A stretch of DNA of 64,000 nt from a virus: positions 1 to 64,000 of the IMG/VR virus record IMGVR_UViG_3300037054_000079. The stretch is one strand, 5' to 3'. Shown piece after piece: positions 1 to 64,000 of this stretch. The position numbers and the translations under genes were made by a program. Numbering within the stretch: the first letter of the stretch is position 1; each line of letters opens with the position of its first letter. The notes beneath the pieces were generated by a model. That model was not told the origin of the DNA. It saw nothing but the letters and a program-made list of their open reading frames with translations, and ran no database searches.

Positions 1-2919
1 AAATGCTCCTCTCATCCGAGCCCACACATTCACTCCACGCGGAACTGTGAGAGTGAGTAAGGTAGCACTAGATGGAGGTGTAGCGGCTATGAGGTCTTGA
101 ACTGGCACGGCCCAAAAGAAATCGTCTCCAATTGAAGACCAATTCCACAACTGCGAGGAGCCGTTTGTTTTGACTGACCCAATTCGTCTGAACAGGGTGT
201 AATTAGTCGGCATCGTTGGGGCAGTCGCGCTCAACGACAACAGAACATCCACCACCCCCAGGTCTACGCGCATAATCAAATGCAGATGATACCATGTGCT
301 TGCTGCTATTGCGCCGGTATCTAATCCACCATTGCCACTCCCAACGGCCCAACTGGAAAGAGTTTTGGTTATGGAGGCCACGTTCATCATTGCCACGTTG
401 GTGCTGTCGGCAGCAGCGCCCGCATAGACCAACACTGTTGTCAGCCCATTGTAGGCCGTGTTTAAGCCCGAGATATAATTTCGGGGCGGCAGTATTGAGA
501 TAGGCGTGTGGCCCGGTGGCCGCGAGAATGCTTGCTCATCGCCGGGATCGCCATCGAGACCCGGAGGGCCAATAGCTGGGCCGGTGCGGCCCGGCACGCC
601 CGAGGCCCCGGCTGATCCCGGCACGCCCGAGGCTCCGGCTGATCCCGGTGCACCATCATTTCCCGGCACGCCCGACGCGCCCGGCACTCCGGATGCGCCA
701 TCGAGTCCGGGGATGCCCGATGCGCCGTCAAAGCCCGGCACGCCCGACGCGCCCGCTGCACCACCGCTCCCGCTCGCGCCCGGCACGCCGCTCGCGCCCG
801 CAACATAAATTGTATCGCCGCTTACCGGATCGGGCCAACAGATACCTTTCCAGTTAGCACTCACTGGTAGCGTTTGTGCTGTCCATGTGATCCCGTCAGG
901 CGATGTCGCAGCCTTAGTCGAGCCGTATGCGACAGCACAAAATAACCCGAGAGGCGGCGACCAAGCGACACTAAACCAGCCTGCACTCGACGGCAAGGTT
1001 CGCGTTGTCCACGTTACGCCGTCTGGTGATGTCGTCGCATGAGCAGAGCCATAAGCGACAGCACAAAATAATTTACGAGCCGGAGACCAGCAGATACTAT
1101 ACCATGTCCCGCTCACCGATAGCGTTTGTGGTGTCCATGTTATGCCGTCCGGTGATGTTGCTGCGTTGGCAGAACCAGCCGCGACAATACAAAATAATCC
1201 GAGCGCCGGAGACCAACAAACACCATTCCATGACGCGCTCGCAGAAAGTGTCTGCGCTGTCCATGTTACGCCATCAGGTGATGTTGCTGCGGTAGTGGAT
1301 GGGCCAGAAGCGACAGCACAAAATAACTTGAGCGCCGGAGACCAGCAAACACCATTCCATGCCGCGCTCGCAGAAAGTGTCTGCGCTGTCCATGTTACGC
1401 CATCAGGTGATGTTGCTGCGGTAGTGGATGGGCCAGAAGCGACAGCACAAAATAACTTGAGCGCCGGAGACCAGCAAACACTATTCCATGTCGCGCTCGT
1501 GGGTAACGTCTGTTGTGTCCATGTTACGCCATCAGGTGATGTTGCTGCGGTAGTGGATGGGCCAGAAGCGACAGCACAAAATAATCCAAGAGCCGGAGAC
1601 CAGCAAATCGCAGACCAAGGGACGCTCGCGGGTAGCGTCCCTTGTGCCCATGTCGTACCGTCAACTGATGTTGCGGCATGAGTGCCACCGCTGGCAACAG
1701 CAGCAAAGAAATTCAATGCACCCGGTACACCGCTTCCGCCTGTTGCGCCGCTCGCGCCCGTTCCGCCCGGCACACCGCTCGCGCTTGGGATGCCGCTTGC
1801 GCCCGGTACACCGCTCGCGCCCGGTACACCTGACGCTCCGGCTGATCCCGGCACGCCGCTCGCGCCTGCGCTGCCGACGCCGCCCGTTCCACCCGGTACG
1901 CCCGAGGCCCCGGCTGATCCGGGGACACCGCTCGCGCCCGCCGCGCCGTCACTACCGTTTGACCCGGCTGCGCCGACTCCGCCTGTACCGCCCGGCACAC
2001 CGGAAACTCCCGGCACACCGCTCGCACCTGCGCTGCCGATGCCGCCCGTACCGCCCGGCACGCCTGAGACACCGGCTGTTCCCGGCACGCCCGAGGCCCC
2101 GGCTGATCCCGGCACGCCCGAGGCTCCGGCTGATCCCGGTGCGCCGTCATTTCCCGGCACGCCCGATGCTCCCGGCACTCCGCTTGCGCCATCGAGTCCG
2201 GTGCCCGATGCGCCGTCAAAGCCCGGCACGCCCGACGCGCCGTCTAATCCAACTCCGCCCGTGCCGCCCGGCACGCCCGAGGCCCCGGCTGTTCCCGGCA
2301 CGCCCGAGGCCCCGGCTGATCCCGGCACGCCCGAGGCCCCGGCTGATCCCGGTGCGCCGTCATTTCCCGGCACGCCCGACGCGCCCGGCACTCCGGATGC
2401 GCCATCGAGTCCGGTGCCCGATGCGCCGTCATTTCCCGGCACGCCGCTCGCGCCCTCCGGACCGGGAGGGCCGCCCGGATCGCCCGGCACCCCGCTCGCG
2501 CCCGGTACGCCGCTCGCGCCCGGTACACCCGATGCGCCGTTGCCTGAGCCGCTGCCCGGTGCACCGCTCGCGCCCGGCCTGCCTTTGATGACGAAAACGT
2601 TTGGTTTGGGATTAGCCAACGGGTCCGGCAACCGTGGCGGGTCCGGCAATTTCTCTGGCGGCTTCGGTGGATCAGGCAAGCGAACGCCCGCCTCAGCGGC
2701 TTTGCGCTTGGCGACCGCGAACCCGTATTGTTTTATGAAAACGTCCTGAGCCGAGGGACTCCAACGGTCCGCGCCCCATGGGTTAGGATCGGGGAGAACC
2801 ACATCCACTTCGGCGGCTTTGCGTTTGGCGACGGCGTATCCGTATTTTTCAATGAAGGCTTCTTGGGCTGCGTAACTCCCATTCTCGCCCCACGGATTAG
2901 CGCCCGATGTTACGGCCAC
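1..2919 (-). CDS. Collagen-like / Asp-box-repeat fibre protein (3' end outside window)
   Basis: Large fibrous virion protein; 973 codons are visible and the C-terminus lies beyond the left edge. The GTG start at 2919 sits behind AGGGGA. Residues about 1-80 contain two tandem ~38-residue copies starting NPWG and ending VAKRKAAE. Residues ~113-393 and ~704-791 are collagen-type Gly-X-Y triplets (GAS, GVP, GSA). Residues ~410-686 are seven units with the Asp-box-like signature TSPDGVTWT and the core WSPALKLFCAVA. From ~793 the sequence resembles the C-terminal domain common in phage tail proteins (TVPRGVNVW near the edge). The frame is free of stops throughout. It lies just downstream of the scaffold-like gene behind a candidate late promoter. 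A receptor-binding or capsid-decorating fibre is inferred; trimerisation through the collagen segments is family knowledge. Confidence 0.85.
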   Translation of the reverse strand, partial: MAVTSGANPWGENGSYAAQEAFIEKYGYAVAKRKAAEVDVVLPDPNPWGADRWSPSAQDVFIKQYGFAVAKRKAAEAGVRLPDPPKPPEKLPDPPRLPDPLANPKPNVFVIKGRPGASGAPGSGSGNGASGVPGASGVPGASGVPGDPGGPPGPEGASGVPGNDGASGTGLDGASGVPGASGVPGNDGAPGSAGASGVPGSAGASGVPGTAGASGVPGGTGGVGLDGASGVPGFDGASGTGLDGASGVPGASGVPGNDGAPGSAGASGVPGSAGASGVPGTAGVSGVPGGTGGIGSAGASGVPGVSGVPGGTGGVGAAGSNGSDGAAGASGVPGSAGASGVPGGTGGVGSAGASGVPGSAGASGVPGASGVPGASGIPSASGVPGGTGASGATGGSGVPGALNFFAAVASGGTHAATSVDGTTWAQGTLPASVPWSAICWSPALGLFCAVASGPSTTAATSPDGVTWTQQTLPTSATWNSVCWSPALKLFCAVASGPSTTAATSPDGVTWTAQTLSASAAWNGVCWSPALKLFCAVASGPSTTAATSPDGVTWTAQTLSASASWNGVCWSPALGLFCIVAAGSANAATSPDGITWTPQTLSVSGTWYSICWSPARKLFCAVAYGSAHATTSPDGVTWTTRTLPSSAGWFSVAWSPPLGLFCAVAYGSTKAATSPDGITWTAQTLPVSANWKGICWPDPVSGDTIYVAGASGVPGASGSGGAAGASGVPGFDGASGIPGLDGASGVPGASGVPGNDGAPGSAGASGVPGSAGASGVPGRTGPAIGPPGLDGDPGDEQAFSRPPGHTPISILPPRNYISGLNTAYNGLTTVLVYAGAAADSTNVAMMNVASITKTLSSWAVGSGNGGLDTGAIAASTWYHLHLIMRVDLGVVDVLLSLSATAPTMPTNYTLFRRIGSVKTNGSSQLWNWSSIGDDFFWAVPVQDLIAATPPSSATLLTLTVPRGVNVWARMRGAF
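855..1690 (-). repeat. Seven tandem ~123-129-bp repeats inside the fibre gene
   Basis: Recurring units with anchors at about 885, 1007, 1131, 1260, 1389, 1518 and 1646 encode 41-43 residues each. The three central copies are almost identical at DNA level and the outer ones are diverged. Each unit has an SPDG...TWT turn, as in BNR/Asp-box beta-propellers. Recent copy-number change by recombination is likely. Confidence 0.85.
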
Positions 2920-2964
2920 GAGCAGTCCCCTGAAAATTGAAATGAAAATGCCGTCGCGCGGTTT

Positions 2965-3000
2965 TTACCACGCGATGGCCATTTCACCAACCAGCGTTAT
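2965..3000 (-). promoter_or_regulatory. Candidate late promoter, copy 1
   Basis: On the minus strand: ATAACGCTGGTTG, 18 bases, then GGTAA. The same 36-base architecture occurs at 16596-16631 and 22312-22347. Here it starts at the stop codon of the scaffold-like gene and ends 46 bases before the fibre GTG. Promoter function is inferred from the three exact-spacing copies. Confidence 0.5.
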
Positions 3001-3869
3001 TGGCTGACGCGCTTGACCGGCTTGGTATCGCCGATCTTGCTGCCGACCTGCGCAGCCAGCGCAGCGGCCTTAACTTCACCCATGGTCTTGATAGCTTGAC
3101 CTTGCTGAGTGACGTTCCAGCCTTCTTCGGACCACGGGTTCTCGGCGCGCAGTCCGCCGCCACCGGAGCCACCGCCGCGCGAATTGCCACCGACCGAGGT
3201 CGGCCACCAATGCGGCTTCTTGTCTTGCTGATCCTTGAACCATTCCTTTGGCTCGATGCCCGGCATCGCGTCCACGTTGTCTTTCGTGAGCACGCGCCCG
3301 GCTTCGGTGACTTCGAAGACGCGCATCGCATTGAGCACCGCGTCGTCGATAGCTGTCGGGACCACCTTCGCAGCGATAGCCGCGTCGCGGATCGAACGCT
3401 CGACCGTTGTCATAACGATGGTGGACTTGAGTCCGGTGACTTCCTGCGCTGCCACTTCGGTCGCTTTGCGGGCGGCATCGAGATCGCGCTGCAACTGCGA
3501 CTTGTCGCGCTCAAGCGGGCCGGTGGCGCGCTTGATACGGGCTTCGATGATTGGTTCGAGCTTGGTCTCGTCGAGCTTGCCGTCCTTGGTGAACGCTTCA
3601 AGCTGCGCCTTGGACGTAGCCAGTTCTTCGAGTTGCGCGGGGATCAGTTCGGGGTCAATTTCGCCGAACTTGAGAAGTCTGTCGCGCACCGCCTTGTGAT
3701 CGGTCTTCTCTTTGCGGAGAGCTTCTTGAACCCGGTCGATGTCGCCTTGGGTCTTGACGCCTTCGATGCCAGTCAACTCAAACTGTCCGTTGCGTTCCGA
3801 GTAGAGGTCGGCAAAGCCCTCTGGAATTTCCTCTGCCGTCTTGTAGATGGTAATGAGCTTTGCAGCCAT
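2997..3869 (-). CDS. Putative head scaffolding protein
   Basis: A 290-residue protein. Residues ~60-170 are charged and predicted coiled coil (heptad-rich stretch around LEELATSKAQLEAFTKDGKL). A Gly-rich linker (~228-242) follows, then a C-terminal NPWSEEGWNVTQQGQ motif. A coiled coil followed by an NPW/NPF...TEQG tail is typical of phage scaffolding proteins, where the basic C-terminus binds the coat protein. The gene lies in the head operon downstream of the MuF-like gene. The ATG at 3869 has GGGAGACC upstream. The major capsid gene expected nearby is not in the window. Alternative: another minor structural protein. Confidence 0.6.
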   Translation of the reverse strand: MAAKLITIYKTAEEIPEGFADLYSERNGQFELTGIEGVKTQGDIDRVQEALRKEKTDHKAVRDRLLKFGEIDPELIPAQLEELATSKAQLEAFTKDGKLDETKLEPIIEARIKRATGPLERDKSQLQRDLDAARKATEVAAQEVTGLKSTIVMTTVERSIRDAAIAAKVVPTAIDDAVLNAMRVFEVTEAGRVLTKDNVDAMPGIEPKEWFKDQQDKKPHWWPTSVGGNSRGGGSGGGGLRAENPWSEEGWNVTQQGQAIKTMGEVKAAALAAQVGSKIGDTKPVKRVSQ

Positions 3870-3917
3870 GGTCGGTCTCCCTTAACTTTTCCCAAGCGAC
3901 CATTCGCTTAGGCGCGC

Positions 3918-4424
3918 TCATGCGTCCTTTTGGCGGCCACTTACATAGTCAATAAGTGCCCGTATCCTTCCGAGTTTTACTTCGGTCTCACTTAGCCTCT
4001 CATGAAGCCGAGCTAGTGTTGAACCCTGCTTATCAGAATTGGCCTTGATAGATATGACAGCCACATTCCCTTTGACGTACCCTTTGTCGTTCTCTATCCG
4101 GTCTATTGAGGCTGTCGCGTCCTGTTGCGCGCCGCCGTCATAGACCAACCTCAAACCATAGACCGGGCAAAAAGTCGGAAGCGGGAGCAAGTCCTCAAGC
4201 GCGATATTAAATTTCAATCCTTTTCTCTCGGCCCGTGTTCGTGCTCTGCGCAGCATAAGTTTTGCCGGGTTTTCGGCTCGCCATTTTCGACTTTTCTCCC
4301 GCATACCAGCGGGGTCATTTATGCGGCGCTTCATTTCCGACTCTCGACCCGACTTTCGACTTTGCTCAGGATTGTCCCGCCTCCACTTGCGCTGACGTTT
4401 TAGTTCCTTGAGCGGAAGGGTCAT
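3918..4424 (-). CDS. HNH endonuclease, dispersed family copy A
   Basis: A 168-residue HNH-type protein. The Arg/Lys-rich N-terminus (~1-65) probably binds DNA. It is followed by RARTRAERKGL, the CPVYGLRLVY box (~91-100) and SIDRIENDKGYVKGNV (~110-125), the core of the phage HNH family with an LDRIDN..GYVxGNV motif. The ATG at 4424 overlaps the upstream stop (ATGA). Sibling copies with the same boxes lie at 9501-10034 and 51362-51862. It sits between two head genes, as free-standing homing endonucleases often do. Confidence 0.85.
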   Translation of the reverse strand: MTLPLKELKRQRKWRRDNPEQSRKSGRESEMKRRINDPAGMREKSRKWRAENPAKLMLRRARTRAERKGLKFNIALEDLLPLPTFCPVYGLRLVYDGGAQQDATASIDRIENDKGYVKGNVAVISIKANSDKQGSTLARLHERLSETEVKLGRIRALIDYVSGRQKDA

Positions 4425-4765
4425 AGGCAAATAAATGCCGTGGCGAGCTTCCCGTTCGGGTCCTCGCCGTATCCATCCAAGACTTTGCCAACATCGGCAA
4501 CGTCTAGGGGAATATCTGTATCCTCGTAGCAGTAGTGGACTTGCTTCTTGGCATCCAAAAAATAGAACACGCGATGGCCCGGCTCGCTGAATTTAGGCGA
4601 CATCCGGACCGATGATCTCTTGATTGGTTCGCGCGCGGGCGGCGCGGCCACAACGACTGGCGGCTTGTCATTGACAACGACGCGCGTAGGCGCGGGCGCG
4701 TGGAAAATGAATATCGCCACGAGCAAGACGAGCACAACGATAGCGCCGATGGAATTTTTGCTCAC
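4421..4765 (-). CDS. Small single-pass membrane protein
   Basis: 114 residues with one N-terminal transmembrane helix (about 6-24, ending in HAPAP). A Pro/Ala/Val-rich linker to ~50 is followed by a soluble domain containing two Cys (HYCYED and the terminal ICL). The topology suggests a membrane-anchored periplasmic domain. No family recognised. Overlaps the genes on both sides by four bases (ATGA), so it is translationally coupled within the head operon. A spanin-like or injection role is possible but unsupported. Confidence 0.7.
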   Translation of the reverse strand: MSKNSIGAIVVLVLLVAIFIFHAPAPTRVVVNDKPPVVVAAPPAREPIKRSSVRMSPKFSEPGHRVFYFLDAKKQVHYCYEDTDIPLDVADVGKVLDGYGEDPNGKLATAFICL

Positions 4766-5430
4766 TTGGGGACTCCCTTTTTGCGGAGATTACGAGCCTT
4801 AATCGCCGCACGCGCAAGCTGCAAAATGTGGTGCCGAGTGACTTCGGTCATACCGTCAATGCCGTTTACCTTGGCACTGCCGACCACTTTTCGAGCGATT
4901 TCAGTGTTTTCCAGTCCGGCCATTAACCATGTTCGGATCGTCTTGTCAAGCCGGGCTTTATCCTCTGCCGCAAAATGCCCGGCCCAAACTGCCAAACTGT
5001 GCCCGTGAATAGGGGTGTTCCCAATACGGGAACGGAGATACCGGAACGCCTTTTTGATAGCCTTGGTGCGGACTATTGCCACCCGCGCCGCTGCCCGATC
5101 TGCGGCCTTCATGGCTTCGCCGACTCGAATGCCACTGATCCCGGCGACATCGACGAGATCGCGCTCGATCATGTCTCGCACCCGGATTTCAGACTGATCG
5201 AGGATCGCGACCGTACCGTTCCAAATCTTGATGAACCGCGCGAGATTGGCTTTCTTGATCCGAGCCTCGACCGCGTGCAGCCGAGCCATCGTCTCGGGCC
5301 GCACGGGTTTGTGTACCGGGGGATGTTCGAGGCGATGCTTCGCACGGTTGCGGTCGCGGATCACCTTGCGGTTCACGCGCCCGAGCGGGGACAGCCAATG
5401 ATGATCGCTGTCGAGGTTGATGGTGGTCAT
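4762..5430 (-). CDS. MuF-like minor head protein (head morphogenesis)
   Basis: 222 residues, basic and helical. The C-terminal half contains a pattern typical of the MuF/SPP1 gp7 head-morphogenesis domain: IRTWLMAGLENTEIARKVVG followed by a DG..EVTRHHILQLARAAI segment. Proteins of this family bind the portal inside the procapsid. The gene is short for the family and lies just downstream of the portal and the 809-residue protein, the canonical position. It overlaps its upstream neighbour by four bases. The assignment is by motif and synteny. Confidence 0.6.
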   Translation of the reverse strand: MTTINLDSDHHWLSPLGRVNRKVIRDRNRAKHRLEHPPVHKPVRPETMARLHAVEARIKKANLARFIKIWNGTVAILDQSEIRVRDMIERDLVDVAGISGIRVGEAMKAADRAAARVAIVRTKAIKKAFRYLRSRIGNTPIHGHSLAVWAGHFAAEDKARLDKTIRTWLMAGLENTEIARKVVGSAKVNGIDGMTEVTRHHILQLARAAIKARNLRKKGVPK

Positions 5431-7856
5431 AGCTGTTGCTCTTTCGGAATTTTAGCTTTGTACTTGGCGACGATATCCTCTTGCTCAGGAGTGAGCTTGA
5501 TAGTGACCTTGCCCGCGTCCGGGTGCGGAGCAAGCTTCGTAATGAGTTTGTCGATATTGGTCGTTGGTCCGGGTCCCTCGATGACGTAACTCTTTCCAAT
5601 CGGGACATCCTCAGCCCGTGGCGCGCGATCTGAATAGGCATCCCAATTATGCCATGCGGTGCCGGTGATGACAACCTCGTGCTCACTATGCACGTTCTGG
5701 CCAAAGGCCGGGACCGACAAGACCGCCGTGCGCGGGACTTCGGCGCGCAGCACAACGCGACTCATGGTCGGTCCGGGCTGCTCATAAGTCCACAGGCCAT
5801 GTTGCGGGCCGGAAATGCTTACAGGATCAGCAAACTTTGTGATGGTCTTTCCCGAGTCCAATTTTAACTGCGTACCAACTGGTTTCCCAACAAGAGATGT
5901 TTCTTCGCCTGTGGCCAATTTCACGTCGCCAAGTACCGGCGGGTTAAATTCCGACTTCTGAATTTCGCCGTCGCGCTTGTGCGACAGTGTGATCCCGCGA
6001 TAGAGATTGACAACCAGGATGTCGGCTTTGTCTAGCATATACTGCGAGGTTTCCCACTTCGCGCGCGTTATGGCTTTCACGCCATCATAGCCGCCGACAT
6101 CCTTAAAATCCTTGTTTGCTTGGTCGATGACGGCTTGGCGCTCAATACCCTGCGGAGCTTTGTTGGTGGTGCCGCCCCAGCCGTTCGCCACGCTGGCGTC
6201 AGTCGTGAACGACGCCGCACCGTTACGTTGCAGGTCTAACCCCGGTAGCTTGATATAGGAGGCGCTGACTGCATCCTCTTTTATGGGTTCTGTCTTGAGA
6301 GTCGGCGGCCCTCCGGCCTTTTGGCTACGCTCGTAGATCGCATCGCGCGCGACAGCCTTTTGTTCTTCGGACATATTTTTGTCCGTGGATATTTTTACAG
6401 CGAATGCTCCTACGTCGCTGACATCATCAAGCTGTTTTGTAACGGCGGCCTTAAATTCTTCAAGAGTCCCGTCCTGCGCCACGTTACTTTCTGCAAACTT
6501 TTTATAGAGGTCCTCTACATCTGGCTTCGGGGGCGGCGCTTCACGTAAGCGCCCGCCGAGTTCGTCAGCCGCCGCGACCTGTATCAGCTTGCCCTCGCCG
6601 CCGGTCGAACTGCCTTTCCAGCCCTCCCACAGTTTTGCATCAGCGGCGCGGATGTCGGCAATATCCGGTGTGTTACCAACATTTGCTGCGCGCACTTTGA
6701 GTTCGTTCTCAATGGTTTTGATGTTTTCCGAGTACGGGTCAGATATCGTCTTTGACGATGCCAACTTCTCTTTCATCTCGTCTAGGTGAAGTTCGAGATC
6801 GGGAGTGCTGTACGCAGCCCATGAATACCGGGTCTCCGCCGCACCTATCCCGCGTTGCTCCATCAACTGCGCGGCGCGCGTGTCGGCCATGTACTTCGCG
6901 AGCGCCTGTGTCTTGATGTAATCCGAACCGCTGCCCTCGTTGAGCGGGTCCCACTTCTTCGGCGGCTCAAGTGAACCAAGCTCAGTCGTCTTTTCATCTT
7001 CGAGATCGTCGGCGAGCGAAGTGTTGTGCTTCGTCCACTCGTACTTTTCGTTGTCGTCCATCTCCGCCCACGCGGACTCTAGGGACTCGGTTACATTCTC
7101 AGACAGGTGGTCCGGCGCGTCGATCTTTTCGGCGTCCTTCTCAACTTTGTCATTGAACTGGTTCATGAAGTACGTTGTGATATCCGCGCGCATTTCCGGC
7201 GTGAGATGGTTTTCAAGAATGTCCGTGGGCGGTGTGATGCCCGGCATCGCAAGTTGATCGGGATGAAAGTTCGGATTTATATCTGTGGGGTGCTGTAGTT
7301 CCTGCGGATCAAATCCAATATCCGGATTGTGCTTGCTGCCGCTGTAATCATCGGCGGCCTCGATGGTGATCGCCTTCGCTAGATCATCAGAACTGTAGGG
7401 AATGTCCGGTTGGTCGTAGCCGTGACGGTCGGCTAGATAGTCAGTCAGCGTCTCCGCTTTCCAATCGTCATCTTCGGCAAGTTGCTGCGCGGCTTCTCGC
7501 TGCGGGTCCCCGCTCTCTTGCCAATTACTGACTTCGCTTTCATACTCTGAGTCGTAGTTGTTGGACTTGTAGGCTTCTTCGGCTTTCTCTTGCGAAGTGC
7601 CGCTCAGCGCATCCCAACTCGGTTCGTGTGTTACCTCGACTTCGCCCTCGTGTTCGGGAGCTTCGGTAGCGATCTTGTCGAGCGCCGGGCGCGCAGCCGC
7701 GTACTCATTCTCAAGTCGAGCAGCGGTATCCTTATTCCAGATATCGCCGCCCGCAACGGTAGCGACACGCGGATCGGGCGCGGCGGGGATGTCCCCACCT
7801 GCGCCCGCTGTCCACCGGCCTCTTGTATCGCGCTGCTCAGTTGAAACGTCCGCCAT
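5427..7856 (-). CDS. Large virion-associated protein with putative ADP-ribosyltransferase C-terminus
   Basis: 809 residues between portal and MuF-like genes. Residues 1-~560 are acidic, rich in Asp/Glu/Lys and low in recognisable motifs. The C-terminal ~190 residues carry a possible R-S-E mono-ADP-ribosyltransferase signature in the right order and spacing: LYRG (Arg ~620), PVSIS (Ser ~680-682) and SEHEVVI (ExE, Glu ~725/727), preceded by VVLRAEVPRTAVLSVPA, the usual strand before ExE. Phage ARTs such as T4 Alt are packaged and injected; MuF proteins are often fused or linked to ARTs. Catalytic function is inferred. The ATG at 7856 follows the portal stop closely. Confidence 0.6.
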   Translation of the reverse strand: MADVSTEQRDTRGRWTAGAGGDIPAAPDPRVATVAGGDIWNKDTAARLENEYAAARPALDKIATEAPEHEGEVEVTHEPSWDALSGTSQEKAEEAYKSNNYDSEYESEVSNWQESGDPQREAAQQLAEDDDWKAETLTDYLADRHGYDQPDIPYSSDDLAKAITIEAADDYSGSKHNPDIGFDPQELQHPTDINPNFHPDQLAMPGITPPTDILENHLTPEMRADITTYFMNQFNDKVEKDAEKIDAPDHLSENVTESLESAWAEMDDNEKYEWTKHNTSLADDLEDEKTTELGSLEPPKKWDPLNEGSGSDYIKTQALAKYMADTRAAQLMEQRGIGAAETRYSWAAYSTPDLELHLDEMKEKLASSKTISDPYSENIKTIENELKVRAANVGNTPDIADIRAADAKLWEGWKGSSTGGEGKLIQVAAADELGGRLREAPPPKPDVEDLYKKFAESNVAQDGTLEEFKAAVTKQLDDVSDVGAFAVKISTDKNMSEEQKAVARDAIYERSQKAGGPPTLKTEPIKEDAVSASYIKLPGLDLQRNGAASFTTDASVANGWGGTTNKAPQGIERQAVIDQANKDFKDVGGYDGVKAITRAKWETSQYMLDKADILVVNLYRGITLSHKRDGEIQKSEFNPPVLGDVKLATGEETSLVGKPVGTQLKLDSGKTITKFADPVSISGPQHGLWTYEQPGPTMSRVVLRAEVPRTAVLSVPAFGQNVHSEHEVVITGTAWHNWDAYSDRAPRAEDVPIGKSYVIEGPGPTTNIDKLITKLAPHPDAGKVTIKLTPEQEDIVAKYKAKIPKEQQL

Positions 7857-7861
7857 GGCGC

Positions 7862-9511
7862 TTAATACTTCTTGTTAGCCGAAGCACCTTTCGGTCCTAA
7901 TTTTCTTTTTAGCGGAACCGGCGAGCCGCGCACGTGCGGCGTGACCGGGACGTTCGCGTTCGGCGGGATCATCGGCGCAGTTGGGTTCGGCGGTGCCTGA
8001 GTTGGATCGCCGGGATCGTCGCCGCTGCCTTCCGTATCAAGGAACGACTCGTCAGTTACCGTTTGCTGCGGCCCGACCATTGAGCCAATCAGTGTCTCCG
8101 CCTCGTCCTCGATCTGTTTGGTCTCTTGATCGAAGTCCATTTCGGTCATGTCGTTGAGCCGCATCATGCGGTGCATCGACTTGAGCGACAACGGCAGACC
8201 AAGTTGCTTGGCTTGCATGAAGGCGAGCAGCGCGGCTCCGGCGACGTTGGTGTCGGCGAAGTCGGTCGTCGGCTCTACACTCACTTCGTCCGGGTCCTCA
8301 CCGACCCACTGTGCGGCGTATTTGAGCGCCTGTTCCAAACCCGCTCCCGCCGTTTGCGCGGTTGCCGAGATCGTGGTCGTGCGCGCCGCGACGCGGATAC
8401 GCAATGCCTCGCCACTTTCGCCGCGCGCATTGCCCACATCCATAAACGAGACGCCGAACGACGCGGCTATATCCGAGTCATTCTTGAGAGATTGACGCAT
8501 TTCGCCAAGCCCCGTCGCTGAGACGCCGATGTATTTGGCGTCGCCGCCGATCTTGACTGAGATCAAGCCCTTGTTGCCGACGCGCAAGTCCGTCCCGTCA
8601 TCGCTTGGGTTCGCGCCGACGAGGACAAGAGTTTGCTGGCCCTGCATGTAGAGGGTCTGCCGATAGTCCGCCTCGCCGCGATAGATCGCGAGTGCGAGGT
8701 TGCTCAGCCCGAGCAGCGGGGGGACTTCCGGCTCAGGTACAAGGTCGTTCGCTCCGATGAAGACGAACGGGATATCTTGAAGCGTGGTGCCACCAATCTG
8801 CGGAACGATAAAATCGTTCGGGACTGGCATTGACATATCGTTGACTTTGACGCAGATCGAGAACTGATCGGTCGGCTCAGGGCGCGTCCATCCGCTTTCC
8901 AGTGCGTCAGGAATGCCACGAGACAAGACGCGATGCTTGCGCTCAGTGACCCATGTAAAGCCTTCACGGCGAAAGCCGCTCTCGTCGAGCACGACGAGAT
9001 CGAGCATGTTGCGCCCCTCGTTGAGCTTACCGGCGTCCCAATTGATGATGCGCTGCGGATTGTAGAATGAGATGTACGGCGTCGCCTGATCCACGTCCGC
9101 GCCAGTCGGCACGTCCACGAGCAAACCGCAGCGGCCATAGGTGAGTTGCGCCTCGTTGATCCGGCGCAACAGCATTTGCAGACCCTCGCCTTGAATTGTC
9201 GCCTTGTTCATCATACTGGCGAGCTTCGGCGGCAGCGTAATCGTGGCGGGCTTCATGTGCATGATGCCGACCATGGCTTTCACGGCATCACGGACGCAAT
9301 CGTGAAAGACAGCGCGCGTCAAGTATGCGTCGTAATCTTTCCAGCCCGGAGCCATCGAGGATGTCATACCATCACTCACCATCGCTTCGGTCGCGGGCAG
9401 ATATGTGATACGCTTCTTCTTGACCTCGCGCTCACCGGCATAGGTATCCGCCATTTGCAGCCAACTTCCGACTTGCTCAACGTAATTTGGGTGCTTATCG
9501 TCAAGACTCAA
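7862..9511 (-). CDS. Portal protein (DUF4055-like)
   Basis: About 550 residues. The start LDDKHPNYVEQVGSWLQMAD followed by AGEREVKKK.TYLP matches the N-terminus of DUF4055 portal proteins, and the order TerL, portal, ART/MuF supports it. Portals form the dodecameric DNA-entry ring. I prefer the TTG at 9511, which has GGGAGG five bases upstream. The longer GTG start at 9538 lacks a good site and lies inside the HNH copy B gene. The chosen start overlaps the HNH stop by 11 bases. Confidence 0.85.
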   Translation of the reverse strand: MSLDDKHPNYVEQVGSWLQMADTYAGEREVKKKRITYLPATEAMVSDGMTSSMAPGWKDYDAYLTRAVFHDCVRDAVKAMVGIMHMKPATITLPPKLASMMNKATIQGEGLQMLLRRINEAQLTYGRCGLLVDVPTGADVDQATPYISFYNPQRIINWDAGKLNEGRNMLDLVVLDESGFRREGFTWVTERKHRVLSRGIPDALESGWTRPEPTDQFSICVKVNDMSMPVPNDFIVPQIGGTTLQDIPFVFIGANDLVPEPEVPPLLGLSNLALAIYRGEADYRQTLYMQGQQTLVLVGANPSDDGTDLRVGNKGLISVKIGGDAKYIGVSATGLGEMRQSLKNDSDIAASFGVSFMDVGNARGESGEALRIRVAARTTTISATAQTAGAGLEQALKYAAQWVGEDPDEVSVEPTTDFADTNVAGAALLAFMQAKQLGLPLSLKSMHRMMRLNDMTEMDFDQETKQIEDEAETLIGSMVGPQQTVTDESFLDTEGSGDDPGDPTQAPPNPTAPMIPPNANVPVTPHVRGSPVPLKRKLGPKGASANKKY

Positions 9512-10034
9512 TTTGGCCTCCCACTGGATTTGCAACACGCTTCATCCACGAAGCGATTGCTTCATGTTCATCAGCGGTGCCGTCACTCTTTAGCTGGTTC
9601 GCGCGCCAACTCACGATGAAAACATTTCCTTTGACGTAACCCCGCGAGTTATCTTTCCGGTCAAGGGACGCCAAACTATATCGGGCCGCATCACGCGGGT
9701 CCCATCCTAACCTAGTCTCATAGACCAACCTCAATCCTAGAATTGGACAGTAGACAGGAAGCGGCAACAAATCCGCTTCTTGAAGATTGAACTCAAGTCT
9801 GCGCTTCTTCGCACTTTTCCGTGCAGTCGTGAGAAGTCTTTGAAGCGGCGGCCTTCCGTGATACCAAGCATCAAATTCTGCTTTGTGGCGCTCAGGATTT
9901 TCATTGCGACGTTTCGCACACCAATCAATGTTCTTTTGGTGGCTGTGCGGACTAGCATCATACCGCGCTCTCGTAGCGCGCCCCTTCGGCGTTACCGCGT
10001 AGATAGCTTGCCGTTCTGTGTGAGTCATCGACAT
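9501..10034 (-). CDS. HNH endonuclease, dispersed family copy B
   Basis: 177 residues. Same layout as copies A and D: basic N-terminus, RKSAKKRRLEFNLQEADLLP, CPILGLRLVY box and SLDRKDNSRGYVKGNVF. Inserted between large terminase and portal. Its last codons (GTG GGA GGC, residues VGG) also form the ribosome binding site of the portal gene. Start ATG at 10034 or 10028. Confidence 0.85.
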   Translation of the reverse strand: MSMTHTERQAIYAVTPKGRATRARYDASPHSHQKNIDWCAKRRNENPERHKAEFDAWYHGRPPLQRLLTTARKSAKKRRLEFNLQEADLLPLPVYCPILGLRLVYETRLGWDPRDAARYSLASLDRKDNSRGYVKGNVFIVSWRANQLKSDGTADEHEAIASWMKRVANPVGGQIES

Positions 10035-10049
10035 CCCAAGTTCACTCCA

Positions 10050-12437
10050 TTAAATGTGTCGGCTTATGACGCCGCGCGACTCATACCGAAGTCTATACCG
10101 AGTCATGTCGCCGCAGTTGCGGACAAGAATGCCACCCTCAACTGAGAAGGTGTGATTTGTGGGGACTGTCAAGCAATAGACATCGCGTCTATCTAGCAAG
10201 TTTTCGACGCCGACGCAAGTCACGCGCCTTGCATCGCCCGCTACAGAACTTTGCATCGTTTCGGCGCATATAAGACGCCTTGAAATATTCTCCGCACTCT
10301 TTGCAATGTAGCCCGACGCGCTTCTCAGCAACCGCCCGAACATGCTTTTCGTAATTATCGGAGTGCCATTTGCGTCCTTGCTTTGACGCATGCCATGCGG
10401 CGGCAGCGACTCGCGCGCGACCGAGATATTTCCTACCGCGCTCACCAAACTCTTTTCCGTGGTAGTGAACTCCAAAATGCTCTTTAACGGTAAGGCATTC
10501 AAGCTCAGTGCTCTCGTTCCTGTCCCGAGTAAACCGATGATGGATATGATGCCCATCCGGCACAGGTCCGTTATGGTGCTCCCACACTTGGATATGAAGG
10601 CGAACGCCTTTTCGCTGGAAATATTTCCCGCAAAGATAGTATCGAACTCCGTCGAACTCTTGGATCGTGTGGCTGATAACGATTGGCTGCATAGGACTTC
10701 CTTTCCGAGAAGGTCCTTAGCGTAACACCATTCATCTAAATCCACAAGGTATTTTTCGTCCGGCGTGCAGACTATTGACTGACCGCCTGAAAAGGTTAAT
10801 CGCACGACTTGGGCCGCTTTTCGCGTGAGCCGGGCGTCTTGATATGACTCGATCCGACTGACCGAATGAACATCTCCCGACTGCGGCAACTGCTCAATCG
10901 GGACTTGACCGCTAGGCAAGTCAACAAGAGTCCCGGCGGCAAAGCAGTGGTCTTCCGCCTCAGTGTCCACATCGTCGATTTTTACTTCATCCCTTGGCAG
11001 CACCGGAACAGTTTGCAACCATTGCTCGCAATTGCTGCAAATAAACAGACCCGGTATTTCACGATATCCGTTCGGCGGTCGCTTCGTTGCCTTGAGCCAT
11101 CGCCGGAGTTGCTCCCATCCTTGCTCGCGTGAGTGCGGACCCTTGTCCGCAGGCTCCCACAGGATGCCTCGGTGGTGGACGCCGTTATACACTATTGGTT
11201 TGGCAAAGTCATTAGCAATGCACACCCCATTATTATCGTCGAAAATGCCGGTGTCTGCGGGACCGCGTTTGACCCGGTTACGCTTGCCGTCTTCTGCGCG
11301 CCAGCCCCACTCTACCTCACGTTTCACGATGCCTTTGGCGATATCCTCGACCAGCATCCGCGACCCCTCGTTACGCTGCCCGCGCCAACCGTACCACTCT
11401 TGAATGAGAAACAAGTCGCCCCGAACAGTGGCGCGAACGCTACTGTCCGGGAACGTCAAGTCAGTACCATCGCTCTCCGCGAACCATCCGACTGAGAACG
11501 GTTTCGATGAGCCATAGTCGAAGGCGCGAGTGATAGTCCAAGTCGGGGGGACTTCGAAAGGCGGAACGACAACAATTGATTTATACTCATACCAAATATC
11601 GTCGAACATGCCGCCCGCGACGATATCCCAATCGCCGTCGAGCCATGCGCGGCGCTCGCTCTCGTTGCGCGCGGCGGCGATAATCCGGTTCTTGTATTCC
11701 GGATCGGTATGCAGTAGCAGCTTGTTCTCGTCGAGATGGCCGTGCACGGCGCGGCGCGGCGGCTCGCTGTGGCCTTCCGAGTCAAGCGAACCTTCGATCA
11801 GCGGACCGATGATGTGGCCCGGCGGCACGGGCAAGCGGTAGCGCAGCTTGACCCAATTGTGCCCGACGCCATATGGATTGGTCGTGGCGCGGACTTTGAG
11901 GGGGATACCCGGCGCAGTTGAACGTAGACACGAGAACATGGACTTGAAGCACTTGTCGTCAGGCCATGTCGTTAATTCTTCCCACCCGATCCATGGATAG
12001 TTGTGACCGTGGTAGTTGCTGTATTGCGATGGCACTTCGAAGTGGCGGAAGTAGAGCCGCTCGCCCGTGGGAAACTCCCACTGATATTTCATTTCGTTGT
12101 AGAGCGCGCCGGGACAGAACCGCCTAAACCACTTCTTGCTTTTCTCGATCACGTCGCTCAACTGCGGATGCGTCTGCCGGAATAGGATGCCGCGCCATTC
12201 AGCGCCGTAGCCTTGCCCGACATGCTGATAGAAATCCATGAGCAGCGCGTCAGTCTTGCCGGGGCCGCGCGTGCCTTCGTATAGAACTTCGGTAGTTGAG
12301 AAAGAAAGAAATGCCGCTTGCGAGCCGGGCTGCGCGGCCCACGCCACTTGTATTAGTTTTCCATCGTCGCCAGTGATGAATGGAACGTATTCATTGCCCA
12401 CAAGTTTGAACTTTTTTACAGTCGGGAACTTAGACAT
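10050..12437 (-). CDS. Terminase large subunit containing an intein
   Basis: 795-residue precursor. Exteins (1-497 and 775-795) give a 518-residue terminase: Walker A EGTRGPGKT (~54-62), an IGWEEL Walker B-like segment, then nuclease-domain acidic motifs AFDYG and PADTGIFDD. It packages DNA through the portal. An intein interrupts the nuclease half between AEDH and CGDMTRYRLRY. GIY-YIG and HNH genes flank it on both sides. The ATG at 12437 overlaps the GIY-YIG stop. The C-extein is only 21 residues. Confidence 0.93.
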   Translation of the reverse strand: MSKFPTVKKFKLVGNEYVPFITGDDGKLIQVAWAAQPGSQAAFLSFSTTEVLYEGTRGPGKTDALLMDFYQHVGQGYGAEWRGILFRQTHPQLSDVIEKSKKWFRRFCPGALYNEMKYQWEFPTGERLYFRHFEVPSQYSNYHGHNYPWIGWEELTTWPDDKCFKSMFSCLRSTAPGIPLKVRATTNPYGVGHNWVKLRYRLPVPPGHIIGPLIEGSLDSEGHSEPPRRAVHGHLDENKLLLHTDPEYKNRIIAAARNESERRAWLDGDWDIVAGGMFDDIWYEYKSIVVVPPFEVPPTWTITRAFDYGSSKPFSVGWFAESDGTDLTFPDSSVRATVRGDLFLIQEWYGWRGQRNEGSRMLVEDIAKGIVKREVEWGWRAEDGKRNRVKRGPADTGIFDDNNGVCIANDFAKPIVYNGVHHRGILWEPADKGPHSREQGWEQLRRWLKATKRPPNGYREIPGLFICSNCEQWLQTVPVLPRDEVKIDDVDTEAEDHCFAAGTLVDLPSGQVPIEQLPQSGDVHSVSRIESYQDARLTRKAAQVVRLTFSGGQSIVCTPDEKYLVDLDEWCYAKDLLGKEVLCSQSLSATRSKSSTEFDTIFAGNISSEKAFAFISKCGSTITDLCRMGIISIIGLLGTGTRALSLNALPLKSILEFTTTEKSLVSAVGNISVARESLPPHGMRQSKDANGTPIITKSMFGRLLRSASGYIAKSAENISRRLICAETMQSSVAGDARRVTCVGVENLLDRRDVYCLTVPTNHTFSVEGGILVRNCGDMTRYRLRYESRGVISRHI
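10116..10946 (-). mobile_element. Intein in the terminase large subunit
   Basis: 277 residues from Cys (10946) to Asn (10116). Block A is CFAAGTLVDLPSG, block B is VRLTFSGGQSIVCTPDE, block F is RRDVYCLTVPTNHTFSVEGG and block G is ILVRN followed by extein Cys. Two deviations from the canonical Hint fold residues are visible: Glu replaces the usual block B His (TPDE instead of TxxH) and Arg replaces the penultimate His. The middle of the intein has no recognisable endonuclease in frame; an HNH gene is encoded there in another frame. Confidence 0.88.
10189..10692 (-). CDS. HNH homing endonuclease nested out of frame in the terminase intein
   Basis: 167 residues, entirely inside the intein-coding DNA but in a different frame. 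It has its own ATG at 10692 behind AAGGAAG. Motifs: HIQVWEHHNGPVPDGHHIHH (HNH core with paired His, ~33-52), then a C-terminal zinc-knuckle CKECGEYF...FCSGRCKARDLRRRRK. This matches phage HNH endonucleases with a WExxNGPVPxGxxIHH core. The overlapping intein frame stays open across all 168 codons. The gene probably drives homing of the intein. Confidence 0.88.
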   Translation of the reverse strand: MQPIVISHTIQEFDGVRYYLCGKYFQRKGVRLHIQVWEHHNGPVPDGHHIHHRFTRDRNESTELECLTVKEHFGVHYHGKEFGERGRKYLGRARVAAAAWHASKQGRKWHSDNYEKHVRAVAEKRVGLHCKECGEYFKASYMRRNDAKFCSGRCKARDLRRRRKLAR

Positions 12438-13302
12438 GCGCGCTATCCCCGGACTTCCTGTGAAAGAGTTTAAGTGATGCGGATATCTTTTCCCGAGTCT
12501 CCCCTGAAATAAACTTACCCTTCTGCGCCTTCGACATATTTATGAGCGCGCCGGGCGTCGCTTTTCGTCCGGTATTGGCGTCAGATATTTTTGCACAGTG
12601 TTCTTCGGAGAGGGGCACGCCACGACGAAGATCAGCCGACAGCTTAATCAACTGCGACATATCCCGCCCGATCCCCGTTCCTTTCGCTTTATGAGTGGCA
12701 GATATTTTTTCGTTGGTCTCTATTGAGTGCGATCCGAGAACCCGCCCCTTGTTAGCCGTGCCAATCTTTGCTTTGGTCTCCGCTGAATGTTTATACCCGC
12801 GCGCCTTCCGAGTTGCGACTATTTTTGCAGTGTGTTCGGGCGTGTGCTTCTCGCCAAGTCTTGCCGCCGACATTCTTGCGCGCTGCTCAGGGGTGAGCTT
12901 CTTTCCATTTCTGCGACGCGCCGCCACCCGGTTAGCAATATGCTCAAGAGATTGCTTTCGTCCCTTGTGAGTTTTACTAGCCGCTGCTGCCAACTTCACA
13001 CGAGTTGATGGCAATGGATCGCGACCGCCGCTGCCACCCGCCGCTAGATTGTATCCGTTGGGCCATCGCGTGTTGAATGCCTCAATGGCTTGTTCCTCAA
13101 GCTCATAGATATATTCGTGACTACCACACGCGAGTACGCGGAAGCTCGCGGCGTCGCGGCCATAGTGCCGGATCGCATCGCCAATCTTTGATGCAGTTAT
13201 AGGGTGATGACCCCATCGGTCCCGCACATTTTTTGAGACGCCGATATACGACTTCTCACCAACCGTGATACTGTATAAGTAGTGGGGTTTTGACGTTTCC
13301 AT
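12430..13302 (-). CDS. GIY-YIG homing endonuclease with NUMOD3-type repeats
   Basis: 290 residues. The N-terminal GIY-YIG nuclease domain (YLYSITVGEKSYIGVSKN, ~8-25; WGHHP; Glu near ELEEQAIEAF; WPNGYNLAAGG) is followed by five or six helix-turn DNA-binding repeats of NUMOD3 type (for example HTPEHTAKIVATRKARG, HSAETKAKIGTANKGR). Such enzymes make site-specific breaks for homing. It sits between small and large terminase, overlapping TerL by eight bases and TerS by one (TGATG). Confidence 0.92.
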   Translation of the reverse strand: METSKPHYLYSITVGEKSYIGVSKNVRDRWGHHPITASKIGDAIRHYGRDAASFRVLACGSHEYIYELEEQAIEAFNTRWPNGYNLAAGGSGGRDPLPSTRVKLAAAASKTHKGRKQSLEHIANRVAARRRNGKKLTPEQRARMSAARLGEKHTPEHTAKIVATRKARGYKHSAETKAKIGTANKGRVLGSHSIETNEKISATHKAKGTGIGRDMSQLIKLSADLRRGVPLSEEHCAKISDANTGRKATPGALINMSKAQKGKFISGETREKISASLKLFHRKSGDSAHV

Positions 13303-13997
13303 CAGTCAAGCTCTAGCATTGCTTTATCCACCGCGTCAACAGTGTCGTCAGTAACGTCCTCGAACTCCACATCCTGAATTTCCTGCGTCCCACCAAATTC
13401 CTGTTCGAGTTCTGCCTCGGTCTTTTTGACGCCGACCACGAGCACGCCGCCGCTGTGTACCATGTCAACCGATGTGTGATCGCCGTACACGTTTCGGCGG
13501 CGCGTCTTCAAAATGAAGCGCATCATGTCCGGGTCTTGTTCGATGATGGTCTGTGGGATTGGTGCGCCGTTCTCGTCGCGCAAATACGCATCCATGCCTT
13601 CCAAGCCAAGATCAAGCTTGGTCTGATCGAACTTGTAAATCACGCCGTATTTGTTCGTGAGGGGCTTCGGCTGGCCAACAGCAAGACGGTGCGCAGCACG
13701 CTCAACTTTGTCGATGCCGTCTTCGAGCGCGTGTGCCCATGCCACATGGAACCGCGCCGTGATATCATTGCCGTGCTCGTCTTCGCCCACGACCACATCG
13801 AAACCATCGCCGACCTTACCTTTCTCGCTTTTCCCGAGATAGTATACCAGCGACGACCGCGAGATCGCGGCACGCCGACATACTTCGGCGATGACAGGCA
13901 TCTCGGTTACAAATTTGAGGATTGCTTGAAGGCGCTCAGGCGCATACTTGCGCACCAATAGCTGCCGATTTGCGGAACGAAAAATCTCTCGGGACAT
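13302..13997 (-). CDS. Putative terminase small subunit
   Basis: 231 residues with an N-terminal helix-turn-helix (about 20-55, PVIAEVCRRAAISRSSLVYYL) and an acidic C-terminal tail (EDVTDDTVDAVDKAMLELD). This layout and its position ahead of TerL fit a small terminase, the oligomer that recognises packaging sites. The start has AGGAGG upstream (14008 region). Homology is not obvious by eye beyond the HTH, so the call rests partly on synteny. Confidence 0.65.
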   Translation of the reverse strand: MSREIFRSANRQLLVRKYAPERLQAILKFVTEMPVIAEVCRRAAISRSSLVYYLGKSEKGKVGDGFDVVVGEDEHGNDITARFHVAWAHALEDGIDKVERAAHRLAVGQPKPLTNKYGVIYKFDQTKLDLGLEGMDAYLRDENGAPIPQTIIEQDPDMMRFILKTRRRNVYGDHTSVDMVHSGGVLVVGVKKTEAELEQEFGGTQEIQDVEFEDVTDDTVDAVDKAMLELD

Positions 13998-14063
13998 CCC
14001 GACCTCCTATAGTTGCACAGGACCATTCCTATGAGCGGAGCCATCCCCGCGTGTAACCTTCGC

Positions 14064-14089
14064 ATTACACTAAGCCATCTTAGCGTAAT
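14064..14089 (-). promoter_or_regulatory. 11-bp hairpin upstream of the small terminase gene
   Basis: ATTACACTAAG, loop CCAT, CTTAGCGTAAT: 11-bp arms with one mismatch that is a G-U pair in minus-strand RNA. No U-run follows, so it looks more like an operator or mRNA-processing hairpin than a terminator. It lies in the 99-base gap between 13997 and 14097. Confidence 0.4.
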
Positions 14090-14096
14090 ACCCGTT

Positions 14097-14372
14097 TTAC
14101 TTTCCGAACGGGTGAGTCGGGTTCTGCCTTTTTAATGGCGACGCTGCCGGGTGAGTGCCGACCGACTGCACGCCCGCATGGGGCGCGACCGGAGGCCGGA
14201 ACTTGCTGCCCTTTGGCGGCGACGCCGCGAATTTCTGCGCGAGAGCATTGGGATTGAGCGGCGGCTGCGGGCCGCCCGGCTGAACCGCAGGCGCACCCAC
14301 GCTCATTGGCGTGGGTGCTCCGGCAGTTGTGCCCGCCGCGCTGGCATTTGCGATGTTGAGAGCGACTGCCAC
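14097..14372 (-). CDS. Pro/Ala-rich small protein of unknown function
   Basis: 91 residues, GTG start at 14372. Almost entirely Ala, Pro, Gly and Ser, with PGGPQPPLNPNALAQKF in the middle and a basic end. Probably disordered. It follows the DUF3309-like peptide by four bases, so is likely coupled. No family recognised. Confidence 0.55.
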   Translation of the reverse strand: MAVALNIANASAAGTTAGAPTPMSVGAPAVQPGGPQPPLNPNALAQKFAASPPKGSKFRPPVAPHAGVQSVGTHPAASPLKRQNPTHPFGK

Positions 14373-14376
14373 GTTA

Positions 14377-14517
14377 TCACCCGAGCAAGAGGAACAGGAT
14401 GACGATGACCACGAGCAAACTCAGGCCGCCGCCATAGTAGTGATACGGAGGACCGGCATAGTAGCCGCCGCCGCCGAAAAGAAGAACAAGCACGATCAAG
14501 AGAACAATTAAGCCCAT
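14377..14517 (-). CDS. DUF3309-like two-helix membrane peptide
   Basis: 46 residues: an N-terminal hydrophobic helix (MGLIVLLIVLVLLF), a Gly/Tyr-rich turn (GGGGYYAGPPYHYYGGG) and a second hydrophobic helix (LLVVIVILFLLLG). This is the layout of DUF3309 peptides, frequent in alphaproteobacteria and their phages. AGGAGG lies seven bases before the ATG. Function unknown. Confidence 0.75.
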   Translation of the reverse strand: MGLIVLLIVLVLLFGGGGYYAGPPYHYYGGGLSLLVVIVILFLLLG

Positions 14518-14539
14518 TCGAGCCTCCTACAGTTGTCGA

Positions 14540-14728
14540 TCATTTGATCTTTCGACGCGATTTATGTGTCCCTACTGATCTCCGTCCGGCGTGCATCCCC
14601 ATCACTGCTCGAATGATCCGGCTCTTTTTGGCTGTTATTTGTTGGCCGTATCCGGCAAAACGCTGCGGTACGATCACGTCCGAAACGGTCGTTGAAACAT
14701 TCGGGCCGGGGGCCGAGCCACCGTCCAT
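14540..14728 (-). CDS. Small basic protein of unknown function
   Basis: 62 residues, Gly/Pro N-terminus and strongly basic C-terminus ending HKSRRKIK. Lies one base downstream of the next gene upstream and in the same operon. No recognisable domain. Confidence 0.5.
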   Translation of the reverse strand: MDGGSAPGPNVSTTVSDVIVPQRFAGYGQQITAKKSRIIRAVMGMHAGRRSVGTHKSRRKIK

Positions 14729-14729
14729 A

Positions 14730-15032
14730 TCAAAGCTTCAATTCTGCCGGTCGAACCGGAGCGTCAAGAGTCGGACCCTTGGCTGCGCCCTTCATGCCAA
14801 ACGCGGTCGGCACATTCTTCGTGCTGACAGTGCGTGTCTGATCGGCGAATATGACTTTGGGATTTGGATCGAGCGAGACAGCCAACTCACTGCGCGTCGG
14901 GTTCTTGAGATCGGTGTCCGAGCTTGCGCCGGAGTAGCCATTTTCACCATAGCCAGTTTTTGTGTTGTCGCGGTTTGCCGGTTGAATGGCCGGGAAGTCC
15001 CGCATTTTTGAACCCACGATCAAGTCAGCCAT
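14730..15032 (-). CDS. Hypothetical protein
   Basis: 100 residues, soluble and polar, starting MADLIVGSKMRDFP with an AGAG site ahead of the ATG. No membrane segment or known motif. Position between terminase-side small genes and an HNH gene suggests a late minor virion protein; this is only a positional guess. Confidence 0.6.
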   Translation of the reverse strand: MADLIVGSKMRDFPAIQPANRDNTKTGYGENGYSGASSDTDLKNPTRSELAVSLDPNPKVIFADQTRTVSTKNVPTAFGMKGAAKGPTLDAPVRPAELKL

Positions 15033-15043
15033 GGCACTCTCCC

Positions 15044-15460
15044 CTATTCATCCGCGTGCAGCTTCTTATGACAGCTACGACAAAGCGGCTCACATCTCGC
15101 GATCTCTGTATCTACCCGCTCGATTGACTTTCCCTGAGCGACAAGAGATGAAACTCTATCATGCGGACGATTAGGGTGGTCCTCGTGGTGCCAATCAATC
15201 GGCTGTGCCCCACATCGGGTGCAATACGTTCGCGCCCGGATTTTCTTGACATGATCTTTTACGAGCTTTCTTGCGCGTACTCTATCAGGCCGTAACCACC
15301 GCTTTCGCTCCACTTCCTTTTTGCTCGTCGAGTCCGCTGCATAGCGATCTCGATCATACTGTCGAACTGTATCCGGAAACAGTTTCCGGCGTTCTCGCTG
15401 AGTGGCGGCACGGCGTATTCGAAAATCGTCCGCACTCTCGTTTCGTCGGGGACTTACCAT
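15044..15460 (-). CDS. HNH endonuclease
   Basis: 138 residues. Basic N-terminal half, then a classical zinc HNH: CTRCGAQPIDWHHEDHPNRP (~78-97) and CEPLCRSCHKKLHADE at the C-terminus. The paired Cys motifs hold zinc and the HH pair begins the beta-beta-alpha active site. Unlike copies A, B and D it belongs to the common McrA-like zinc HNH type. Inserted among small late genes. Confidence 0.9.
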   Translation of the reverse strand: MVSPRRNESADDFRIRRAATQRERRKLFPDTVRQYDRDRYAADSTSKKEVERKRWLRPDRVRARKLVKDHVKKIRARTYCTRCGAQPIDWHHEDHPNRPHDRVSSLVAQGKSIERVDTEIARCEPLCRSCHKKLHADE

Positions 15461-15492
15461 CCCCCTCTATTTATACCCTTCCCGTACCCAAG

Positions 15493-15870
15493 TCAATTCC
15501 GATATGGGCCGCGCGACGAACTGTCTACCGGAACTTGACCGTCCGACGAGCGCGGGTTAGCGTCACTCGCGGTCCGGAATAGTCCCGGCTGTAATCCCGG
15601 ATGGATCGGGACATTCCGAGAGCCATCCGGCGCTTCATCTTCTAGCCCGGCGTGCATCGAGAGTGACGCTCGAACCGGGTCAATCTGGCCGCCCGGCGGG
15701 ATGTTCGCGATTTGCGCGCCCTTCGAGCTTGACCACTGAGAGTTACCGCCGACGAACGCTGTCTGTCCGCCCGGTGCGGTGCCGCCGAAATTGGTTACAT
15801 CCGACTCTTGCTGTTGCGTCGGACGAGTGCTATCGAGACCCGAGTAGCCCGTTCCTCGTTGCTTTATCAT
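15493..15870 (-). CDS. Hypothetical protein
   Basis: 125 residues, Gly/Ser/Gln-rich and probably disordered. It contains NVPIHPGLQPG, a motif loosely repeated in the next gene (NVPLHPAQVPSEG). Shares a four-base overlap with that neighbour. Function unknown. Confidence 0.6.
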   Translation of the reverse strand: MIKQRGTGYSGLDSTRPTQQQESDVTNFGGTAPGGQTAFVGGNSQWSSSKGAQIANIPPGGQIDPVRASLSMHAGLEDEAPDGSRNVPIHPGLQPGLFRTASDANPRSSDGQVPVDSSSRGPYRN

Positions 15871-16127
15871 GTGCCGAACCCCCTACCCGTAGGGTCTCGA
15901 ACTGATCCGTCCCCTTCCGTCTCGTTGGTATCAGTGCCTTCGGAGGGAACCTGAGCCGGGTGCAGCGGGACATTCCTGTCACCGTTTGCAACCTGCTTTG
16001 CGTTGTCGGCGAGACCGTTGTGCATGGTGGCCGCAGCGGTCTCCGGCGCTATTGCGTCAAAGCCCGGAGCGAGATTAGCCTCGGCTCCGAGCGTATCTTG
16101 TCGCGCGCCATGGAAGGCGCGAGTCAT
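15867..16127 (-). CDS. Hypothetical protein
   Basis: 86 residues, acidic, containing GDRNVPLHPAQVPSEG. Its C-terminus overlaps the next gene by four bases. No family recognised; the NVPxHP motif links it to 15493-15870. Confidence 0.6.
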   Translation of the reverse strand: MTRAFHGARQDTLGAEANLAPGFDAIAPETAAATMHNGLADNAKQVANGDRNVPLHPAQVPSEGTDTNETEGDGSVRDPTGRGFGT

Positions 16128-16556
16128 TTAGTTCGAGTCGCGGCCCGAGTAGGCCGGAGCCGCCCCGCCCGCTTCTTTCGTCGAAGCCGGGAATGCAGTG
16201 CTGCCCGACAAGATTGCCTCGCCGAGAACCTTGCCACCTAGACCGTAGTCGAGACCGTTGCCGTCGCCATCGACCGGAGTTCCGGGATTGGCTTTGATCT
16301 CGGTGGGTTGACGCCGAAGCAACTTGGACTGCGGTTCGGGATCGAGCGGGTTCGGAGACGACGCATCCGGACCCGTGCCGGGAACGGCGGGACTGATGCC
16401 CGACATCGTGGTCATGTCTTTCATGCCCCACTTGTTCTCGAACGTAGTTTGGGGATGCTTGGCTTTGCCGCTGCGCGGGTCAACCGGAGTGTTCGCGACC
16501 TGATCGACTCGTGGGCCATCGGGACCTGCACCGAGTCCGCTACCTTTTACAGCCAT
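16128..16556 (-). CDS. Hypothetical protein, first gene behind late promoter copy 2
   Basis: 142 residues, Pro/Gly/Asp-rich, starting MAVKGSGLGAG. I chose the ATG at 16556 because GGAGG lies eight bases upstream; the longer TTG start would destroy that site. First gene after a terminator-promoter boundary and so probably the head of the packaging/head transcription unit. Function unknown. Confidence 0.6.
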   Translation of the reverse strand: MAVKGSGLGAGPDGPRVDQVANTPVDPRSGKAKHPQTTFENKWGMKDMTTMSGISPAVPGTGPDASSPNPLDPEPQSKLLRRQPTEIKANPGTPVDGDGNGLDYGLGGKVLGEAILSGSTAFPASTKEAGGAAPAYSGRDSN

Positions 16557-16595
16557 TGGATTACCCTCCAAAAATTAAAATTCATCGGGGCGACA

Positions 16596-16631
16596 TTACC
16601 GCGATTGCCTGATTTGGGCAACCAGCGTTAT
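16596..16631 (-). promoter_or_regulatory. Candidate late promoter, copy 2
   Basis: ATAACGCTGGTTG, 18 bases, GGTAA on the minus strand. It lies between a U-tailed terminator (16651-16672) and the gene starting at 16556, leaving a leader of about 30 bases. Same spacing as the copies at 2965 and 22312. Confidence 0.55.
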
Positions 16632-16650
16632 CCAAGATTGTTTCATATGC

Positions 16651-16672
16651 AAAAATCGCCACAAAAGGGCGA
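16651..16672 (-). terminator. Intrinsic terminator after the KDA/ParB-like unit
   Basis: Minus-strand RNA: UCGCC, loop CUUUUGU, GGCGA, then UUUUU. It lies 15 bases after the stop of 16687-16875 and directly ahead of promoter copy 2. Confidence 0.65.
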
Positions 16673-16686
16673 AATTCACATACGAT

Positions 16687-16875
16687 CTAATCGGTGTTAC
16701 CTTCGGCCCCGGTAGTTGTCACCGTTGTCGGAGGCGTGGCGATGCCGACCGGAGGCACGGCTTTCGGGTGGCCGTTCGCGAGCATGGCCGCAGCCGCTTC
16801 GTTGTTGGGGATCACCGTGCGATGCAGCCGGTCGTAACCCATCGTCTGAGAGACCTTGAGTTTACGTTTCGTCAT
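16687..16875 (-). CDS. Small hypothetical protein
   Basis: 62 residues starting MTKRKLKVSQTMGYDRLHR, with NGHPKAVPPVG near the C-terminus. ATG at 16875 overlaps the ParB-like stop (ATGA). Last gene before the terminator. Function unknown. Confidence 0.6.
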   Translation of the reverse strand: MTKRKLKVSQTMGYDRLHRTVIPNNEAAAAMLANGHPKAVPPVGIATPPTTVTTTGAEGNTD

Positions 16876-17210
16876 AGCCGCTTCCCCTCGTGATACGAGA
16901 CCGCGCTGATTTTCTTCAAGCCTTCGAGCTTCGACGCGGCGAGCCGATGATGGCCACTCTCCAAATAGAACTTCTTGGTCGGGTCCGCAATCCCGCACCT
17001 ATCGCGCAACTCCGGTGTAAGCGGACTCACGCGGATCGGGGGTAGCTCCCCTCCGGCCTCAAGCTTGGCCCGCATCCGTTTAACTTTTTCCACGTTCTCA
17101 TATTTATCGAGCGTGTGTCCGGTACTTGCGATCTGATCGACGGGGATCATGACCGGCTCCGGCTTGTTGGTGGCCACATCAATCCCGTGCATGTGAGCAG
17201 GCATTTTCAT
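16872..17210 (-). CDS. ParB-like N-terminal domain protein
   Basis: 112 residues. IPVDQI...VEKVKRMRAKLEAGGELPPI followed by FYLESGHHRLAASKLEGL is the ParB/Sulfiredoxin-like fold with the G-H-R-box; classical ParB has GERR/GxHR. It covers nearly the whole protein, so there is no HTH. Some such phage proteins act as nucleases or CTP-dependent switches; here function is unknown. Coupled by ATGA overlaps on both sides. Confidence 0.75.
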   Translation of the reverse strand: MKMPAHMHGIDVATNKPEPVMIPVDQIASTGHTLDKYENVEKVKRMRAKLEAGGELPPIRVSPLTPELRDRCGIADPTKKFYLESGHHRLAASKLEGLKKISAVSYHEGKRL

Positions 17211-17404
17211 AGCTCAACATCCTTTGGGACAGCCGTCCCTAACCTTTCATGAGCCTGACGATAACGTAGACTATGCGGCGTGAGATGCGGCAAGCCGGTG
17301 CGCTGACCCTCCATCCCTTTGTGCGCCTCGACCTGAGCCGACTTAGGATTTCGCGCGAGCATCGCCGCTGCGTCGTCATTCGTGCACGCTACCGGCTTCT
17401 TCAT
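17207..17404 (-). CDS. Small hypothetical protein
   Basis: 65 residues starting MKKPVACTNDDAAAMLARNP. The ATG at 17404 overlaps the KDA gene stop (ATGA) and has AGGAAA upstream; the longer frame upstream is not needed. Contains NPKSAQVEAHKG, similar to HPKSAQVPLGQ in the KDA protein at 19499. Function unknown. Confidence 0.6.
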   Translation of the reverse strand: MKKPVACTNDDAAAMLARNPKSAQVEAHKGMEGQRTGLPHLTPHSLRYRQAHERLGTAVPKDVEL

Positions 17405-17859
17405 TTTCCTGTCCCGCCCGTCATGATTGTCTTGCCCTTCCGGACATCCCAAATTGACTCTTGGTTCCGGTTCACGCCGGTCCGATACGCCGCGTTCTTG
17501 TTCTTGATGTTCTGCGACGGCTCGATCTCATAGTTGCCGGTCGTCTCGTTGCGGTAGCCGCCGACATGCCCGGCGGTTTTCAGCGCGCCCGCGTGTTGCT
17601 GCGCCCACGCTTGCAACGTCGCCTCGCTGTGTGCCGGATCGCCACCAAGCGGGGCAGTGAGCGCGTGTCCCGGAATAGCGACCTGATAACCGTTAGACGG
17701 TGCGCCGCCCTTGAGGTCAATCGTGAAACCTTCCGGGTGCGCGAGGATATGCTGCACAACTTGCGGACTCAAGAATGGTTTGCCGACCTGATCGACGCCG
17801 GTCGAGTGCGCAGCGGTGCCGCCGCGCGTATTGCTTCCGTGTCCTAATGCGTCTTTCAT
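17401..17859 (-). CDS. KDA-leader protein 1
   Basis: 152 residues. Leader MKDALGHGSNTRGG, then AAHSTGVDQVGKPF, then a domain without known motifs ending in WDVRKGKTIMTGG. ATG at 17859 chosen to begin at the conserved leader; it lies one base after the stop of the next member upstream. The C-terminal part contains a YRNETTGNYEIEPSQNIKNK stretch that looks like folded beta structure. Confidence 0.75.
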   Translation of the reverse strand: MKDALGHGSNTRGGTAAHSTGVDQVGKPFLSPQVVQHILAHPEGFTIDLKGGAPSNGYQVAIPGHALTAPLGGDPAHSEATLQAWAQQHAGALKTAGHVGGYRNETTGNYEIEPSQNIKNKNAAYRTGVNRNQESIWDVRKGKTIMTGGTGK

Positions 17860-17860
17860 T

Positions 17861-18046
17861 TCACTTGCCTGTTTGCTGTGCCTTTTGACGCAGGGCGGCA
17901 TTGAGTAGGACCTGTCGCTGCCCTCGTGATATGTCTACAAGGTCCCTGTCGCTCGCGCTACTTACGAGTGCGCTGCGCGGAACCGACCGGGCATCTTCTA
18001 CACCCGATTGATGCGCGGCGCTACCGTGTCCGAGTGCATCTTTCAT
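17861..18046 (-). CDS. KDA-leader protein 2
   Basis: 61 residues, among the shortest members: leader MKDALGHGS directly joined to AAHQSGVEDARS, then a short helical C-terminus ending LRQKAQQTGK. ATG at 18046 overlaps the upstream stop (ATGA), with GGGGAAAG as ribosome binding site. Confidence 0.75.
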   Translation of the reverse strand: MKDALGHGSAAHQSGVEDARSVPRSALVSSASDRDLVDISRGQRQVLLNAALRQKAQQTGK

Positions 18047-18258
18047 CGCTTTCCCCAAATCTTGTCGTGTTCGGCCATCATCTCGTCAGTGGTTTTCAGT
18101 TTGCCGATCCCGGTTTGATGCGCGGCGAGCTTGTCCGAGTCAAGAATGCCCTGCGCCCATGTGCCCGCTGCGCGATTGAACCCTGAAACCGCATCCCGGT
18201 AATTCTGTCCGCGCGCGGTGCCGTTACCGTCGCTTCCGTGACCGTGCGCATCCTTCAT
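18043..18258 (-). CDS. KDA-leader protein 3
   Basis: 71 residues. Leader MKDAHGHGSDGNG, then a helical middle and AAHQTGIGKLK, ending DEMMAEHDKIWGKR. Here the AHQTG motif is near residue 46 rather than directly after the leader. Four-base overlaps on both sides. Confidence 0.75.
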   Translation of the reverse strand: MKDAHGHGSDGNGTARGQNYRDAVSGFNRAAGTWAQGILDSDKLAAHQTGIGKLKTTDEMMAEHDKIWGKR

Positions 18259-18680
18259 CGTCCGACTGCCTTATGAAAACGATCTATCCGCGCCAGTTGC
18301 CCCTTGTTGGCTGGACCACCGTGTTCTCGCTTGAAGTCTTGGAGTGCAGCCGGTGAACCCCACTCGTGTCCCGACGAGTTATGCGTAGTCGAGTTTATCT
18401 GCGGAGCCGAATTTATATGCTGAGTCGGAATGCCGTGCTGAGCAGCCAGAACCATTTGGTGTGCAGTGCTAGAACCAAACTTTGCAGTGAGACCCGCTTC
18501 TGAGTTAGCTCCAAGTCGTTTGGACTGAAACTGATCCGCTAGAGCGTGACCGAAAGTAACCGGCTTATCATCGTACTGCCCACGCGCGACTTGATGCGCT
18601 ATCGAACCGTGAAAGCGGGACTCCGCCGCACCGCCGCCGCCGCCGCGCGCTTCGCTTCCGTGTCCCTTTGCATCCTTCAT
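18255..18680 (-). CDS. KDA-leader protein 4
   Basis: 141 residues. Leader MKDAKGHGSEARGGGGG, then two AHQ motifs (IAHQVARGQ and TAHQMVLAAQHG), His/Ser/Asn-rich middle and a basic helical end. No enzyme motif seen. The double AHQ motif suggests internal duplication. Confidence 0.75.
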   Translation of the reverse strand: MKDAKGHGSEARGGGGGAAESRFHGSIAHQVARGQYDDKPVTFGHALADQFQSKRLGANSEAGLTAKFGSSTAHQMVLAAQHGIPTQHINSAPQINSTTHNSSGHEWGSPAALQDFKREHGGPANKGQLARIDRFHKAVGR

Positions 18681-18683
18681 GGC

Positions 18684-19097
18684 TTAAAACCTTTTGTTCT
18701 TCCCGACGTATTCGGGACTGGCCGGGTCATGGAACCTAGCCCGATCACGCCCCCATGCGACACCGCTGCGATTTTGAGCTTCCTCGCCGACTGCTTTCGC
18801 AATTGCGTTGTGCATCTTTCCCGGATCGTCCATGCCGACCATCGTCACTCCCTTCGGCAACGACATTCCGCCGTGTACCGGAACGCTGCCCGACTTCGGG
18901 CCATTGCCTGCGGTCGCGCTGGCGGCGTTCATAAAGTCCGGCTTCGGACCTTCGCCCGCCATGTAATCGAGGAAGTCATGAATGCCACGCCGATTTTCAT
19001 TCATCGGCTTGGCACCGTCTTTGACGCGCATCGCGTTGAGGCGGTCAAACGTGCTGCCGCCGCGACTGTCACTCCCGTGTCCTTTTGCGTCTTTCAT
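18684..19097 (-). CDS. KDA-leader protein 5
   Basis: 137 residues. Leader MKDAKGHGSDSRGG, then NENRRGIHDFLDYMAGEGPK, a GPKSGSVPVHGG segment related to the PKSAQVP motif of neighbours, and an Arg/His-rich end (WGRDRARFHDPASPEYVG). ATG at 19097 behind GAGGAT. No known fold recognised. Confidence 0.75.
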   Translation of the reverse strand: MKDAKGHGSDSRGGSTFDRLNAMRVKDGAKPMNENRRGIHDFLDYMAGEGPKPDFMNAASATAGNGPKSGSVPVHGGMSLPKGVTMVGMDDPGKMHNAIAKAVGEEAQNRSGVAWGRDRARFHDPASPEYVGKNKRF

Positions 19098-19104
19098 GGC
19101 ATCC

Positions 19105-19497
19105 TCACTTGAATGATTTGCGCCGCATCGTGTCAACGTCCGTGCCGCCCGTACCGAGTGCCTTGTGCAGCGACCGGGCGAGGCCGCCGTTGAATTCATT
19201 GTTGATGGCGTCGGCGTGGCTCACGCCCTTCTTGATACTCTCCGCCGCGCGTTGAGCGCCCCAGAGATAAATCCCGAGCGCATTCGGGTTGTAGTAGGAC
19301 CCCTTCACTTCGGCCCGAGCTTGTTCTTTCCGGTCGTAGCCGGTGACCGCGTGTGACAAAGCCCTGTGAACGTCGCCCGACGCCAACACCTTGCGCACCA
19401 TGCTTTGATGCGCAGCCATTTCGCCGGGGCCGAACTGCTTAGTGAGCGCCGTGCCGCCGCGACTTTCGCTGCCGTGTCCGCCTGCATCTTTTGCCAT
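19105..19497 (-). CDS. KDA-leader protein 6
   Basis: 130 residues. Leader MAKDAGGHGSESRGG, then AAHQSMVRKVLASGDVHRAL and a mostly helical C-terminus with SYYNPNALGIYLWGAQRA. The leader DNA is almost identical to members at 20288 and 21258. Function unknown. Confidence 0.75.
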   Translation of the reverse strand: MAKDAGGHGSESRGGTALTKQFGPGEMAAHQSMVRKVLASGDVHRALSHAVTGYDRKEQARAEVKGSYYNPNALGIYLWGAQRAAESIKKGVSHADAINNEFNGGLARSLHKALGTGGTDVDTMRRKSFK

Positions 19498-19498
19498 G

Positions 19499-19765
19499 TT
19501 ACACTCCCCGCCTACGATTTTCAGCGCCCGCCGGAAGCGCGACCATGCGCCCGCGCGCGAGCGCGGTCTTTGCAGCTTGGAAACTTTGCCCGAGCGGAAC
19601 CTGAGCCGACTTAGGGTGCGCCAGCCCGAGCGCCTGCGCCGCCGCTAAGTCTTGCGGCGTGCGCGTCGGGAAGTGTCGTTCGTCGATCCCTCGACGAATA
19701 GAAAGCTGTTCGGCTTTCGCGCTGCCGGTCGGATTGCTGCCGTGGCCCTGTGCATCTTTTGCCAT
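19499..19765 (-). CDS. KDA-leader protein 7
   Basis: 88 residues. Leader MAKDAQGHGSNPTGS, then helical sequence and LAHPKSAQVPLGQSFQAAK. The last third is Arg-rich. It lacks the AHxxGV motif but shares PKSAQV with 17207-17404. Confidence 0.75.
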   Translation of the reverse strand: MAKDAQGHGSNPTGSAKAEQLSIRRGIDERHFPTRTPQDLAAAQALGLAHPKSAQVPLGQSFQAAKTALARGRMVALPAGAENRRRGV

Positions 19766-19769
19766 TGTC

Positions 19770-20288
19770 TTACCCTTTCACGCGCCGAACTGTATGTCCG
19801 GCGAAATCATTGCCTGTCAAGTAGCGGAGCGCGCCCGAGATATGATCGGCGGGGAAGCTATTGCTGCCCTTCTTTGACGCCAGATAGTCGGGCATCGAAA
19901 CTGCGTCGTGGATCGACGGACCCCCGCTGCGGGAAATTCCGCCGCCCTTCCCTTCGTCCACACCGAAGCCGTTGTTCTTGCCGAGGTTCATGCGCGCCGC
20001 GACTTCGCCGGTCGGCGAAACGATTTCGTGCGTGTAGCTGTTCATGTTGAACTTTTGCGCGGGCGCGGGTTGACCAACTTGCGCGACACCCGACGAGTGC
20101 GCCGCTAGGGCGGAGACGTTTTTCACAGCTTGTGAATTTGCAGCGGCTTCCGCCGTGGTCGGTTGACGACCGAACATGCGTTGACCACCTTGGACCCTCG
20201 GATTGTATCCGGGCTTGCCACTTGCGCTCTTGGCATAGTCACCGCCGCCGCGACTTTCGCTGCCGTGTCCGCCTGCATCTTTCGCCAT
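19770..20288 (-). CDS. KDA-leader protein 8
   Basis: 172 residues. Leader MAKDAGGHGSESRGGG, a Gln/Ala-rich middle, AAHSSGVAQVGQPAP (~86-100) and a C-terminal domain with Gly-rich turns (GKNNGFGVDEGKGGG). The longest spacing between leader and second motif in the array. Function unknown. Confidence 0.75.
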   Translation of the reverse strand: MAKDAGGHGSESRGGGDYAKSASGKPGYNPRVQGGQRMFGRQPTTAEAAANSQAVKNVSALAAHSSGVAQVGQPAPAQKFNMNSYTHEIVSPTGEVAARMNLGKNNGFGVDEGKGGGISRSGGPSIHDAVSMPDYLASKKGSNSFPADHISGALRYLTGNDFAGHTVRRVKG

Positions 20289-20291
20289 GAC

Positions 20292-20444
20292 TCAATCTCC
20301 CAAAAAGCTGTAGACCTGTTTCACGATATCCTCGTGCTGCACCATTGCAATCGCACGCGCGGGGCCAGCCGGATACCAAAACTCGACGAGGACTTTATGT
20401 CGCCACATCGCCGCTTCGCGCATCGCTGTCCAGAACATGAGCAT
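20292..20444 (-). CDS. Small aromatic-rich protein between KDA genes
   Basis: 50 residues beginning MLMFWTAMREAAMWRHK and ending KQVYSFLGD. Its ATG overlaps the upstream stop as TGATG and its stop lies three bases before the next KDA start, so it is probably translated. No KDA leader. Function unknown. Confidence 0.6.
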   Translation of the reverse strand: MLMFWTAMREAAMWRHKVLVEFWYPAGPARAIAMVQHEDIVKQVYSFLGD

Positions 20445-20665
20445 CAGTTCACTCCGCAACCTGCTTTGAACTTCCCTTTATTGAACCGAGGGTTTGTCCC
20501 GGCCAGTGCATCGGCTAAATCCCCGACTATCTTCGAGTGCGGCTGGCCTACATTTTTTGCCAGTACACCCGAGAGCAACTGAAAATGCTTCGGCCCCATC
20601 GCAACGCCGCGCCCGATCTGTTCGACGCCCTCCGAATGCTGCCCTCTGTCAGCGGCCTTCTTCAT
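20444..20665 (-). CDS. Leader-less KDA-array relative
   Basis: 73 residues starting MKKAADRGQHSEGVEQIGRG. It lacks the KDA leader but starts with the second conserved motif (QHSEGVEQIG; compare AHSTGVDQVG), so is probably a member that lost, or never had, the leader. AAGGACAGC precedes the ATG. One of the few members with a Cys (GCGVN end). Confidence 0.65.
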   Translation of the reverse strand: MKKAADRGQHSEGVEQIGRGVAMGPKHFQLLSGVLAKNVGQPHSKIVGDLADALAGTNPRFNKGKFKAGCGVN

Positions 20666-20673
20666 AGCTGTCC

Positions 20674-21258
20674 TTAGATTGGTCGAGTCTTTTGCCGAGC
20701 TACAGGTGCAGCCCGATTAAAAGTTTGGGTCCCGGCGCGCCCCGGTGAAAATGAAGCTTCGGGCTTGTACGTGCGACTCGATCCACTCTTGATGTCGCTG
20801 CGCTCGTCGCGCTCCCAATTGGCAGCCGCCTCGCGACGATCAGCCGGAGAGAACATTTGCTTGCCACTAGCCGCGCCCGAACCGTGCTGCTCGCCATAGG
20901 CTTGCGCGGCGCGGTCGGCATGATATTTCCACAACGTCTGCGCCTTGGCGGAGTCATAGACGCCCTTGTCCATTTTCTTGCCAAGGTTGTCGCGGATCGG
21001 CTGCATCGACTGACGGTGGAGATTGGCGTCGTTGTCGGCGAACAGCCGCAACTCGCGTGAGTTGGCACCTTCCGGCGCGAGTTTGCCAACCTGATCTACA
21101 CCCGTGCCGTGCGCGGGGATACCGACGATGGGCGGATTGTTGGATCGCGCCATGACGCCTTGGAGAAGTTGTGCGCCCTTGCTTGTATATCCGGGAACAA
21201 CAGGTGCGCCGCCACCGCCGCGCGCCTCGCTACCGTGTCCGCCTGCATCTTTTGCCAT
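20674..21258 (-). CDS. KDA-leader protein 9 (largest member)
   Basis: 194 residues. Leader MAKDAGGHGSEARGGGG, then PAHGTGVDQVGKLAPEG (~49-65) and a helical, charged domain (DNDANLHRQSMQPIRDNLGK, ADRREAAANWERDERS) with a basic end. ATG at 21258 behind GGGAGA; the longer upstream frame includes unrelated sequence and is rejected. No catalytic motif seen. Confidence 0.75.
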   Translation of the reverse strand: MAKDAGGHGSEARGGGGAPVVPGYTSKGAQLLQGVMARSNNPPIVGIPAHGTGVDQVGKLAPEGANSRELRLFADNDANLHRQSMQPIRDNLGKKMDKGVYDSAKAQTLWKYHADRAAQAYGEQHGSGAASGKQMFSPADRREAAANWERDERSDIKSGSSRTYKPEASFSPGRAGTQTFNRAAPVARQKTRPI

Positions 21259-21530
21259 TACCGTCTCCCAAAGTTCTTGAGCGCCTGCAACAGCCCGGCT
21301 CCGTGGCCCGACTGCGGATCGACACTCCGCAACTGTTCGCGAACTCGCGAGAGCGTCTTTTGCGAGTCGGTCATCGCGCCTGCATTGAGGATTTTGCCAC
21401 TGAAACCGGGGGTGCCCGTGCCGAGACCAATGCGAGTATGGTTCATTGGCATGGGATCGTGCGGACGATATCCAAAATCGAGACCGCCGCCGCGCCCGTC
21501 GCTGCCGTGTCCTCGTGCGTCCTTTGCCAT
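21258..21530 (-). CDS. KDA-leader protein 10
   Basis: 90 residues. Leader MAKDARGHGSDGRGGG, then a Gly/Pro-rich middle (MNHTRIGLGTGTPGFSG) and a helical end (LSRVREQLRSVDPQSGHGAG). First KDA gene in transcription order. GGAGAC precedes the ATG at 21530. Lacks the AHxxGV motif. Confidence 0.75.
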   Translation of the reverse strand: MAKDARGHGSDGRGGGLDFGYRPHDPMPMNHTRIGLGTGTPGFSGKILNAGAMTDSQKTLSRVREQLRSVDPQSGHGAGLLQALKNFGRR

Positions 21531-21624
21531 CGAAGTCTCCAAAACTGAGATAACCTGTAACCCGGAAGCTAGGCCGAACCTTGGGGGACTTCAAGCAATG
21601 GTTCGTTTAAGGGTTAAGGAACCC

Positions 21625-21855
21625 TTACTGATTGTGATAGGTCGAGTCGGTCTCGCCGAGAACGACATTCGCCTTGTGCCGGATTTTGGCTGCGTTCGCC
21701 GGGCTGAGCTTGCCCTTGGCAAGCATTTGAGTCGCACGGCCCTTGGCATCGGCGGCGTGGGCACGATCCCCGATAGGATAGCGGCCACCCGGCAATGCAA
21801 ATTTCTTTGCGCCACCAGTATGAGTCTTACGCTGTTTTGTGGTGAGAACTGCCAT
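21625..21855 (-). CDS. Conserved small phage protein (LPGGRYPIGD motif)
   Basis: 76 residues. KFALPGGRYPIGDRAHAADAK followed by a helical region LSPANAAKIRHKANVVLG. This LPG(G)RYPI.D..HA...L/M module is widespread in phage minor proteins of unknown function. ATG at 21855 overlaps the end of the endonuclease VII-like gene by 29 bases. Confidence 0.75.
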   Translation of the reverse strand: MAVLTTKQRKTHTGGAKKFALPGGRYPIGDRAHAADAKGRATQMLAKGKLSPANAAKIRHKANVVLGETDSTYHNQ

Positions 21856-22300
21856 GAGATGTCTCCAAATGCGCTGCTAGTGTACGCAACAACTCCGGAT
21901 TATCCTTGGCAAGACCGAGGATCAAATTACACCGATCACATAACCATCCACGAAACATATTGGTCCTGTGACAGTGGTCAAAAACGACGCGAGCACGCTT
22001 ACTGCATTTTTCGCACCGCTTTGGTCTAGGCCGCCCGGCGAGCTTTACTTGGTGCTTCCGCTTCCGGCGTCTAAACCTAAGTTCTCGCAATCGTTGAGCC
22101 TTCGGATTACTTTTCCGTCGCGTCTGCGCTTGCTCAGCTTCGCGTTTCCGTAGCGCGGAGCCACCCCTCTTTCGATAGCGACGCTTGATCTTAGCAATTT
22201 TATCCGGATGCCGTTTCCGGTATCGACGAGCTTGAGCCGCGACTTTCGTCGAGTTCTTCGCACGCCATGCTTTGACTTCTGCGTAAGGGGGCGACCCCAT
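21827..22300 (-). CDS. Recombination endonuclease VII-like nuclease 1
   Basis: 157 residues. Very basic first ~95 residues (RRYRKRGGSALRKREAEQAQ), then the endonuclease VII core KRCEKCSKRARVVFDHCH and RGWLCDRCNLILGLAKDNPE: four zinc Cys and the DHCH active-site box. T4 endonuclease VII resolves branched DNA, but stand-alone copies in phages often behave as homing nucleases. ATG at 22300 (AGAGG upstream) is preferred to the one at 22390, which overlaps the preceding gene. Confidence 0.88.
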   Translation of the reverse strand: MGSPPYAEVKAWRAKNSTKVAAQARRYRKRHPDKIAKIKRRYRKRGGSALRKREAEQAQTRRKSNPKAQRLRELRFRRRKRKHQVKLAGRPRPKRCEKCSKRARVVFDHCHRTNMFRGWLCDRCNLILGLAKDNPELLRTLAAHLETSHGSSHHKTA

Positions 22301-22311
22301 AAGTGCCTCTT

Positions 22312-22347
22312 TTACCGCGAACGTCGATCCGCTGCAACCAGCGTTAT
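22312..22347 (-). promoter_or_regulatory. Candidate late promoter, copy 3
   Basis: ATAACGCTGGTTG, 18 bases, GGTAA on the minus strand, starting on the stop codon of the 22347 gene and ending 11 bases before the ATG at 22300. If GGTAAA is the -10 box, the transcript would be nearly leaderless for this ATG. It heads the unit that includes the KDA array. Confidence 0.5.
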
Positions 22348-22601
22348 TAGGCGGCTGTGCGCTTGTGGCACGGGTGGATGTGCGGACCATCCCCTGTGCG
22401 GAACGAGTAGCCCATGTTCACCGACCGGACGAGCATGTGAATGCTCGTGCGCGAGTTCGGGCCAGTGCTCCGATCATGTACGTGCCGAGCGAGTCGCGGC
22501 GCGGTGCCGGGCCGGAACTGATTTTGCGAGTTGCGTATTTTCATCGCCAGCATTTGTGCGAACGCGGAGGCGACGGTCATGAGAGACTTAGCATTGAGCA
22601 T
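22347..22601 (-). CDS. Hypothetical protein
   Basis: 84 residues starting MLNAKSLMTVASAFAQMLAM, with a C-terminus rich in His, Arg and Pro. The stop overlaps the late-promoter motif. No family recognised; coding status is moderately supported by position and open frame. Confidence 0.5.
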   Translation of the reverse strand: MLNAKSLMTVASAFAQMLAMKIRNSQNQFRPGTAPRLARHVHDRSTGPNSRTSIHMLVRSVNMGYSFRTGDGPHIHPCHKRTAA

Positions 22602-22644
22602 AGGCTATTCCTTATTATCCGAGGGGTTGTCGATAATCTTTTCC

Positions 22645-22860
22645 TTATCCGCGCGGCAGTCGCTTCTTGATGTTGTCGATCTGATGTTCGAGGTCGTCGA
22701 TTATGCTGAGCGCGAACATATCAGCGGACGCCGAACAGTATTCCGGGTTCCACATGCCCTCCGACATCGTGACTGTTGCGACCGACGCCGTGCGCAGGAT
22801 GTGCGAGATCGCGAACGCAAACTCGGCGTTCGATAAATGTGGATGTTTTGCCCTTTTCAT
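22645..22860 (-). CDS. Hypothetical protein
   Basis: 71 residues starting MKRAKHPHLSNAEFAFAISH and ending HQIDNIKKRLPRG, mostly helical. ATG at 22860 overlaps the HNH stop. Function unknown. Confidence 0.6.
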   Translation of the reverse strand: MKRAKHPHLSNAEFAFAISHILRTASVATVTMSEGMWNPEYCSASADMFALSIIDDLEHQIDNIKKRLPRG

Positions 22861-23366
22861 TAGCCGCCTCCCTGTGGTCCTGTCGGTGTCGTCAAGGCTC
22901 GCCGTACAGACCAGCCCCGGTAAAATCTATACCGTAGTGTGAGGGTGTGCAATCCGAGTTCGCGCGCCCACGTGGTAAGAAGCCGCCGCCTCCCCCGGAA
23001 CGTAATCCAATGAGTCGTGCCGGGGCGGTTCTCCATTTGCTGAGCATCGGTAGCCCAATAGCAGTTTGACTTTTTGTAATCCTGATTGCCTTTGCGGCGC
23101 TCGATGCTGTGCCCGAGAGATGGTCGCGGACCCATGTCAGCTATGAATGCTGCAAACGAACTGCGCCAACTCTTGCAGATTTTGATCCCGCGTCCGCCGT
23201 ACCGGGTGTACCGTTTATTTGGCGGGTACATGCAACGCTGGATCATGCCCTGCCAGCAGTTATACCCAATTTGTCTAAGCCGATTTTTCTTACACTCCGA
23301 CGAACAGGTTTTTGCATTGGATGCTTTTGTTGCGAACCGCGCTCCACAGGCGAGGCACTTCTTCAT
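22860..23366 (-). CDS. HNH-type endonuclease (YGGRG family)
   Basis: 168 residues. An N-terminal zinc knuckle CLACGARFATKASNAKTCSS precedes the phage HNH signature: W..MIQRCMYPPN, RYTRYGGRGIKIC, W..SFAAFIADMG.RP, SIERRKGN...NCYWATDAQQMEN. The ATG at 23366 overlaps the upstream stop. A relative with the same body but no zinc knuckle lies at 55109-55594. Probably a free-standing homing endonuclease. Confidence 0.85.
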   Translation of the reverse strand: MKKCLACGARFATKASNAKTCSSECKKNRLRQIGYNCWQGMIQRCMYPPNKRYTRYGGRGIKICKSWRSSFAAFIADMGPRPSLGHSIERRKGNQDYKKSNCYWATDAQQMENRPGTTHWITFRGRRRLLTTWARELGLHTLTLRYRFYRGWSVRRALTTPTGPQGGG

Positions 23367-23782
23367 CGTCGAAATCCTTCCACTATACCATCCTTGCTTG
23401 CGTGCAATGGGTGGATGCCATCGTTGCACATGACGGCGAGTCCGGTGCCGTATGGAAACACTTTCACCGGCCAGCGGTTCGGCAAGCATTTGTGATTGGC
23501 CCCGGCGACAAGGATGTCGTCGGGTTCGATATCGGCGAGATAGACCGGACGATACGGGACCTCGACCTGCGTTCCGAACACGTGTTCGAGCACGCCGAAC
23601 ATTCGGATGATGTCAGGATCGTCGGCGAACTGTCGGTTCGGACTCGGAGTGAAATCCAATTTGCGCAGCACATTGTAGAGGTCCGACCCTTTCCCGGCGT
23701 GCCACGTGTATGCGTACCACCATATTGCTTCGTCCGCCTTTGGTTCTCCGCGTAGTGCATCTCGCATCTCTCTCAAGTTCAT
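23363..23782 (-). CDS. Hypothetical protein
   Basis: 139 residues, soluble, aromatic-rich N-terminal half (AIWWYAYTWHAGKGSDLYNV) and a beta-rich C-terminus. No family recognised. Coupled to the HNH gene by a four-base overlap. Confidence 0.7.
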   Translation of the reverse strand: MNLREMRDALRGEPKADEAIWWYAYTWHAGKGSDLYNVLRKLDFTPSPNRQFADDPDIIRMFGVLEHVFGTQVEVPYRPVYLADIEPDDILVAGANHKCLPNRWPVKVFPYGTGLAVMCNDGIHPLHASKDGIVEGFRR

Positions 23783-23797
23783 GTCGTCAATGCCCTT

Positions 23798-24025
23798 TCA
23801 ACTGCCTATCCTCGATAAAGTCGGTAGAGTAGCGTGTTCGCGTTGATACCTATCTTCATCTGCTTTCCTTGGGTTTACTTTGAGCCATTCCCGGAGCGCC
23901 GCTGCGGCGTCTCCGTATCTCGGCATGTCGTATGACATGAGCGAGACAATCAGTGCCTTGCGTAACTCCGGCGGAGCACCGTCGCGCTTCGTGCGAGGCG
24001 TGCGACGATAGTGTCCCTTCGGCAT
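23798..24025 (-). CDS. Hypothetical basic protein
   Basis: 75 residues starting MPKGHYRRTPRTKRDGAPPE with a helical middle (YGDAAAALREWLKVNPRK). No recognised domain. Lies three bases after the membrane-anchored gene upstream. Confidence 0.6.
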   Translation of the reverse strand: MPKGHYRRTPRTKRDGAPPELRKALIVSLMSYDMPRYGDAAAALREWLKVNPRKADEDRYQREHATLPTLSRIGS

Positions 24026-24028
24026 TGG

Positions 24029-24394
24029 TCACTCCGGCGAACCGTATTCACAGCCGACCTTCTTGAAGACGTAGTGGGTAGCACCGAACTTGTCGCGGCG
24101 GAAAGTCGGCTCGCACACCTTGAGCCACTCGCGCTCGCGCGCTTGCGCTTCCTCGGAGTTGTCTTGCGGCATGTGAATGATCTTCGGTCCGAGCGCGTTG
24201 GCACTGTCGGGGATGTGCTGCGAGATGCACGTCCCGTCATTGCACTGTTCGTACTGAGCCGAGTGCGCCGGGTGCGCTGTCCACAGTACCAAGAAGGCAA
24301 CTCCGATCATAGCTCCAATAGCCAAGAGCGATTGGAGCACGCGCCCGCGTGTCGCCTGTCGCAATTGAAGTTGAGTCGCTTCACGCCTGCCCAT
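24029..24394 (-). CDS. Membrane-anchored or exported protein
   Basis: 121 residues. ATG at 24394 has GAGGGT upstream. Hydrophobic segment at ~20-40 (LLAIGAMIGVAFLVLWTA) followed by HPAHSAQY, a possible signal cleavage region, then a soluble domain with four Cys (QCNDGTC, VCEP, GCEYG). Disulfide-bonded periplasmic domain likely. Function unknown. Confidence 0.65.
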   Translation of the reverse strand: MGRREATQLQLRQATRGRVLQSLLAIGAMIGVAFLVLWTAHPAHSAQYEQCNDGTCISQHIPDSANALGPKIIHMPQDNSEEAQAREREWLKVCEPTFRRDKFGATHYVFKKVGCEYGSPE

Positions 24395-24452
24395 ATTTTT
24401 ACCCTCTGTTGTTTCCATGGGCCGAGCTATAGCCCGGTCCATGGCCGTCTGT

Positions 24453-24980
24453 CTAGCCCCCTCGTTCGGGTTGGTTAATCGCCCGAGCATAATAGGCCGC
24501 TTGCCGCCGAAGCTTCTTGACTGCACGTTCGGCCCGGACTTGTCGAGCCTCCCACGCCTTGAGCCGAGCGGCGACGCGCGCAGCCCGGACCGCTTGCAGG
24601 TTGATGACCGGCTTGAGCGGCACGAGCTTCGGACCGAGCGACAGCCCAACGAGGTACGGGTAGTTCTCGGCAGTCGCGTGCGACTGACTGTTGAGCCGAC
24701 CCATGACCTCGTGCCGGTGGCCGCGACAGTGCGCGAGTTCATGATCGAACAGCCACCCGACCATGAACACTTCGAGCGGCCCGTGCTTCGGACTCGGCAG
24801 CCGCAGCTTCATGCGGCCCGAGTTGAAGTAAGCGTAGCCACTCACGTAGCGGCCCCGCGCGACATGGATGCGGAGCCGATGATTGTGCCGACCCTCGACG
24901 CGGTTGCTCTCGCGCAGCACGGCGGAGAACACGCGCCGGAGTTGGCGCGTGTCCCATTCGGTTTCGTTGATGATCCTCAT
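24453..24980 (-). CDS. Putative zinc metallopeptidase (HExxHxxGH)
   Basis: 175 residues. FDHELAHCRGHRHE (~80-93) fits the zincin signature HExxHxxGxxH with a further His/Glu, and the preceding segment forms a beta strand plus helix as in SprT/Minigluzincin folds. C-terminal ~50 residues are a basic helical tail. It could cleave a host or virion protein; no substrate can be inferred. A second zincin-like gene lies at 30914-31588. Confidence 0.65.
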   Translation of the reverse strand: MRIINETEWDTRQLRRVFSAVLRESNRVEGRHNHRLRIHVARGRYVSGYAYFNSGRMKLRLPSPKHGPLEVFMVGWLFDHELAHCRGHRHEVMGRLNSQSHATAENYPYLVGLSLGPKLVPLKPVINLQAVRAARVAARLKAWEARQVRAERAVKKLRRQAAYYARAINQPERGG

Positions 24981-25252
24981 GACACGAGGTACAGTTCACG
25001 GTTCACGAGATCGAGCTTGGCCTGTATCTCGTCAGTCACTTTGGGATTGCGCCCGGCGATCAGGTCGATCTCGGCCTGCATCTTCTTGGACTCCGCCCGC
25101 AGCTTGCGCCGCTTGCGCTGATCCATGCGCTCAGTCTGTTGCGCCACCATGTCGGACCGATCCGGAGTCGGCGCGATGCGTCCCTTCCATGATGCGGCGC
25201 GCTTGGCTTGACTGATCTTCAAGAAGTCGGGAATGCTCAGGTCGTCTTCCAT
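24977..25252 (-). CDS. Hypothetical coiled-coil-like protein
   Basis: 91 residues; residues ~35-75 are highly charged helix (QQTERMDQRKRRKLRAESKK). First gene behind an extended -10 promoter at 25285-25312 and coupled to the zincin gene by ATGA. Function unknown. Confidence 0.6.
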   Translation of the reverse strand: MEDDLSIPDFLKISQAKRAASWKGRIAPTPDRSDMVAQQTERMDQRKRRKLRAESKKMQAEIDLIAGRNPKVTDEIQAKLDLVNRELYLVS

Positions 25253-25284
25253 TTGGTATCTCCATGTTTTGAACTAACACAGGG

Positions 25285-25312
25285 AGTATAGCACATCTAA
25301 AAATCTTTTGCT
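25285..25312 (-). promoter_or_regulatory. Host-type extended -10 promoter
   Basis: Minus strand GTGC followed by TATACT (-10, 25285-25290); the -35 position (25307-25312) reads AGCAAA and is poor. The GATGTGC-TATACT context recurs at 29251. It drives the unit starting at 25252. Confidence 0.5.
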
Positions 25313-25391
25313 GACGCGGAAAACGGAGATCAATGGGTTAGCCGGAGTTTTGCACCGAGATCATTGAAGAAAATAATTTCATTTTATGCTT

Positions 25392-25784
25392 TTAGCGTGC
25401 TCGACCGGGGTGCTTCTTTTTGCCGCGACTCTCGATCAGATACTCCGCCGCCGCAAATAAAATGTTCTCGTCATCTTTGAACAGCCCGAGACCTGCGTTA
25501 CAGTTTCCGCAGAGCAATCCTCTAATTCGCCCGGTCTTATGATCGTGATCGACACTCCACACTTTTGAGCCGCCTCCACGCTTCTTTCCGGGATCAGTGG
25601 TTTCGCAAATCGCGCAACGCCCGTTCTGCGACCCTAAAATCTCGTCTACTTGTTCCGGGGTCAGGCTGTATTTGCATTTTCGAGACAGCGCCCGACGCTG
25701 TTCCGGAGTCAATGATGCAGACCAAGCGCGACTACGCGCGATTACTTGTTCACGGTAGATTGGATCAGTGTGATACCGGCTCAT
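25392..25784 (-). CDS. Recombination endonuclease VII-like nuclease 2
   Basis: 130 residues. LTPEQVDEIL...GRCAICETTD, then WSVDHDHKTGRIRGLLCGNCNAGLGLFKDD: the complete endonuclease VII box with two CxxC zinc pairs and VDHDH. Close to the family minimum length. Shares ATGA coupling with the downstream small gene pattern. Likely a mobile free-standing nuclease; resolvase role possible. Confidence 0.9.
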   Translation of the reverse strand: MSRYHTDPIYREQVIARSRAWSASLTPEQRRALSRKCKYSLTPEQVDEILGSQNGRCAICETTDPGKKRGGGSKVWSVDHDHKTGRIRGLLCGNCNAGLGLFKDDENILFAAAEYLIESRGKKKHPGRAR

Positions 25785-26038
25785 GATAAAAGTTCGGCGA
25801 CTTCCGGGTCGATATCCACCACGCGCGAGCGGCGCGCTGCTCCGATCAGCTTGGGCGCGTTCTTGAGCGCCAGCATGAGCGCCGTGGCCGGGTCCGCGTC
25901 TCGGGCGAACACGTGCCCGAACTTAGACGCAGGCGAATAGGTCGCCTCGAAGCCACCCGGACTCGGTATAATGCTGAGATACGAAAGTTCTCCGCGAGCC
26001 GCGAGATCGCGCAGCATGTCTTCGAGAGATTTAGCCAT
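25781..26038 (-). CDS. Hypothetical protein
   Basis: 85 residues starting MAKSLEDMLRDLAARGELSY; the middle shows FEATYSPASKFGHVFARDAD followed by an Ala-rich helix, typical of small conserved phage proteins of unknown role. Overlaps neighbours by four and eight bases. Confidence 0.65.
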   Translation of the reverse strand: MAKSLEDMLRDLAARGELSYLSIIPSPGGFEATYSPASKFGHVFARDADPATALMLALKNAPKLIGAARRSRVVDIDPEVAELLS

Positions 26039-26222
26039 CGAGGCGGCCCATTGGCATCCAGCAACTTCCGTCCTGATAGAATGCGTCGGGGCCGCCGTAG
26101 CGTTGGCACATTACTGAGTTGTCGTGTTCGTGCGCAACGTGCAGCGCGTAAGCGCCGAGCACCATGAGTCCGATAATGGCTACGGCGGCTTTTAAGATGA
26201 TATACTGTCGCCACCACGTCAT
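26031..26222 (-). CDS. Small single-pass membrane protein
   Basis: 63 residues from the ATG at 26222 (overlap ATGA): MTWWRQYIILKAAVAIIGLM, transmembrane ~8-28, followed by a Cys-containing tail (MCQRYGG, GSCWMP). Two Cys suggest a periplasmic disulfide. Function unknown. Confidence 0.65.
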   Translation of the reverse strand: MTWWRQYIILKAAVAIIGLMVLGAYALHVAHEHDNSVMCQRYGGPDAFYQDGSCWMPMGRLDG

Positions 26223-26521
26223 CGCTTGATCCCGAACCCGGCCTCGTAGTCTATTTGCTTGCGTGCGTTCCATCCAGCCTTGAACACGACTTCTGCCAAG
26301 TCGAGTGCAGACTCACAGTCGGTAGGCTGAAAGTCTGAGTAGAACGCATCGAAGGCACGCTCGCGCGCGCCGAGAGTCGGCTTCGGCTGCCGAGCGACGC
26401 CCATCTCGCTCGCGGCGAACTTCGCGAACTCCGGGTCTTTCAGGTGCTCGTCCCACTGCGCGTCCGAGACTTGGCCGGACAGTCGGCAATCGAGCAGCAA
26501 TTGAGCGTGACGATCAATCAT
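26219..26521 (-). CDS. Hypothetical protein
   Basis: 100 residues, soluble; RAFDAFYSDFQPTD...ALDLAEVVFKAGWNAR resembles small phage proteins that end in a GWxAR helix. Function unknown. Coupled downstream. Confidence 0.65.
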   Translation of the reverse strand: MIDRHAQLLLDCRLSGQVSDAQWDEHLKDPEFAKFAASEMGVARQPKPTLGARERAFDAFYSDFQPTDCESALDLAEVVFKAGWNARKQIDYEAGFGIKR

Positions 26522-26524
26522 GGT

Positions 26525-27055
26525 TCAACTTTCCTTCCTGTCTTGTGTTTTCCAGTTTTTCGGATAGGCCCACTGGATCAGGCCGACTTGAAATGGCCGT
26601 TCTAAATAGAGGGCGCGCAGCCGCAAGCGTTTGGGATTATCCATGATGCTCATGCCAGTATTGCAGGCGTGACAGGACCAGCCGAGAAAGCGCCCGCTAT
26701 CATGGCAGTGATCGTAGTGTAAAGGACGCGCCGGTATTTCGCCGCAGCACTCGCACCGATCAGGACATGAACGATTTGAGATTTCAATTGGCATTTTATA
26801 GACACTTGCAAGAGTTCGTGCTCTGCCTTTAGGTGCTGACCACACAGCTTTCACTAGCGCCTTAGCTTCGGGCGTTGACCGCCGTGTCCGCAACCGCGCT
26901 ACGGCTTCCGGGGTTGCTGCCAATTCCAATCGCCGATCTATAGACTTGGGCGTCAGTTTTCTCGCACGCTGTTGTGCCCGGTATTTTGGAGTTGACTTAT
27001 ACGCCTTCGCCCGCGCCCTCAGTTCATCCGGTGTCAGACCAAGAGATTTAGTCAT
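26525..27055 (-). CDS. Recombination endonuclease VII-like nuclease 3
   Basis: 176 residues from the ATG at 27055, which has GAGG upstream and overlaps the preceding stop. Basic N-terminal ~95 residues with repeats (STPKYRAQQRARKLTPKS, STPEAKALVKAV), then CECCGEIPARPLHYDHCH and GWSCHACNTGMSIMDNPKRL, the endonuclease VII box. More diverged than copies 1 and 2 (FLGWSC for RGLLC). Confidence 0.85.
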   Translation of the reverse strand: MTKSLGLTPDELRARAKAYKSTPKYRAQQRARKLTPKSIDRRLELAATPEAVARLRTRRSTPEAKALVKAVWSAPKGRARTLASVYKMPIEISNRSCPDRCECCGEIPARPLHYDHCHDSGRFLGWSCHACNTGMSIMDNPKRLRLRALYLERPFQVGLIQWAYPKNWKTQDRKES

Positions 27056-27362
27056 TATCAACCTCACGACCCGTCATAAGGTCTAGCGTGAAATCTGCGG
27101 CGGTGCGCGAGCCGATGCGGCCCTTGCCACCGGAGCCTGAGCCGGGTTCGATGACTGTCCCGACATGACCCACGGCGGACGTGTCCATCGGGTAGTCGTT
27201 AGGGATTGTCGGCTCAATGCCAAGCTGTCTGCCCATTTGCACAGTCTCGATCAGGCGTCGCGACTGCGGGGTGCCGATCTCGATCTTGCCGTGCTCGCAT
27301 ATGTACGCGGACGCCGCGTGCATCTCGTCGGCCAGCTTGAGCATGTAGTTCGTAAGAGTCAT
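27048..27362 (-). CDS. Hypothetical protein
   Basis: 104 residues starting MTLTNYMLKLADEMHAASAY at the ATG 27362 (AGAGG upstream). C-terminus has a Gly/Ser linker (EPGSGSGGKGRIGS) and an acidic end. No family recognised. Confidence 0.6.
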   Translation of the reverse strand: MTLTNYMLKLADEMHAASAYICEHGKIEIGTPQSRRLIETVQMGRQLGIEPTIPNDYPMDTSAVGHVGTVIEPGSGSGGKGRIGSRTAADFTLDLMTGREVDND

Positions 27363-27411
27363 CGTCTTCGTCCTCTGAAACTGTGGCACGGGTCTAAGCG
27401 CGGAGCATGTA

Positions 27412-27540
27412 TTACGCGCCTAGCCCGTGCATGTCGAGGTTGTTAGGATCACCCCGACTGGACCCGCCCGGTCTATGACTCCGGACACTTGAAAGGTGGA
27501 GGCGCGGCGTAGGGGAGACCAAGATTACGCCGCGCCTCAT
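27412..27540 (-). CDS. Small ORF led by a perfect hairpin
   Basis: 42 residues starting MRRGVILVSPTPRLHLSSVR and ending NNLDMHGLGA. GGAGG lies before the ATG at 27540. A 13-bp perfect inverted repeat (27499-27511 and 27526-27538) begins two bases after the start codon, so translation may be structure-controlled. Confidence 0.5.
   Translation of the reverse strand: MRRGVILVSPTPRLHLSSVRSHRPGGSSRGDPNNLDMHGLGA
27499..27538 (-). repeat. 13-bp perfect inverted repeat
   Basis: GAGGCGCGGCGTA on one arm and its exact complement on the other, 14-base loop. GC-rich and inside the first codons of the 42-residue ORF. Confidence 0.75.
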
Positions 27541-27566
27541 GGGCGCAACCTCCAAGCTTTGCGCCG

Positions 27567-27794
27567 TTAGAGAACCGTGTCGATATTTGCGAGCTTGCAC
27601 TCGCGGCGATAGGCGGCGACGATGGTGTCGTAGTCGGCACCCTCCGGCGCGGTCGTGCAGTCGAAGGCGCGGGCGCGGCGCAGCCACTCGGCGGCGTTCG
27701 CGACGTGTTGCTTGTGGGCCTTAGCGAGCACAGCCGGATTGCGGCTGCTACGTTCGTCACCGGCACTGTGGCCGATGCTGTTCGAGATGTTCAT
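27567..27794 (-). CDS. Hypothetical protein
   Basis: 75 residues, helical, with HKQHVANAAEWLRRARAFDC. GGAGAAG before the ATG at 27794, and a promoter 38 bases upstream. First gene of its unit. Function unknown. Confidence 0.65.
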   Translation of the reverse strand: MNISNSIGHSAGDERSSRNPAVLAKAHKQHVANAAEWLRRARAFDCTTAPEGADYDTIVAAYRRECKLANIDTVL

Positions 27795-27831
27795 CTGTCT
27801 TCTCCATGTCGTTGTTGAACTCTGTGATCCT

Positions 27832-27859
27832 AATCTAGCACGTCCGGCGAATGATACAA
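27832..27859 (-). promoter_or_regulatory. Host-type promoter with overlapping palindrome
   Basis: Minus strand TTGTAT, 16 bases ending GTGC, TAGATT. CCTATCCGATAGG (27862-27874) is a palindrome just upstream of the -35, a possible operator. It precedes the gene starting at 27794. Confidence 0.5.
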
Positions 27860-27878
27860 CTCCTATCCGATAGGATGG

Positions 27879-28079
27879 TTACTGCCGAGTTAATAGATCA
27901 AGTCGGTCGATCAGCTTATAGTCGTCCTCGACGAGTCGGTATTCTCGCCCGAGAACGCTCTTGACTTTCGGGCCGTCACTTAGGTCAGCCAGCCATTTCT
28001 CTCCGGCTTCGCGGGTGATAGGACCCTCGATTATGAGTCGTTCGCTGAGCGGTCGGGTTTCGCGTGCGATGATTTTCAT
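27879..28079 (-). CDS. Hypothetical protein
   Basis: 66 residues starting MKIIARETRPLSERLIIEGP; mixed alpha/beta, soluble. Coupled to the upstream gene by ATGA. Function unknown. Confidence 0.65.
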   Translation of the reverse strand: MKIIARETRPLSERLIIEGPITREAGEKWLADLSDGPKVKSVLGREYRLVEDDYKLIDRLDLLTRQ

Positions 28080-28258
28080 GGTGCCACCGGGTCAAAGTTC
28101 ATGCCAACTCTTTTGGCGTAGCGGACGAGCGAGTGCATAACTTCGGGTTCTAAATAGATCACTTGATTGTTGCCGTCGCCCGTGCGCAGGCAGATCATTC
28201 CGTTCTCGACGCTCGCATACACGGCGTCGCCGAGGTAGGTTTTTTCATCGCGAGCCAT
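28076..28258 (-). CDS. Conserved small phage protein (MARDEKTYLGD)
   Basis: 60 residues: MARDEKTYLGDAVYASVENG, then IYLEPEVMHSLVRYAKRVG. This short beta-plus-helix protein with an IYLEPEV motif recurs in phages of proteobacteria without assigned function. ATG at 28258 with GAGG upstream; the longer frame is rejected. Confidence 0.75.
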   Translation of the reverse strand: MARDEKTYLGDAVYASVENGMICLRTGDGNNQVIYLEPEVMHSLVRYAKRVGMNFDPVAP

Positions 28259-28260
28259 GT

Positions 28261-28401
28261 CTAACCTCGTTGGACTAGAGCTTCGAGCCGAGCGCGTTCG
28301 GCTTTCCACTGTTCTTCGGTCCGGCGTCCCGTGCGGGACTTCGGGGACTTCGGGTAACGCGCCAGCGCGCGCTCGCGCCGAGCTTGCTTTCGGATACTCA
28401 T
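28261..28401 (-). CDS. Small basic protein
   Basis: 46 residues, MSIRKQARRERALARYPKSP..., about one third Arg/Lys; ends in a helix (QWKAERARLEALVQRG). ATG at 28401 has GAGGAAGG upstream. May bind nucleic acid; unknown. Confidence 0.6.
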   Translation of the reverse strand: MSIRKQARRERALARYPKSPKSRTGRRTEEQWKAERARLEALVQRG

Positions 28402-28598
28402 GCTGCCTTCCTCATTTCTTGCGCGGCTTCGCGCAGTTGAACCGGAGCGAGATCGCCCATGATCTCGGCTTTCAATGCGGCACGCCATCGGTCGAACTCA
28501 GGGTCTCGATCCGGCGGTCGCCGCCAGCCTTTGCCGACTTGCGCGCCGCACAAGAACGTCGCGCCGAGCGCCGCGACGAGTGATACGAACTCGATCAT
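28398..28598 (-). CDS. Small membrane-anchored protein
   Basis: 66 residues from ATG 28598 (AAAGGA upstream). Hydrophobic N-terminus MIEFVSLVAALGATFLCGAQ, then basic and helical (KGWRRPPDRD, LREAAQEMRKAA). Function unknown. Confidence 0.6.
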   Translation of the reverse strand: MIEFVSLVAALGATFLCGAQVGKGWRRPPDRDPEFDRWRAALKAEIMGDLAPVQLREAAQEMRKAA

Positions 28599-28846
28599 TT
28601 TAGTTCCTTTCTTTCGATCACACAAAACTCTCGAACGCTTTCGAGTGAGACATTGATGTCCTCGATCCCGGTGTAACAGATCACTCCGCCAGTGCAAGAG
28701 AAATCGGCGGTGGTGCCATAGGGCCGAAACAATTCGACCGCGCGAGTTGTGATCTTCTTGACGATGGCAGTGCCCCACGGGGAGAACCCGAGGTCAATGG
28801 TATCGGCGAGTTTAAGGTCGCGAGCCTTGAGACTGATCGGGGTCAT
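28595..28846 (-). CDS. Hypothetical protein
   Basis: 83 residues, beta-rich, with LKLADTIDLGFSPWGTAIVK; reminiscent of small SH3-like or DUF-type beta barrels but not assigned. Coupled on both sides by ATGA. Confidence 0.65.
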   Translation of the reverse strand: MTPISLKARDLKLADTIDLGFSPWGTAIVKKITTRAVELFRPYGTTADFSCTGGVICYTGIEDINVSLESVREFCVIERKELK

Positions 28847-29214
28847 GCGAGCACCGGAGCGTTGATTAGCGCGGTAGCCAGTGCGCTATAGCGTGGGGAA
28901 AACGAGACCCGACCGTTGCGCGGATTGACTACCGGCTTGAACGTGGCGGCGAACTTTGCCAAGTGCGCTTCGGCGTCCCGCGAACCTGAGTAAGCTGCGA
29001 TCTCGCGCAGGTGATCGAGGATCGCGCGGACCGCCCACAAGACCGCTTGCAAGGTCGCGTCGGCAGCGAACACCGTGGCGTCGAACAGACGCTTGAGATC
29101 GGCGTTGGCGGTGCTGAGCAGCCACTTGCCGCGAACCTGAGTAAGCTGCGCGAACTCGGCTGCGTCTTCGAACAGTGCGTAGCGGTTCGGCTTGATGCGT
29201 TTTGCCTTGAACAT
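28843..29214 (-). CDS. Hypothetical protein
   Basis: 123 residues from ATG 29214 (GGAGAC upstream): MFKAKRIKPNRYALFEDAAE, helical. RVSFSPRYSALATALINAPV at the end. First gene behind the promoter at 29251-29278. Function unknown. Confidence 0.65.
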   Translation of the reverse strand: MFKAKRIKPNRYALFEDAAEFAQLTQVRGKWLLSTANADLKRLFDATVFAADATLQAVLWAVRAILDHLREIAAYSGSRDAEAHLAKFAATFKPVVNPRNGRVSFSPRYSALATALINAPVLA

Positions 29215-29528
29215 TGTAGTCTCCATGCGCCGGATCATTCCGGTATCCCGGACATAGCACATCCAGCGGCCCGATCAAGTCGAGTCGTTGGACGTGGTAA
29301 AGGAAGGATTAAAGGTGGCGACTGTACTGCAACAGTGGTGCAAACGCTGCCAAGCTCCCACACTACGTTTCAGCTTATTCCCCGCGTCGGGCCTAGCCCG
29401 ATACTCGCTTTTTCGCGCGCCTCTTGGGCCGAACTCTTACGCCGTACAGTCAATTTAGGGACTGGGGCAGGGGATTATGGCGGTTCATGTCAACCGACAA
29501 ACGATACATAGCACACTCGGCGGCGCAA
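29215..29528 (-). other. 314-base region without a supported gene, two promoters
   Basis: Holds two host-type promoters of identical design (29251-29278 and 29505-29532), both reading leftward. The ~230 bases between them contain CGGGC-TAG-GCCCG and other small inverted repeats but no convincing ORF on either strand. A short untranslated RNA or long leader would be transcribed from the upstream promoter. Confidence 0.5.
29251..29278 (-). promoter_or_regulatory. Host-type promoter
   Basis: Minus strand TTGATC, 16 bases ending GTGC, TATGTC; 37 bases upstream of the ATG at 29214. Confidence 0.55.
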
Positions 29529-29532
29529 TCAA
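29505..29532 (-). promoter_or_regulatory. Host-type promoter overlapping a stop codon
   Basis: Minus strand TTGATT, 16 bases ending GTGTGC, TATGTA. The -35 box covers the TGA of 29529-29927. Same spacing and GTGC extension as 29251 and 27832. Confidence 0.55.
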
Positions 29533-29927
29533 GTCGGATCGTCGGAGATGGTTACTGTTTGGTTAATGCGTTCCATGACAATCCGTGCCCGCTTCGATGG
29601 TGCCTCAGTTAGAAACGATCCCAAGCGCCCCGCGTCATAGGGCGGCTTTTTCCCGACGCGATAATACTGATCCGCCGTGATATCGTAGCGATGGCCGGTC
29701 AAAGTATTCTCAAGCCACCAATGCACGTCGCCGGTATCGTCCTTGCCGTGATACGGTCGGAAGGGTGACGCTCGCGCGCCAAGCAAGTGATACAGTGCCT
29801 CCGATGCAACGTAGCAATGTCCGTACATCGGATTGCTCACGTGCTCGCGATACTTCGGTCGCAATAGGTCCGGTGTCAGCACCGCGCGAATTTTTGGAAT
29901 GATCTCGTCTACTGTTTCCATGGTCAC
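29529..29927 (-). CDS. Hypothetical protein (YunG-like pattern)
   Basis: 132 residues. MYGHCYVASEALYHLLG, then VHWWLENTLTGHRYDITADQ and FLTEAPSKRARIVMERI, a pattern shared by phage proteins resembling YunG (papain-like fold suggested by Cys and His but not proven). GTG at 29927 overlaps the Mom stop; ATG at 29921 is the alternative. Tight coupling to the Mom-like gene may mean a joint role. Confidence 0.6.
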   Translation of the reverse strand: MTMETVDEIIPKIRAVLTPDLLRPKYREHVSNPMYGHCYVASEALYHLLGARASPFRPYHGKDDTGDVHWWLENTLTGHRYDITADQYYRVGKKPPYDAGRLGSFLTEAPSKRARIVMERINQTVTISDDPT

Positions 29928-30670
29928 ATCATGAACTCATAGGGTTTCGGATACGGCAGAGACTTGAGGCCGAGCCGCTTCGCCGATGTTTTACCTGCGA
30001 CCGACAACGCGCGCCAGTAGAGATATTTCCCGGCATCAAAATGCGGTTCGACTGTGCTCGTCGGTGAAATCTTTTGCGTCGCTTCGAGAATGCCGTCGCG
30101 CGGGATCAGGAAGCCGCGCGCTGTGATATAGACTTCGGCTTCCGCTTCGGTCGATATTCCGGCGGCGACTATCTCGCCAAGTACCACGGCGAGCGCCCGA
30201 AGCTTCTCCGCCGAACGTGTACCGTAGCGCAGGTTGAGCGTGCGCCCCGGCACGAACACGCTGTCGATTATCAAGCCATCGTTGGTCGGCGGTCGCAGGC
30301 CGTCGAATTTCCAGCCGCAAGCTTGGTACACGCCGCCGTGTTGGGCAACCGTGTTGTCGGCAAACGCAATGATTACCTTATGCCCGCGTTTGCGCAGATC
30401 ATCGCAGCACCATGCGACGAACTGTGACATAGGCACCTTGCAATCCGGTTCGCGGACAAGCCGCCCAAGTGCTACGACCGGCTCTTTATAGCGAGTCGGC
30501 GAGATCAGCGCCGCCGCTGCCAAGTGACCGTCCTCGTGCCGGATACCGTAGGAGATGATCTCGTTCGTATTGAGACGCTTCGAGTAGTGGAAGTCTTCCA
30601 CTAGCCTGAGCATCTCTTTTGTCTTGATGACTTCGAAGTTTGGAATTGGAGCGGCCCCTAGAGGTTGCAC
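29924..30670 (-). CDS. Mom-like DNA modification protein (GNAT fold)
   Basis: 248 residues. The first ~155 residues match the Mom/phage GNAT-type family: DFHYSKRL near 27, LAAAALISP, GRLVREPDCKVPMSQFVAWC, KVIIAFADNT and QHGGVYQACGWKFDGLRPP. Mom of phage Mu converts adenine to a carbamoylmethyl derivative that blocks restriction. The C-terminal ~90 residues are an extension with FLIPRDGILEATQKI and AKRLGLKSLPYPKPYEF, unusual for Mom. The GTG start at 30670 is tentative. Modification of phage DNA is inferred. Confidence 0.75.
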   Translation of the reverse strand: MQPLGAAPIPNFEVIKTKEMLRLVEDFHYSKRLNTNEIISYGIRHEDGHLAAAALISPTRYKEPVVALGRLVREPDCKVPMSQFVAWCCDDLRKRGHKVIIAFADNTVAQHGGVYQACGWKFDGLRPPTNDGLIIDSVFVPGRTLNLRYGTRSAEKLRALAVVLGEIVAAGISTEAEAEVYITARGFLIPRDGILEATQKISPTSTVEPHFDAGKYLYWRALSVAGKTSAKRLGLKSLPYPKPYEFMM

Positions 30671-30692
30671 CTAGCTCACACCCGTTGGAACA

Positions 30693-30740
30693 GGCTCGTC
30701 CAATGGACGGGCCGCAGCGGGTTCTCTAAGCCCGCTGCGG
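30693..30740 (-). terminator. Tandem hairpins without U-run
   Basis: CCGCAGCGGG/CCCGCTGCGG (10-bp perfect arms, 30712-30740) beside GGCTCGTCC/GGACGGGCC (30693-30713, one G-U pair). They follow the small ORF at 30748 and precede the Mom-like gene. Could reduce readthrough or stabilise mRNA; no U tract, so termination is uncertain. Confidence 0.4.
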
Positions 30741-30747
30741 GAAGTTG

Positions 30748-30867
30748 TCAATGGAAAAGTTCGGGAATTTTTGCTTTTACTCGCTTCATGAAATAGTGGT
30801 CTGCCTCAATCATACCTTTAGTGAGACTTGATAGACCAAAGTGCTCGTCCAAGTCATCAAATTCCAA
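30748..30867 (-). CDS. Possible 39-residue ORF with TTG start
   Basis: TTG at 30867 preceded by AGGGA; product begins MEFDDLDEHFGLSS and ends KRVKAKIPELFH, a plausible amphipathic helix. The frame extends upstream to a TAG without any ATG, so this may be a remnant. Low confidence. Confidence 0.3.
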   Translation of the reverse strand: MEFDDLDEHFGLSSLTKGMIEADHYFMKRVKAKIPELFH

Positions 30868-30913
30868 AGCAATATCCCTAAATTTCTTTGGGACAGCTTC
30901 GAGGCCATTTTGC

Positions 30914-31588
30914 TTAGTCCTTTGCTATGAGGGCACGGTTCCAACTTGGTGACGTTGTGAGTTCGGCATAGAGTTCGCGGAACGGCTTGGCCGAGTTGTA
31001 GAGCACCCGCGCCATGGTCTCGCCGAAGTGGTCCTCGAAGTCCGACAGATCATTCGTAGCAAAGTATGCGTTGATCTCGTCCTTGATAACTTCGACGGTG
31101 TAGCCCTCGCGCTTGAGCCATGATGTGAACGCGACTGACGCCGACCAATGGGCGGCCTCGAATTGGCGGATAAGCGTATTCGCGCGCTGGCGATACGCCC
31201 GGCTGATATGATAGAGCGCGTGCGCGAACTCGTGCTCGAAGTCGTACTCTCGCCACGTGCCAATCAGGTAAGCCATCGGCTTGAGAGCGACGATGCGCTT
31301 TTCCTCAAACGTCAAGTCGGGCGCAAACGTCTTCGCGAATGCGCGCACGATATGACCCGGCACGTTAAAGCCGTGCCAGTCCTTGTAGTACGAGAACGGC
31401 TTGCTGTGATCCCGAACATACCGCGCCGTATAGTCGGCGAGCGTGAAATAGTTGCCGCGAATTTCAGGATATGGCGACTCGTAGAACTCTTGCAGCCGAA
31501 CGAATGCCCGGCATAGCGCCGCCTGAGTGAAGTAGCGCATGTGCGCCACATCCTTGTGAGGCCAAGTGATAATCGGATGTACTTTCAT
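30914..31588 (-). CDS. Putative zincin-like protein (HExxH)
   Basis: 224 residues from ATG 31588, which overlaps the upstream stop (ATGA). YDFEHEFAHALYHISRAYRQ contains HEFAH, a zincin motif, with a downstream Glu-rich segment (DEINAYF...DFEDHFGETMARVLYN) that could supply the third ligand. Family not identified; helical C-terminus. Peptidase activity is an inference from the motif. Confidence 0.55.
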   Translation of the reverse strand: MKVHPIITWPHKDVAHMRYFTQAALCRAFVRLQEFYESPYPEIRGNYFTLADYTARYVRDHSKPFSYYKDWHGFNVPGHIVRAFAKTFAPDLTFEEKRIVALKPMAYLIGTWREYDFEHEFAHALYHISRAYRQRANTLIRQFEAAHWSASVAFTSWLKREGYTVEVIKDEINAYFATNDLSDFEDHFGETMARVLYNSAKPFRELYAELTTSPSWNRALIAKD

Positions 31589-31710
31589 GGCAGCGGACAC
31601 GGCGCGACGCTCATGATGTCGCACTTAGACGTGTGCAGAGTGATCCGAGTATTGATGACCGTCGCTAAAATAAGAGCGAGTATGACGACGAGGAAAATCT
31701 TGAAGCCCAT
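31585..31710 (-). CDS. Small single-pass membrane peptide
   Basis: 41 residues: MGFKIFLVVILALILATVIN (transmembrane ~4-19), then a short tail with two Cys. AGGGA before the ATG and ATGA overlap with the zincin gene support expression. Confidence 0.6.
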   Translation of the reverse strand: MGFKIFLVVILALILATVINTRITLHTSKCDIMSVAPCPLP

Positions 31711-31768
31711 TTGCTTAATCCCTCACCATGAGCCGATTTCCTCTCTGCCGCGCTCGCTATAATCTTTA

Positions 31769-31960
31769 TTAACCCTTTTCGTCAAACTCTGCATCGAGCA
31801 GGACTTCGAGATCGCCGCCGACTATTTCCATTTCATCGTACATGCGACCTTCGGGACGTATGCCACTTTCGATCTTGGGCGCAGGGATCGGTGGACGCCT
31901 TGGCTTGCGCGGACGATCTCGCCGCAGAACTCGCTTACCCTTGCGGCGGTGATCGGTCAT
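31769..31960 (-). CDS. Small hypothetical protein with opposite-charge halves
   Basis: 63 residues: N-terminal half Arg/Lys/Pro-rich (MTDHRRKGKRVLRRDRPRKP), C-terminal half acidic (EMEIVGGDLEVLLDAEFDEK). ATGA overlap with the GIY-YIG gene. Function unknown. Confidence 0.6.
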   Translation of the reverse strand: MTDHRRKGKRVLRRDRPRKPRRPPIPAPKIESGIRPEGRMYDEMEIVGGDLEVLLDAEFDEKG

Positions 31961-32580
31961 TCGGCTTCCTGTTGAGCAGCCCGGCGAGCACTAGACCACG
32001 GCTTGCCTCGACGTGCAAGTCCAGTGCGCTTCATTGTTGCTAGATGATTAGTGCGCCACGTTTGCCTGCGTGAACTACGCCTCACGGCTGCAAGATGGTT
32101 CGCTCGCCATGTCGGACTTTTGGACCGGCGTTTTAGCCCCGCGCGCCACTTTGGATTATGCTTCATTCGCTCGCGTCCTGCTGCATAAGCTGCGCGCCAC
32201 TTTGGGTCCTGTGCGTTGCGCCTATTTGCGGCTAGATTATTTGCACGCCATTTTGGACTGCGCGACCTGCGCTTAACTCCCGCACGCCATGTTGAGCAAC
32301 TAGGATCACAGCCACTTCCTGTCCTTGTCAAGTTGTAACCTTGAGGCACGTATGTCTTGAGCCGAGCAATCATTGCTCGTTCAAGCACGTGAATAGCTCT
32401 CACGGTTCGCCGCTTTGCAAGCACTTTAAGTGTGGATGTGCCGAGTCCATGTTTCCGAATAGCCCGACCAAGGGGTGACTTGGCGCGAGCATGATCTCGC
32501 AAGCGACGCTGCGGATCGACCGCAGTTCCTATGTAGCTTTTACGGTTGACCGTAATCTTGTAGAGATAGTGCAGAGTCAT
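31957..32580 (-). CDS. GIY-YIG endonuclease with unusual WRxNxLA repeats
   Basis: 207 residues. GIY-YIG domain: HYLYKITVNRKSYIGTAVDP, RLRDHARAK, LERAMIARL, VPQGYNLTRTGSG. The rest is five or six ~20-residue basic repeats of the form SPKWRANNLAANRR / PTWRANHLAAVRR / QTWRTNHLATMKR, not the NUMOD3 type seen in the other GIY-YIG gene. Probably a DNA-binding repeat array. Coupled on both sides by ATGA. Confidence 0.88.
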   Translation of the reverse strand: MTLHYLYKITVNRKSYIGTAVDPQRRLRDHARAKSPLGRAIRKHGLGTSTLKVLAKRRTVRAIHVLERAMIARLKTYVPQGYNLTRTGSGCDPSCSTWRAGVKRRSRSPKWRANNLAANRRNAQDPKWRAAYAAGRERMKHNPKWRAGLKRRSKSPTWRANHLAAVRRSSRRQTWRTNHLATMKRTGLARRGKPWSSARRAAQQEAE

Positions 32581-33071
32581 TCATCAGTCTCTTGCGGTTT
32601 TAGTATTCGAGCCGGAACAACTCCCGACCGGACGTATTCAGCCATCTCCATCTCGCTAACTCGAACGCCGCACAGTGTCAAGCCTCCGGTCTCGATACGA
32701 TTAACGGCTGCGACCTTCTCAGCGCGAGCAGCTTCTTCGGCAGTGATCTCGTTCTCGTGCGCAGCGAGGTCGGCGATCTGTTTTGTGATGTCATGCTCAA
32801 GATACTGTTTGGCTTCGACGGCAGCAACAATGCGAGTGCCGAGCGCCACATCGCGCCGGGAGACGATGCGCGCCTGCGCCGGAGTCGCCATCTTCGGCTT
32901 GCGCTTCTTGGCGGACTGTGCGCGAGCTTGCGAGATGGCGCAATCGACGCACCGGCCACCTTTTTGATACCTTGTTGTGCATCCACACCAACATGCAGAA
33001 CCTTCGTAGAACCGATCACCATTAAGTGCGGCAAAATCTCTATTTTTATTGCGCGGCCTACCGGCATTCAT
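32577..33071 (-). CDS. Zinc-finger protein
   Basis: 164 residues from ATG 33071. N-terminal zinc ribbon CWCGCTTRYQKGGRCVDC (~29-46) of the type that accompanies phage nucleases, then a basic segment (KKRKPKMATPAQAR) and a helical middle. Function unknown; DNA or RNA binding likely. A GTG at 33086 is an alternative start. Confidence 0.6.
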   Translation of the reverse strand: MNAGRPRNKNRDFAALNGDRFYEGSACWCGCTTRYQKGGRCVDCAISQARAQSAKKRKPKMATPAQARIVSRRDVALGTRIVAAVEAKQYLEHDITKQIADLAAHENEITAEEAARAEKVAAVNRIETGGLTLCGVRVSEMEMAEYVRSGVVPARILKPQETDE

Positions 33072-33118
33072 GCTGCAATACCCCACGATGAACTAGCGTC
33101 AAAGCGATCTCGCTGTGC

Positions 33119-33268
33119 TTATACATGTCGTACAGCTACTTTTGGCTTTACCCGTGCGCGCGTAGCCTCTTTCAAGATTTTGATCGGCGGCGGCGGCGGA
33201 CTCTCTGCCTTCGAGCGTCGCGATCCCTTCGGAGCCGGACGGTTCAAGGGTGAGTTACGTGTTTTCAT
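33119..33268 (-). CDS. Small basic Pro-rich protein
   Basis: 49 residues, MKTRNSPLNRPAPKGSRRSK then five Pro and a basic end. ATG 33268 overlaps the upstream stop. Function unknown. Confidence 0.5.
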   Translation of the reverse strand: MKTRNSPLNRPAPKGSRRSKAESPPPPPIKILKEATRARVKPKVAVRHV

Positions 33269-33516
33269 AACATCCACTCCGGATAGCAGCCGGGCGGGAC
33301 CCAACTGCACATCGACGGCGAGTCGGTGCGGTCGCCGAAGCAACCGTCGAACGGCGACCGCCACCAAGGCTTCCTGTACTCAGCATCCCAAGCGCGCGGG
33401 TCATAGATCACCATGATGCCGTGCTCATGCTCGTAGAGCTTTCGTCCATTGTACGTCTCGCCTACCTTGTTACGCATTCGTATCTGCCAATCTCCATAAG
33501 GGTTGCGCCAACTCAC
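33265..33516 (-). CDS. Hypothetical protein, Trp-rich
   Basis: 83 residues from GTG 33516 (AGGAAA upstream, GTGA overlap). Trp/Tyr-rich with WRNPYGDWQIRMRNKVG and PPGCYPEWML. The longer frame to 33594 would overlap the preceding gene by 80 bases and is rejected. Confidence 0.55.
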   Translation of the reverse strand: MSWRNPYGDWQIRMRNKVGETYNGRKLYEHEHGIMVIYDPRAWDAEYRKPWWRSPFDGCFGDRTDSPSMCSWVPPGCYPEWML

Positions 33517-33788
33517 GGTGTTTCCTGTCCTCGGATGTATGCGGCGAGCTTGGCCTGATCCATCATCGTATTGTCGAGTCGCTCGACCATGCACGCGATG
33601 CGCTCGCGCTCGACCATGCGAGCGCGGTCATCACGCGCGAGATCGCGGACGGGATTGGTATCCCATCTTGCGGTGCATGTGCATGCGAGCACTTCCTCTG
33701 GAAAAGCGCGGGCGCGAAGAAGTTCGCAGGCGCTATCGTGGCGCACGCCGTCGATCTCGAACGGATATATCTCGTCGAGCACGATCAC
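33513..33788 (-). CDS. Hypothetical protein
   Basis: 91 residues starting MIVLDEIYPFEIDGVRHDSA with an internal LACTCTARWDTN segment and helical C-terminus. GTG start overlapping the previous stop. Its first 19 bases repeat part of the 3' end of 33952-35028 (direct repeat at 33774 and 33972). Confidence 0.6.
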   Translation of the reverse strand: MIVLDEIYPFEIDGVRHDSACELLRARAFPEEVLACTCTARWDTNPVRDLARDDRARMVERERIACMVERLDNTMMDQAKLAAYIRGQETP

Positions 33789-33955
33789 GGCGTCGCTTCC
33801 TCGCTGATAAAGCAGTTCGAAACGTAGACATAGCTCGCAATGTCGCGGCGATGGTCAATCGCTTCGTCGTCGCTGTACGGCCCGGCGACAAGCTTCTGCG
33901 GCGCACCGTTGTTCATGACGGTGTAGTGCACGTAGAACTTTTTGGAAGTGTTCAT
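33785..33955 (-). CDS. Small hypothetical protein
   Basis: 56 residues starting MNTSKKFYVHYTVMNNGAPQ; beta-rich. ATGA overlap with the upstream gene. Function unknown. Confidence 0.6.
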   Translation of the reverse strand: MNTSKKFYVHYTVMNNGAPQKLVAGPYSDDEAIDHRRDIASYVYVSNCFISEEATP

Positions 33956-35028
33956 GTCTTTGATCTCGGCATCTCGTCGAGCACGATCACGCGGTAGTGT
34001 GGGTTCTGTGACCACCCCTCGTTATTTTCGAGCTTGATATCGCCAGCCTCATAGGCGCGGACAAACTCGCCCGGCAATAGGTGCAGCACGAGCGACTCCA
34101 TCGGCTCAGATATTGCTTCGAGCAGATCGTGCAGCGAGAAGCCGTTCGTCTCGCGCGCGGCACAATCCCGCAAGTGTTGTTCGACGGGGCCAATGATGAC
34201 GGGGCCGACATGACCATCGCCGTGCAAGCTTAGCGGCTCGTCGCCTAGCAGCATGTCGATCACGGCTTCGATGGCTTTATGAGCCTGCGTACCACATTCA
34301 GCATTGGTCATGCTGCGCTCGATGTCGCTAAGTTGACTGTCGAGAAGTTCGGCGATGGTGCCGGGCCGGTATTCGACAAAGCCCGCGCCGATGTCTGCCT
34401 TGCGCCATTCCTCACGACGTTTGGCAGCGCGCTCATGAAGCCACGAGGCGTCCGGCATTTCGCATGGCTCGAATAAATGCGCTCCCTCCATCCACTCGCC
34501 TTTTCCGAGCTTCAAATCGCCGCGACGCCAGCGGGCGCGCAACGCGGCATCATCGGCGGGTTCGTCGATGGGTCCGCCGCATATGGCGCAGTGCCGCGCG
34601 TCGTCAGGATGCGGCTCCGGTTTGTGGATGTCCCAATCGTCTTCGCGCCACGAACGCGGCGGCTTGCTCGCAGGCGTTTCGTCGGCGAGCATCTCGTTTG
34701 CTATCTCTCGTTGCGCTTCCTCGTCGATGCCTGCGGCTCGCATCTGTTCGGCGATGTGCGCCGGGAATGGACTCACTATCAGGTCAGTGACGTGTTCGAT
34801 GTGTTTGAGCCGGAGTAGTTCATCGCCAGCCTTGGTGAGACAGTCGTTCGCCGCACTGAGCTTGGAGATGGCATAGGTCAATCGCTGTTTGCGCGACTGC
34901 CCGTAGTCAAGTTTGAAAAGCGTGAGCAGGGTTTCGATGGTGTGCTCGCGGTCGGCGGCGGCTTTCTCGAACGCGACGTTGGCATCGTGCAGGGTCTTTT
35001 TGAATGTCAGCATAGAAGGGGACTCCAT
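33952..35028 (-). CDS. Hypothetical 358-residue protein
   Basis: Acidic, modular. Helical N-terminal ~110 residues; a CAICGG(P)I zinc-type CxxC with no obvious second pair nearby (~145-150); a middle rich in Trp/Arg (WLHERAAKRREEWRK); and a C-terminal helical domain with DIERSMTNAECGTQ. No family recognised. Alternative ATG at 35013. Largest unknown in this unit. Confidence 0.65.
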   Translation of the reverse strand: MESPSMLTFKKTLHDANVAFEKAAADREHTIETLLTLFKLDYGQSRKQRLTYAISKLSAANDCLTKAGDELLRLKHIEHVTDLIVSPFPAHIAEQMRAAGIDEEAQREIANEMLADETPASKPPRSWREDDWDIHKPEPHPDDARHCAICGGPIDEPADDAALRARWRRGDLKLGKGEWMEGAHLFEPCEMPDASWLHERAAKRREEWRKADIGAGFVEYRPGTIAELLDSQLSDIERSMTNAECGTQAHKAIEAVIDMLLGDEPLSLHGDGHVGPVIIGPVEQHLRDCAARETNGFSLHDLLEAISEPMESLVLHLLPGEFVRAYEAGDIKLENNEGWSQNPHYRVIVLDEMPRSKT

Positions 35029-35047
35029 GTTTTGTGTGGATCAGTGC

Positions 35048-35407
35048 TTACCGCACGATCAGGATGGGTGAGTGCTGGCGATGTGACCGGCGGTCACGCG
35101 GCAGCGGCGAGTCGGTGTCGCCTCTGCGAGAGCGCAGGTTTCCCCACCTGTCAAAGATGGCGGAGCGGTCGCGGATTTTGGCGGTGCCGTCTTGACCAAC
35201 GCTCTTACTGTGTCGGTGACGGAACGAGTCGCCTACGTCTTGCGAATTGTGGAGCTTGCCAGTGCGCCCGTTGCGATCAAAGTCTTCGAGTTCGTTGGTG
35301 TGGGTACGGTGCTTGAACCCCATCCCGAGCGTCTGTTCCGGTTGCCCGGCTGTCGCCGGGATTGTGACCGCTGCCAAGAACGCGGCGGCGAGAATTACTT
35401 TGAGCAT
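35048..35407 (-). CDS. Exported basic protein
   Basis: 119 residues. Signal peptide MLKVILAAAFLAAVTIPATA (cleavage after ATA likely), mature part rich in Arg, His, Asp and Gly (RHRHSKSVGQDG, RDRRSHRQHS). AAAGGA before ATG 35407. Periplasmic, function unknown. Confidence 0.65.
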   Translation of the reverse strand: MLKVILAAAFLAAVTIPATAGQPEQTLGMGFKHRTHTNELEDFDRNGRTGKLHNSQDVGDSFRHRHSKSVGQDGTAKIRDRSAIFDRWGNLRSRRGDTDSPLPRDRRSHRQHSPILIVR

Positions 35408-35640
35408 TGGGTAGTCCTTTCGTTGTGAACTAGCGGTGAAGCATTTTTCGAAATGAATGTCAAGGTCTGCCATCTCTTGAGTGGATCACAGCGGGAGCAT
35501 TCGACGCACGATCCCGGCTCCGCAACGTAGCGTTCGACGGCGTGCCCGTGACGACATGGTAGGTCGGTGAAGTATCAAGGCAGTCCAAGAGCGCGCGCCT
35601 CGTCGCGGGTGATGTGGTCAAGCATACTGCTGCCTAGCAT
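35395..35640 (-). pseudogene. Zinc-finger ORF with in-frame TGA
   Basis: ATG 35640 (AGGAG upstream) opens MLGSSMLDHITRDEARALGLP, then TGA (35575-35577), then in the same frame YFTDLPCRHGHAVERYV and SCVECSRCD to a TAA at 35395. Phage HNH/endonuclease VII N-termini read eA.alGl.rYFTG.PC.HGH..eRyv...CveC across this point, so the TGA replaces an expected Arg/Lys codon (CGA to TGA is one change). Decayed gene, sequencing error or readthrough; no nuclease domain follows. Confidence 0.6.
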
Positions 35641-36012
35641 TTCGTTTTATCTCCTGTCAAGGGTTCGATTTCATTTCGTTTTATTTTAATTTCGAAGTAT
35701 CACTTTCAAAAACTTGCGAGAGCGCGGCGCAAACTGCATATGACGTTTTCGCGATGGCATAGGAATTTGGTCCTCACCCCGTAGCTCATGGGGTCCCTCC
35801 TATTGCATTTCGAAACCAAGCAACTGACCCCAACCTTCACTGACGGCGGCATATCTTACTTGTGCCTGCGCTGCAATGCTTTCTCGTTGTCAACAGCAAT
35901 CGTTGTGCATCGTTAACGCACAGCGTCGAGCGGCTGCCACAACTACACTGTGTTGTCAAATCACATCTAACTACATGGTTAATAAGAACAATTCGAACTA
36001 TTCATAGTGAGT

Positions 36013-36333
36013 AATTAAGGTTGACAGGCAGCGAGCGCGCAGCGTGCCATTCATGATGACGAATTAGGGTTACCGGGTGGTGCGTTAATGATGAACGCAG
36101 AGTCGAGCGCGCCGGACGCGCCGGTTAACCTTGATAAGTATGGTGAACGCGCGCATTAAGCTTGACAACCATAGCAACGTAGACAACAATTAAGGTTAGT
36201 CAGGGGTGGCGCAGAATGGTTACTGCATGGTAGTGAGTATTAGTAAGGTTAACCGGCGCATGGTGGCGACGCTGCGTGCCATTAACCTTAACAATACATG
36301 ATGAATACTGGCGAAAGCGGTGCATTAAGCCTA
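36013..36333. repeat. Iterated TTAAGGTT-like boxes
   Basis: Boxes near 36013 (TTAAGGTTGAC), 36064, 36125 (inverted), 36166, 36189, 36243, 36282 (inverted) and 36324. Spacing is irregular (25-60 bases). Consistent with iterons or multiple operator sites. Confidence 0.55.
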
Positions 36334-36400
36334 ATACAGCCTAGAAGTATGCTTAAAGTAACCAGTTTACCCTCGAAATTAGCCACAAATGAGGCAAAAA

Positions 36401-36445
36401 TGATGTATAAAACATCAGTTTTGATGTCTAAAGCATCAAAACTGA
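36401..36445. repeat. Nested palindromes
   Basis: TGATGT-ataaa-ACATCA (36401-36417) overlaps TCAGTTTTGATG-tctaaag-CATCAAAACTGA (36415-36445, 12-bp perfect arms). The TGATGT element occurs twice. Could be an operator or replication structure. Confidence 0.7.
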
Positions 36446-36616
36446 CGTTTCGTGCGCAGGCTATTAACTATAACATAGTTAACGCGGCCCTGAAAAGCCC
36501 TGTCATTTTGCATATTTCAATACTCCGGTGCTCGCCGGGGCAGAGTTTATCGCAATGTTGCCAAAACTTCGGGCGGAGCCGCCCGATCTGACTTACTCGA
36601 CTTACTTACACGGCGG

Positions 36617-36700
36617 TTTTCCCCTTGCCCCTTTTTTATCTCTCTCTCCTTCTCTCCTTCTATCCTTCTCTCCCTCTCTCCTTCTATCATCTATTCTCAC
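36617..36700. repeat. Pyrimidine tract on the + strand
   Basis: About 85 bases consisting almost only of C and T (CTCTCTCC / TTCTCTCCTTCT units). It lies about 115 bases ahead of the first right-arm gene. Confidence 0.8.
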
Positions 36701-36814
36701 TCACCGACCTACTATTTAAGCAGACAACTAGACAACATGACGCATCCTATTGCTACACAATAATAATCCTGCCTGTCTCACTCTCAAATCAGCCTTGCCA
36801 GTGTAAGACAGATC

Positions 36815-37186
36815 ATGTCAATAAACTACATGCTTGACATCGGCGCGGACCGAGAGTATCGAACCGGGATGACTGAAAAACGATGCACTTTCACTACCTT
36901 ATCATTCGAAAAACGGCTGTTGACGTACCTCCGCAAAGGCGTCGATATGCCTGACTATCGGTTCGCCGAGCGGTCCGGTCATGCAGTCGGCGCGCTGCGG
37001 GCTGTGATGATCCGAACCGGAGAAACCCCGCAAGAAATATGCGACCGACTCGAAATCCCGACCGAGCAGTGGAGTGTTTTGCAAAAAGCCATTGGTCCAC
37101 CACTGACAAAAGAACTTCTCTTGAGCAAGAAAAACCCCAAACATATCGTGCGAGCGTGCCCACATTGCGGCGGCCCGCTTGACTAA
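36815..37186 (+). CDS. First right-arm gene, C-terminal CxxC protein
   Basis: 123 residues (or 105 from ATG 36869, MTEKRCTFTTLSFEKRLL). Middle region EICDRLEIPTEQWSVLQKAI could be an HTH; ends RACPHCGGPLD, one zinc-type CxxC. The start is unresolved because neither ATG has a clear ribosome binding site. Possibly a regulator; unknown. Confidence 0.6.
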   Translation: MSINYMLDIGADREYRTGMTEKRCTFTTLSFEKRLLTYLRKGVDMPDYRFAERSGHAVGALRAVMIRTGETPQEICDRLEIPTEQWSVLQKAIGPPLTKELLLSKKNPKHIVRACPHCGGPLD

Positions 37187-37334
37187 CATCCCGAACTGCC
37201 CGCGATGCGGCGGCGAGTGCAGCCGCACAGTCCTTCATCGTTTACGTGAAGGCTTCGCAGTCGGCCCGTGGCGCTGCACCGAATGCCCTTGGGTCGAACA
37301 GCAACTCATGCACAACGACGAGGACAAGTCATGA
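37179..37334 (+). CDS. Small zinc-finger protein
   Basis: 51 residues from TTG 37179 overlapping the previous stop: NCPRCGGECSRTVLHRLREG, then RCTECPWVEQ. Two CxxC pairs form a zinc ribbon. Ends with ATGA overlap into the next gene. Unknown role. Confidence 0.65.
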   Translation: MTNIPNCPRCGGECSRTVLHRLREGFAVGPWRCTECPWVEQQLMHNDEDKS

Positions 37335-37570
37335 CACCCGAACATGAAGCCGAACTACGATTGCGAGCGCGTGACAACACGGTGCTCGCGATGCTCGTCG
37401 ATCTGCGCGACAGCACAGCGTTTCATGAAAAGCCAATGGATGACGAGGACTTTTATCACGTCGCATTGCTGACGATGACTGATGTCGCGAACACATTCCA
37501 GAAGCTCGCGACCGAACAAGCAATGCGCGCGCCGCCCGAACCAATGATCTATAAAGGCAACGAGTCGTGA
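37331..37570 (+). CDS. Hypothetical acidic protein
   Basis: 79 residues starting MTPEHEAELRLRARDNTVLA; helical and acidic, with DDEDFYHVALLTMTDVANTF. ATG overlaps the previous stop. Unknown. Confidence 0.6.
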   Translation: MTPEHEAELRLRARDNTVLAMLVDLRDSTAFHEKPMDDEDFYHVALLTMTDVANTFQKLATEQAMRAPPEPMIYKGNES

Positions 37571-37797
37571 TATATTATGAGGATCAATGTCCGCGCTGCC
37601 GCGTTCGGCGCACGCGACAGATTGACAAAACGTCAAGCACGTATTTTGTCACGTTTGCAGCGGCGTGTCCTGATAAGGATCGCTGTGAGCGCGAGATGAT
37701 GGACGGCTTTGTGTTCACGAGTGATCGGTGCTACGCATTGGCATTGTGGGCACAAGGACCCGCGCAAATCGAGCTATGTGGCGACTGCGACACATGA
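37567..37797 (+). CDS. Small Cys-rich protein
   Basis: 76 residues from GTG 37567 (GTGA overlap). CPRCRVRRTRQ at the start and ELCGDCDT at the end form a likely zinc site. Unknown. Confidence 0.6.
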   Translation: MIYYEDQCPRCRVRRTRQIDKTSSTYFVTFAAACPDKDRCEREMMDGFVFTSDRCYALALWAQGPAQIELCGDCDT

Positions 37798-38021
37798 AAA
37801 ACCAATCACCAATGCCGTTAACCGTAGAACTAGGAAAGCTGCGCATCGTTGTCACTGCGCCGGATTTCAAGTTGACACTCGAACAGGAAACAGCCATAGA
37901 GCAATGGTGGCAACGTCAGATCGACCGACTTGTCGAGAACGAGTTTCGGCACGTTGTAAGATTGCCCGATGAAGAAGCTGAGCTTCGCAAGCGAGGTCTT
38001 GGCGCATTGTGGAAATACTGA
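37794..38021 (+). CDS. Hypothetical protein
   Basis: 75 residues starting MKNQSPMPLTVELGKLRIVV; then LTLEQETAIEQWWQRQIDRL, helical. ATGA overlap with the gene before. Unknown. Confidence 0.6.
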   Translation: MKNQSPMPLTVELGKLRIVVTAPDFKLTLEQETAIEQWWQRQIDRLVENEFRHVVRLPDEEAELRKRGLGALWKY

Positions 38022-38031
38022 GAGGCACACT

Positions 38032-38286
38032 ATGGACGCAGATAAATTCGCAAGCTGCAATAGAGACGCGCCCGGCTATGCCGACAGCGTGCGCCGTCAT
38101 GCTGCGCTCGATCCTGAAACCATGTTGCCGCGCACGGCGATCTATCGAGCGAGCGGCAACTGTGTTTTTGTTCACGGCCAACATTTCTTGACAGTGCATC
38201 CGACAGATAGCGACGATGTGACTCCGGACGAACAGGCGAAGATATTAGCGGACCTGCTCAATCGTGAGTATAGGGCAGCGGCATGA
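38032..38286 (+). CDS. Hypothetical protein
   Basis: 84 residues from ATG 38032 (GAGAGG upstream): MDADKFASCNRDAPGYADSV, C-terminal helical EQAKILADLLNREYRAA. Unknown. Confidence 0.6.
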   Translation: MDADKFASCNRDAPGYADSVRRHAALDPETMLPRTAIYRASGNCVFVHGQHFLTVHPTDSDDVTPDEQAKILADLLNREYRAAA

Positions 38287-38555
38287 AGCAAGTAATCTGG
38301 AAATTCACTCTCAAGTTAGAAGGCGGCGTGCAGACAATGATGGCTCCGCGCGACGCGGAGATATTGTGCGCTCGCGAACAGCACGAACAAGTTTGCGTGT
38401 GGTTTAGGGGCGACCCAACTGCGTTGCAAACAGAACGACAGATCGCCATAGTTGGCACAGGACATCCAGCGCCAATGCGGGATGAAAGTCGATATCTCGG
38501 CACTGCGATGCTGGACGGCGGCGATCTGGTGCTGCACGTTTTCGAGCGCACATGA
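38283..38555 (+). CDS. DUF7352-like phage protein
   Basis: 90 residues. VIWKFTLKLEGGVQTMMAPR, CVWFRGDPTALQTERQIAIV, GTGHP and YLGTAML..GDLVLHVFE reproduce the short beta-sandwich protein family with a GTG...ylGT..HvfE pattern found in many phages. Function unknown. ATGA coupled on both sides. Confidence 0.75.
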   Translation: MKQVIWKFTLKLEGGVQTMMAPRDAEILCAREQHEQVCVWFRGDPTALQTERQIAIVGTGHPAPMRDESRYLGTAMLDGGDLVLHVFERT

Positions 38556-39229
38556 CGCGCAACAATCTCATAATCAGTTGCGTGAGTGAGCGGTCAATGC
38601 ACTACGCATGGCTCGACGGCGATCCACAGCGCAATTGGGATTTGTGCTTGTCACCATATCGTCCTATCAGACCAGCATACTCTCACGACAGTATCCAAAC
38701 CTACGGACTCAGAACCGAACCAAAGTTTGCTGCACTCCACGATCTGTTGACTCAAAATACTTGGTGGCACAGCTATCGCAACGTCATGCTTGTGGACGAA
38801 GACGTATTTGCGATGCCGCAAACGTGGTCACGCTTTTTCGACTGGATGGACAGAATACTAGCAGCAGAAATGGCAGCGCCAGCGTTGACGCCAAACTCGA
38901 TCTTTTCACATCCGGTCACGGTGCAGCAGTTTAACAGTCGCGTGCGCCGCGTCAGTTTCATCGAGGGCATGATGCCATGCTTTCGCGCCAGAACTCTAAA
39001 ACAAATGCTGCCGACATTTCTTGCCGATCCGACAGGCATGGGATGGGGCATTGACTACGTGTGGCCCAAGCTGCTCGACTATAAAGGCATCTATGTCGTC
39101 GATGATACGCCAGTCACGCATTGGCGTCCGGGCACCTACACGCGCAGCTATTGGCCGGAGGTTGAAGCCGTGTTGAAGAAGTACGACGCCGAAGACCGGC
39201 CCGAAGTGACCTATGAGGTTGTGCTGTGA
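38552..39229 (+). CDS. DUF707-like putative glycosyltransferase
   Basis: 225 residues. Pattern matches DUF707 (GT-A-like) proteins: LISCVSERSMHYAWL, EPKFAALHDLL, NVMLVDEDVFAMPQ (acidic metal-binding-like DED), APALTPNSIFSHPVT, RVSFIEGMMPCFRARTL, GMGWGIDYVWPKLL and VTHWRPG. No signal peptide, so it would act in the cytoplasm. In a phage, likely substrates are modified DNA bases, host surface sugars or a protein; which one is not determinable. ATGA-coupled to the DUF7352-like gene. Confidence 0.7.
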   Translation: MTRNNLIISCVSERSMHYAWLDGDPQRNWDLCLSPYRPIRPAYSHDSIQTYGLRTEPKFAALHDLLTQNTWWHSYRNVMLVDEDVFAMPQTWSRFFDWMDRILAAEMAAPALTPNSIFSHPVTVQQFNSRVRRVSFIEGMMPCFRARTLKQMLPTFLADPTGMGWGIDYVWPKLLDYKGIYVVDDTPVTHWRPGTYTRSYWPEVEAVLKKYDAEDRPEVTYEVVL

Positions 39230-39453
39230 TCGACAGTCAGAGTGTAGCAATCCGCAGGGCAATGTCACTCGATGCCGAATGGCATCGCGCTGACGCACAG
39301 TTCCACGCGGCGTGCATCGTTGATGACCAGCCGGAGACGGGCCGCCAACGGCGCGCAGCTTGGCAAAAAGATTTTGATGCTCAGCCCGAACGACAAAAGC
39401 GGCGAGCCGCACAAAAGCGCGCGACACGCGCGGCTGCACGTACTGCGCCATGA
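39226..39453 (+). CDS. Small basic helical protein
   Basis: 75 residues from GTG 39226 (overlap with stop). C-terminal half strongly basic (RQKRRAAQKRATRAAARTAP). Unknown. Confidence 0.55.
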   Translation: MIDSQSVAIRRAMSLDAEWHRADAQFHAACIVDDQPETGRQRRAAWQKDFDAQPERQKRRAAQKRATRAAARTAP

Positions 39454-39590
39454 TACAAATCCGCGATCATACATTCGTCAATCACAAGAGCGACGAGCAA
39501 ATCTGTTGGACGTGCGGGTTCGTAATACCGCGCGGTCTCGACGCCGCCGGGATTGTAGCGGCACGTCGCTCGATATCGGGAACGACCTGA
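39450..39590 (+). CDS. Small CxxC peptide
   Basis: 46 residues: MIQIRDHTFVNHKSDEQICW followed by TCGF; single CxxC (ICWTCG). ATGA overlap. Unknown. Confidence 0.55.
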   Translation: MIQIRDHTFVNHKSDEQICWTCGFVIPRGLDAAGIVAARRSISGTT

Positions 39591-39676
39591 CAATTGTCGC
39601 GCGCATAATCGCGAGCGCCATCGGACTCGGCATCTTCATCTACGCGCTGCCGGTGAGGGTCAAGCTATGGACATGA
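39587..39676 (+). CDS. Possible membrane peptide with CTG start
   Basis: 29 residues, LTIVARIIASAIGLGIFIYA in frame, one transmembrane helix. The only start available at the overlap is CTG (CTGA with the previous stop). Ends in ATGA with the next peptide. Tentative. Confidence 0.35.
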   Translation: MTIVARIIASAIGLGIFIYALPVRVKLWT

Positions 39677-39747
39677 AAGACAAGATCACTTACGCCATCG
39701 TCGCGGCAATCGCGCTCGTGTTCGTAGCCATGTGGATATTCCTATGA
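39673..39747 (+). CDS. Tiny membrane peptide
   Basis: 24 residues MKDKITYAIVAAIALVFVAM..., essentially one transmembrane helix. ATGA overlaps at both ends. Unknown. Confidence 0.5.
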   Translation: MKDKITYAIVAAIALVFVAMWIFL

Positions 39748-39881
39748 CCAAACTTGAAGAAGCAAATCTCCGCTGCGAAGCGATGATGCGAGCGACAGGA
39801 ACCGGCGAGCTAATGGAGCGGCCACTACTTGCGCTTTTCGCGGTTCTTGCTGTAATCATAGCCTTAGCGTTTTGGCTATGA
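39744..39881 (+). CDS. Small C-terminally anchored membrane protein
   Basis: 45 residues: soluble first half (MTKLEEANLRCEAMMRATGT), then a transmembrane helix (ALFAVLAVIIALAFWL) at the C-terminus. ATGA overlaps at both ends. Unknown. Confidence 0.6.
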   Translation: MTKLEEANLRCEAMMRATGTGELMERPLLALFAVLAVIIALAFWL

Positions 39882-40180
39882 CCGATCTTGGCAAAGTTTG
39901 CTACAACAGTTGGGTGCGTGAAGCAGGGTTCGGCAAGGATGCGCGCGTCATGGACTACTCTAAGCTCGCAACGTACATGCAAGCACGCTGGCGCACTATA
40001 GCCCGCGACATCATCAAAGCAAATGAAGCCAATCACGAACAGCGCACGTCTGCGGAGTACACTAGACGTGTCCACGCCGAGGTTGCTCACATACGCAAAA
40101 AGGAAACCACCGATGCCAAACCAACACGCACTCGCGCTAAGAAGCCGCGCCGCACTGTTTCGCGAGTGGCAAAAGTTTGA
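39878..40180 (+). CDS. Hypothetical basic protein
   Basis: 100 residues starting MTDLGKVCYNSWVREAGFGK; C-terminal third basic (TRTRAKKPRRTVSRVAK). May bind nucleic acid. ATGA overlap upstream. Confidence 0.6.
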   Translation: MTDLGKVCYNSWVREAGFGKDARVMDYSKLATYMQARWRTIARDIIKANEANHEQRTSAEYTRRVHAEVAHIRKKETTDAKPTRTRAKKPRRTVSRVAKV

Positions 40181-40292
40181 ACTCGGCATGACGCCGCCAG
40201 CGAAGCTTGACTTTCACGTCACGGCGGAGATATGCGACGATGCTGCAAGCGAGATCGACCGACTCGATAACACTCAGGAAGCAAGCCAATGA
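40113..40292 (+). CDS. Hypothetical protein
   Basis: 59 residues from ATG 40113 (AAGGAAA upstream): MPNQHALALRSRAALFREWQ, acidic C-terminus. Overlaps the 3' end of the preceding gene in another frame. Unknown. Confidence 0.55.
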   Translation: MPNQHALALRSRAALFREWQKFELGMTPPAKLDFHVTAEICDDAASEIDRLDNTQEASQ

Positions 40293-40553
40293 CAAAATTC
40301 ACTGACTTGTCTGTATGTTGAAAAGGGCTGTGAGACAGCCTATACGCGCATGTATGATCGGTGCGAAAGTGGCATCACTCGATTTGAGTTGGGTGAGCAA
40401 TTGCGGAGCGAGGGCTATCCGCCGGACAACCTGCAAACATATTCGCCGCGTCTCACAGACTTGGTGAAAGCAGGCCGAGCCATTATCCGGGGCAAGCGAC
40501 GCGGCGATGGCCGGTGTAAACAGAACGTCTACATCGCCGACGATTGGGCCTGA
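40289..40553 (+). CDS. Winged-helix-like protein with a likely 5' frameshift
   Basis: ATG 40289 (good coupling, GGAAGC upstream) encodes MTKFTDLSVC and stops. The +1 frame continues as CLYVEKGCETAYTRMYDRCE and on to 40553, with LVKAGRAIIRGKRRGDGRCK typical of phage winged-helix proteins (SPRLxxL...G.I...GxRR). The homology-like region begins before the first in-frame ATG (40350), so either a +1 frameshift or a non-ATG start is needed. Confidence 0.5.
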
Positions 40554-40625
40554 CACAAGATATGGTGCAATAAGGCCAGCCGCGCCTATCGTGTCTGCGC
40601 CGCCCGAGTCAAGCACGATGTTTCC

Positions 40626-40654
40626 TTGACGTTTCGTGCTGGCGGTGCTACTGA
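40626..40654 (+). promoter_or_regulatory. Host-type promoter upstream of the PrimPol-helicase gene
   Basis: TTGACG, 17 bases ending GTGC, TACTGA; about 30 bases before the start at 40685. The GTGC extension is shared with the left-arm promoters. Confidence 0.5.
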
Positions 40655-40684
40655 CACACTCGCTCAGCAACATTGTAGGTCCCC

Positions 40685-42937
40685 ATGGCCCCATCACTAG
40701 ACGCGGCTCTCGATTACCTCACATGGAACCCAACTCACAAGCTTTTCCCGGTTGCTGCTGGCCTCAAGCTGCCGCCGTGCTTCGAGGGCTATCAAGCGAA
40801 AGCTTCAAGCGACCCCGAGCAAATCACGAAATGGCATACGCGGTATCCCGGCTGCTCGTGGGGCGTTGAGCCGACGAACAGCGGCATAGTTGTGCTCGAT
40901 GCCGACTTGAAAGAGGGCAAGCACGGTCAAGCAACTCTCGACATGCTTGAGTTAGAGTATGGGCCGCGTCCAGCAACATCCACCGTGATAACGCCCTCCG
41001 GCGGCAAACATTTCCGCTTTAAGGCGACGGCGAAAGTCAAGCACCATTTCCGCATCAACGGCTTTGGCGAGCATCTCGATAGCCCACACTATACCATCAT
41101 TCCGGGCTGCATCATGCGCGACGGGCGCACGTATGAATACGAGAACGATATCGAACTCGCCGACGCCCCGGATTGGTTTTTGAAACTGCCCGCGTGGTCC
41201 GCGCCCGCGCCAGCCGACCGCATGAACTCCAACGCGGAAGAACAGGTAGAGTTGGATCAGCCCGCGAATGTGAAGTGGGCTATAAACTTTTTGAAGAACG
41301 ACGCGCCGGACTCTATCGAAGGTCAGAACGGCAACAACACGACATTCAAAGTGGCATGTGAGTTGCGCAGTCACGGCGTCTCCGAGACCAACGCAAAGTC
41401 GCTGATGGATACCTATTACAATATCTGGCCCAAGTGCGATCCGATTTGGGAAGTTGACGGTGACCTCGGACTCTACAAGATAGTCACGAACGCCTATGCC
41501 TACGCCAGTCTTGAAGCCCCCGGCGGCGCAACGGCGGAGTCTGATTTCGACGATGACCCACTTCCCCCATTGACTCCCAAAGAGAAAAAGAAAAGCGATA
41601 AGGCTGCCAAGGATAACAAAGCAAAAGCTGCTGCTGTGAGCACTCTGCCCCGGATGCTAGACCCAAGAACTTATGCCCCGGCAAAGGAAAAACTGCACGA
41701 TCAGTGGGTTTGGTGCTCCACTCAAAAACAGTTCGTTCGGCGCTATGACGGACTGCTGTGGGATAAAGAACAGTTCGACTCGAATTTCAGTTATTTGTAC
41801 GGGGGAAAATCACCATACAAAGAGCTAGGGAAAACAGCGGGGAGCATCAGGCGTTTGGAGGGATTGAAGTTTGTGCCCGGACAGGCGGAGATAATGGATG
41901 GCGATATCTATAACATCTGGCGGGAGTCCGAAATCACACCCAAGCAAGGCGACGCTACAATCTGGAATGAGCACATTGCATATCTGTTTCCCGACGACGA
42001 ACAGCGAAACCACCTTCTCAACTGGCTCGCGTGGGTCTACCGCAATCAAAAGCTGAAACCAAACCATGCGCTGCTTCTCGTGGGTGAAACACATGGCACC
42101 GGAAAGTCATGGGTCGCGCGCGTCATGTCGCACTTGATGGGACTTAAAAATACCAAGCGCCCCAAAAACAGTTCGCTCAAGGGTGACTTCAACGGGTGGG
42201 CGCTGCAATGCAAGTTTGCTATCATCGAAGAACTCATGCAGATCGGCAAGCGGGAAGTCGCGAACGAACTGCGTGACGTTATCACTGAGCCGACCATTGA
42301 AGTGAACATCAAGAACGTCAAGGCTTTTGAGATCGACAACTATCTAGCGATGATGGCGATCTCAAACCATCCCGACGCACTGCCACTGGAAGAAAGCGAC
42401 CGGCGGTGGCTCGTTCTCATGACGCACGCGCAAACGCGAGCGGATCACGACAGCTACTATTCCCGGCTGTTCAAGGTGCTCCACAATCCGGACGCACTCG
42501 CCGCCATTGCTGCCGAGCTTCGCGACCGAGATATTGGAAAGTACGACGCCCGCGAAAACGCGCCGATGACGCTCGCAAAGGGCGACATGATAACGTCCGG
42601 CCTCTCTGATCTTGAACACTGGATGATGGATCACAGCGGCGAATACCCGCTTAGTGGTCGCATCATTGCTGTGGACGATGTGCTGACGGCTGTGCCCAAC
42701 CATCTCTCGCGCTCGCGCCGATCCGCTGTTGGGTCAGTGCTGAAACACCGCTTTCGCGGAGTGCCACTAGGTCAACACCGACTAGCCGGTGGTGATCGAG
42801 CGATGCTGTGGGCAATCAACGGGACCGCCGCGACCAAGATCGAGGGTGTCAAATATGCGGCGCTCTATGAGCAAGATCGTAAAGATGCGGGAAGTGGCAA
42901 GAGCGTTAACACGGCAGCCGAAGACTTTTCCAGCTAG
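40685..42937 (+). CDS. Bifunctional primase-polymerase / SF3-type helicase
   Basis: 750 residues. N-terminal prim-pol (AEP) domain, residues ~1-170: LFPVAAGLK.P, WGVEPTNSGIVVLDAD (catalytic DxD), TPSGGKHFRF (SGGxH). Central linker is charged and Lys-rich (~285-320). C-terminal helicase ~340-700: LLLVGETHGTGKSWVARVMS (Walker A), FAIIEELMQ (Walker B-like), NYLAMMAISNHPDALPL (sensor 1), DRRWLV. This is the phage/plasmid primase-helicase layout (DUF5906-like). It would load, unwind and prime at the origin. ATG at 40685 preceded by a short leader. Confidence 0.9.
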   Translation: MAPSLDAALDYLTWNPTHKLFPVAAGLKLPPCFEGYQAKASSDPEQITKWHTRYPGCSWGVEPTNSGIVVLDADLKEGKHGQATLDMLELEYGPRPATSTVITPSGGKHFRFKATAKVKHHFRINGFGEHLDSPHYTIIPGCIMRDGRTYEYENDIELADAPDWFLKLPAWSAPAPADRMNSNAEEQVELDQPANVKWAINFLKNDAPDSIEGQNGNNTTFKVACELRSHGVSETNAKSLMDTYYNIWPKCDPIWEVDGDLGLYKIVTNAYAYASLEAPGGATAESDFDDDPLPPLTPKEKKKSDKAAKDNKAKAAAVSTLPRMLDPRTYAPAKEKLHDQWVWCSTQKQFVRRYDGLLWDKEQFDSNFSYLYGGKSPYKELGKTAGSIRRLEGLKFVPGQAEIMDGDIYNIWRESEITPKQGDATIWNEHIAYLFPDDEQRNHLLNWLAWVYRNQKLKPNHALLLVGETHGTGKSWVARVMSHLMGLKNTKRPKNSSLKGDFNGWALQCKFAIIEELMQIGKREVANELRDVITEPTIEVNIKNVKAFEIDNYLAMMAISNHPDALPLEESDRRWLVLMTHAQTRADHDSYYSRLFKVLHNPDALAAIAAELRDRDIGKYDARENAPMTLAKGDMITSGLSDLEHWMMDHSGEYPLSGRIIAVDDVLTAVPNHLSRSRRSAVGSVLKHRFRGVPLGQHRLAGGDRAMLWAINGTAATKIEGVKYAALYEQDRKDAGSGKSVNTAAEDFSS

Positions 42938-42946
42938 GCTTGACAC

Positions 42947-43159
42947 ATGAAACTCTATGTTGCATTCATCACTCAAGGCGGCGACCGCGCTCGACACATA
43001 ACCGGGCGCACAGTCCTCAACGATACGGCAATGCCGGTTTTTGAGGCTGACATAAAGCTGATCGAGGACGAGATCGAGCGCCGCACCGGCTCCGATGTTG
43101 CCTTCATCACTTTCATGCACCCATTAGAGGAAGATATCGACGACCCGGTATTAGCTTAA
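42947..43159 (+). CDS. Hypothetical protein
   Basis: 70 residues starting MKLYVAFITQGGDRARHITG; alternating beta strands and a helix. Lies between replication genes. Unknown. Confidence 0.65.
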   Translation: MKLYVAFITQGGDRARHITGRTVLNDTAMPVFEADIKLIEDEIERRTGSDVAFITFMHPLEEDIDDPVLA

Positions 43160-43179
43160 CCCACGAAAGGAAGTCTCCA

Positions 43180-43437
43180 ATGGCTAGGAATGACAAACGC
43201 ATTGACTCTTACCTCGCAATCGACAGCGAGCGCGACTTTCAAGACGAGAAGTTTGCAGGCCAGCTCAATCTCTCAATCAGTGAGAACCTTCACGTTATGG
43301 AGAAGTTACTCTCAGACGCGAAGACCAAATGGTATTATGGTGACTCGGAAGACGCGCTCAATCATGTGCGCAAGGTCGCCGCAGTTGCCACTCGGACTAT
43401 GGAAGTCCACGGTTCACCGCTTCGCAAACCGGCTTGA
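43180..43437 (+). CDS. Conserved small phage protein
   Basis: 85 residues: IDSYLAIDSERDFQDEKFAG, then LHVMEKLLSDAKTKWYYGDS and a helical end. The pattern (SER.FQD...) recurs in phage replication clusters without assigned function. Confidence 0.7.
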   Translation: MARNDKRIDSYLAIDSERDFQDEKFAGQLNLSISENLHVMEKLLSDAKTKWYYGDSEDALNHVRKVAAVATRTMEVHGSPLRKPA

Positions 43438-43502
43438 CAGGCGCATGCGGTGCGCGTAAAAGCGCACCACCTAACCAAAACCCAAACCAAGGAAGTCCCC
43501 AC

Positions 43503-44045
43503 ATGAGCGATGATCCCAAAGTCAAAGCACTCGAATTGGCAATCCACGGCGGCGGCGATCATGCCCAAGTCGTCGCCCGCGCGGCTGCCTATCACTCCTA
43601 CCTAACCGGCGGTAAGCTCGCGCCAGTGGCTACTACAGCAGGCAAATCCGGCACTGCACCAGCCGCGACCGGCAAGCCTGCGCCTGCTGCGACGACTGGC
43701 AAGCCCGCACAGCAGACAGCCAAGCCCGGCGCTGCGACCGGCAAGCCCGCACAGGCGGCCAAGCCCGCTGCTAAACCTGCTGCGGCAGCGGCTCAGGCTG
43801 GAAAATACTCGATTGACCAAGTTCGCGAGATCATCAAGAAGGTCGTCGCGACCGATGGCCTTGGCAAAGAGATGGCCGTCGAACTGCTCGACACCGAGGG
43901 CGGCGTCAAGAAAATCAGCGATCTCAAGCCCGCCGATTACGACAAGGTGTATGAGGCGTGCGATGGTGCGCTTCACGGTGGCGAAGCCGGTGCGACCGGC
44001 GACGCAGGCGCGGTCGAGTTCGACGAAGACGATCCGACCGCGTAA
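43503..44045 (+). CDS. Protein with Lys-Pro-Ala repeat linker and acidic DDPTA tail
   Basis: 180 residues from ATG 43503 (AAGGAAG upstream). N-terminal helical region (~1-38), then an Ala/Pro/Lys/Gly linker with ATGKPA-type repeats (~40-100), a helical domain YSIDQVREIIKKVVATDGLG...ISDLKPADYDKVYEACDGAL, and an acidic tail ending EDDPTA. The tail matches the end of the ssDNA-binding protein at 50356 (DEDDDPTA), like SSB C-terminal tips that recruit partners. Function unknown; likely replication or recombination. Confidence 0.7.
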   Translation: MSDDPKVKALELAIHGGGDHAQVVARAAAYHSYLTGGKLAPVATTAGKSGTAPAATGKPAPAATTGKPAQQTAKPGAATGKPAQAAKPAAKPAAAAAQAGKYSIDQVREIIKKVVATDGLGKEMAVELLDTEGGVKKISDLKPADYDKVYEACDGALHGGEAGATGDAGAVEFDEDDPTA

Positions 44046-44053
44046 GCGGTCGG
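44034..44053 (+). promoter_or_regulatory. Hairpin across the stop codon (GUAA loop)
   Basis: CCGACCGC-GTAA-GCGGTCGG: perfect 8-bp arms and a GNRA-type tetraloop containing the TAA stop. The same hairpin, with one mismatch, spans the stop of the ssDNA-binding gene (50980-50999). Confidence 0.7.
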
Positions 44054-44085
44054 CCTATGCACGGTTAGGGGTCGTGTGAAACCTG

Positions 44086-44203
44086 AGCCGAGTCTATCCC
44101 CGCATCGCCGCAAGGCGAGAACTCGGCTTGGGACCGTCTTACTTATGGGGCGGGTCGTAATCCTCCGTGATGCGACATGCAAACCGCTCCATAAGTAAGA
44201 CGG
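44086..44203 (+). ncRNA. Structured RNA element before the HIRAN gene
   Basis: Nested stems: AGCCGAGT/ACTCGGCT (44086-44093, 44121-44128) enclosing TCGCC-GCAA-GGCGA (44105-44118), followed by CCGTCTTACTTATGG/CCATAAGTAAGACGG (44134-44148, 44189-44203; 15 bp perfect) with a 40-base loop. The region ends 17 bases before the start at 44221. A cis-acting leader or small RNA is inferred. Confidence 0.55.
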
Positions 44204-44220
44204 CTCACATGGAGGTTACG

Positions 44221-44550
44221 ATGAAAGTTTCACGACAGGTCACGATCACCGGCTCGACGTTCTACTTGAACGCGACGGCGTACATCAAGCGGCTTCGCCC
44301 CGGCGATCCGCTGATCCTCAAGCGCGAACCCGAACTCAAGTATGACCCGAACGCGGTCGCGATATACATGCCATCAGGATTTGGCGATAAGCAACTCGGC
44401 TATGTCCCGCGCGGACTCGCCGCCGAGCTTGCGCCGATTATGGACGCAGGAACGGAAGTGGCCGCTGTGCGCGCGCGCACCGCGCTCGAAGGCGTGTTGC
44501 AATTAACTTGGGATGATGGCACGCCCGAACCAGAACCGGAGGCTGCATAA
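44221..44550 (+). CDS. HIRAN domain protein
   Basis: 109 residues: VTITGSTFYLNATAYIKRLR, GDPLILKREPELKYDPNAVA, LGYVPRGLAAELAPIMDAG. This is the HIRAN domain, which in SWI2/SNF2 proteins binds 3' ssDNA ends; phage copies are usually stand-alone. ATG at 44221 with GGAGG upstream. Likely works with the replication proteins around it. Confidence 0.85.
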   Translation: MKVSRQVTITGSTFYLNATAYIKRLRPGDPLILKREPELKYDPNAVAIYMPSGFGDKQLGYVPRGLAAELAPIMDAGTEVAAVRARTALEGVLQLTWDDGTPEPEPEAA

Positions 44551-44551
44551 C

Positions 44552-44848
44552 ATGGCAACGAACAACAGTTCTTCTAGCGGCGGCATCGGCTTCCTTGGCC
44601 TGCTCACCATCCTATTCATCGGACTCAAGCTCACGCACTATATTGATTGGTCGTGGTGGTGGGTCCTCGCGCCGATTTGGGGCGTGTTCGCGGTCGTGCT
44701 CGCCGTTCTCGGAGTTGGCGCGTTTGTCTATGTTCTTGGCTTGGGCGCTCCTATTACGCTCGACGCTTTTGCGAAAAGAAAGAGACGAGCGCGGCGAGAT
44801 GAACTGGATCGCTTGATAAAGGCGTCGTCAAAAGCTGACAAGCCATAA
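44552..44848 (+). CDS. Two-helix membrane protein (Fragile-X-F-like annotation)
   Basis: 98 residues. MATNNSSSSGGIGFLGLLTI, then two transmembrane segments around IDWSWWWVLAPIWGVFAVVL and a basic cytoplasmic tail (KRKRRARRDELDRL). Phage proteins with this SSGGIGFLGLLTILFIGLKL start are annotated as transmembrane Fragile-X-F proteins. Function unknown. Confidence 0.75.
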   Translation: MATNNSSSSGGIGFLGLLTILFIGLKLTHYIDWSWWWVLAPIWGVFAVVLAVLGVGAFVYVLGLGAPITLDAFAKRKRRARRDELDRLIKASSKADKP

Positions 44849-44955
44849 TGCCGGAAGACGAGCGCCCATGGTGGCCGGTCCCGTCCGAGGTAGTTGAGCC
44901 TAGTGGAGTCGATCACGAAGACGAAGCCGACAATGCGTACATGGAGAGTGAGTGA
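44848..44955 (+). CDS. Small acidic peptide
   Basis: 35 residues MPEDERPWWPVPSEVVEPSG..., ending in an acidic tail. TAATG overlap with the previous stop. Unknown. Confidence 0.5.
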   Translation: MPEDERPWWPVPSEVVEPSGVDHEDEADNAYMESE

Positions 44956-44958
44956 GTC

Positions 44959-45480
44959 GTGACCACAGTTGCATACAAAGCTGGCATTATGGCGTGCGAT
45001 AGTTGCTACGCCGAAGATGAAATGCTTATCACCCGCCGCAGCAAGATCACGCGCCTTGCGTCCGGCGCACTGCTTGGCAAAGCAGGCGACTCGGATGACC
45101 GGCACGTCGAGGCGCTATTTGCCCACGTCAAAACCCCGCGCGGGATGCCGACTCGAAAACAGATTTTAGAGTTGCAGATTGACTATTATGGATTGTTCGT
45201 GCTGCCGAAGGGCCGCATCTTTCTCATAACGATCACTCCGCCCAATAAAGACAAGGGACATGATCATTGGTCCGGCGGCATCGACGAGATCGGCGAGAGC
45301 TTCTATGCTATCGGCACAGGCGCGGCGCACGCGCTCACTGCAATGGAGTGCAATCGGTCAGCCAAGGAAGCGGTCAAGTTCGCATGCCAGCGTGACTTGA
45401 ACTCACGCCCGCCGATCCATGTCGTGCCGCTCAAGAAGCCGCCACGCGCGGCGAAAGTCAAGCCGAAGCGGAGAGCATAA
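44959..45480 (+). CDS. HslV/proteasome-like Ntn hydrolase
   Basis: 173 residues starting M-TTVAYKAGIMACDSCYAE. HslV and bacterial/phage proteasome-beta-like proteins start TTIVAV..G; if the initiator Met is removed, Thr2 becomes the catalytic N-terminal Thr. Further family marks: SKITRLASGALLGKAGD (Lys33 region), GIDEIGESFYAIGTGAAHAL (Gly-rich SGG-like loop), RSAKEAVKFACQRD (helix H3). GTG start at 44959. Basic C-terminal tail (~150-173). Peptidase function inferred; no HslU partner in the window. Confidence 0.75.
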   Translation: MTTVAYKAGIMACDSCYAEDEMLITRRSKITRLASGALLGKAGDSDDRHVEALFAHVKTPRGMPTRKQILELQIDYYGLFVLPKGRIFLITITPPNKDKGHDHWSGGIDEIGESFYAIGTGAAHALTAMECNRSAKEAVKFACQRDLNSRPPIHVVPLKKPPRAAKVKPKRRA

Positions 45481-45722
45481 TGCCCTTGGACTTGCCAGCC
45501 TTTTCGATCAACCCCGCAGCCGTTAAAGTCGTGGATGCGGCGTGCAGGCTTGTCGATGGTGGCGTCGGCAATTTTAGGCAGACCATGGTCGATTGGGACG
45601 CGCTCGTTAAGGCTGTTGCCAACTATCGCACCAGCCCTGATCCGAATGCTGCTAAACGTAATCGCGACGAACACGGGCCGGACATCCCGACTCAAGACCT
45701 CGATTGGAGAAGCAGACAGTGA
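45480..45722 (+). CDS. Hypothetical protein
   Basis: 80 residues, MPLDLPAFSINPAAVKVVDA, acidic/basic mix, ends DIPTQDLDWRSRQ. One-base overlap with the gene before. Unknown. Confidence 0.6.
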   Translation: MPLDLPAFSINPAAVKVVDAACRLVDGGVGNFRQTMVDWDALVKAVANYRTSPDPNAAKRNRDEHGPDIPTQDLDWRSRQ

Positions 45723-46066
45723 GCCAAATGCATCCGATGCTCGTGCCGCTCTTGAACAAGTGCGAGCCGCCTGCTCGCGTGGTCGCGTTTGCAGTCCCGA
45801 CGCGCATCCTGCGCATCCTGCAAACGGACGAGGCCGGGTGTACTTTCCGAGTCGAGCAACTCGTCGAGCACGGCGGCTTTGGCGGCCCGGAGCCAAAAGG
45901 CGACTGGAAAACCCTATCGACGCACGGCAATCAAGTACCGGGGCAGTCCCTTAGTGTTGCATTCGAGGCGCTTTGGAAAGCGCAGACAAACTTGATCTAT
46001 AAACTCAAGAAGCGTATGGCATCGAAATTCCCGACCGTAGCGCAGCCGAATGGGGCCGTAAAATGA
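45719..46066 (+). CDS. Hypothetical protein
   Basis: 115 residues (GTG 45719 overlapping the previous stop, or ATG 45728). RVVAFAVPTRILRILQTDEAG, GGFGGPEPKGDW and a helical basic end. Beta-rich middle. Unknown. Confidence 0.6.
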   Translation: MSQMHPMLVPLLNKCEPPARVVAFAVPTRILRILQTDEAGCTFRVEQLVEHGGFGGPEPKGDWKTLSTHGNQVPGQSLSVAFEALWKAQTNLIYKLKKRMASKFPTVAQPNGAVK

Positions 46067-46266
46067 AACGGGTCAAGACAATAATCGCGACCGATAATGG
46101 TGGCGATGTTGAACTCCACATCGCGATCAAAGTCATTGTCAAGCACCGTGCTCTCACGCGCGGCGAGAGCCGAACCTTGCTCAACAAGCTTGTCGATGAT
46201 ATGATGTTCAACGTCAAGAACGCGCCGTACATCGACACGAGCTATGCGGAGATGGCCCTCAAATGA
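46063..46266 (+). CDS. Hypothetical protein
   Basis: 67 residues starting MKRVKTIIATDNGGDVELHI; alpha/beta. ATGA overlap at both ends. Unknown. Confidence 0.6.
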   Translation: MKRVKTIIATDNGGDVELHIAIKVIVKHRALTRGESRTLLNKLVDDMMFNVKNAPYIDTSYAEMALK

Positions 46267-46499
46267 GCAAAATCAACGTGCTGCCCGGCGACGAGCCGCC
46301 AACTCCCGAAGTGCTGGCGCAGGCCATCGTCGATATTGCAGCGGGCCTGAAGAAGCTCAATGCGTCTCGACTGAAAAGCAATGCGGTCGTGCTTCTCGTG
46401 CACGAGGCCAGCGGCGTCGGCAAGCCAGCAGTGCGCGCAGTTCTCGATGCGCTTGCCACTCTCGAACAAACGTATCTGAAACCGAAAGACCGGAAATGA
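46263..46499 (+). CDS. Hypothetical helical protein
   Basis: 78 residues, MSKINVLPGDEPPTPEVLAQ, then two helices with VGKPAVRAVLDALATLEQTY. Could be a small HTH or dimerising protein; not assigned. Confidence 0.6.
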   Translation: MSKINVLPGDEPPTPEVLAQAIVDIAAGLKKLNASRLKSNAVVLLVHEASGVGKPAVRAVLDALATLEQTYLKPKDRK

Positions 46500-46729
46500 G
46501 CATCGCCAAAGTCGAGCCGGTTAGCAAAGATCGCATCGTGATCCGTATGTCCCCCGGCTATAAAGCCGTGACGTTCAAGCTTGCTGACGGCGGAGCCGAA
46601 TGTGTGATACTCGACAAGGACTCGACCGAAACAACACGGCTAGGCGTCGCGCCACCGCAGCCCGGCCACATGCTAGAGATCAATCATATTGACTACGGCG
46701 TCGAAATAGTATACCGAGCCAAACCATGA
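46496..46729 (+). CDS. Hypothetical protein
   Basis: 77 residues starting MSIAKVEPVSKDRIVIRMSP; beta-rich, ends GVEIVYRAKP. ATGA overlap. Unknown. Confidence 0.55.
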   Translation: MSIAKVEPVSKDRIVIRMSPGYKAVTFKLADGGAECVILDKDSTETTRLGVAPPQPGHMLEINHIDYGVEIVYRAKP

Positions 46730-46821
46730 AGCCCGAAACAATCAGTACGCTCGCGCTCGTTATTGTGGTCGTTATCATGCTGAGCGTGATCGCGCTTTTC
46801 GCGCGCGGAGTACTCGTCTAA
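46726..46821 (+). CDS. Tiny membrane peptide
   Basis: 31 residues, MKPETISTLALVIVVVIMLS then a short tail; single transmembrane helix. ATGA overlap with the gene before and one-base TAATG junction with the next. Unknown. Confidence 0.55.
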   Translation: MKPETISTLALVIVVVIMLSVIALFARGVLV

Positions 46822-46916
46822 TGCTCAGGAAATGGATTGACATCTGGCTTGAGTGGCTCGAACAGTTTCGGCGCTTGGTCGTGCCAGATAAGGATCGCGA
46901 CAATGGCGTCTCGTAG
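46821..46916 (+). CDS. Small Trp-rich amphipathic peptide
   Basis: 31 residues MLRKWIDIWLEWLEQFRRLV..., an amphipathic helix with three Trp. Membrane-interface or protein-binding peptide possible. Unknown. Confidence 0.5.
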   Translation: MLRKWIDIWLEWLEQFRRLVVPDKDRDNGVS

Positions 46917-47082
46917 AGTGGAAGAATACGCCCACCAATACGGACTGTCCAACCGCCAAGCGAAGCGGCGCATGGGCGGACGCCGGTCCGAGTCCGGCGT
47001 TTTCCAGATCGCGCGTGGCGCTGCGGTGCAGGGCACCGGCAAAAAAGGTAAGAGTGCAAAGAAAGGCGCAGGCGGAGCATGA
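46903..47082 (+). CDS. Small basic HTH-like protein
   Basis: 59 residues from ATG 46903. MASRRVEEYAHQYGLSNRQA has the spacing of an HTH recognition unit; C-terminal tail very basic (KKGKSAKKGAG). DNA binding likely. Confidence 0.55.
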   Translation: MASRRVEEYAHQYGLSNRQAKRRMGGRRSESGVFQIARGAAVQGTGKKGKSAKKGAGGA

Positions 47083-47318
47083 CAAAACAGACAGTAAGGA
47101 CAACGACAAAGCTGGCGACAAAGCCCGCACCGCAACAGACCACGCGGCACTATGGTCCGTGTCCGGCTTGTTCGGGCAGCGGCAAGCTGCGCAATTTGGT
47201 GCGGGCGCGCAACGTGAAACAACTGCGGAGCCAAGTGCCTGCGGCGGAGCGCAACAGAATGTGCAATATCTGCGGCGGCAAAGGTCAAGTCATCACAAGG
47301 GAAACGACAAAGAATTAA
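47079..47318 (+). CDS. DnaJ-type zinc-finger protein
   Basis: 79 residues with two CxxCxGxG-like motifs, CPACSGSGK (~28-36) and CNICGGKGQ (~62-70), as in the DnaJ central zinc domain. Basic N-terminus. Function unknown; such small proteins are common in phages. Confidence 0.75.
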   Translation: MTKQTVRTTTKLATKPAPQQTTRHYGPCPACSGSGKLRNLVRARNVKQLRSQVPAAERNRMCNICGGKGQVITRETTKN

Positions 47319-47319
47319 C

Positions 47320-48657
47320 ATGGCAGACAACGGACACCGGAAGCTATCCCCCTCAAGTAGCCATCGTTGGATGAACTGCGCCGGGAGCATCGCGCTCATT
47401 GGCGACGAGTCATCGTCCGCCGGTATGCCCGCGATGATGGGCACCGCCGCGCACAAGGTCATCGAGACGATGATCTCGAACAATGAGCATGAGGCTCGCG
47501 AGTATCTTGGCAAGGTCGTTCTTGTCAAGCAAGCTGGCGACGAGCCATCCGAACTTCACGACAGCGCCGATCCATACATGCTCAACACAGACGGCACGAC
47601 GCGCGCCGGGTGGTTCGCGTTCCCGGTCAATGAGGATATGGTCAGAAGCGTGCAAGTCACCATCGACGAGTGCGACCGCATCATCGCCGATATGTTTCAC
47701 CCGGAAATCTTCGCCGAACGCTTCCTCGATATGTCGTGGCTCGATCCGCGCTGCGGCGGCACCGCCGACTTCACCGCCGTCGAGCCGTTCGGTGTCGCGC
47801 ACTTGGTCGATCACAAGAATGGCCGCGTCGTCGTCGAGGTCGTGGACAACGATCAGTTGAAGAACTACGCGGTGGGCGTGGCGCACGAACATCCTGACTG
47901 TGAAAGCGTGCGCGTCACGATCTCGCAGCCGAACGCGCCGCATGCGGAAGGCGCGGTGCGCATGGTCGAGTTCACGCGCGACGAACTGGCGATCTATGAA
48001 ATCGAAATCAAGAAGGCTGCCGACGCCACGGCGATGCCGAACGCGCCACTGCGCGCGGGCGATTGGTGCGAGTGGTGCCCGGCCAAGACGCGCTGCCCGG
48101 CGTTCGAAGCAATGGCGATGGCTGAGGCTGCCGAGGACTTTGGGTTTAGTCCGGCTGAGGGACGAATGCCGGAGACGTTCGATGTGCTAGGCGAACTGGA
48201 CGTTCCCACGGTCAACACCGAGCGCACCGACGATCTCTATCGCAAGCGCAAGCTGATCCCACTGCTCGATCAGTGGTCGCGTGAGGTTGACTCGGCGATC
48301 CTGACGCATCTCATGAACGGTGTGCCAGTCGGCGATCTCAAACTCGTGCGCGGCAAAACGAACCGCAAGTTCATCGTCGATAATGTCGAGGTCGAACAGC
48401 GGGTCAACAAGGATGTGCCGGGTGTCGCTCTCGTTGACTTGTGGACTGAGCCGAAGTTCAAAGGTCCGGCGCAAGTCGAGAAGCTTGGCGCGGACAAGGA
48501 CGAACGCAAGCTCATGAAGGCCATCGTCGCCGAACTCGCCGCGAAACCGCCGGGCAAGTTGTCTGTCGCGCTCGCGAACGATCCGCGTCCGGCGGTCGAT
48601 CCCGCCGAAGAAGCGGCGACTGAGTTCGCCGCCGACCCAATCGAGGGAGAGGATTGA
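47320..48657 (+). CDS. DUF2800 nuclease-like protein
   Basis: 445 residues. Begins LSPSSSHRWMNCAGSIAL, then MMGTAAHKVIE, typical of DUF2800 and related PD-(D/E)XK exonucleases (Cas4/AddB-like). GTADF..VEPFGVAHLVDHKNG is the catalytic GxxD...D.K box; C-terminal CEWCPAKTRCPAFEAMA carries part of the Fe-S/zinc Cys cluster. It probably processes ends together with the DUF2815 ssDNA-binding protein downstream. GTG or ATG region start at 47320. Confidence 0.88.
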   Translation: MADNGHRKLSPSSSHRWMNCAGSIALIGDESSSAGMPAMMGTAAHKVIETMISNNEHEAREYLGKVVLVKQAGDEPSELHDSADPYMLNTDGTTRAGWFAFPVNEDMVRSVQVTIDECDRIIADMFHPEIFAERFLDMSWLDPRCGGTADFTAVEPFGVAHLVDHKNGRVVVEVVDNDQLKNYAVGVAHEHPDCESVRVTISQPNAPHAEGAVRMVEFTRDELAIYEIEIKKAADATAMPNAPLRAGDWCEWCPAKTRCPAFEAMAMAEAAEDFGFSPAEGRMPETFDVLGELDVPTVNTERTDDLYRKRKLIPLLDQWSREVDSAILTHLMNGVPVGDLKLVRGKTNRKFIVDNVEVEQRVNKDVPGVALVDLWTEPKFKGPAQVEKLGADKDERKLMKAIVAELAAKPPGKLSVALANDPRPAVDPAEEAATEFAADPIEGED

Positions 48658-48917
48658 TGCCTAGCGCCGCCGATGAAAGCTTCGAGCAGAGTCGCGGGGA
48701 TGTGCACGCGAAACCAATTCACGCTGACATTACGGAGGGGATACACCTATTGTCCCGCTCGAACTTCTATTTAGCCGAGGACGCGCGCCGACCGGAGGGT
48801 CCAAATATCGGGTCGAATGGCGAGCACCTTACCATCTCTTTTTTATCGCTCAACCGGACGCACCTTGCCGAACGGCTGGGCGCACTGGAATGGTTGAATG
48901 AGAGGGCTAGGATATGA
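48657..48917 (+). CDS. Hypothetical protein
   Basis: 86 residues, MPSAADESFEQSRGDVHAKP, soluble. ATG 48657 overlaps the nuclease stop (TGATG). Unknown. Confidence 0.55.
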   Translation: MPSAADESFEQSRGDVHAKPIHADITEGIHLLSRSNFYLAEDARRPEGPNIGSNGEHLTISFLSLNRTHLAERLGALEWLNERARI

Positions 48918-49207
48918 GTAGCATCCTGTCTACCGACGATGAAGCTCTTGTAAAGCGCATTCGAGGTCCACAGCGAGAAACGATCAATGCAGTCGCCGAC
49001 GAGCATACCCGTCAGCTACTTCTTGCGGCGTTTGGTTTTCGCAATTCGACGCTTGGGCAACGCCGCGCGGTATCGCGCCGAATAACTCTGGCGCTGAAAA
49101 AACAAATTCTTGCCTATCCGGCGGGAGTGTACGACCGCACAATCGCGCAACAGTTGAATGTAGCGATCAATCCTGTATCGCGGCTACGTCGAGGGACTCG
49201 AAAATGA
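48914..49207 (+). CDS. Hypothetical protein, helical C-terminus
   Basis: 97 residues; C-terminal YDRTIAQQLNVAINPVSRLR looks like an HTH turn. DNA binding possible. ATGA overlaps both sides. Confidence 0.6.
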   Translation: MSSILSTDDEALVKRIRGPQRETINAVADEHTRQLLLAAFGFRNSTLGQRRAVSRRITLALKKQILAYPAGVYDRTIAQQLNVAINPVSRLRRGTRK

Positions 49208-49542
49208 AGCCAGTCCCAACAAAAGATGCCACGCACAAGTTTGCCAAGCCCGCGAATTGGGACGACGAGGCGAACGGCAAGTGCGGCGATCTGTCCGTTC
49301 GCGTGCAGAAGTTCGGCGCGACCGAACTTATTGAGTGCGTAAGCACGTGGGCACCGACAGAGGCAGAACTCATACTGCTCTTGCGCGGCGGAGTCGTAGT
49401 TCTGAGCATCGTCGGAACGCAGCCGCCGGTCGCAGTCACCGCCGAGGATTGTCCGCACATGGTCTTCGACGACAGCACTGCGCCGCTGCCGGATGAAGAC
49501 AGTCTCGGACGCGAGCCGGAGGCGGGCAACGATGGTGGCTAA
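49204..49542 (+). CDS. Hypothetical protein
   Basis: 112 residues. CGDLSVRVQKFGATELIECV beta segment and an acidic C-terminal tail. Ends overlapping the start of the next gene by 11 bases. Unknown. Confidence 0.6.
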   Translation: MKPVPTKDATHKFAKPANWDDEANGKCGDLSVRVQKFGATELIECVSTWAPTEAELILLLRGGVVVLSIVGTQPPVAVTAEDCPHMVFDDSTAPLPDEDSLGREPEAGNDGG

Positions 49543-50155
49543 ACCTTACAAGTGCATCGTCTGCGGCAACACAGACCCGGACACGTTCGCCCGATGCTAT
49601 CATCCGGGATGTCCGGACGGTCACGATCAGCCGGGGCGCTTCCCGAGCTATCCGCCGACGCCCCTCACAGCCGAGGACCGGCGCGCGGGCCGCGTGATAC
49701 TGCTCATTCTTGCATTCTTGCTTATCAGCATGGTCTACGCCTGCAATCTCGTTCTGAGTACAGCGCACGCAGCCGATCACGGTTATGACCACTCCGCGCC
49801 GGTCGTGCAGTGGTTTGACGGCCTGTTGCAGCCGGATCGGCCAGTCGCCGCGACCGATCCACTCCTATACGGATGCTGCACAAAGAGCGACGCTTACGAG
49901 GCCGACATCTATGACGTGGAGGGCTACAACACAGGCCGAAAAATGTGCAACGCGACGATCACAGAGGGCAGCGAGAAGAAGTTTGCGGATAGCAGCACTC
50001 GTACAGCCATCCCGAACGGTACAAAGATTGAGTTCGCTTGCTCTAAAGTGAACCCGCCAAAAGACGGCAACCCGACAGGGCACGCATGGATTTTTGCGGC
50101 TGCTAGTGGCGTTCATACCACGTTCTGTTTTGTCCCACTACTGCCGGGGTCGTGA
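49532..50155 (+). CDS. Membrane-anchored Cys-rich protein
   Basis: 207 residues from ATG 49532. N-terminal zinc finger CIVCGNTDP...CYHPGCPDG, transmembrane segment ~58-78 (ILLILAFLLISMVYACNLVL), then an outer domain with QWFDGLLQPDRP, LYGCCTKSDAYEADIYDV and a final TTFCFVPLLPGS. The outer part resembles short exported proteins of alphaproteobacteria (WF..L..P.....CC..sD.....CFVP). Unusual fusion of a cytoplasmic zinc finger with an exported module. Confidence 0.65.
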   Translation: MVAKPYKCIVCGNTDPDTFARCYHPGCPDGHDQPGRFPSYPPTPLTAEDRRAGRVILLILAFLLISMVYACNLVLSTAHAADHGYDHSAPVVQWFDGLLQPDRPVAATDPLLYGCCTKSDAYEADIYDVEGYNTGRKMCNATITEGSEKKFADSSTRTAIPNGTKIEFACSKVNPPKDGNPTGHAWIFAAASGVHTTFCFVPLLPGS

Positions 50156-50156
50156 C

Positions 50157-50309
50157 ATGAGTTGTGAGGGCTGCAAAGAGCGTCGAGAAGCGGCTGCGGC
50201 GCTGCTGCGCGAGATGCGCGACTCATTCCTGCGCAAAGTAGGCGTCATACACATGCCGCCGCCAAAAGAAATTCAACCGCCGAAGGTTGACTCGCCGAGC
50301 GGGCGGTGA
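50157..50309 (+). CDS. Small CxxC protein
   Basis: 50 residues MSCEGCKERREAAAALLREM..., single CxxC at the start and Pro-rich end. Common phage small-protein pattern. Unknown. Confidence 0.6.
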   Translation: MSCEGCKERREAAAALLREMRDSFLRKVGVIHMPPPKEIQPPKVDSPSGR

Positions 50310-50355
50310 TAAGTCCCGCGTGCCACTTAAAACCAAAACCATGAAAGGATACAAG

Positions 50356-50991
50356 ATGGCAACGAAAGCAGCGACGCCCGCAAAGGCGTTAAAAACTCCG
50401 AGGTTCCGCGTGAGCTTCGAGAGCGTGTTCGAAAAGTCCGCCTTTGGCACCAGCACTCCAAGTTGGTCGCTTACCGGGCTGTTCTACCCCAAGACTTTCA
50501 CCGACGACGAGAAGCAAAAGTGGATGGCTATCCGCAAGCAGCTTGACGTTGTGTCGCTGGAAGCTTTCAAGAAGCCGATGAAAGAACTCGACCGGGGTCT
50601 CTACAAGACGCCGTATCACAAGGGCAACGAAAAGTCCTATGAAGGCTACGGCGATCCGGATATGGTCTACTTCCGTATGGCAAGCGCGCTGCGCAAGCCA
50701 CAGATCGTAGACTTGACCGGCAACGCGATCACCATCGAGAACCGAGAAGAATTTTACTCGGGATGTTGGGCGCGCGCTTCGGTCAACGTGTTCGCGAGCG
50801 TCAAGTGGAAGTCCCTGTCCATTGGTCTCGGTAATCTGCAAAAGATCAAGGACGATACATCGTTCATGGGCGGTACATCAGCCGAGGAAGATTTCGGTGG
50901 TGACACGCCTGAGTTCGAGACGGGCACGGATGACACCGATTTTGGTATCGGTGGCTCTGCGGCTGACGAGGATGACGATCCGACCGCGTAA
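50356..50991 (+). CDS. DUF2815 single-stranded DNA-binding protein
   Basis: 211 residues from ATG 50356 (AAAGGA upstream). PRFRVSFESVFEKS, then YYxGCW-like YSGCWARASVNVFASVKWKS and GIGLGNLQKIKDDTSFMGG follow the DUF2815 family, predicted OB-fold ssDNA-binding proteins. Acidic tail ends EDDDPTA as in SSB tips; the same ending is found in 43503-44045. Functions with the polymerase and nuclease. Confidence 0.85.
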   Translation: MATKAATPAKALKTPRFRVSFESVFEKSAFGTSTPSWSLTGLFYPKTFTDDEKQKWMAIRKQLDVVSLEAFKKPMKELDRGLYKTPYHKGNEKSYEGYGDPDMVYFRMASALRKPQIVDLTGNAITIENREEFYSGCWARASVNVFASVKWKSLSIGLGNLQKIKDDTSFMGGTSAEEDFGGDTPEFETGTDDTDFGIGGSAADEDDDPTA

Positions 50992-50999
50992 GCGGTAGG
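50980..50999 (+). promoter_or_regulatory. Hairpin across the stop codon (GUAA loop), second copy
   Basis: CCGACCGC-GTAA-GCGGTAGG, one mismatch in eight. Same position relative to DPTA-stop as 44034-44053. Confidence 0.6.
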
Positions 51000-51024
51000 C
51001 TAGGCGGCGCGAAAGCGTGAGCCG

Positions 51025-51069
51025 ATCCTCGGCGAACTTCTCCATGGCTCGCCGGGGATTTTCTTCTTT
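51025..51069 (+). terminator. Intrinsic terminator after the ssDNA-binding gene
   Basis: ATCCTCGGCGA / TCGCCGGGGAT (11 bp with one G-U), 13-base loop, followed by TTTTCTTCTTT. A small CGC-GAAA-GCG hairpin precedes it at 51008-51017. Confidence 0.75.
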
Positions 51070-51083
51070 GCAAAGGACAAGAG

Positions 51084-51365
51084 ATGTTCACACGAAATCC
51101 GCCGCCGCCCCCGGCTCCGCCGCCGCCGGTTATCACCAAGATCGAGTTACTCGCCGACGCTATAGAGGCCATGGTGGTCGCGGTGAACGTCGCGCTTAAA
51201 GACCCGCCGCCGCGTAACGCATACGTCGCGGTTAAAACAGCCCGCGATGAAATGGCGACAGCCTTGCGAGAGTTTTTGCTGCCCACATTGCGAGTTGTCG
51301 GCGGACGGGATATGGATAGTTTCATAGATGATCCATTCCAGTTTGGGCCTCCGAAGAAACAATGA
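51084..51365 (+). CDS. Hypothetical Pro-rich N-terminus protein
   Basis: 93 residues: MFTRNPPPPPAPPPPVITKI then a helical domain (ELLADAIEAMVVAVNVALKD). ATG at 51084 behind AAGAG. Unknown. Its stop overlaps the HNH start (ATGA). Confidence 0.6.
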   Translation: MFTRNPPPPPAPPPPVITKIELLADAIEAMVVAVNVALKDPPPRNAYVAVKTARDEMATALREFLLPTLRVVGGRDMDSFIDDPFQFGPPKKQ

Positions 51366-51862
51366 GGGACCGGCTCACAGTTTTTCGAGATGATAAGCAC
51401 CGACGCGGTGTCGAGTCAGCCCGACGATACCGCGCGGCGCATCCTGAGCGCGTTGAAGGATCGTTCGCCCGCTGGCGTAAAGCTAACCCTACAACTTCGG
51501 CTGAGCGCCGCCGCGCCGATATAGCATGGTGCAAGAAACATCCTGTTCGCTACCTATTACGTGGCGCGCGTGCTAGGGCTAAGCGCAAAGGCATCCCGTT
51601 CAATTTATGTGAGGCTGACCTTTTACCCGCGCCAAAATGGTGCCCCATCTTAGGGCTGCGTCTTATCTACGGTGTTGACGGCAAAAGCCGACACCTGTAC
51701 GAGAACGGAGCCGCAGCGTCACTAGACCGCATCAAAAATGCACGGGGATACGTGAAAGGAAATGTCATCATCATAAGCTTGCGTGCTAATCTTTTGAAGG
51801 GTCAGGCTACATTGACTGAACTCAAAAGGATCGCCGCCTTCTATTCACGGATAGGAGGCTAA
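51362..51862 (+). CDS. HNH endonuclease, dispersed family copy D
   Basis: 166 residues. Same family as copies at 3918 and 9501: ARARAKRKGIPFNLCEADLL, CPILGLRLIY, SLDRIKNARGYVKGNVIIIS. Ends RIGG; the codons for IGG and the stop (GGA TAG GAG GCT AA region) contain AGGAGG used by the next gene. Inserted between the ssDNA-binding cluster and DNA polymerase. Confidence 0.88.
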   Translation: MRDRLTVFRDDKHRRGVESARRYRAAHPERVEGSFARWRKANPTTSAERRRADIAWCKKHPVRYLLRGARARAKRKGIPFNLCEADLLPAPKWCPILGLRLIYGVDGKSRHLYENGAAASLDRIKNARGYVKGNVIIISLRANLLKGQATLTELKRIAAFYSRIGG

Positions 51863-51863
51863 A

Positions 51864-54800
51864 ATTATATTTTTAGATTTTGAGACGAGGGGTGTGGTCG
51901 ATCTGATAAAGGTCGGGCAGACTCGCTATGCAATGGACGAAGCAACACAGGCGCTTTGTTTTTGTTGGTCGTTCGATCAAGAGATCAAAGTCGATCTGTG
52001 GCACCGCGAGCATCCGTGGATCGTCAAGAGCACATTCCCCCGAGAGTTGTGCGAGCGCATCGCCAGCGGCGAGCTAGTCGAGGCGCATAACGCGGGCTTC
52101 GAGTTTCATATTTGGAATTTAGTGCTGTGCCGGGAATTTCCCGAGTTCGCACCATACCTCTTGAAGCTTGAGCAAATGCGCTGCTCAGCCGCGAAAGCCT
52201 CGTGTCTCTCGCTGCCCCGCGCGCTAGGCGATGCGGTGAACGCAGTCAATCTTCCGCAAAAGAAACTGGCGGACGGTCGCCGACTCATAAACAAGCTCAG
52301 CAAGCCGCATATCCGTAAGGTCAAGACGGTCGATCAGGGTAGGATCGACCTCGGCTACAGCAAAAAAGAAGCGACCACGGTCGAGAACGTCACCGAATGG
52401 TGCGAGGAAGAAGCCGAGCACCGCAAGAATTGGGTCTACTGCGCGCAGGACGTGCGCGCCGAGCGCGGTCTCTCGAACTTCTGCCCCGAGATGACGCCGC
52501 GCGAACTCGAATACTGGCAAATGGATTTTCGCATGAACGAGCGCGGGATCACGCTCGATCTCCCCGCTGCCGAAGTGGCGCTCGATCTTGCCGCTAAAGA
52601 GACCACGCGACTCAACACCGAACTGCAAGAGATCACGAGCGGCACCGTGCCGAAAGGTTCGCAGCGCGCCAAGCTGCTCAAGTGGATAAATGGTACGTTG
52701 CAGGAAGTTGTAGGTGAGCAGGTAGCCGGATTAGCCAATACCAAGGCAGATACGCTTTCCTTTTCGCTCCACGGCGTGCCCACAAAAGCCGGAGAGGAAG
52801 CTAAAGCTGCTGCCAAACCGGAGGTCGATGCGAAGTGGGAGGCCATCGGCATCAACGGTCTTCCGATACGCCGCGTGATGGAAATCTGCATGGAAGTCAA
52901 CCGAACCTCCGTGTCAAAGTACGATCAAATGGTCAACAGCGTTTGCCCGGACGGCAAGCTGCATGACATCATGCTCTACAACGGCGCGGACCGCCCGGTA
53001 AGCGGCGATGCGGAAGTGCTGACTCGCCAAGGGTGGCAGCGGATTGATGAATGGCAGGGCGGCGAGATCGCTCAGTGGGCACATAAGAAATTCAGCGCGG
53101 GTGAGATCACATTCGCCCCCGCAACGCGCGCGGCCTTTGCATACACCGGCGATATGGTACGGATGGTCGGCCCGAGTACAGAACTGCTTTGCACGGTCGA
53201 TCATAAAATCCCACTCATTAGCTGCCGAGACAATCTGACGGACTTTGCAGCAGGCGAAGTCGGTCGCTGTAATTGGGCGGCCCCTCTTGCGGGCCATTAT
53301 ACAGGCGCGCCTGAGCCGCACCCCCGCACGCGTCTCATTGTCATGTATCAGGCGGATGGCCGCACTCCCGAGGGAGCCGGAGCGCTGACCCTCCACTTTC
53401 GGAAATCAAGAAAGATAGCGCGGTGCAAAATGCTGTTACAGGCGGCCTCGTTGAAGTTCATCGAGCGGGTTGACGGAGATGGCTCTACCAATATCAAGAT
53501 CGTTGCTGCGCCCGGATGGCTGCGCCGCTCCAAAGAATTTGGAGCTTGGCTACTAGATCATGATCCAGTGGTGTTCGTTGACGAGCTAAAGCACTGGGAT
53601 GGCTGCACCGATAAGCGAAACATAGCTCCGGGAACCTCCTACTCGACATGCTCTAAAAACAATGCTGAGTGGGTGCAGACAATGGCGTCGCTCGCGGGGA
53701 CGCGCGCACACATTGAAGATCGTGGCACCCGCAATGAGAATTGGAGCCGAAGTTACCGCGTGCATGTCCATAGCGCAGGCGCACGGAGTTGGCTTAAGAA
53801 AGGATGGACGTTTGAGCGCGAGCCTAGCACGGGAGAAGTCTACTGCGCGCGAACGGAAACTGGCTATTTTCTTGTCCGCTATAACGGGACAATTCAAGTA
53901 ACTGGGAACACGGGCCGATGGTCCGGCAAAGGTGTGCAGCCCCACAACTTCGTGCGCGGCTGGACAAAGGATATGTCTTCCGCATGGGAAGACATCATGT
54001 CGCTCGACCTCGACCTCATTACGATGATATGGGGCGAGCCGATGGTGGTGCTCGCGAAAGCGTGTCGCGGCGCGCTCATAGCATCCGAAGGCAATGAGTT
54101 ATACGCCGCCGACTTCAACGCCATCGAAGCTCGCAAGCTCGCATGGCTGGCAAACTGCGTGAAGCTGCTCACGCTGTTCCTGAGCGGCGGCGATCCGTAC
54201 ATTGAAATGGCGTGCGCGATCTATCAGCTTCCGCTTCCGACAACTAAAGCGGAGCGCGACCTCTTTAAGAAAGAGCACAAGAGCGAGCGCAATCTTGGCA
54301 AGAAGGCCATTCTCGGGCTAGGCTACGCAATGGGGTGGGAGAAGTTTCAGGCGACCGTCTATGCTGACGAGGGCATATGGCTCGAAGACGAGTTCTGTCA
54401 GCGAGTCGTGCGCATTTATCGCAAGGAAATGTACCCTGAAATCCCGGCGCTGTGGGCGAACACCGGCATTGCAGCCATCGGCGCGGTGCAGGAAGGTGGC
54501 GAGTGGTTCGTTGGCGGCGACGAGCTTGGAGTCGGTGGCGTCAGCTACTTCATGAGCGATGACAGGAATTTCTTGCACTGTTGGTTGCCTAGCGGTCGCT
54601 TACTCGCGTATCTATATCCCGAAGTGCATGTGCGGGTGAACTACCGCTTCGCCGCCCTCAATGAGCGCGGCAAGCCGACGATGGTTATGTTCCCGGCGAA
54701 GAAGAACGTGCCGATGAACCGCGTGCGCTATCACGCCGAGAAGATAGCGGAGAAACAGCATAAGCGGCTGCTCGACGACAAGCCCGCGAGTTTCCTATCG

Positions 54801-55112
54801 CCGCACCTATCATTCATGGGCCGCAATATCGTCACTAAACAGTGGCAGCGGTGCGGCACCCACGGCGGATCGCTCGTCGAGAACTACGATCAGGCGTCGT
54901 CTCGCGATCTGCTCGCCGAAGCAATGTTGCGCGTAGATCAAGATGAACGATTTGGGCTGTTGCTCTCGATCCACGATGAAGTGATCGCTGAGGCCCCTAT
55001 TGGCACTTGCTCGCTTAAAGAGTTCGAGGATATGATGGCTATCGTGCCTGATTGGGCACCGGGTATGCCAATCGCCGCTGAGGGTTGGATAGGACCGAGA
55101 CTTAGAAAATGA
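51864..55112 (+). CDS. PolA-type (family A) DNA polymerase with an intein, ATT start
   Basis: 1082-residue precursor. N-terminal 3'-5' exonuclease with IIFLDFETR (Exo I DxE). Polymerase motifs in the C-extein: AADFNAIEARKLAWLA (motif A), RNLGKKAILGLGYAMG (motif B), IHDEVIAE (motif C). Spliced length about 777. The reading frame is closed by TAG at 51852-51854 and Exo I begins at once, so the start must be ATT 51864 (or ATA 51867); AGGAGG lies five bases before ATT. GTG 51894 would remove Exo I. An intein lies between YNGADR and TGRWSGKG. Main replicative enzyme. Confidence 0.9.
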   Translation: MIFLDFETRGVVDLIKVGQTRYAMDEATQALCFCWSFDQEIKVDLWHREHPWIVKSTFPRELCERIASGELVEAHNAGFEFHIWNLVLCREFPEFAPYLLKLEQMRCSAAKASCLSLPRALGDAVNAVNLPQKKLADGRRLINKLSKPHIRKVKTVDQGRIDLGYSKKEATTVENVTEWCEEEAEHRKNWVYCAQDVRAERGLSNFCPEMTPRELEYWQMDFRMNERGITLDLPAAEVALDLAAKETTRLNTELQEITSGTVPKGSQRAKLLKWINGTLQEVVGEQVAGLANTKADTLSFSLHGVPTKAGEEAKAAAKPEVDAKWEAIGINGLPIRRVMEICMEVNRTSVSKYDQMVNSVCPDGKLHDIMLYNGADRPVSGDAEVLTRQGWQRIDEWQGGEIAQWAHKKFSAGEITFAPATRAAFAYTGDMVRMVGPSTELLCTVDHKIPLISCRDNLTDFAAGEVGRCNWAAPLAGHYTGAPEPHPRTRLIVMYQADGRTPEGAGALTLHFRKSRKIARCKMLLQAASLKFIERVDGDGSTNIKIVAAPGWLRRSKEFGAWLLDHDPVVFVDELKHWDGCTDKRNIAPGTSYSTCSKNNAEWVQTMASLAGTRAHIEDRGTRNENWSRSYRVHVHSAGARSWLKKGWTFEREPSTGEVYCARTETGYFLVRYNGTIQVTGNTGRWSGKGVQPHNFVRGWTKDMSSAWEDIMSLDLDLITMIWGEPMVVLAKACRGALIASEGNELYAADFNAIEARKLAWLANCVKLLTLFLSGGDPYIEMACAIYQLPLPTTKAERDLFKKEHKSERNLGKKAILGLGYAMGWEKFQATVYADEGIWLEDEFCQRVVRIYRKEMYPEIPALWANTGIAAIGAVQEGGEWFVGGDELGVGGVSYFMSDDRNFLHCWLPSGRLLAYLYPEVHVRVNYRFAALNERGKPTMVMFPAKKNVPMNRVRYHAEKIAEKQHKRLLDDKPASFLSPHLSFMGRNIVTKQWQRCGTHGGSLVENYDQASSRDLLAEAMLRVDQDERFGLLLSIHDEVIAEAPIGTCSLKEFEDMMAIVPDWAPGMPIAAEGWIGPRLRK
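52995..53909 (+). mobile_element. Intein in DNA polymerase, class 3-like, with degenerate DOD endonuclease
   Basis: 305 residues from Pro (52995) to Asn (53907-53909). Block A PVSGDAEVLTRQGW (no Cys/Ser at position 1), block B LLCTVDHKIPL (TxxH), block F EVYCARTETGYF (Cys at F:4), block G IQVTGN then extein Thr (Thr at G:5, Gly as penultimate residue). The middle carries VMYQADGRTP and LKHWDG plus STCSKNNAEWVQTMASLAG, a DOD/LAGLIDADG-type endonuclease. Cys F:4 and Thr G:5 are marks of class 3 inteins; the usual Trp of that class is not seen. Confidence 0.82.
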
Positions 55113-55594
55113 CGCCACAGCAAAAATGGTACGCTTCACATCCGCCGGAGTATCATGTGTGGAAAGACATGATCTCCCGGTGCTATACACCAACTCGGAA
55201 AAACTTTGCTTATTATGGCGGTCGCGGAGTGACGGTGTGCGCCCGCTGGCGGAAATCTTATGCGGCGTTCTTTGCGGATATGAAGCGGCGACCATCGGCG
55301 CGACACGAGCTAGACCGATATCCCGACAAGAATGGCCCCTATGCCCCGGACAATTGCCGGTGGGCGACGAAACGACAGCAACAGCAAAACATCCGCACAA
55401 ATCATATCTTAGAGTTTTGTGGATTGCGCCAGTGCATCACTGAATGGGCGCGGCAAATCGGGATTAGCCCGCAGGCTCTATATTATAGGTTGTCCCGTTC
55501 GCAAATGTCTGTTAAGGAAGCATTGACTCGTCCCCCGCGTCAGTATGGAGGACAGCTATGCAGACCGAAACTAAGTCAAGGACTTCTCAGGTGA
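55109..55594 (+). CDS. HNH-type endonuclease (YGGRG family) 2
   Basis: 161 residues: WKDMISRCYTPTRKNFAYYG, RGVTVCARW, YAAFFADM..RPSARHELDRYP, NCRWATKRQQQQN. Same family as 22860-23366. ATGA overlap with the polymerase stop; its 3' end overlaps the next gene by 37 bases and contains that gene's GGAGG. Confidence 0.88.
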   Translation: MTPQQKWYASHPPEYHVWKDMISRCYTPTRKNFAYYGGRGVTVCARWRKSYAAFFADMKRRPSARHELDRYPDKNGPYAPDNCRWATKRQQQQNIRTNHILEFCGLRQCITEWARQIGISPQALYYRLSRSQMSVKEALTRPPRQYGGQLCRPKLSQGLLR

Positions 55595-55959
55595 CGCGGC
55601 TCAATCGCGTACAGGCTGACGAGATCGCGCAGACGCTTGACACGCTAAGTGTCATTGCGCTCGATCATCCGGACACTGTTGACTCGGATAGTCAGACCTA
55701 TGCACAGGCGTTCACAAGCGCCGCCGATGCCATTCGTATTCTCTCGAAACAGAAAGCCTTGACACCGGAGGTCAATGAGGCGTATCAGGCCACCGGATAT
55801 CTGCTTGATCTGGACGAGGAAAACCACCGGCTGCGACTAGCACTTTATCAGGGCGATCCAAAGAATGTGCGCAGTTTCCTATTGCTCGACTCGCCCGAGG
55901 TCTATGACACAGCGCAGCGCCTAATCAGGAAGTATGACATCCTTGAAGGGATAAAATGA
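55558..55959 (+). CDS. Hypothetical helical protein
   Basis: 133 residues, LNRVQADEIAQTLDTLSVIA, acidic and helical. ATG 55558 with GGAGG inside the HNH coding end. Located between polymerase and HD hydrolase; unknown. Confidence 0.65.
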   Translation: MQTETKSRTSQVTRLNRVQADEIAQTLDTLSVIALDHPDTVDSDSQTYAQAFTSAADAIRILSKQKALTPEVNEAYQATGYLLDLDEENHRLRLALYQGDPKNVRSFLLLDSPEVYDTAQRLIRKYDILEGIK

Positions 55960-56819
55960 TGATCGAAGCACAGTCCCCCGTGCCTCTCTCGAAAAACGTC
56001 CCCGGCCTACCGACAGACACCGCATACCGTGCGGCGGAGTTCATCGAGACATACACTGGCCGAGCGTTCTACCCACTCAACCCGCGCCAAGAAGATATCT
56101 CGATCATCGACATCGCTCACGGCTTGTCATTGCAGTGCCGGTACGGTGGCCAGATTACCGACTTCTACTCCGTCGCCGAGCATTCCGTGCTGCTCGCAAT
56201 GTACGCGGAGCAAGAACTGCACGCAAACGTCATTGACTGTTTGCAAATCCTCATGCACGACGCGCCCGAAGCGTTCATGACTGATATCCCGCGCCCGGTC
56301 AAACAGTACATGCCCGAGTACCGCAAATGGGACCACGGTATCGACGAAGCGATCCGCACGTGGCTGAGTCTCGAAGGGGTCAAGCGCCCCGACTTTCAAG
56401 ACGAGATCGACAGCCGTATCATCGTGGACGAGCGCGCCCAACTCAAGAGCGATAGCGGGCTTGATTGGGGCCACAACCTCGAGGCGCTTGACCTCGAAAT
56501 GCAGAAGTGGGCACCGCGCCGCGCCGAGATTGAGTTTCTCATGCGCTATACCGCGTACACCAACGCGCTCTTTCATGCGCCACAGTACGCGCGCGAAGGG
56601 TGGAACGGTCAATACGTCCGGGCTATTCATTCCGACGCTGGCAGCGACGATCCGGCGATAGTCGATGTGGTCGAAGTTGACCTGCGCGGCGGCGTCGCCC
56701 GCGTCAAGCTGCGCAGCGATGACGGGATGCTCGTGCGAGATAAAGAGCGCGGGCGCTTTCCCCGCCCCGCGTGGAAATGGATGCACGGCAAGTTCGCGCT
56801 GACAGAGGTCGGCCTATGA
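55956..56819 (+). CDS. HD-domain phosphohydrolase
   Basis: 287 residues. DFYSVAEHSVLL...LQILMHDAPEAFMTDIPRPVK is the HD signature (H...HD.PE...D) with the RPVK loop of YfbR-type nucleotidases; a second Asp near DERAQLKSD. C-terminal 80 residues form a separate beta-rich domain (VEVDLRGGVARVKLRSDDGM). Likely hydrolyses nucleotides in support of phage DNA synthesis or base modification; substrate unknown. Confidence 0.85.
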   Translation: MMIEAQSPVPLSKNVPGLPTDTAYRAAEFIETYTGRAFYPLNPRQEDISIIDIAHGLSLQCRYGGQITDFYSVAEHSVLLAMYAEQELHANVIDCLQILMHDAPEAFMTDIPRPVKQYMPEYRKWDHGIDEAIRTWLSLEGVKRPDFQDEIDSRIIVDERAQLKSDSGLDWGHNLEALDLEMQKWAPRRAEIEFLMRYTAYTNALFHAPQYAREGWNGQYVRAIHSDAGSDDPAIVDVVEVDLRGGVARVKLRSDDGMLVRDKERGRFPRPAWKWMHGKFALTEVGL

Positions 56820-57028
56820 GCATTGGGCTTCCCTATGAAGAAGCTAGAGTCGCTCTCGTGAGGGGCGGCTGCATACGTCACTCGACGATGCCAAAAGAGC
56901 AGGCGCTAAAGTTGGCTTGCTGGCCCGGAATTGGAGTTCCGGTTTTGGTTGACAAAGCTGGCAAGATTGTAGGAGAATTTAAGCTGACTGAAAAAGAGTG
57001 CCGTTCATTTTTGTGGGAGATCGTGTAG
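56816..57028 (+). CDS. Hypothetical protein
   Basis: 70 residues from ATG 56816 (ATGA overlap): MSIGLPYEEARVALVRGGCI; alpha/beta. Unknown. Confidence 0.6.
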   Translation: MSIGLPYEEARVALVRGGCIRHSTMPKEQALKLACWPGIGVPVLVDKAGKIVGEFKLTEKECRSFLWEIV

Positions 57029-57306
57029 TGAGCATCGAGCGACCCGAACAGGGCATGTTGGTGATCCAGTGCGATGCGTGCGAGGATCACATCGACTTCA
57101 CCGCCGACGAGGGGCAGCCGAGCAGCGATCCCGTGGCCTGTCTCAAACTCGCCAAGGAACTCGAATGGCGGTCCTATAAGCAGACGGGGTTCGACTGGCA
57201 GCACTTTTGTCCGGTGTGTGCCCCGGCGGCGGACGCGGAGGCGCAGCGTAAGCATAAGAGCGATGCCGAGCGAGAACAGATCAAGCAACGCAACGCCCGT
57301 GGCTGA
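57028..57306 (+). CDS. Zinc-finger protein
   Basis: 92 residues from GTG 57028 (one-base overlap with TAG). VIQCDACEDHIDF and HFCPVCAPAADAEAQ form two CxxC pairs; basic tail. Unknown. Confidence 0.65.
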   Translation: MSIERPEQGMLVIQCDACEDHIDFTADEGQPSSDPVACLKLAKELEWRSYKQTGFDWQHFCPVCAPAADAEAQRKHKSDAEREQIKQRNARG

Positions 57307-57469
57307 GGATTTAGAAACTGAGGCTCGCCGACGCTTCCCGTGGTGCTTCCCGCCGCAGACCAACATTGAAGACGCGGATCGAGTGGCTCGCGGTAAGCCA
57401 ATCAGAGATTGGGAGTTGACTCGGGCAAAAGCTCGTGCGCAGGTTTTAGCGGAGCGCGCCCGTGGCTGA
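57263..57469 (+). CDS. Small hypothetical protein
   Basis: 68 residues from ATG 57263, or 56 from GTG 57299 which overlaps the preceding stop. RRRFPWCFPPQTNIEDADRV, basic C-terminus. Overlaps the helicase start by eight bases. Unknown. Confidence 0.5.
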   Translation: MPSENRSSNATPVAEDLETEARRRFPWCFPPQTNIEDADRVARGKPIRDWELTRAKARAQVLAERARG

Positions 57470-58916
57470 TTGGTTTCATCAGGCATACGAATACAAGATC
57501 GGGAAACAAAAGCGCGGTCGTGGCTTGCTTTGGCCGATGCGGTCCGGCAAGTCCAAGGGCATCATCGACAAAGCCAACTTCCTTTTCAAGCACAAAGAGA
57601 TCGAGGGCGCTATCGTGCTCGCGCCGAACGGCGTTCATATCAATTGGTCGGCCAACGAGATACCAAAATGGTCGTGGCGCGAGAACGGGCGGTTCGGCAC
57701 CTTCGCGTGGAGCACACCGAAGCGCGGCGACCTCGCGCGCATCAATCGGTTCTCTCGGTTACTGCACTTTCAAGGCATGAAGTGGTTCACAGTCAACAAG
57801 GAAGCCTTGAACCATCCCGAATGTCAGGCGGCTCTCCGCAAGTTTATGGTGTCGTGCCACAACAAGTTCATGCTGATCGTGGACGAGAGCCATCACTTCG
57901 CACGCCCCGGCGCGAAGCGGACGCGGCTCGCGCGCGGACTCGCTAAGAAGGCGGTGTACCGCGAAATCGCGACTGGCACCGTCATCCTGAATAGCCCGCT
58001 GCGGGCGTTCTCGCAGTTCGAAATCTTGCAAGAGAGCGCGCTTGGATTTGACAACTACACCGATTTCAAAGAGCGATACGCTATCATCGAACAGCGCAGC
58101 ATCCCCGGACGCCGCCGCACGCGCGAAGTCATCACCGGCTATCAGAACATGGACGAGCTTCGCGAGCGCATGGCGAAATGGTCGAGCGTCGTCGTGCGCG
58201 AAGATATCCACGACATGCCCGAACTGCTGCGCACCGAGCGCCCGGTCATCATGAGCGAGAAGCAGCGGTTCGCCTACCTCGAAATGGTAAGTCGTCATAT
58301 CGTCGAGATCGGCGACGATCTAGTCGGCGCGCGGGACGGCGGCGCTCGTGTCACTAAGCTGCATCAAATAGCCAACGGCTACATCGTTGCCTCGGATACC
58401 GGGCAAATCCATACAATCGACGATGAAGCGCCGATATACGAGGCAATGCTCGAACAGGTCGGCGGCACGCTGCCCGGCAAGTCGATTGTGTGGTGCCGCT
58501 TCCGCGAAGACGTGCGCCGAGTGGTGAAGTACCTCGAAACCCACGGCTACCCCGGCAAGGTGCTGACGTACTTCGGCGACACGCCGATGGACGAGCGCGA
58601 GCCATTGCGGGTGCAGTTCAACACGGACCCGAACATCTTCGCCCTCGTGGGCACGCTTGGGACCGGCGGCGAGGGCCTCGACTTCTCCGGCGCGGACGCG
58701 GTGATCTTTTTCTCGATCCCGCCGAACACGGTGCAGGTCAAGCAAGGCGAGGAACGCGCGACGGCGGTCGGCGGCAAGACAGTGACGGTGGTGCGGATAA
58801 CGACGCCGGGAACGGTCGTTGACCGCCTTTGGAGTATTATTGACGGGAACTCGACCCTCGCCGACTCAGTGTCCGGGCGCGGGCTGCGCGATCTGCTGCG
58901 AGCGACCGATATTTGA
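57462..58916 (+). CDS. SF2 DNA helicase
   Basis: 484 residues from GTG 57462. Motif I LLWPMRSGKSKG (Walker A variant), Ia IVLAPNGVHINW, II LIVDESHHF (DESH box), III GTVILNSPLRAF, V TLGTGGEGLDFSGADAVIFF, VI QVKQGEERATAVG. Snf2/DEAH-like phage helicase that remodels or unwinds DNA; typically next to polymerase genes. No extra nuclease domain. Terminator-like hairpin after the stop. Confidence 0.9.
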   Translation: MADWFHQAYEYKIGKQKRGRGLLWPMRSGKSKGIIDKANFLFKHKEIEGAIVLAPNGVHINWSANEIPKWSWRENGRFGTFAWSTPKRGDLARINRFSRLLHFQGMKWFTVNKEALNHPECQAALRKFMVSCHNKFMLIVDESHHFARPGAKRTRLARGLAKKAVYREIATGTVILNSPLRAFSQFEILQESALGFDNYTDFKERYAIIEQRSIPGRRRTREVITGYQNMDELRERMAKWSSVVVREDIHDMPELLRTERPVIMSEKQRFAYLEMVSRHIVEIGDDLVGARDGGARVTKLHQIANGYIVASDTGQIHTIDDEAPIYEAMLEQVGGTLPGKSIVWCRFREDVRRVVKYLETHGYPGKVLTYFGDTPMDEREPLRVQFNTDPNIFALVGTLGTGGEGLDFSGADAVIFFSIPPNTVQVKQGEERATAVGGKTVTVVRITTPGTVVDRLWSIIDGNSTLADSVSGRGLRDLLRATDI

Positions 58917-59229
58917 TATGCGGAAAGTATCAAAAAGTGCGACTTTGCGCAAGTGAGATATACCAAAGAGCAGGGCCGCCCCAACACCAGCCGGGACGGC
59001 CCTCAATTTAAGTGTCAAACTTGGGTTGGTATGTCGTTGTGTGTTCTCCATAACCTACAGCGAGCGGACGCGCTTTCGCGGGCCCAAACATGATACCTAT
59101 GCGCTATTTCATACGAGCCTCCATAGCCGTTCGCGGCTTTGAACTTGAGCGATGACCGAAGCTAAGCACTAGACAGCCGCCGGGCCAACTGCTAAGTGGG
59201 GCGGTGGTTAAAGAAGGGTTACGGACCTT
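58917..59229 (+). other. 313-base gap with a hairpin after the helicase
   Basis: Contains AGGGCCGCCCC ... GGGACGGCCCT (58973-59004), a strong hairpin with a weak A/T-rich tail, likely terminating the replication unit. The rest holds no ORF with a ribosome binding site and no promoter of the TTG-N16-GTGC type. Confidence 0.5.
58973..59004 (+). terminator. Probable terminator hairpin
   Basis: Stem AGGGCCG/CGGCCCT extended by CCC/GGG; followed by CAATTTAAG instead of a U run. Confidence 0.5.
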
Positions 59230-59460
59230 ATGAACGTTAGCGATCTTATCGGCGTGCTCAGTAAGTTTGATCCCGACCTCGATCTCACGGTCGCCGGGGT
59301 TGACTTCGTCGTGATCCACGAGCGCACGGGCGGCTGGACCGGGCACACTCCGAACACGCATCAAAAGTGGATCGAGATCAACCCGCCGGAGACAGTCGAG
59401 CCGGTGGCCACCGAAATTCTCGAACGGATGCGCGACAGATTTAGAGAGACCAGCGAATGA
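59230..59460 (+). CDS. Hypothetical protein
   Basis: 76 residues, MNVSDLIGVLSKFDPDLDLT, a VxxLIxxLxxxDPdl motif typical of small phage proteins of unknown function. Coupled downstream by ATGA. Confidence 0.65.
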   Translation: MNVSDLIGVLSKFDPDLDLTVAGVDFVVIHERTGGWTGHTPNTHQKWIEINPPETVEPVATEILERMRDRFRETSE

Positions 59461-59699
59461 CGCTTTATGCTCTTGTCTTCGCCGGAGCCTTCATTTTAGA
59501 TTTTGTGTGGGCGCGTTACAACCTTGCAATCTCGCAACAGCGCGTGATAGCCTCCGGCGTGTTCGCCATGCTGATCTATGTGGGCAACAACAGCATCGTG
59601 ATTGGCATCGTGAACGATCCATGGCTGCTCGTCCCCTCCGCAGCCGGAGCGTTTCTCGGAACAATCTTGAGTGTATGGATGCACAAGCGAGGACTGTGA
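59457..59699 (+). CDS. Small multi-pass membrane protein
   Basis: 80 residues, MTLYALVFAGAFILDFVWAR, then VIASGVFAMLIYVGNNSIVI and SAAGAFLGTILSVWMHKRGL: three hydrophobic helices with a positively charged end. Unknown transport-like or holin-like; no support for either. Confidence 0.65.
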   Translation: MTLYALVFAGAFILDFVWARYNLAISQQRVIASGVFAMLIYVGNNSIVIGIVNDPWLLVPSAAGAFLGTILSVWMHKRGL

Positions 59700-59797
59700 T
59701 GACTGACGCAATAATAGCGATTTTTATTATAGCTGGTGCTTTCACAGCGTTTGCAATTTTCGTGGTTGCGACATTAAAAGAGGGAGGATGGTGGTGA
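59699..59797 (+). CDS. Tiny membrane peptide
   Basis: 32 residues, MTDAIIAIFIIAGAFTAFAI, single transmembrane helix. ATG overlaps the previous stop; contains GGGAGG for the next gene. Unknown. Confidence 0.55.
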   Translation: MTDAIIAIFIIAGAFTAFAIFVVATLKEGGWW

Positions 59798-60051
59798 TGA
59801 CTGAAAAACCCTTTGTAGAGTTCTCCAAAACCGACGATGGCGTCGTAGTCGTCCGGCTCACCAACGAGGGCCTCGCGCTCGTTGAGGATCAAGCCGCCGG
59901 TCGCATTATCCTCGATCCGTTCGATAAGGCACTCGAAGGCTGCGTCCGAAAAGGTCTCATGCGCATCGTGCCACTGCCGGGCGGCGGCGAGGGAGTCGAG
60001 ATCACCGAGCTAGGCCGCCAAGTTGCCAACGCCGCGCTTGAGGACAAGTGA
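59797..60051 (+). CDS. Hypothetical protein
   Basis: 84 residues from ATG 59797 (AGGGAGG upstream). MTEKPFVEFSKTDDGVVVVR, winged-helix-like GLMRIVPLPGGGEGVEITEL. Unknown. Confidence 0.6.
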   Translation: MTEKPFVEFSKTDDGVVVVRLTNEGLALVEDQAAGRIILDPFDKALEGCVRKGLMRIVPLPGGGEGVEITELGRQVANAALEDK

Positions 60052-60182
60052 TGGCTACCCGCAAGAAAGGGATCACAGTCAAGACGCCGCAATGGTGGCG
60101 GCACTTGCGCAAGTATGTGCATCGACAGTTCTGGAAACGCCAGCGCCGCGCCGATAAGAAGGAACTGAAATCCAATGACTGA
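60051..60182 (+). CDS. Small basic protein
   Basis: 43 residues, MATRKKGITVKTPQWWRHLR..., about 40% Arg/Lys. One-base overlap with the previous stop (TGATGG). Probably nucleic-acid binding. Confidence 0.55.
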   Translation: MATRKKGITVKTPQWWRHLRKYVHRQFWKRQRRADKKELKSND

Positions 60183-60399
60183 TCTGAGAGTCGTCAAGTT
60201 CCCCGCGCCCGACCCGCGCAGTGCAAAAGAAATCTTGGAGCAAGCACTCAAGGCCAACTTGACGAACGTCATAGTTCTCAGTCAGCGTGAGAACGGCGAC
60301 ATTTATCACGAGGAATGCGACGGCATGACGTTGGGCGAGATCAACTGGATCATCGACAGCTATAAATTTTGGCTGATGAAGAAGGCGGACAAAGAATGA
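60175..60399 (+). CDS. Conserved small phage protein
   Basis: 74 residues: VIVLSQRENGDIYHEECDGM then LGEINWIIDSYKFWLMKKAD. Matches a short family seen in many phages (...G.i.....nm...e..wLie..k....). Unknown. Confidence 0.7.
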   Translation: MTDLRVVKFPAPDPRSAKEILEQALKANLTNVIVLSQRENGDIYHEECDGMTLGEINWIIDSYKFWLMKKADKE

Positions 60400-60656
60400 T
60401 TAAGTACGGCTCGATGGTGGACCGGCTGACTCGCCAGCTAGAGGCGAAGGGCGTGCCGGGCGCGCGAGCCGAAGCGGTCGCGCACTTGCGCGAGCACGGC
60501 GTGATCGACGCCGCCGGACGACTGACAGCGAAGGGGCGCTCGCGCACGGCTATGGGGCCAGCCGGTCGCGCCAAGGACCGCGCCGCGCAACAGACTGGCC
60601 ACAAGAAATCCGAATACAAATACAATCCGCGCACGAACAGGGCGACACTCAAATGA
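60396..60656 (+). CDS. Hypothetical basic protein
   Basis: 86 residues from ATG 60396. RQLEAKGVPGARAEAVAHLR, then a Lys/Arg-rich end (AQQTGHKKSEYKYNPRTNRA). Unknown. Confidence 0.6.
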   Translation: MIKYGSMVDRLTRQLEAKGVPGARAEAVAHLREHGVIDAAGRLTAKGRSRTAMGPAGRAKDRAAQQTGHKKSEYKYNPRTNRATLK

Positions 60657-60922
60657 GAATGCCACAAGACTTCGTTGATGCGATCAACACCGCCGTTAAG
60701 GTGGTCAACCCCGAGGCTGGACATAGGACTTCCGGCTCGATGACATTGGGCACCGACTTTGATGAATGGCTTGGTCCCGAAGCGATGCTGAAATATGGCT
60801 TTGGCCCGATCCCCGCAGAGGCGGTCGCCGCATTCAATGCTAAGTTTGCTGAAAAGCGGGACGAGTTGAAGGCGGCGGTGGTAGCGTCTTCGGTTGAGGT
60901 CGAGAGAAGGCGTATGAAATGA
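60653..60922 (+). CDS. Hypothetical protein
   Basis: 89 residues, MRMPQDFVDAINTAVKVVNP, soluble helical. Coupled by ATGA on both sides. Unknown. Confidence 0.6.
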   Translation: MRMPQDFVDAINTAVKVVNPEAGHRTSGSMTLGTDFDEWLGPEAMLKYGFGPIPAEAVAAFNAKFAEKRDELKAAVVASSVEVERRRMK

Positions 60923-61164
60923 CCGACACTCTCGACAGCGTGCCGCGCGACAAGTTCGTCTTCTTTCATGACGGGGACTTCCATCCGGTCACAAATATGT
61001 GGGACAATGACGGCGACTTAATCGACGATCCCAAACGTGCATTTCGAGCGGTCATCTATCTTGGACCCGCTGAATGGCTTGCCACCCGCGTCTCGCCGGG
61101 TGAGATCGAACGACGCGACACAGTAGAGGCGAGACTCAACACCAAACTCCGGAGGATAGAATGA
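60919..61164 (+). CDS. Hypothetical protein
   Basis: 81 residues: FVFFHDGDFHPVTNMWDNDG, beta-rich. ATGA overlap. Unknown. Confidence 0.6.
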   Translation: MTDTLDSVPRDKFVFFHDGDFHPVTNMWDNDGDLIDDPKRAFRAVIYLGPAEWLATRVSPGEIERRDTVEARLNTKLRRIE

Positions 61165-61487
61165 AAAAGTTGTTACTTATTACGGCGGCGCTCATGTTCT
61201 CGACAGCATTAGCGTTTGCCGAACCGTGTGGCGATCATCGTGGGGATGCCGGAGTTGGCATCAATATCGGTGGCGCGCATATCGGCGTCGGCGTTGGCGG
61301 GCGTCACGAGGATCGCGGCGAGCGTCGCGATGGCCGTGACGAGCGTCGCGGCGAACACCGTGACGAAAATCGTGGCGAACATCACTTCCATCGTGGCTTC
61401 CATGGTGGTCACGACCGCGACCTGTATCGTGGCGATCCCTGCTGGAATTGGCTTCCGGTCGCCGGATGGGTCTACATCTGCGACTAA
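61161..61487 (+). CDS. Exported His/Arg/Glu-rich protein
   Basis: 108 residues. Signal peptide MKKLLLITAALMFSTALAFA (AFA cleavage), a Gly/Val region, then a ~40-residue RGE/HRDE low-complexity repeat and a WNWLPVAGWVYIC end with two Cys. Periplasmic, possibly metal binding through His/Glu. Unknown. Confidence 0.6.
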   Translation: MKKLLLITAALMFSTALAFAEPCGDHRGDAGVGINIGGAHIGVGVGGRHEDRGERRDGRDERRGEHRDENRGEHHFHRGFHGGHDRDLYRGDPCWNWLPVAGWVYICD

Positions 61488-61494
61488 CCTGCGA

Positions 61495-61518
61495 TCTCCC
61501 GGTCGAGAGACCGGGAGA
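61495..61518 (+). terminator. Hairpin with GAGA loop
   Basis: TCTCCCGGTC-GAGA-GACCGGGAGA, 10 bp perfect, GNRA-type loop, then CGTTTCC. Follows the exported protein gene and precedes the next gene's ribosome binding site by about 30 bases. Terminator or mRNA stabiliser. Confidence 0.5.
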
Positions 61519-61557
61519 CGTTTCCGCGCGAGAGCGCACATCACTAGGAGAACTACA

Positions 61558-61878
61558 ATGCTACTCAAGATCATGAGCGCCGAAAACGCGGCGGACGATG
61601 ACAGCCGAAAGACATTCCAACTTCACGATGGAGTCTCGACGGTAAGCTTCGAGCGCGAGCCAGACGGACTCAATCCCGGTGGCGAGCAACGTGCCCAAGC
61701 CCACGCCACTTTTGCTGACAACACGACATGCGTATTCGACGTGCCCGGCAACGCCTACGTGATGAACGACAACGGCAAGACGGTCGCCAGCTTTGGCTCC
61801 GCCGGGTTGCCGGGGCACTATCGCGTCGATGAAAAGCGCGAGCCGCGCAAAGGCGACAGAGGGCCAATCGAACGATAA
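61558..61878 (+). CDS. Hypothetical acidic protein
   Basis: 106 residues from ATG 61558 (AGGAG upstream). MLLKIMSAENAADDDSRKTF, Ala/Asp/Gly-rich, with FADNTTCVFDVPGNAYVMND. Unknown. Confidence 0.55.
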   Translation: MLLKIMSAENAADDDSRKTFQLHDGVSTVSFEREPDGLNPGGEQRAQAHATFADNTTCVFDVPGNAYVMNDNGKTVASFGSAGLPGHYRVDEKREPRKGDRGPIER

Positions 61879-62099
61879 TGGGCGCGCACTACACCAAGCA
61901 TGAAGTGTTCGCGAGCGGCTGGACCGGATGGGTTTCAGCCGCTCGCCTCCATAAGATTGCGTGCTGTGATTGTGGCCTGATCCAAGACTTTCGATTTCGC
62001 GTCCGCGATGGCGTGATAATGTTCAAGGCCCGACGCAATGTCCGCTCGACCGCGCAGCGGCGGCGCACCCCGCAAGAGTTTAAGAGGCGACGCCGATGA
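61878..62099 (+). CDS. Small protein with basic C-terminus
   Basis: 73 residues: LHKIACCDCGLIQDFRFRVR and RNVRSTAQRRRTPQEFKRRR. The CCDCGL...F.RN.RST pattern recurs in phage and plasmid proteins of unknown function. One-base overlap with the gene before. Confidence 0.7.
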   Translation: MGAHYTKHEVFASGWTGWVSAARLHKIACCDCGLIQDFRFRVRDGVIMFKARRNVRSTAQRRRTPQEFKRRRR

Positions 62100-62494
62100 T
62101 CGAGATAAACGTCCACCTGAGAAGTGCGATTTCGAAGACCCGAGACCGGGAGCTTGCGCGCTTTGTGATCTGCAATACCAACGAGGACGCGCCGCCCGGC
62201 GAGGGGCATTATTACGTCGAGTCTTACCGGGGCCGCTCCACGGCGGCGCTCGACCGGCGGAAGCCTAGCCGGTCCGGCGAGGTCCGCCATCACCGCCGGG
62301 AAGCCGAACACGTGCTCAATCTAGTCGCCAAGGCGCTACAGGCCATGGGATACGGGCAGGCCCCGGCGGAGCCGCGCGCCGCTGCGCCCCCGGATCGGGC
62401 GCGGCATCGGACGCCCGATTGCATCAAACCTCCTAGAAACACGTTTCTAGGTCGCCACGGGCCTGTTTTTCAGGTGTCGAGCGGCGGCCCCTAA
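62096..62494 (+). CDS. Hypothetical protein
   Basis: 132 residues, MIEINVHLRSAISKTRDREL; beta strands followed by a Pro-rich tail. The 20-bp palindrome at 62432-62451 lies inside the 3' end. ATGA overlap upstream. Unknown. Confidence 0.55.
   Translation: MIEINVHLRSAISKTRDRELARFVICNTNEDAPPGEGHYYVESYRGRSTAALDRRKPSRSGEVRHHRREAEHVLNLVAKALQAMGYGQAPAEPRAAAPPDRARHRTPDCIKPPRNTFLGRHGPVFQVSSGGP
62432..62451. repeat. 20-bp palindrome CCTAGAAAC-AC-GTTTCTAGG
   Basis: Nine-base perfect arms around AC. It lies within the coding end of 62096-62494, about 210 bases ahead of the promoter of the DUF932 gene. Possible regulator site. Confidence 0.7.
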
Positions 62495-62644
62495 AGGCTC
62501 GATTTCAACACCGTATCCCGGATACGGGTCTAAGCTGTTGAACCTATTGATTTTTCCACCGGAAAGCGCCAAAACCGGCCCGGCAGTGGAAAAGGCCCTG
62601 TTAACCGGGCCTTAACCATCGCTTCAACTCGTGCCATTTTATTC

Positions 62645-62672
62645 TTGCATTCAAAATCCAATGAGCTATGTT
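62645..62672 (+). promoter_or_regulatory. Host-type promoter for the DUF932 gene
   Basis: TTGCAT, 16 bases ending GAGC, TATGTT; 63 bases before the ATG at 62736. Hairpins CCGTATCC-C-GGATACGG and AGGCCC-tgttaacc-GGGCCT lie just upstream (about 62504-62615) and may end the preceding unit. Confidence 0.55.
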
Positions 62673-62735
62673 CCGGTCGTGGCCGCTACCGGCCCGGAAC
62701 AGAGGGCGATCTCGCCCCATAAAAGGACTACTTCA

Positions 62736-63767
62736 ATGGCTGACAATATCGACTTCTCAAACGACCGCGCAAACATCGCCTACCTCGGCTCGCGCAAGGA
62801 CGTGTGGCATCATCACGGTCAAGAGATGCTGGCGGGCCAAGCGACCGCCGAATGGCGCAAACAGGCTGGCCTCGAATTTTCGGCCATCCTCACTCCCGTC
62901 TTCACCAACTTGAACGGCCCCGACTTCGCGCATATCGCCGCTGATAAACGCATCGTCGAGATCGACAACAAACGCGCTATCGTGCGCAACGACACTGGCG
63001 CGGTTCTCGGCTTCGCCTCTGACGGCTATCAGCCCCACCAACCTTCGGAAGTCCTCGATTGGTTTGACCGTTACATTTCGGTCGATGACCGCTTCCAACT
63101 CGACGTTGCCGGTTCGCTCAAGGGCGGCGCGATCATTTGGGCCACTGCCAAGTTCAACGGCGAACACACTGTCGCTGGCGAAAAGCATACGGCCCGTGTG
63201 CTCATGTCCACCACGTTCGACGCGACTCGTGCGACCATCAACAAGATGACCGAAACCCGCGTGGTCTGCAATAACACTCTCGACACCGCGCTGGCCGATG
63301 GCAACTCTTGCATCCGTACCACGCACCGCTCGAAGTTCGATGCGGCCCGCGTCGGCAAGGAACTGGCCGTGCTGGCTCAGGGCGTCGCGAACTACAAACA
63401 GATCGGCGATGCGCTGGCGCAGAACGAGATGGCGAAAGAGGAAGTCGCGCAGTTCTTCAAGACGCTGCTCGACATCCCCTTCGATCAGGCGAAGGAAGAT
63501 ACCTCGACCCGCAAGCTTAATCAGTTCGCGGCGTTGAACCAAGCCTACCGCACCACGGTCGGCGAGCGGAATGGTCAGGGCGGCGACGCTTGGACCGCTT
63601 TGCAGGCGATCACCCGCTACGTCGATCATGATCGGTCGGCGCGCGGCGACAACGAGAGTGAGGCCCGGTTCGCCTCTGCTCAGTTCGGCACGGGAAACGT
63701 GATGAAGGGGCGCGGAATGCAACTTCTCCTGCCCCGCATCAAGGACAAAGTATTGATCGCAGCCTAA
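62736..63767 (+). CDS. DUF932 phage/plasmid protein
   Basis: 343 residues from ATG 62736 (AAAGGA upstream). W-H..G, ILTPVF, ...VLGFASDGYQPHQPSEVLDW, GGAIIWATAKFNG, LMSTTFDATRATINKMTETR, VVCNNTLDTAL and SKFDAARV are the landmarks of the DUF932 family (TIGR03299), of unknown function, often expressed at high level by phages and plasmids. Own promoter and strong terminator suggest a single-gene unit. Confidence 0.88.
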   Translation: MADNIDFSNDRANIAYLGSRKDVWHHHGQEMLAGQATAEWRKQAGLEFSAILTPVFTNLNGPDFAHIAADKRIVEIDNKRAIVRNDTGAVLGFASDGYQPHQPSEVLDWFDRYISVDDRFQLDVAGSLKGGAIIWATAKFNGEHTVAGEKHTARVLMSTTFDATRATINKMTETRVVCNNTLDTALADGNSCIRTTHRSKFDAARVGKELAVLAQGVANYKQIGDALAQNEMAKEEVAQFFKTLLDIPFDQAKEDTSTRKLNQFAALNQAYRTTVGERNGQGGDAWTALQAITRYVDHDRSARGDNESEARFASAQFGTGNVMKGRGMQLLLPRIKDKVLIAA

Positions 63768-63774
63768 ACACAAC

Positions 63775-63806
63775 GGGGGGCCATTGAAAGTGGCCCCCCA
63801 CTTTTT
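63775..63806 (+). terminator. Strong intrinsic terminator
   Basis: GGGGGGCCA-ttgaaag-TGGCCCCCC followed by ACTTTTT. Nine perfect base pairs and a U run; directly after the DUF932 stop. Confidence 0.9.
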
Positions 63807-63818
63807 CGGATAGAGATC

Positions 63819-64000
63819 ATGTGTCGAGCAGACCGAATTAGTTTCTCAGTGAAAACCGCCCCGCGTATAAAGCGCCGGGACAACTTCACTTGCGTACTCT
63901 GCGGGCGGCGCGGCGTCCCCCTCGATGCCCACCATATTGAACCGTACATTGCTAATCCGTCTCGCTTGCACGATCCGGCTAACTGCGTTTCTCTTTGCGT
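63819..64000 (+). CDS. HNH endonuclease (3' end outside window)
   Basis: 60 residues visible. RIKRRDNFTCVLCGRRGVPL, then DAHHIEPY and DPANCVSLC: a zinc-type HNH with CxxC and HH box. The second CxxC would follow past the window. ATG 63819 is the only in-frame start after the terminator. Confidence 0.8.
   Translation, partial: MCRADRISFSVKTAPRIKRRDNFTCVLCGRRGVPLDAHHIEPYIANPSRLHDPANCVSLC

What the first reader, a model, noticed from the sequence alone, without database searches (positions are those of the whole stretch)
17401..21530. Array of ten unrelated small proteins behind one conserved N-terminal leader
Ten genes in one operon share MKDAxGHGS or MAKDAxGHGS plus an RGG/Gly-rich stretch at the N-terminus, with leader DNA nearly identical between several copies. 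The bodies differ in length (61-194 residues) and sequence; most also carry AH(S/Q)(S/T)GV(D/E)QVG. A common tag in front of variable cargo suggests a targeting or packaging signal, for instance for loading into the capsid, or a recognition mark for a processing enzyme. The unit starts at a candidate late promoter and ends in a terminator. I know of no described function for this leader.
Basis: partly seen in the sequence, partly recalled or inferred. Interest (0 to 1): 0.88.

Follow-up and report, generated by a model that had tools for sequence, protein, structure and literature searches.

The report
Tagged effector array for phage injection
A group of soil bacterial viruses carries a row of small, mostly unrelated proteins that all begin with the same eight-residue tag; the tag most likely marks them for loading into the virus particle, so that a large, exchangeable set of effector proteins is injected into the bacterium together with the DNA.

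Summary
Confirmed, and larger than described. Ten minus-strand genes (17401-21530) begin M(A)KDAxGHGS; none of the ten bodies matches another. About 250 distinct tagged proteins occur in related soil-phage contigs, in same-strand arrays upstream of terminase and portal. The tag always sits at residue 2-3, varies synonymously, and precedes about 95 body clusters. A second site of tagged genes lies beside the tape-measure gene. Some bodies are polyvalent-protein domains (ART-PolyVal, GNAT); the tagged gene outside the window has a homologous domain inside a phage protein of over 2,156 residues with LPD1 and LPD5. Strongest functional evidence: tagged proteins hold 8 cysteines in 31,228 residues (200-400 expected), like ejected P22, T7 and T4 proteins and this clade's tape measures. 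In one family, untagged phage relatives keep a conserved cysteine that every tagged member has replaced. Best explanation: KDxxGHGS is a virion-loading tag, and the array is a swappable set of injected proteins. It works like T4's capsid targeting sequence but is not a member: no sequence similarity, no recognised prohead protease. Virion presence is inferred, not shown. The promoter and terminator claims are unsupported.

The parts
21258..21530 (-). Tagged gene 1 (90 aa, MAKDARGHGSDGRGGG); body cluster S4, often the first array gene in relatives
20674..21258 (-). Tagged gene 2 (194 aa, MAKDAGGHGSEARGGG; AHGTGVDQVG)
20444..20665 (-). Untagged gene inside the array (73 aa): homologue of array cluster S2; keeps the conserved cysteine (FKAGCGV) that tagged S2 proteins have lost
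19770..20288 (-). Tagged gene 3 (172 aa; AHSSGVAQVG)
19499..19765 (-). Tagged gene 4 (88 aa; HPKSAQVPLG motif)
19105..19497 (-). Tagged gene 5 (130 aa); leader DNA identical to gene 3 over 36 nt
18684..19097 (-). Tagged gene 6 (137 aa; PKSGSVPVHGGM motif)
18255..18680 (-). Tagged gene 7 (141 aa)
18043..18258 (-). Tagged gene 8 (71 aa; AHQTGIGKLK)
17861..18046 (-). Tagged gene 9 (61 aa; AHQSGVEDAR directly behind the tag)
17401..17859 (-). Tagged gene 10 (152 aa; AHSTGVDQVG); cluster S1, usually the last array gene in relatives. AlphaFold model: folded body, tag residues 1-19 disordered; the same fold matches phage proteins of up to about 1,100 aa
13302..13997 (-). Terminase small subunit, same strand, downstream of the array
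   Evidence: phrog_4044, E 6e-5
10050..12437 (-). Terminase large subunit; 52-73% identical to those of the array-bearing records
7862..9538 (-). Portal protein
5427..7856 (-). 809-aa protein behind portal with a comparable N-terminal motif (RDTRGRWTAGAGG), no cysteine, C-terminal LYRG...SEHEVV (ART-like by eye; no Pfam or PDB match)

Best explanation
The N-terminal tag M(A/P)KDxxGHGS is a short virion-loading signal. During late expression each tagged protein is made from a tightly packed cassette array upstream of the terminase and portal genes, or from a second site beside the tape-measure gene; the disordered tag docks on a component of the assembling particle, probably scaffold, portal or inner capsid; the proteins travel inside the virion and are ejected with the DNA through the tail into the next host. 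There the bodies act as separate single-domain effectors (ADP-ribosyltransferases, acetyltransferases, ParB-like, metallopeptidase-like and many unknown), in effect a polyvalent protein taken apart into exchangeable pieces. Shown by sequence: tag conservation and position, synonymous codon variation, body diversity, operon positions, polyvalent-type domains in some members, near-absence of cysteine. Inferred: packaging, ejection, docking partner, effector roles.
For: Tag: 250 distinct tagged proteins, tag always at residue 2 or 3, K, D, G, H, G and S invariant, although the search regex also allowed E, Y and A/T/P/N (one match with T was a chance hit and was set aside); synonymous codons used throughout, and upstream DNA conserved only at the ribosome-binding site. 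A near-variant scan of arrays found five candidates: KDA(K/L)GRGS twice, KDAKGRGG, KDANGNGV and one clearly unrelated. Bodies: 95 clusters. Position: arrays on one strand per record, 5' of terL and portal in the records that hold both. Seven records (G000, G003, G007, G008, G009, G026, G032) have tagged genes among the tail genes just behind the tape measure. Cargo: ART-PolyVal over its Pfam cut-off in at least four tagged proteins; in 12 records its only match lies at a tagged gene; GNAT; ParB-like. The body type of the tagged gene at record 88593 recurs at 46% identity inside an open frame of 2,156 aa with LPD5 and LPD1 and no Cys. Gene 10's fold matches domains of phage proteins named 'Zeta toxin' and 'XkdF'. 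Cysteine: 8 in 31,228 tagged residues, 6 of them in two doubtful ORFs, versus 0.64% in this phage's virion proteins and 1.29% in its non-virion proteins; one representative per cluster: 8 in 11,319. Controls: P22 gp7/16/20 0 of 1,309; T7 gp14/15/16/6.7/7.3 2 of 2,448, other P22/T7 proteins 0.67-1.76%; T4 IPI-III 0 of 388, Alt 3 of 682; 14 tape measures of relatives 0 of 10,912. Matched family S2: 0 of 18 tagged members have Cys, while 6 of 6 untagged members from other contigs and the window's untagged member have one. Median pI 9.9.
Against: No virion proteomics exists for any member. Late-operon position and lack of cysteine are also compatible with another extracytoplasmic role. Several untagged small genes in the same region also lack cysteine, so the tag is not the only correlate; one untagged array S2 homologue (L064) has no Cys. 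Many bodies have no recognisable domain. Docking partner unknown. T4 Alt, truly ejected, has 3 Cys in 682, so absence of Cys is not strict. Sequences are related, so counts are not independent.
Confidence: 0.66

Rival explanations
1. The tag is a docking motif for a late intracellular partner (lysis control, replication compartment, host target); the proteins are never packaged.
For: Tag is short, N-terminal, disordered in the model and could bind anything; no virion data. Some untagged small genes are interspersed.
Against: Does not explain the near-absence of cysteine, nor the loss of a conserved cysteine in tagged S2 proteins, nor polyvalent-type cargo inserted in the tail operon.
Confidence: 0.15
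2. The tag is a recognition and cleavage mark: a propeptide removed by a prohead protease, as with T4 CTS.
For: N-terminal position and length resemble T4 propeptides (PMC9026906).
Against: No Peptidase_S78 or CLP-type protease, and no S77 match above its cut-off, in 12 records; no LxE/IxE-like cleavage consensus behind the tag; T4 IP N-termini are unlike it. Other protease families were not searched.
Confidence: 0.08
3. The leader is a DNA or RNA element (translation enhancer or recombination seed for shuffling cassettes) with no role as peptide.
For: Two leaders are identical over 36 nt; AAA, GCA and GGA codons are over-used in the tag; cassettes clearly shuffle.
Against: Residues are invariant while third positions vary and position x2 is free; upstream DNA is not conserved beyond the ribosome-binding site. 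It may additionally help recombination.
Confidence: 0.06
4. Ordinary expansion of a duplicated early-gene family with no shared targeting.
For: Some bodies (S2 type) occur untagged in other viral contigs.
Against: Bodies are not homologous; located in late modules.
Confidence: 0.04

Closest known systems
T4 internal proteins IPI/IPII/IPIII and Alt with the capsid targeting sequence (CTS)
   Same: Short N-terminal sequence shared by otherwise different small proteins; 10 residues of IPIII suffice for packaging, fused proteins are packaged and delivered, Alt is an ADP-ribosyltransferase (PMC9026906). IPI-III have no cysteine. Here too ART-type cargo and no cysteine.
   Different: Tag sequence unrelated (MKTYQEFIAEA/MKTFKEFTST versus MKDAxGHGS); up to 13 tag matches per record; no recognised prohead protease; packaging not demonstrated.
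Polyvalent proteins (Iyer et al. 2017, PMC5512222)
   Same: Domain repertoire: ART-PolyVal, ParB, metallopeptidase-like. One tagged body type recurs inside an LPD1/LPD5 polyvalent protein. Predicted to be packaged and injected.
   Different: Polyvalent proteins join 2-15 domains in one chain; here bodies sit on separate small proteins (42-302 aa) that share a tag.
MuF polymorphic toxins (PMC5576092)
   Same: One constant N-terminal part in front of variable effector-like domains in phage head modules.
   Different: Constant part there is a folded structural domain; here 8 residues; no MuF match in tagged proteins among the families listed.
P22 and T7 ejection proteins (gp7/16/20; gp14/15/16)
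   Same: Near-zero cysteine content.
   Different: Large channel-forming proteins without a shared tag; none is an effector array.

Membership tests
T4-type CTS internal proteins | Short N-terminal sequence shared by proteins with different bodies | tested here: met
   250 proteins, 95 body clusters
T4-type CTS internal proteins | Sequence similarity to the T4 CTS | tested here: not met
   N-termini compared
T4-type CTS internal proteins | Prohead protease that removes the propeptide | tested here: not met
   No S78 or CLP protease; one sub-threshold S77 hit (11.8 bits, cut-off 27) in G007 only; other protease families not searched, records are fragments
T4-type CTS internal proteins | Proteins found in purified virions and delivered to the host | not testable with these tools
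   Metagenomic contigs only; indirect support from cysteine content
Polyvalent proteins | Domains of the polyvalent repertoire (ART-PolyVal, LPD etc.) | tested here: met
   PF18760 over cut-off in at least four tagged proteins; recurrence of one body type inside an LPD1/LPD5 protein. Most bodies have no such match.
Polyvalent proteins | Several domains in one polypeptide | tested here: not met
   Tagged proteins of 42-302 aa, median 127, at most one recognised domain
MuF polymorphic toxins | N-terminal MuF domain | tested here: not met
   No MuF family among the 25 most-matched families shown in the Pfam and PHROGs scans of 101 tagged proteins
Ejected virion proteins (functional class) | Near-absence of cysteine as in P22, T7 and T4 ejected proteins | tested here: met
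Ejected virion proteins (functional class) | Transfer into the host at infection | not testable with these tools
   Needs labelled virions or mass spectrometry of infected cells

The most novel reading that the evidence does not exclude
A clade of soil phages uses a compact N-terminal virion-loading code. KDxxG(H/R)GS marks small cargo, and a comparable motif RDxxG(R/Q)WTxGG marks large cargo behind the portal. It packages an open-ended, swappable set of single-domain effectors, possibly without propeptide cleavage. Tag acquisition forces cysteine loss, so tag plus absence of cysteine predicts injected proteins from sequence alone.
Probability: 0.42. Interest if true: 0.92.

Novelty: new variant of a known kind. 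Interest (0 to 1): 0.82.

Why it matters
Phages inject proteins that disarm or take over the host, but which proteins are injected, and how they are chosen for packaging, is known for few phages. If right, this tag gives a rule readable from sequence: it names about 250 candidate injected proteins in some 95 clusters, most without known function, in uncultured soil phages, and suggests a short peptide for loading cargo into phage particles. The cysteine signature gives a quick genome-level test for ejected proteins in other phages. I found no description of the tag in the papers searched.

Tried and rejected
Nucleotide search of the array against isolate phages: no match. Tag consensus by tblastn against isolate phages: no match (a 27-aa query is insensitive). 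Fold search of gene 10 against PDB: none significant; against BFVD: significant. AlphaFold of the VWYHGSP body family with two sequences failed (pLDDT 31), so its ART-like reading rests on a motif seen by eye. PDB profile searches of the 809-aa C-terminus and the ART-PolyVal group: nothing convincing. tblastn of one S2 body against isolate phages: none. Pattern hits without GHGS or without arrays (L036, L058, L069, L070, L092 and most genome-contig hits L115-L119, L121, L122) were rejected as chance. Single-linkage clustering merged low-complexity bodies (87 in one cluster); replaced by a coverage-based one. Interspersed untagged ORFs as an in-operon cysteine control were inconclusive, because many are spurious or themselves free of cysteine. 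S1 homologue in mycobacteriophage Tonenili: a 433-aa protein between head and tail genes with 1 Cys; suggestive of a virion setting only.
Full report
OBSERVATION. Ten minus-strand ORFs between 21530 and 17401 begin M(A)KDAxGHGS. They are 61-194 aa, closely packed, often with 1-4 nt overlaps, and no two bodies give a BLASTP hit to each other. RGG follows in seven, AHxxG(V/I) occurs in five. One gene inside the array (20444-20665) has no tag. Promoter and terminator claims are not supported beyond chance. The window is part of a 96,109-bp IMG/VR virus record; terminase small and large subunit, portal and a head-morphogenesis protein lie downstream on the same strand, tail genes including tape measure and major tail protein lie at the right end of the record, same strand.

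RELATIVES. A protein search with gene 10 gave 22 loci, nearly all with further tagged genes. A DNA pattern for MKDAxGHG gave 86 stretches in IMG/VR. In all loci together I found 251 distinct complete tagged proteins; one chance hit was dropped, leaving 250. The tag sits at residue 2 (200 proteins of the 251) or 3 (51). K, D, G, H, G and S never vary in the 250, although the search regex allowed E, Y and A/T/P/N; x1 is mostly A, x2 is free (K, L, Q, R, G...). The DNA pattern itself required K, D, A, G, H and G, so the invariance counts mainly for genes recovered by neighbourhood and for S. Near-variants inside arrays were five: KDAKGRGS, KDALGRGS, KDAKGRGG, KDANGNGV and one unrelated sequence. 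Codons vary synonymously, with some over-use of AAA, GCA and GGA, and upstream DNA is conserved only at the Shine-Dalgarno site: the selected thing is the peptide.

BODIES. Ignoring the tag, the bodies fall into 61 clusters (loose) or 95 (coverage-based). A backbone order recurs (S4, S2, S0, S3, S1) with other cassettes inserted, lost or replaced. Two further short motifs recur: AHxxG(V/I/T) (82 of 250 bodies, 4.6 expected from shuffles) and PVHxxM (42, 0.15 expected).

LOCATION. In the related records tagged genes lie on one strand; the reversed control pattern gives zero. In the records where portal (25 of 29) and a large terminase 52-73% identical to the window's were found, the array lies 5' of terminase and portal. 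A second site lies in the tail operon: in G000, G003, G007, G008, G009, G026 and G032 tagged genes sit just behind the tape measure among conserved tail genes, while other records have the same tail genes without the insert. In most of these the inserted gene begins with an ART-like motif (YHGS, FHGT or YHGT, by eye); ART-PolyVal is above its Pfam cut-off in the G026 and G032 members. The portal's nearest isolate relatives are Roseobacter phage RDJL3 and PaMx25-like Pseudomonas phages at about 47% identity; the stretch read from RDJL3 has no tag, nor has a contig with a 41%-identical portal (L132).

CARGO. Pfam: ART-PolyVal (PF18760, above cut-off in L095, L027, L013, L010), GNAT (L057, L071); weaker: M57-like peptidase, ParB-like. 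In 12 long records the only ART-PolyVal match lies at a tagged array gene of G003. The body type of the tagged gene outside the window (record 88593-89114; VWYHGSP motif) recurs at 46% identity, searched with a relative of it, inside an open frame of 2,156 aa with Pfam LPD5 and LPD1 (Large polyvalent protein-associated domains). An AlphaFold model of gene 10 from 27 relatives has a well-folded body and a disordered tag (residues 1-19); it matches no PDB fold but matches, at E down to 1e-8, domains of phage proteins of 433-1,102 aa, among them ones named Zeta toxin and XkdF. Polyvalent proteins were predicted to be packaged and injected (PMC5512222).

CYSTEINE. The 250 tagged proteins hold 8 cysteines in 31,228 residues (0.026%), six of them in two doubtful ORFs; the phage's own virion proteins have 0.64%, non-virion proteins 1.29%. 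Cysteine is by far the most depleted residue. With one representative per body cluster: 8 in 11,319. Known ejected proteins show the same: P22 gp7/16/20 0 of 1,309, T7 gp14/15/16 with 6.7 and 7.3 2 of 2,448, other P22 and T7 proteins 0.67-1.76%; T4 IPI-III 0 of 388, Alt 3 of 682. In this clade 14 tape measures hold 0 of 10,912, the RDxxG(R/Q)W proteins and one related protein 0 of 5,305, and the large polyvalent protein 0 of 2,156. The sharpest test is within one family (S2): untagged homologues from other contigs carry a conserved cysteine (RF..AC) in 6 of 6, the window's untagged array member also has it, and 18 of 18 tagged members have A, S or V instead (Fisher p about 1e-5 over 26 sequences, not corrected for kinship). 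One untagged array member in L064 lacks cysteine.

A COMPARABLE MOTIF. Proteins of about 290-810 aa directly behind portal begin with RDxxG(R/Q)WTxGG-like motifs. The similarity to KDxxG(H/R)GSxxRGG is suggestive, not proven.

MECHANISM. Most likely: late synthesis; tag docks on an assembly component; proteins packaged; ejected with DNA; bodies act as separate effectors. Packaging, ejection, dock and effector roles are inferred. No S78 or CLP-type protease, and no S77 match above cut-off, was found in 12 records, so tag removal as in T4 is not expected; other protease families were not searched.

COMPARISON. The nearest functional analogue is the T4 CTS, where ten residues suffice for packaging and foreign proteins fused to it are packaged and delivered (PMC9026906). 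The sequence is unrelated and no protease was found, so it works like CTS without being shown to be one. Relative to polyvalent proteins, domains of the same kind sit on separate tagged chains.

Noticed in passing
5427-7856 (-) and L034, L035, L052, L053, L079, L094, L106, L130: Large proteins of the head module begin with RDxxG(R/Q)WTxGG-like motifs and have no cysteine; C-terminus of the 809-aa one has LYRG...SEHEVV, ART-like by eye only.
   Followed up: partly
L193 (IMGVR_UViG_3300044732_001271): Open frame of at least 2,156 aa with LPD5, LPD1 and the VWYHGSP-type domain, not one cysteine.
   Followed up: partly
L173-L186; record 90144-92615: Tape-measure proteins of the clade contain no cysteine at all; absence of cysteine may be a general mark of ejected phage proteins.
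   Followed up: partly
16687-16875, 17207-17404 and many array loci: Recurrent motif (A)ALxxGPKSxxVPVHxxM in tagged and untagged small proteins of the same region; function unknown.
   Followed up: partly
L023 gap, L035, L045: Untagged array genes share another N-terminus, M(A)W(T/S)(E/D)EAR(x)A, possibly a further tag.
   Followed up: no
12430-13302 and 9501-10034 (-): GIY-YIG homing endonuclease between small and large terminase, and an apparent further endonuclease-like ORF between large terminase and portal.
   Followed up: no
10050-12437 (-): Large terminase has a C-terminal extension of about 300 aa that most relatives lack but G008 shares.
   Followed up: no
29924-30670 (-): Mom-like DNA modification protein (phrog_1384).
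   Followed up: no
1142-1681: Repeated DNA giving a roughly 38-residue repeat in a + strand frame; probably a repeat-rich gene, strand uncertain.
   Followed up: no
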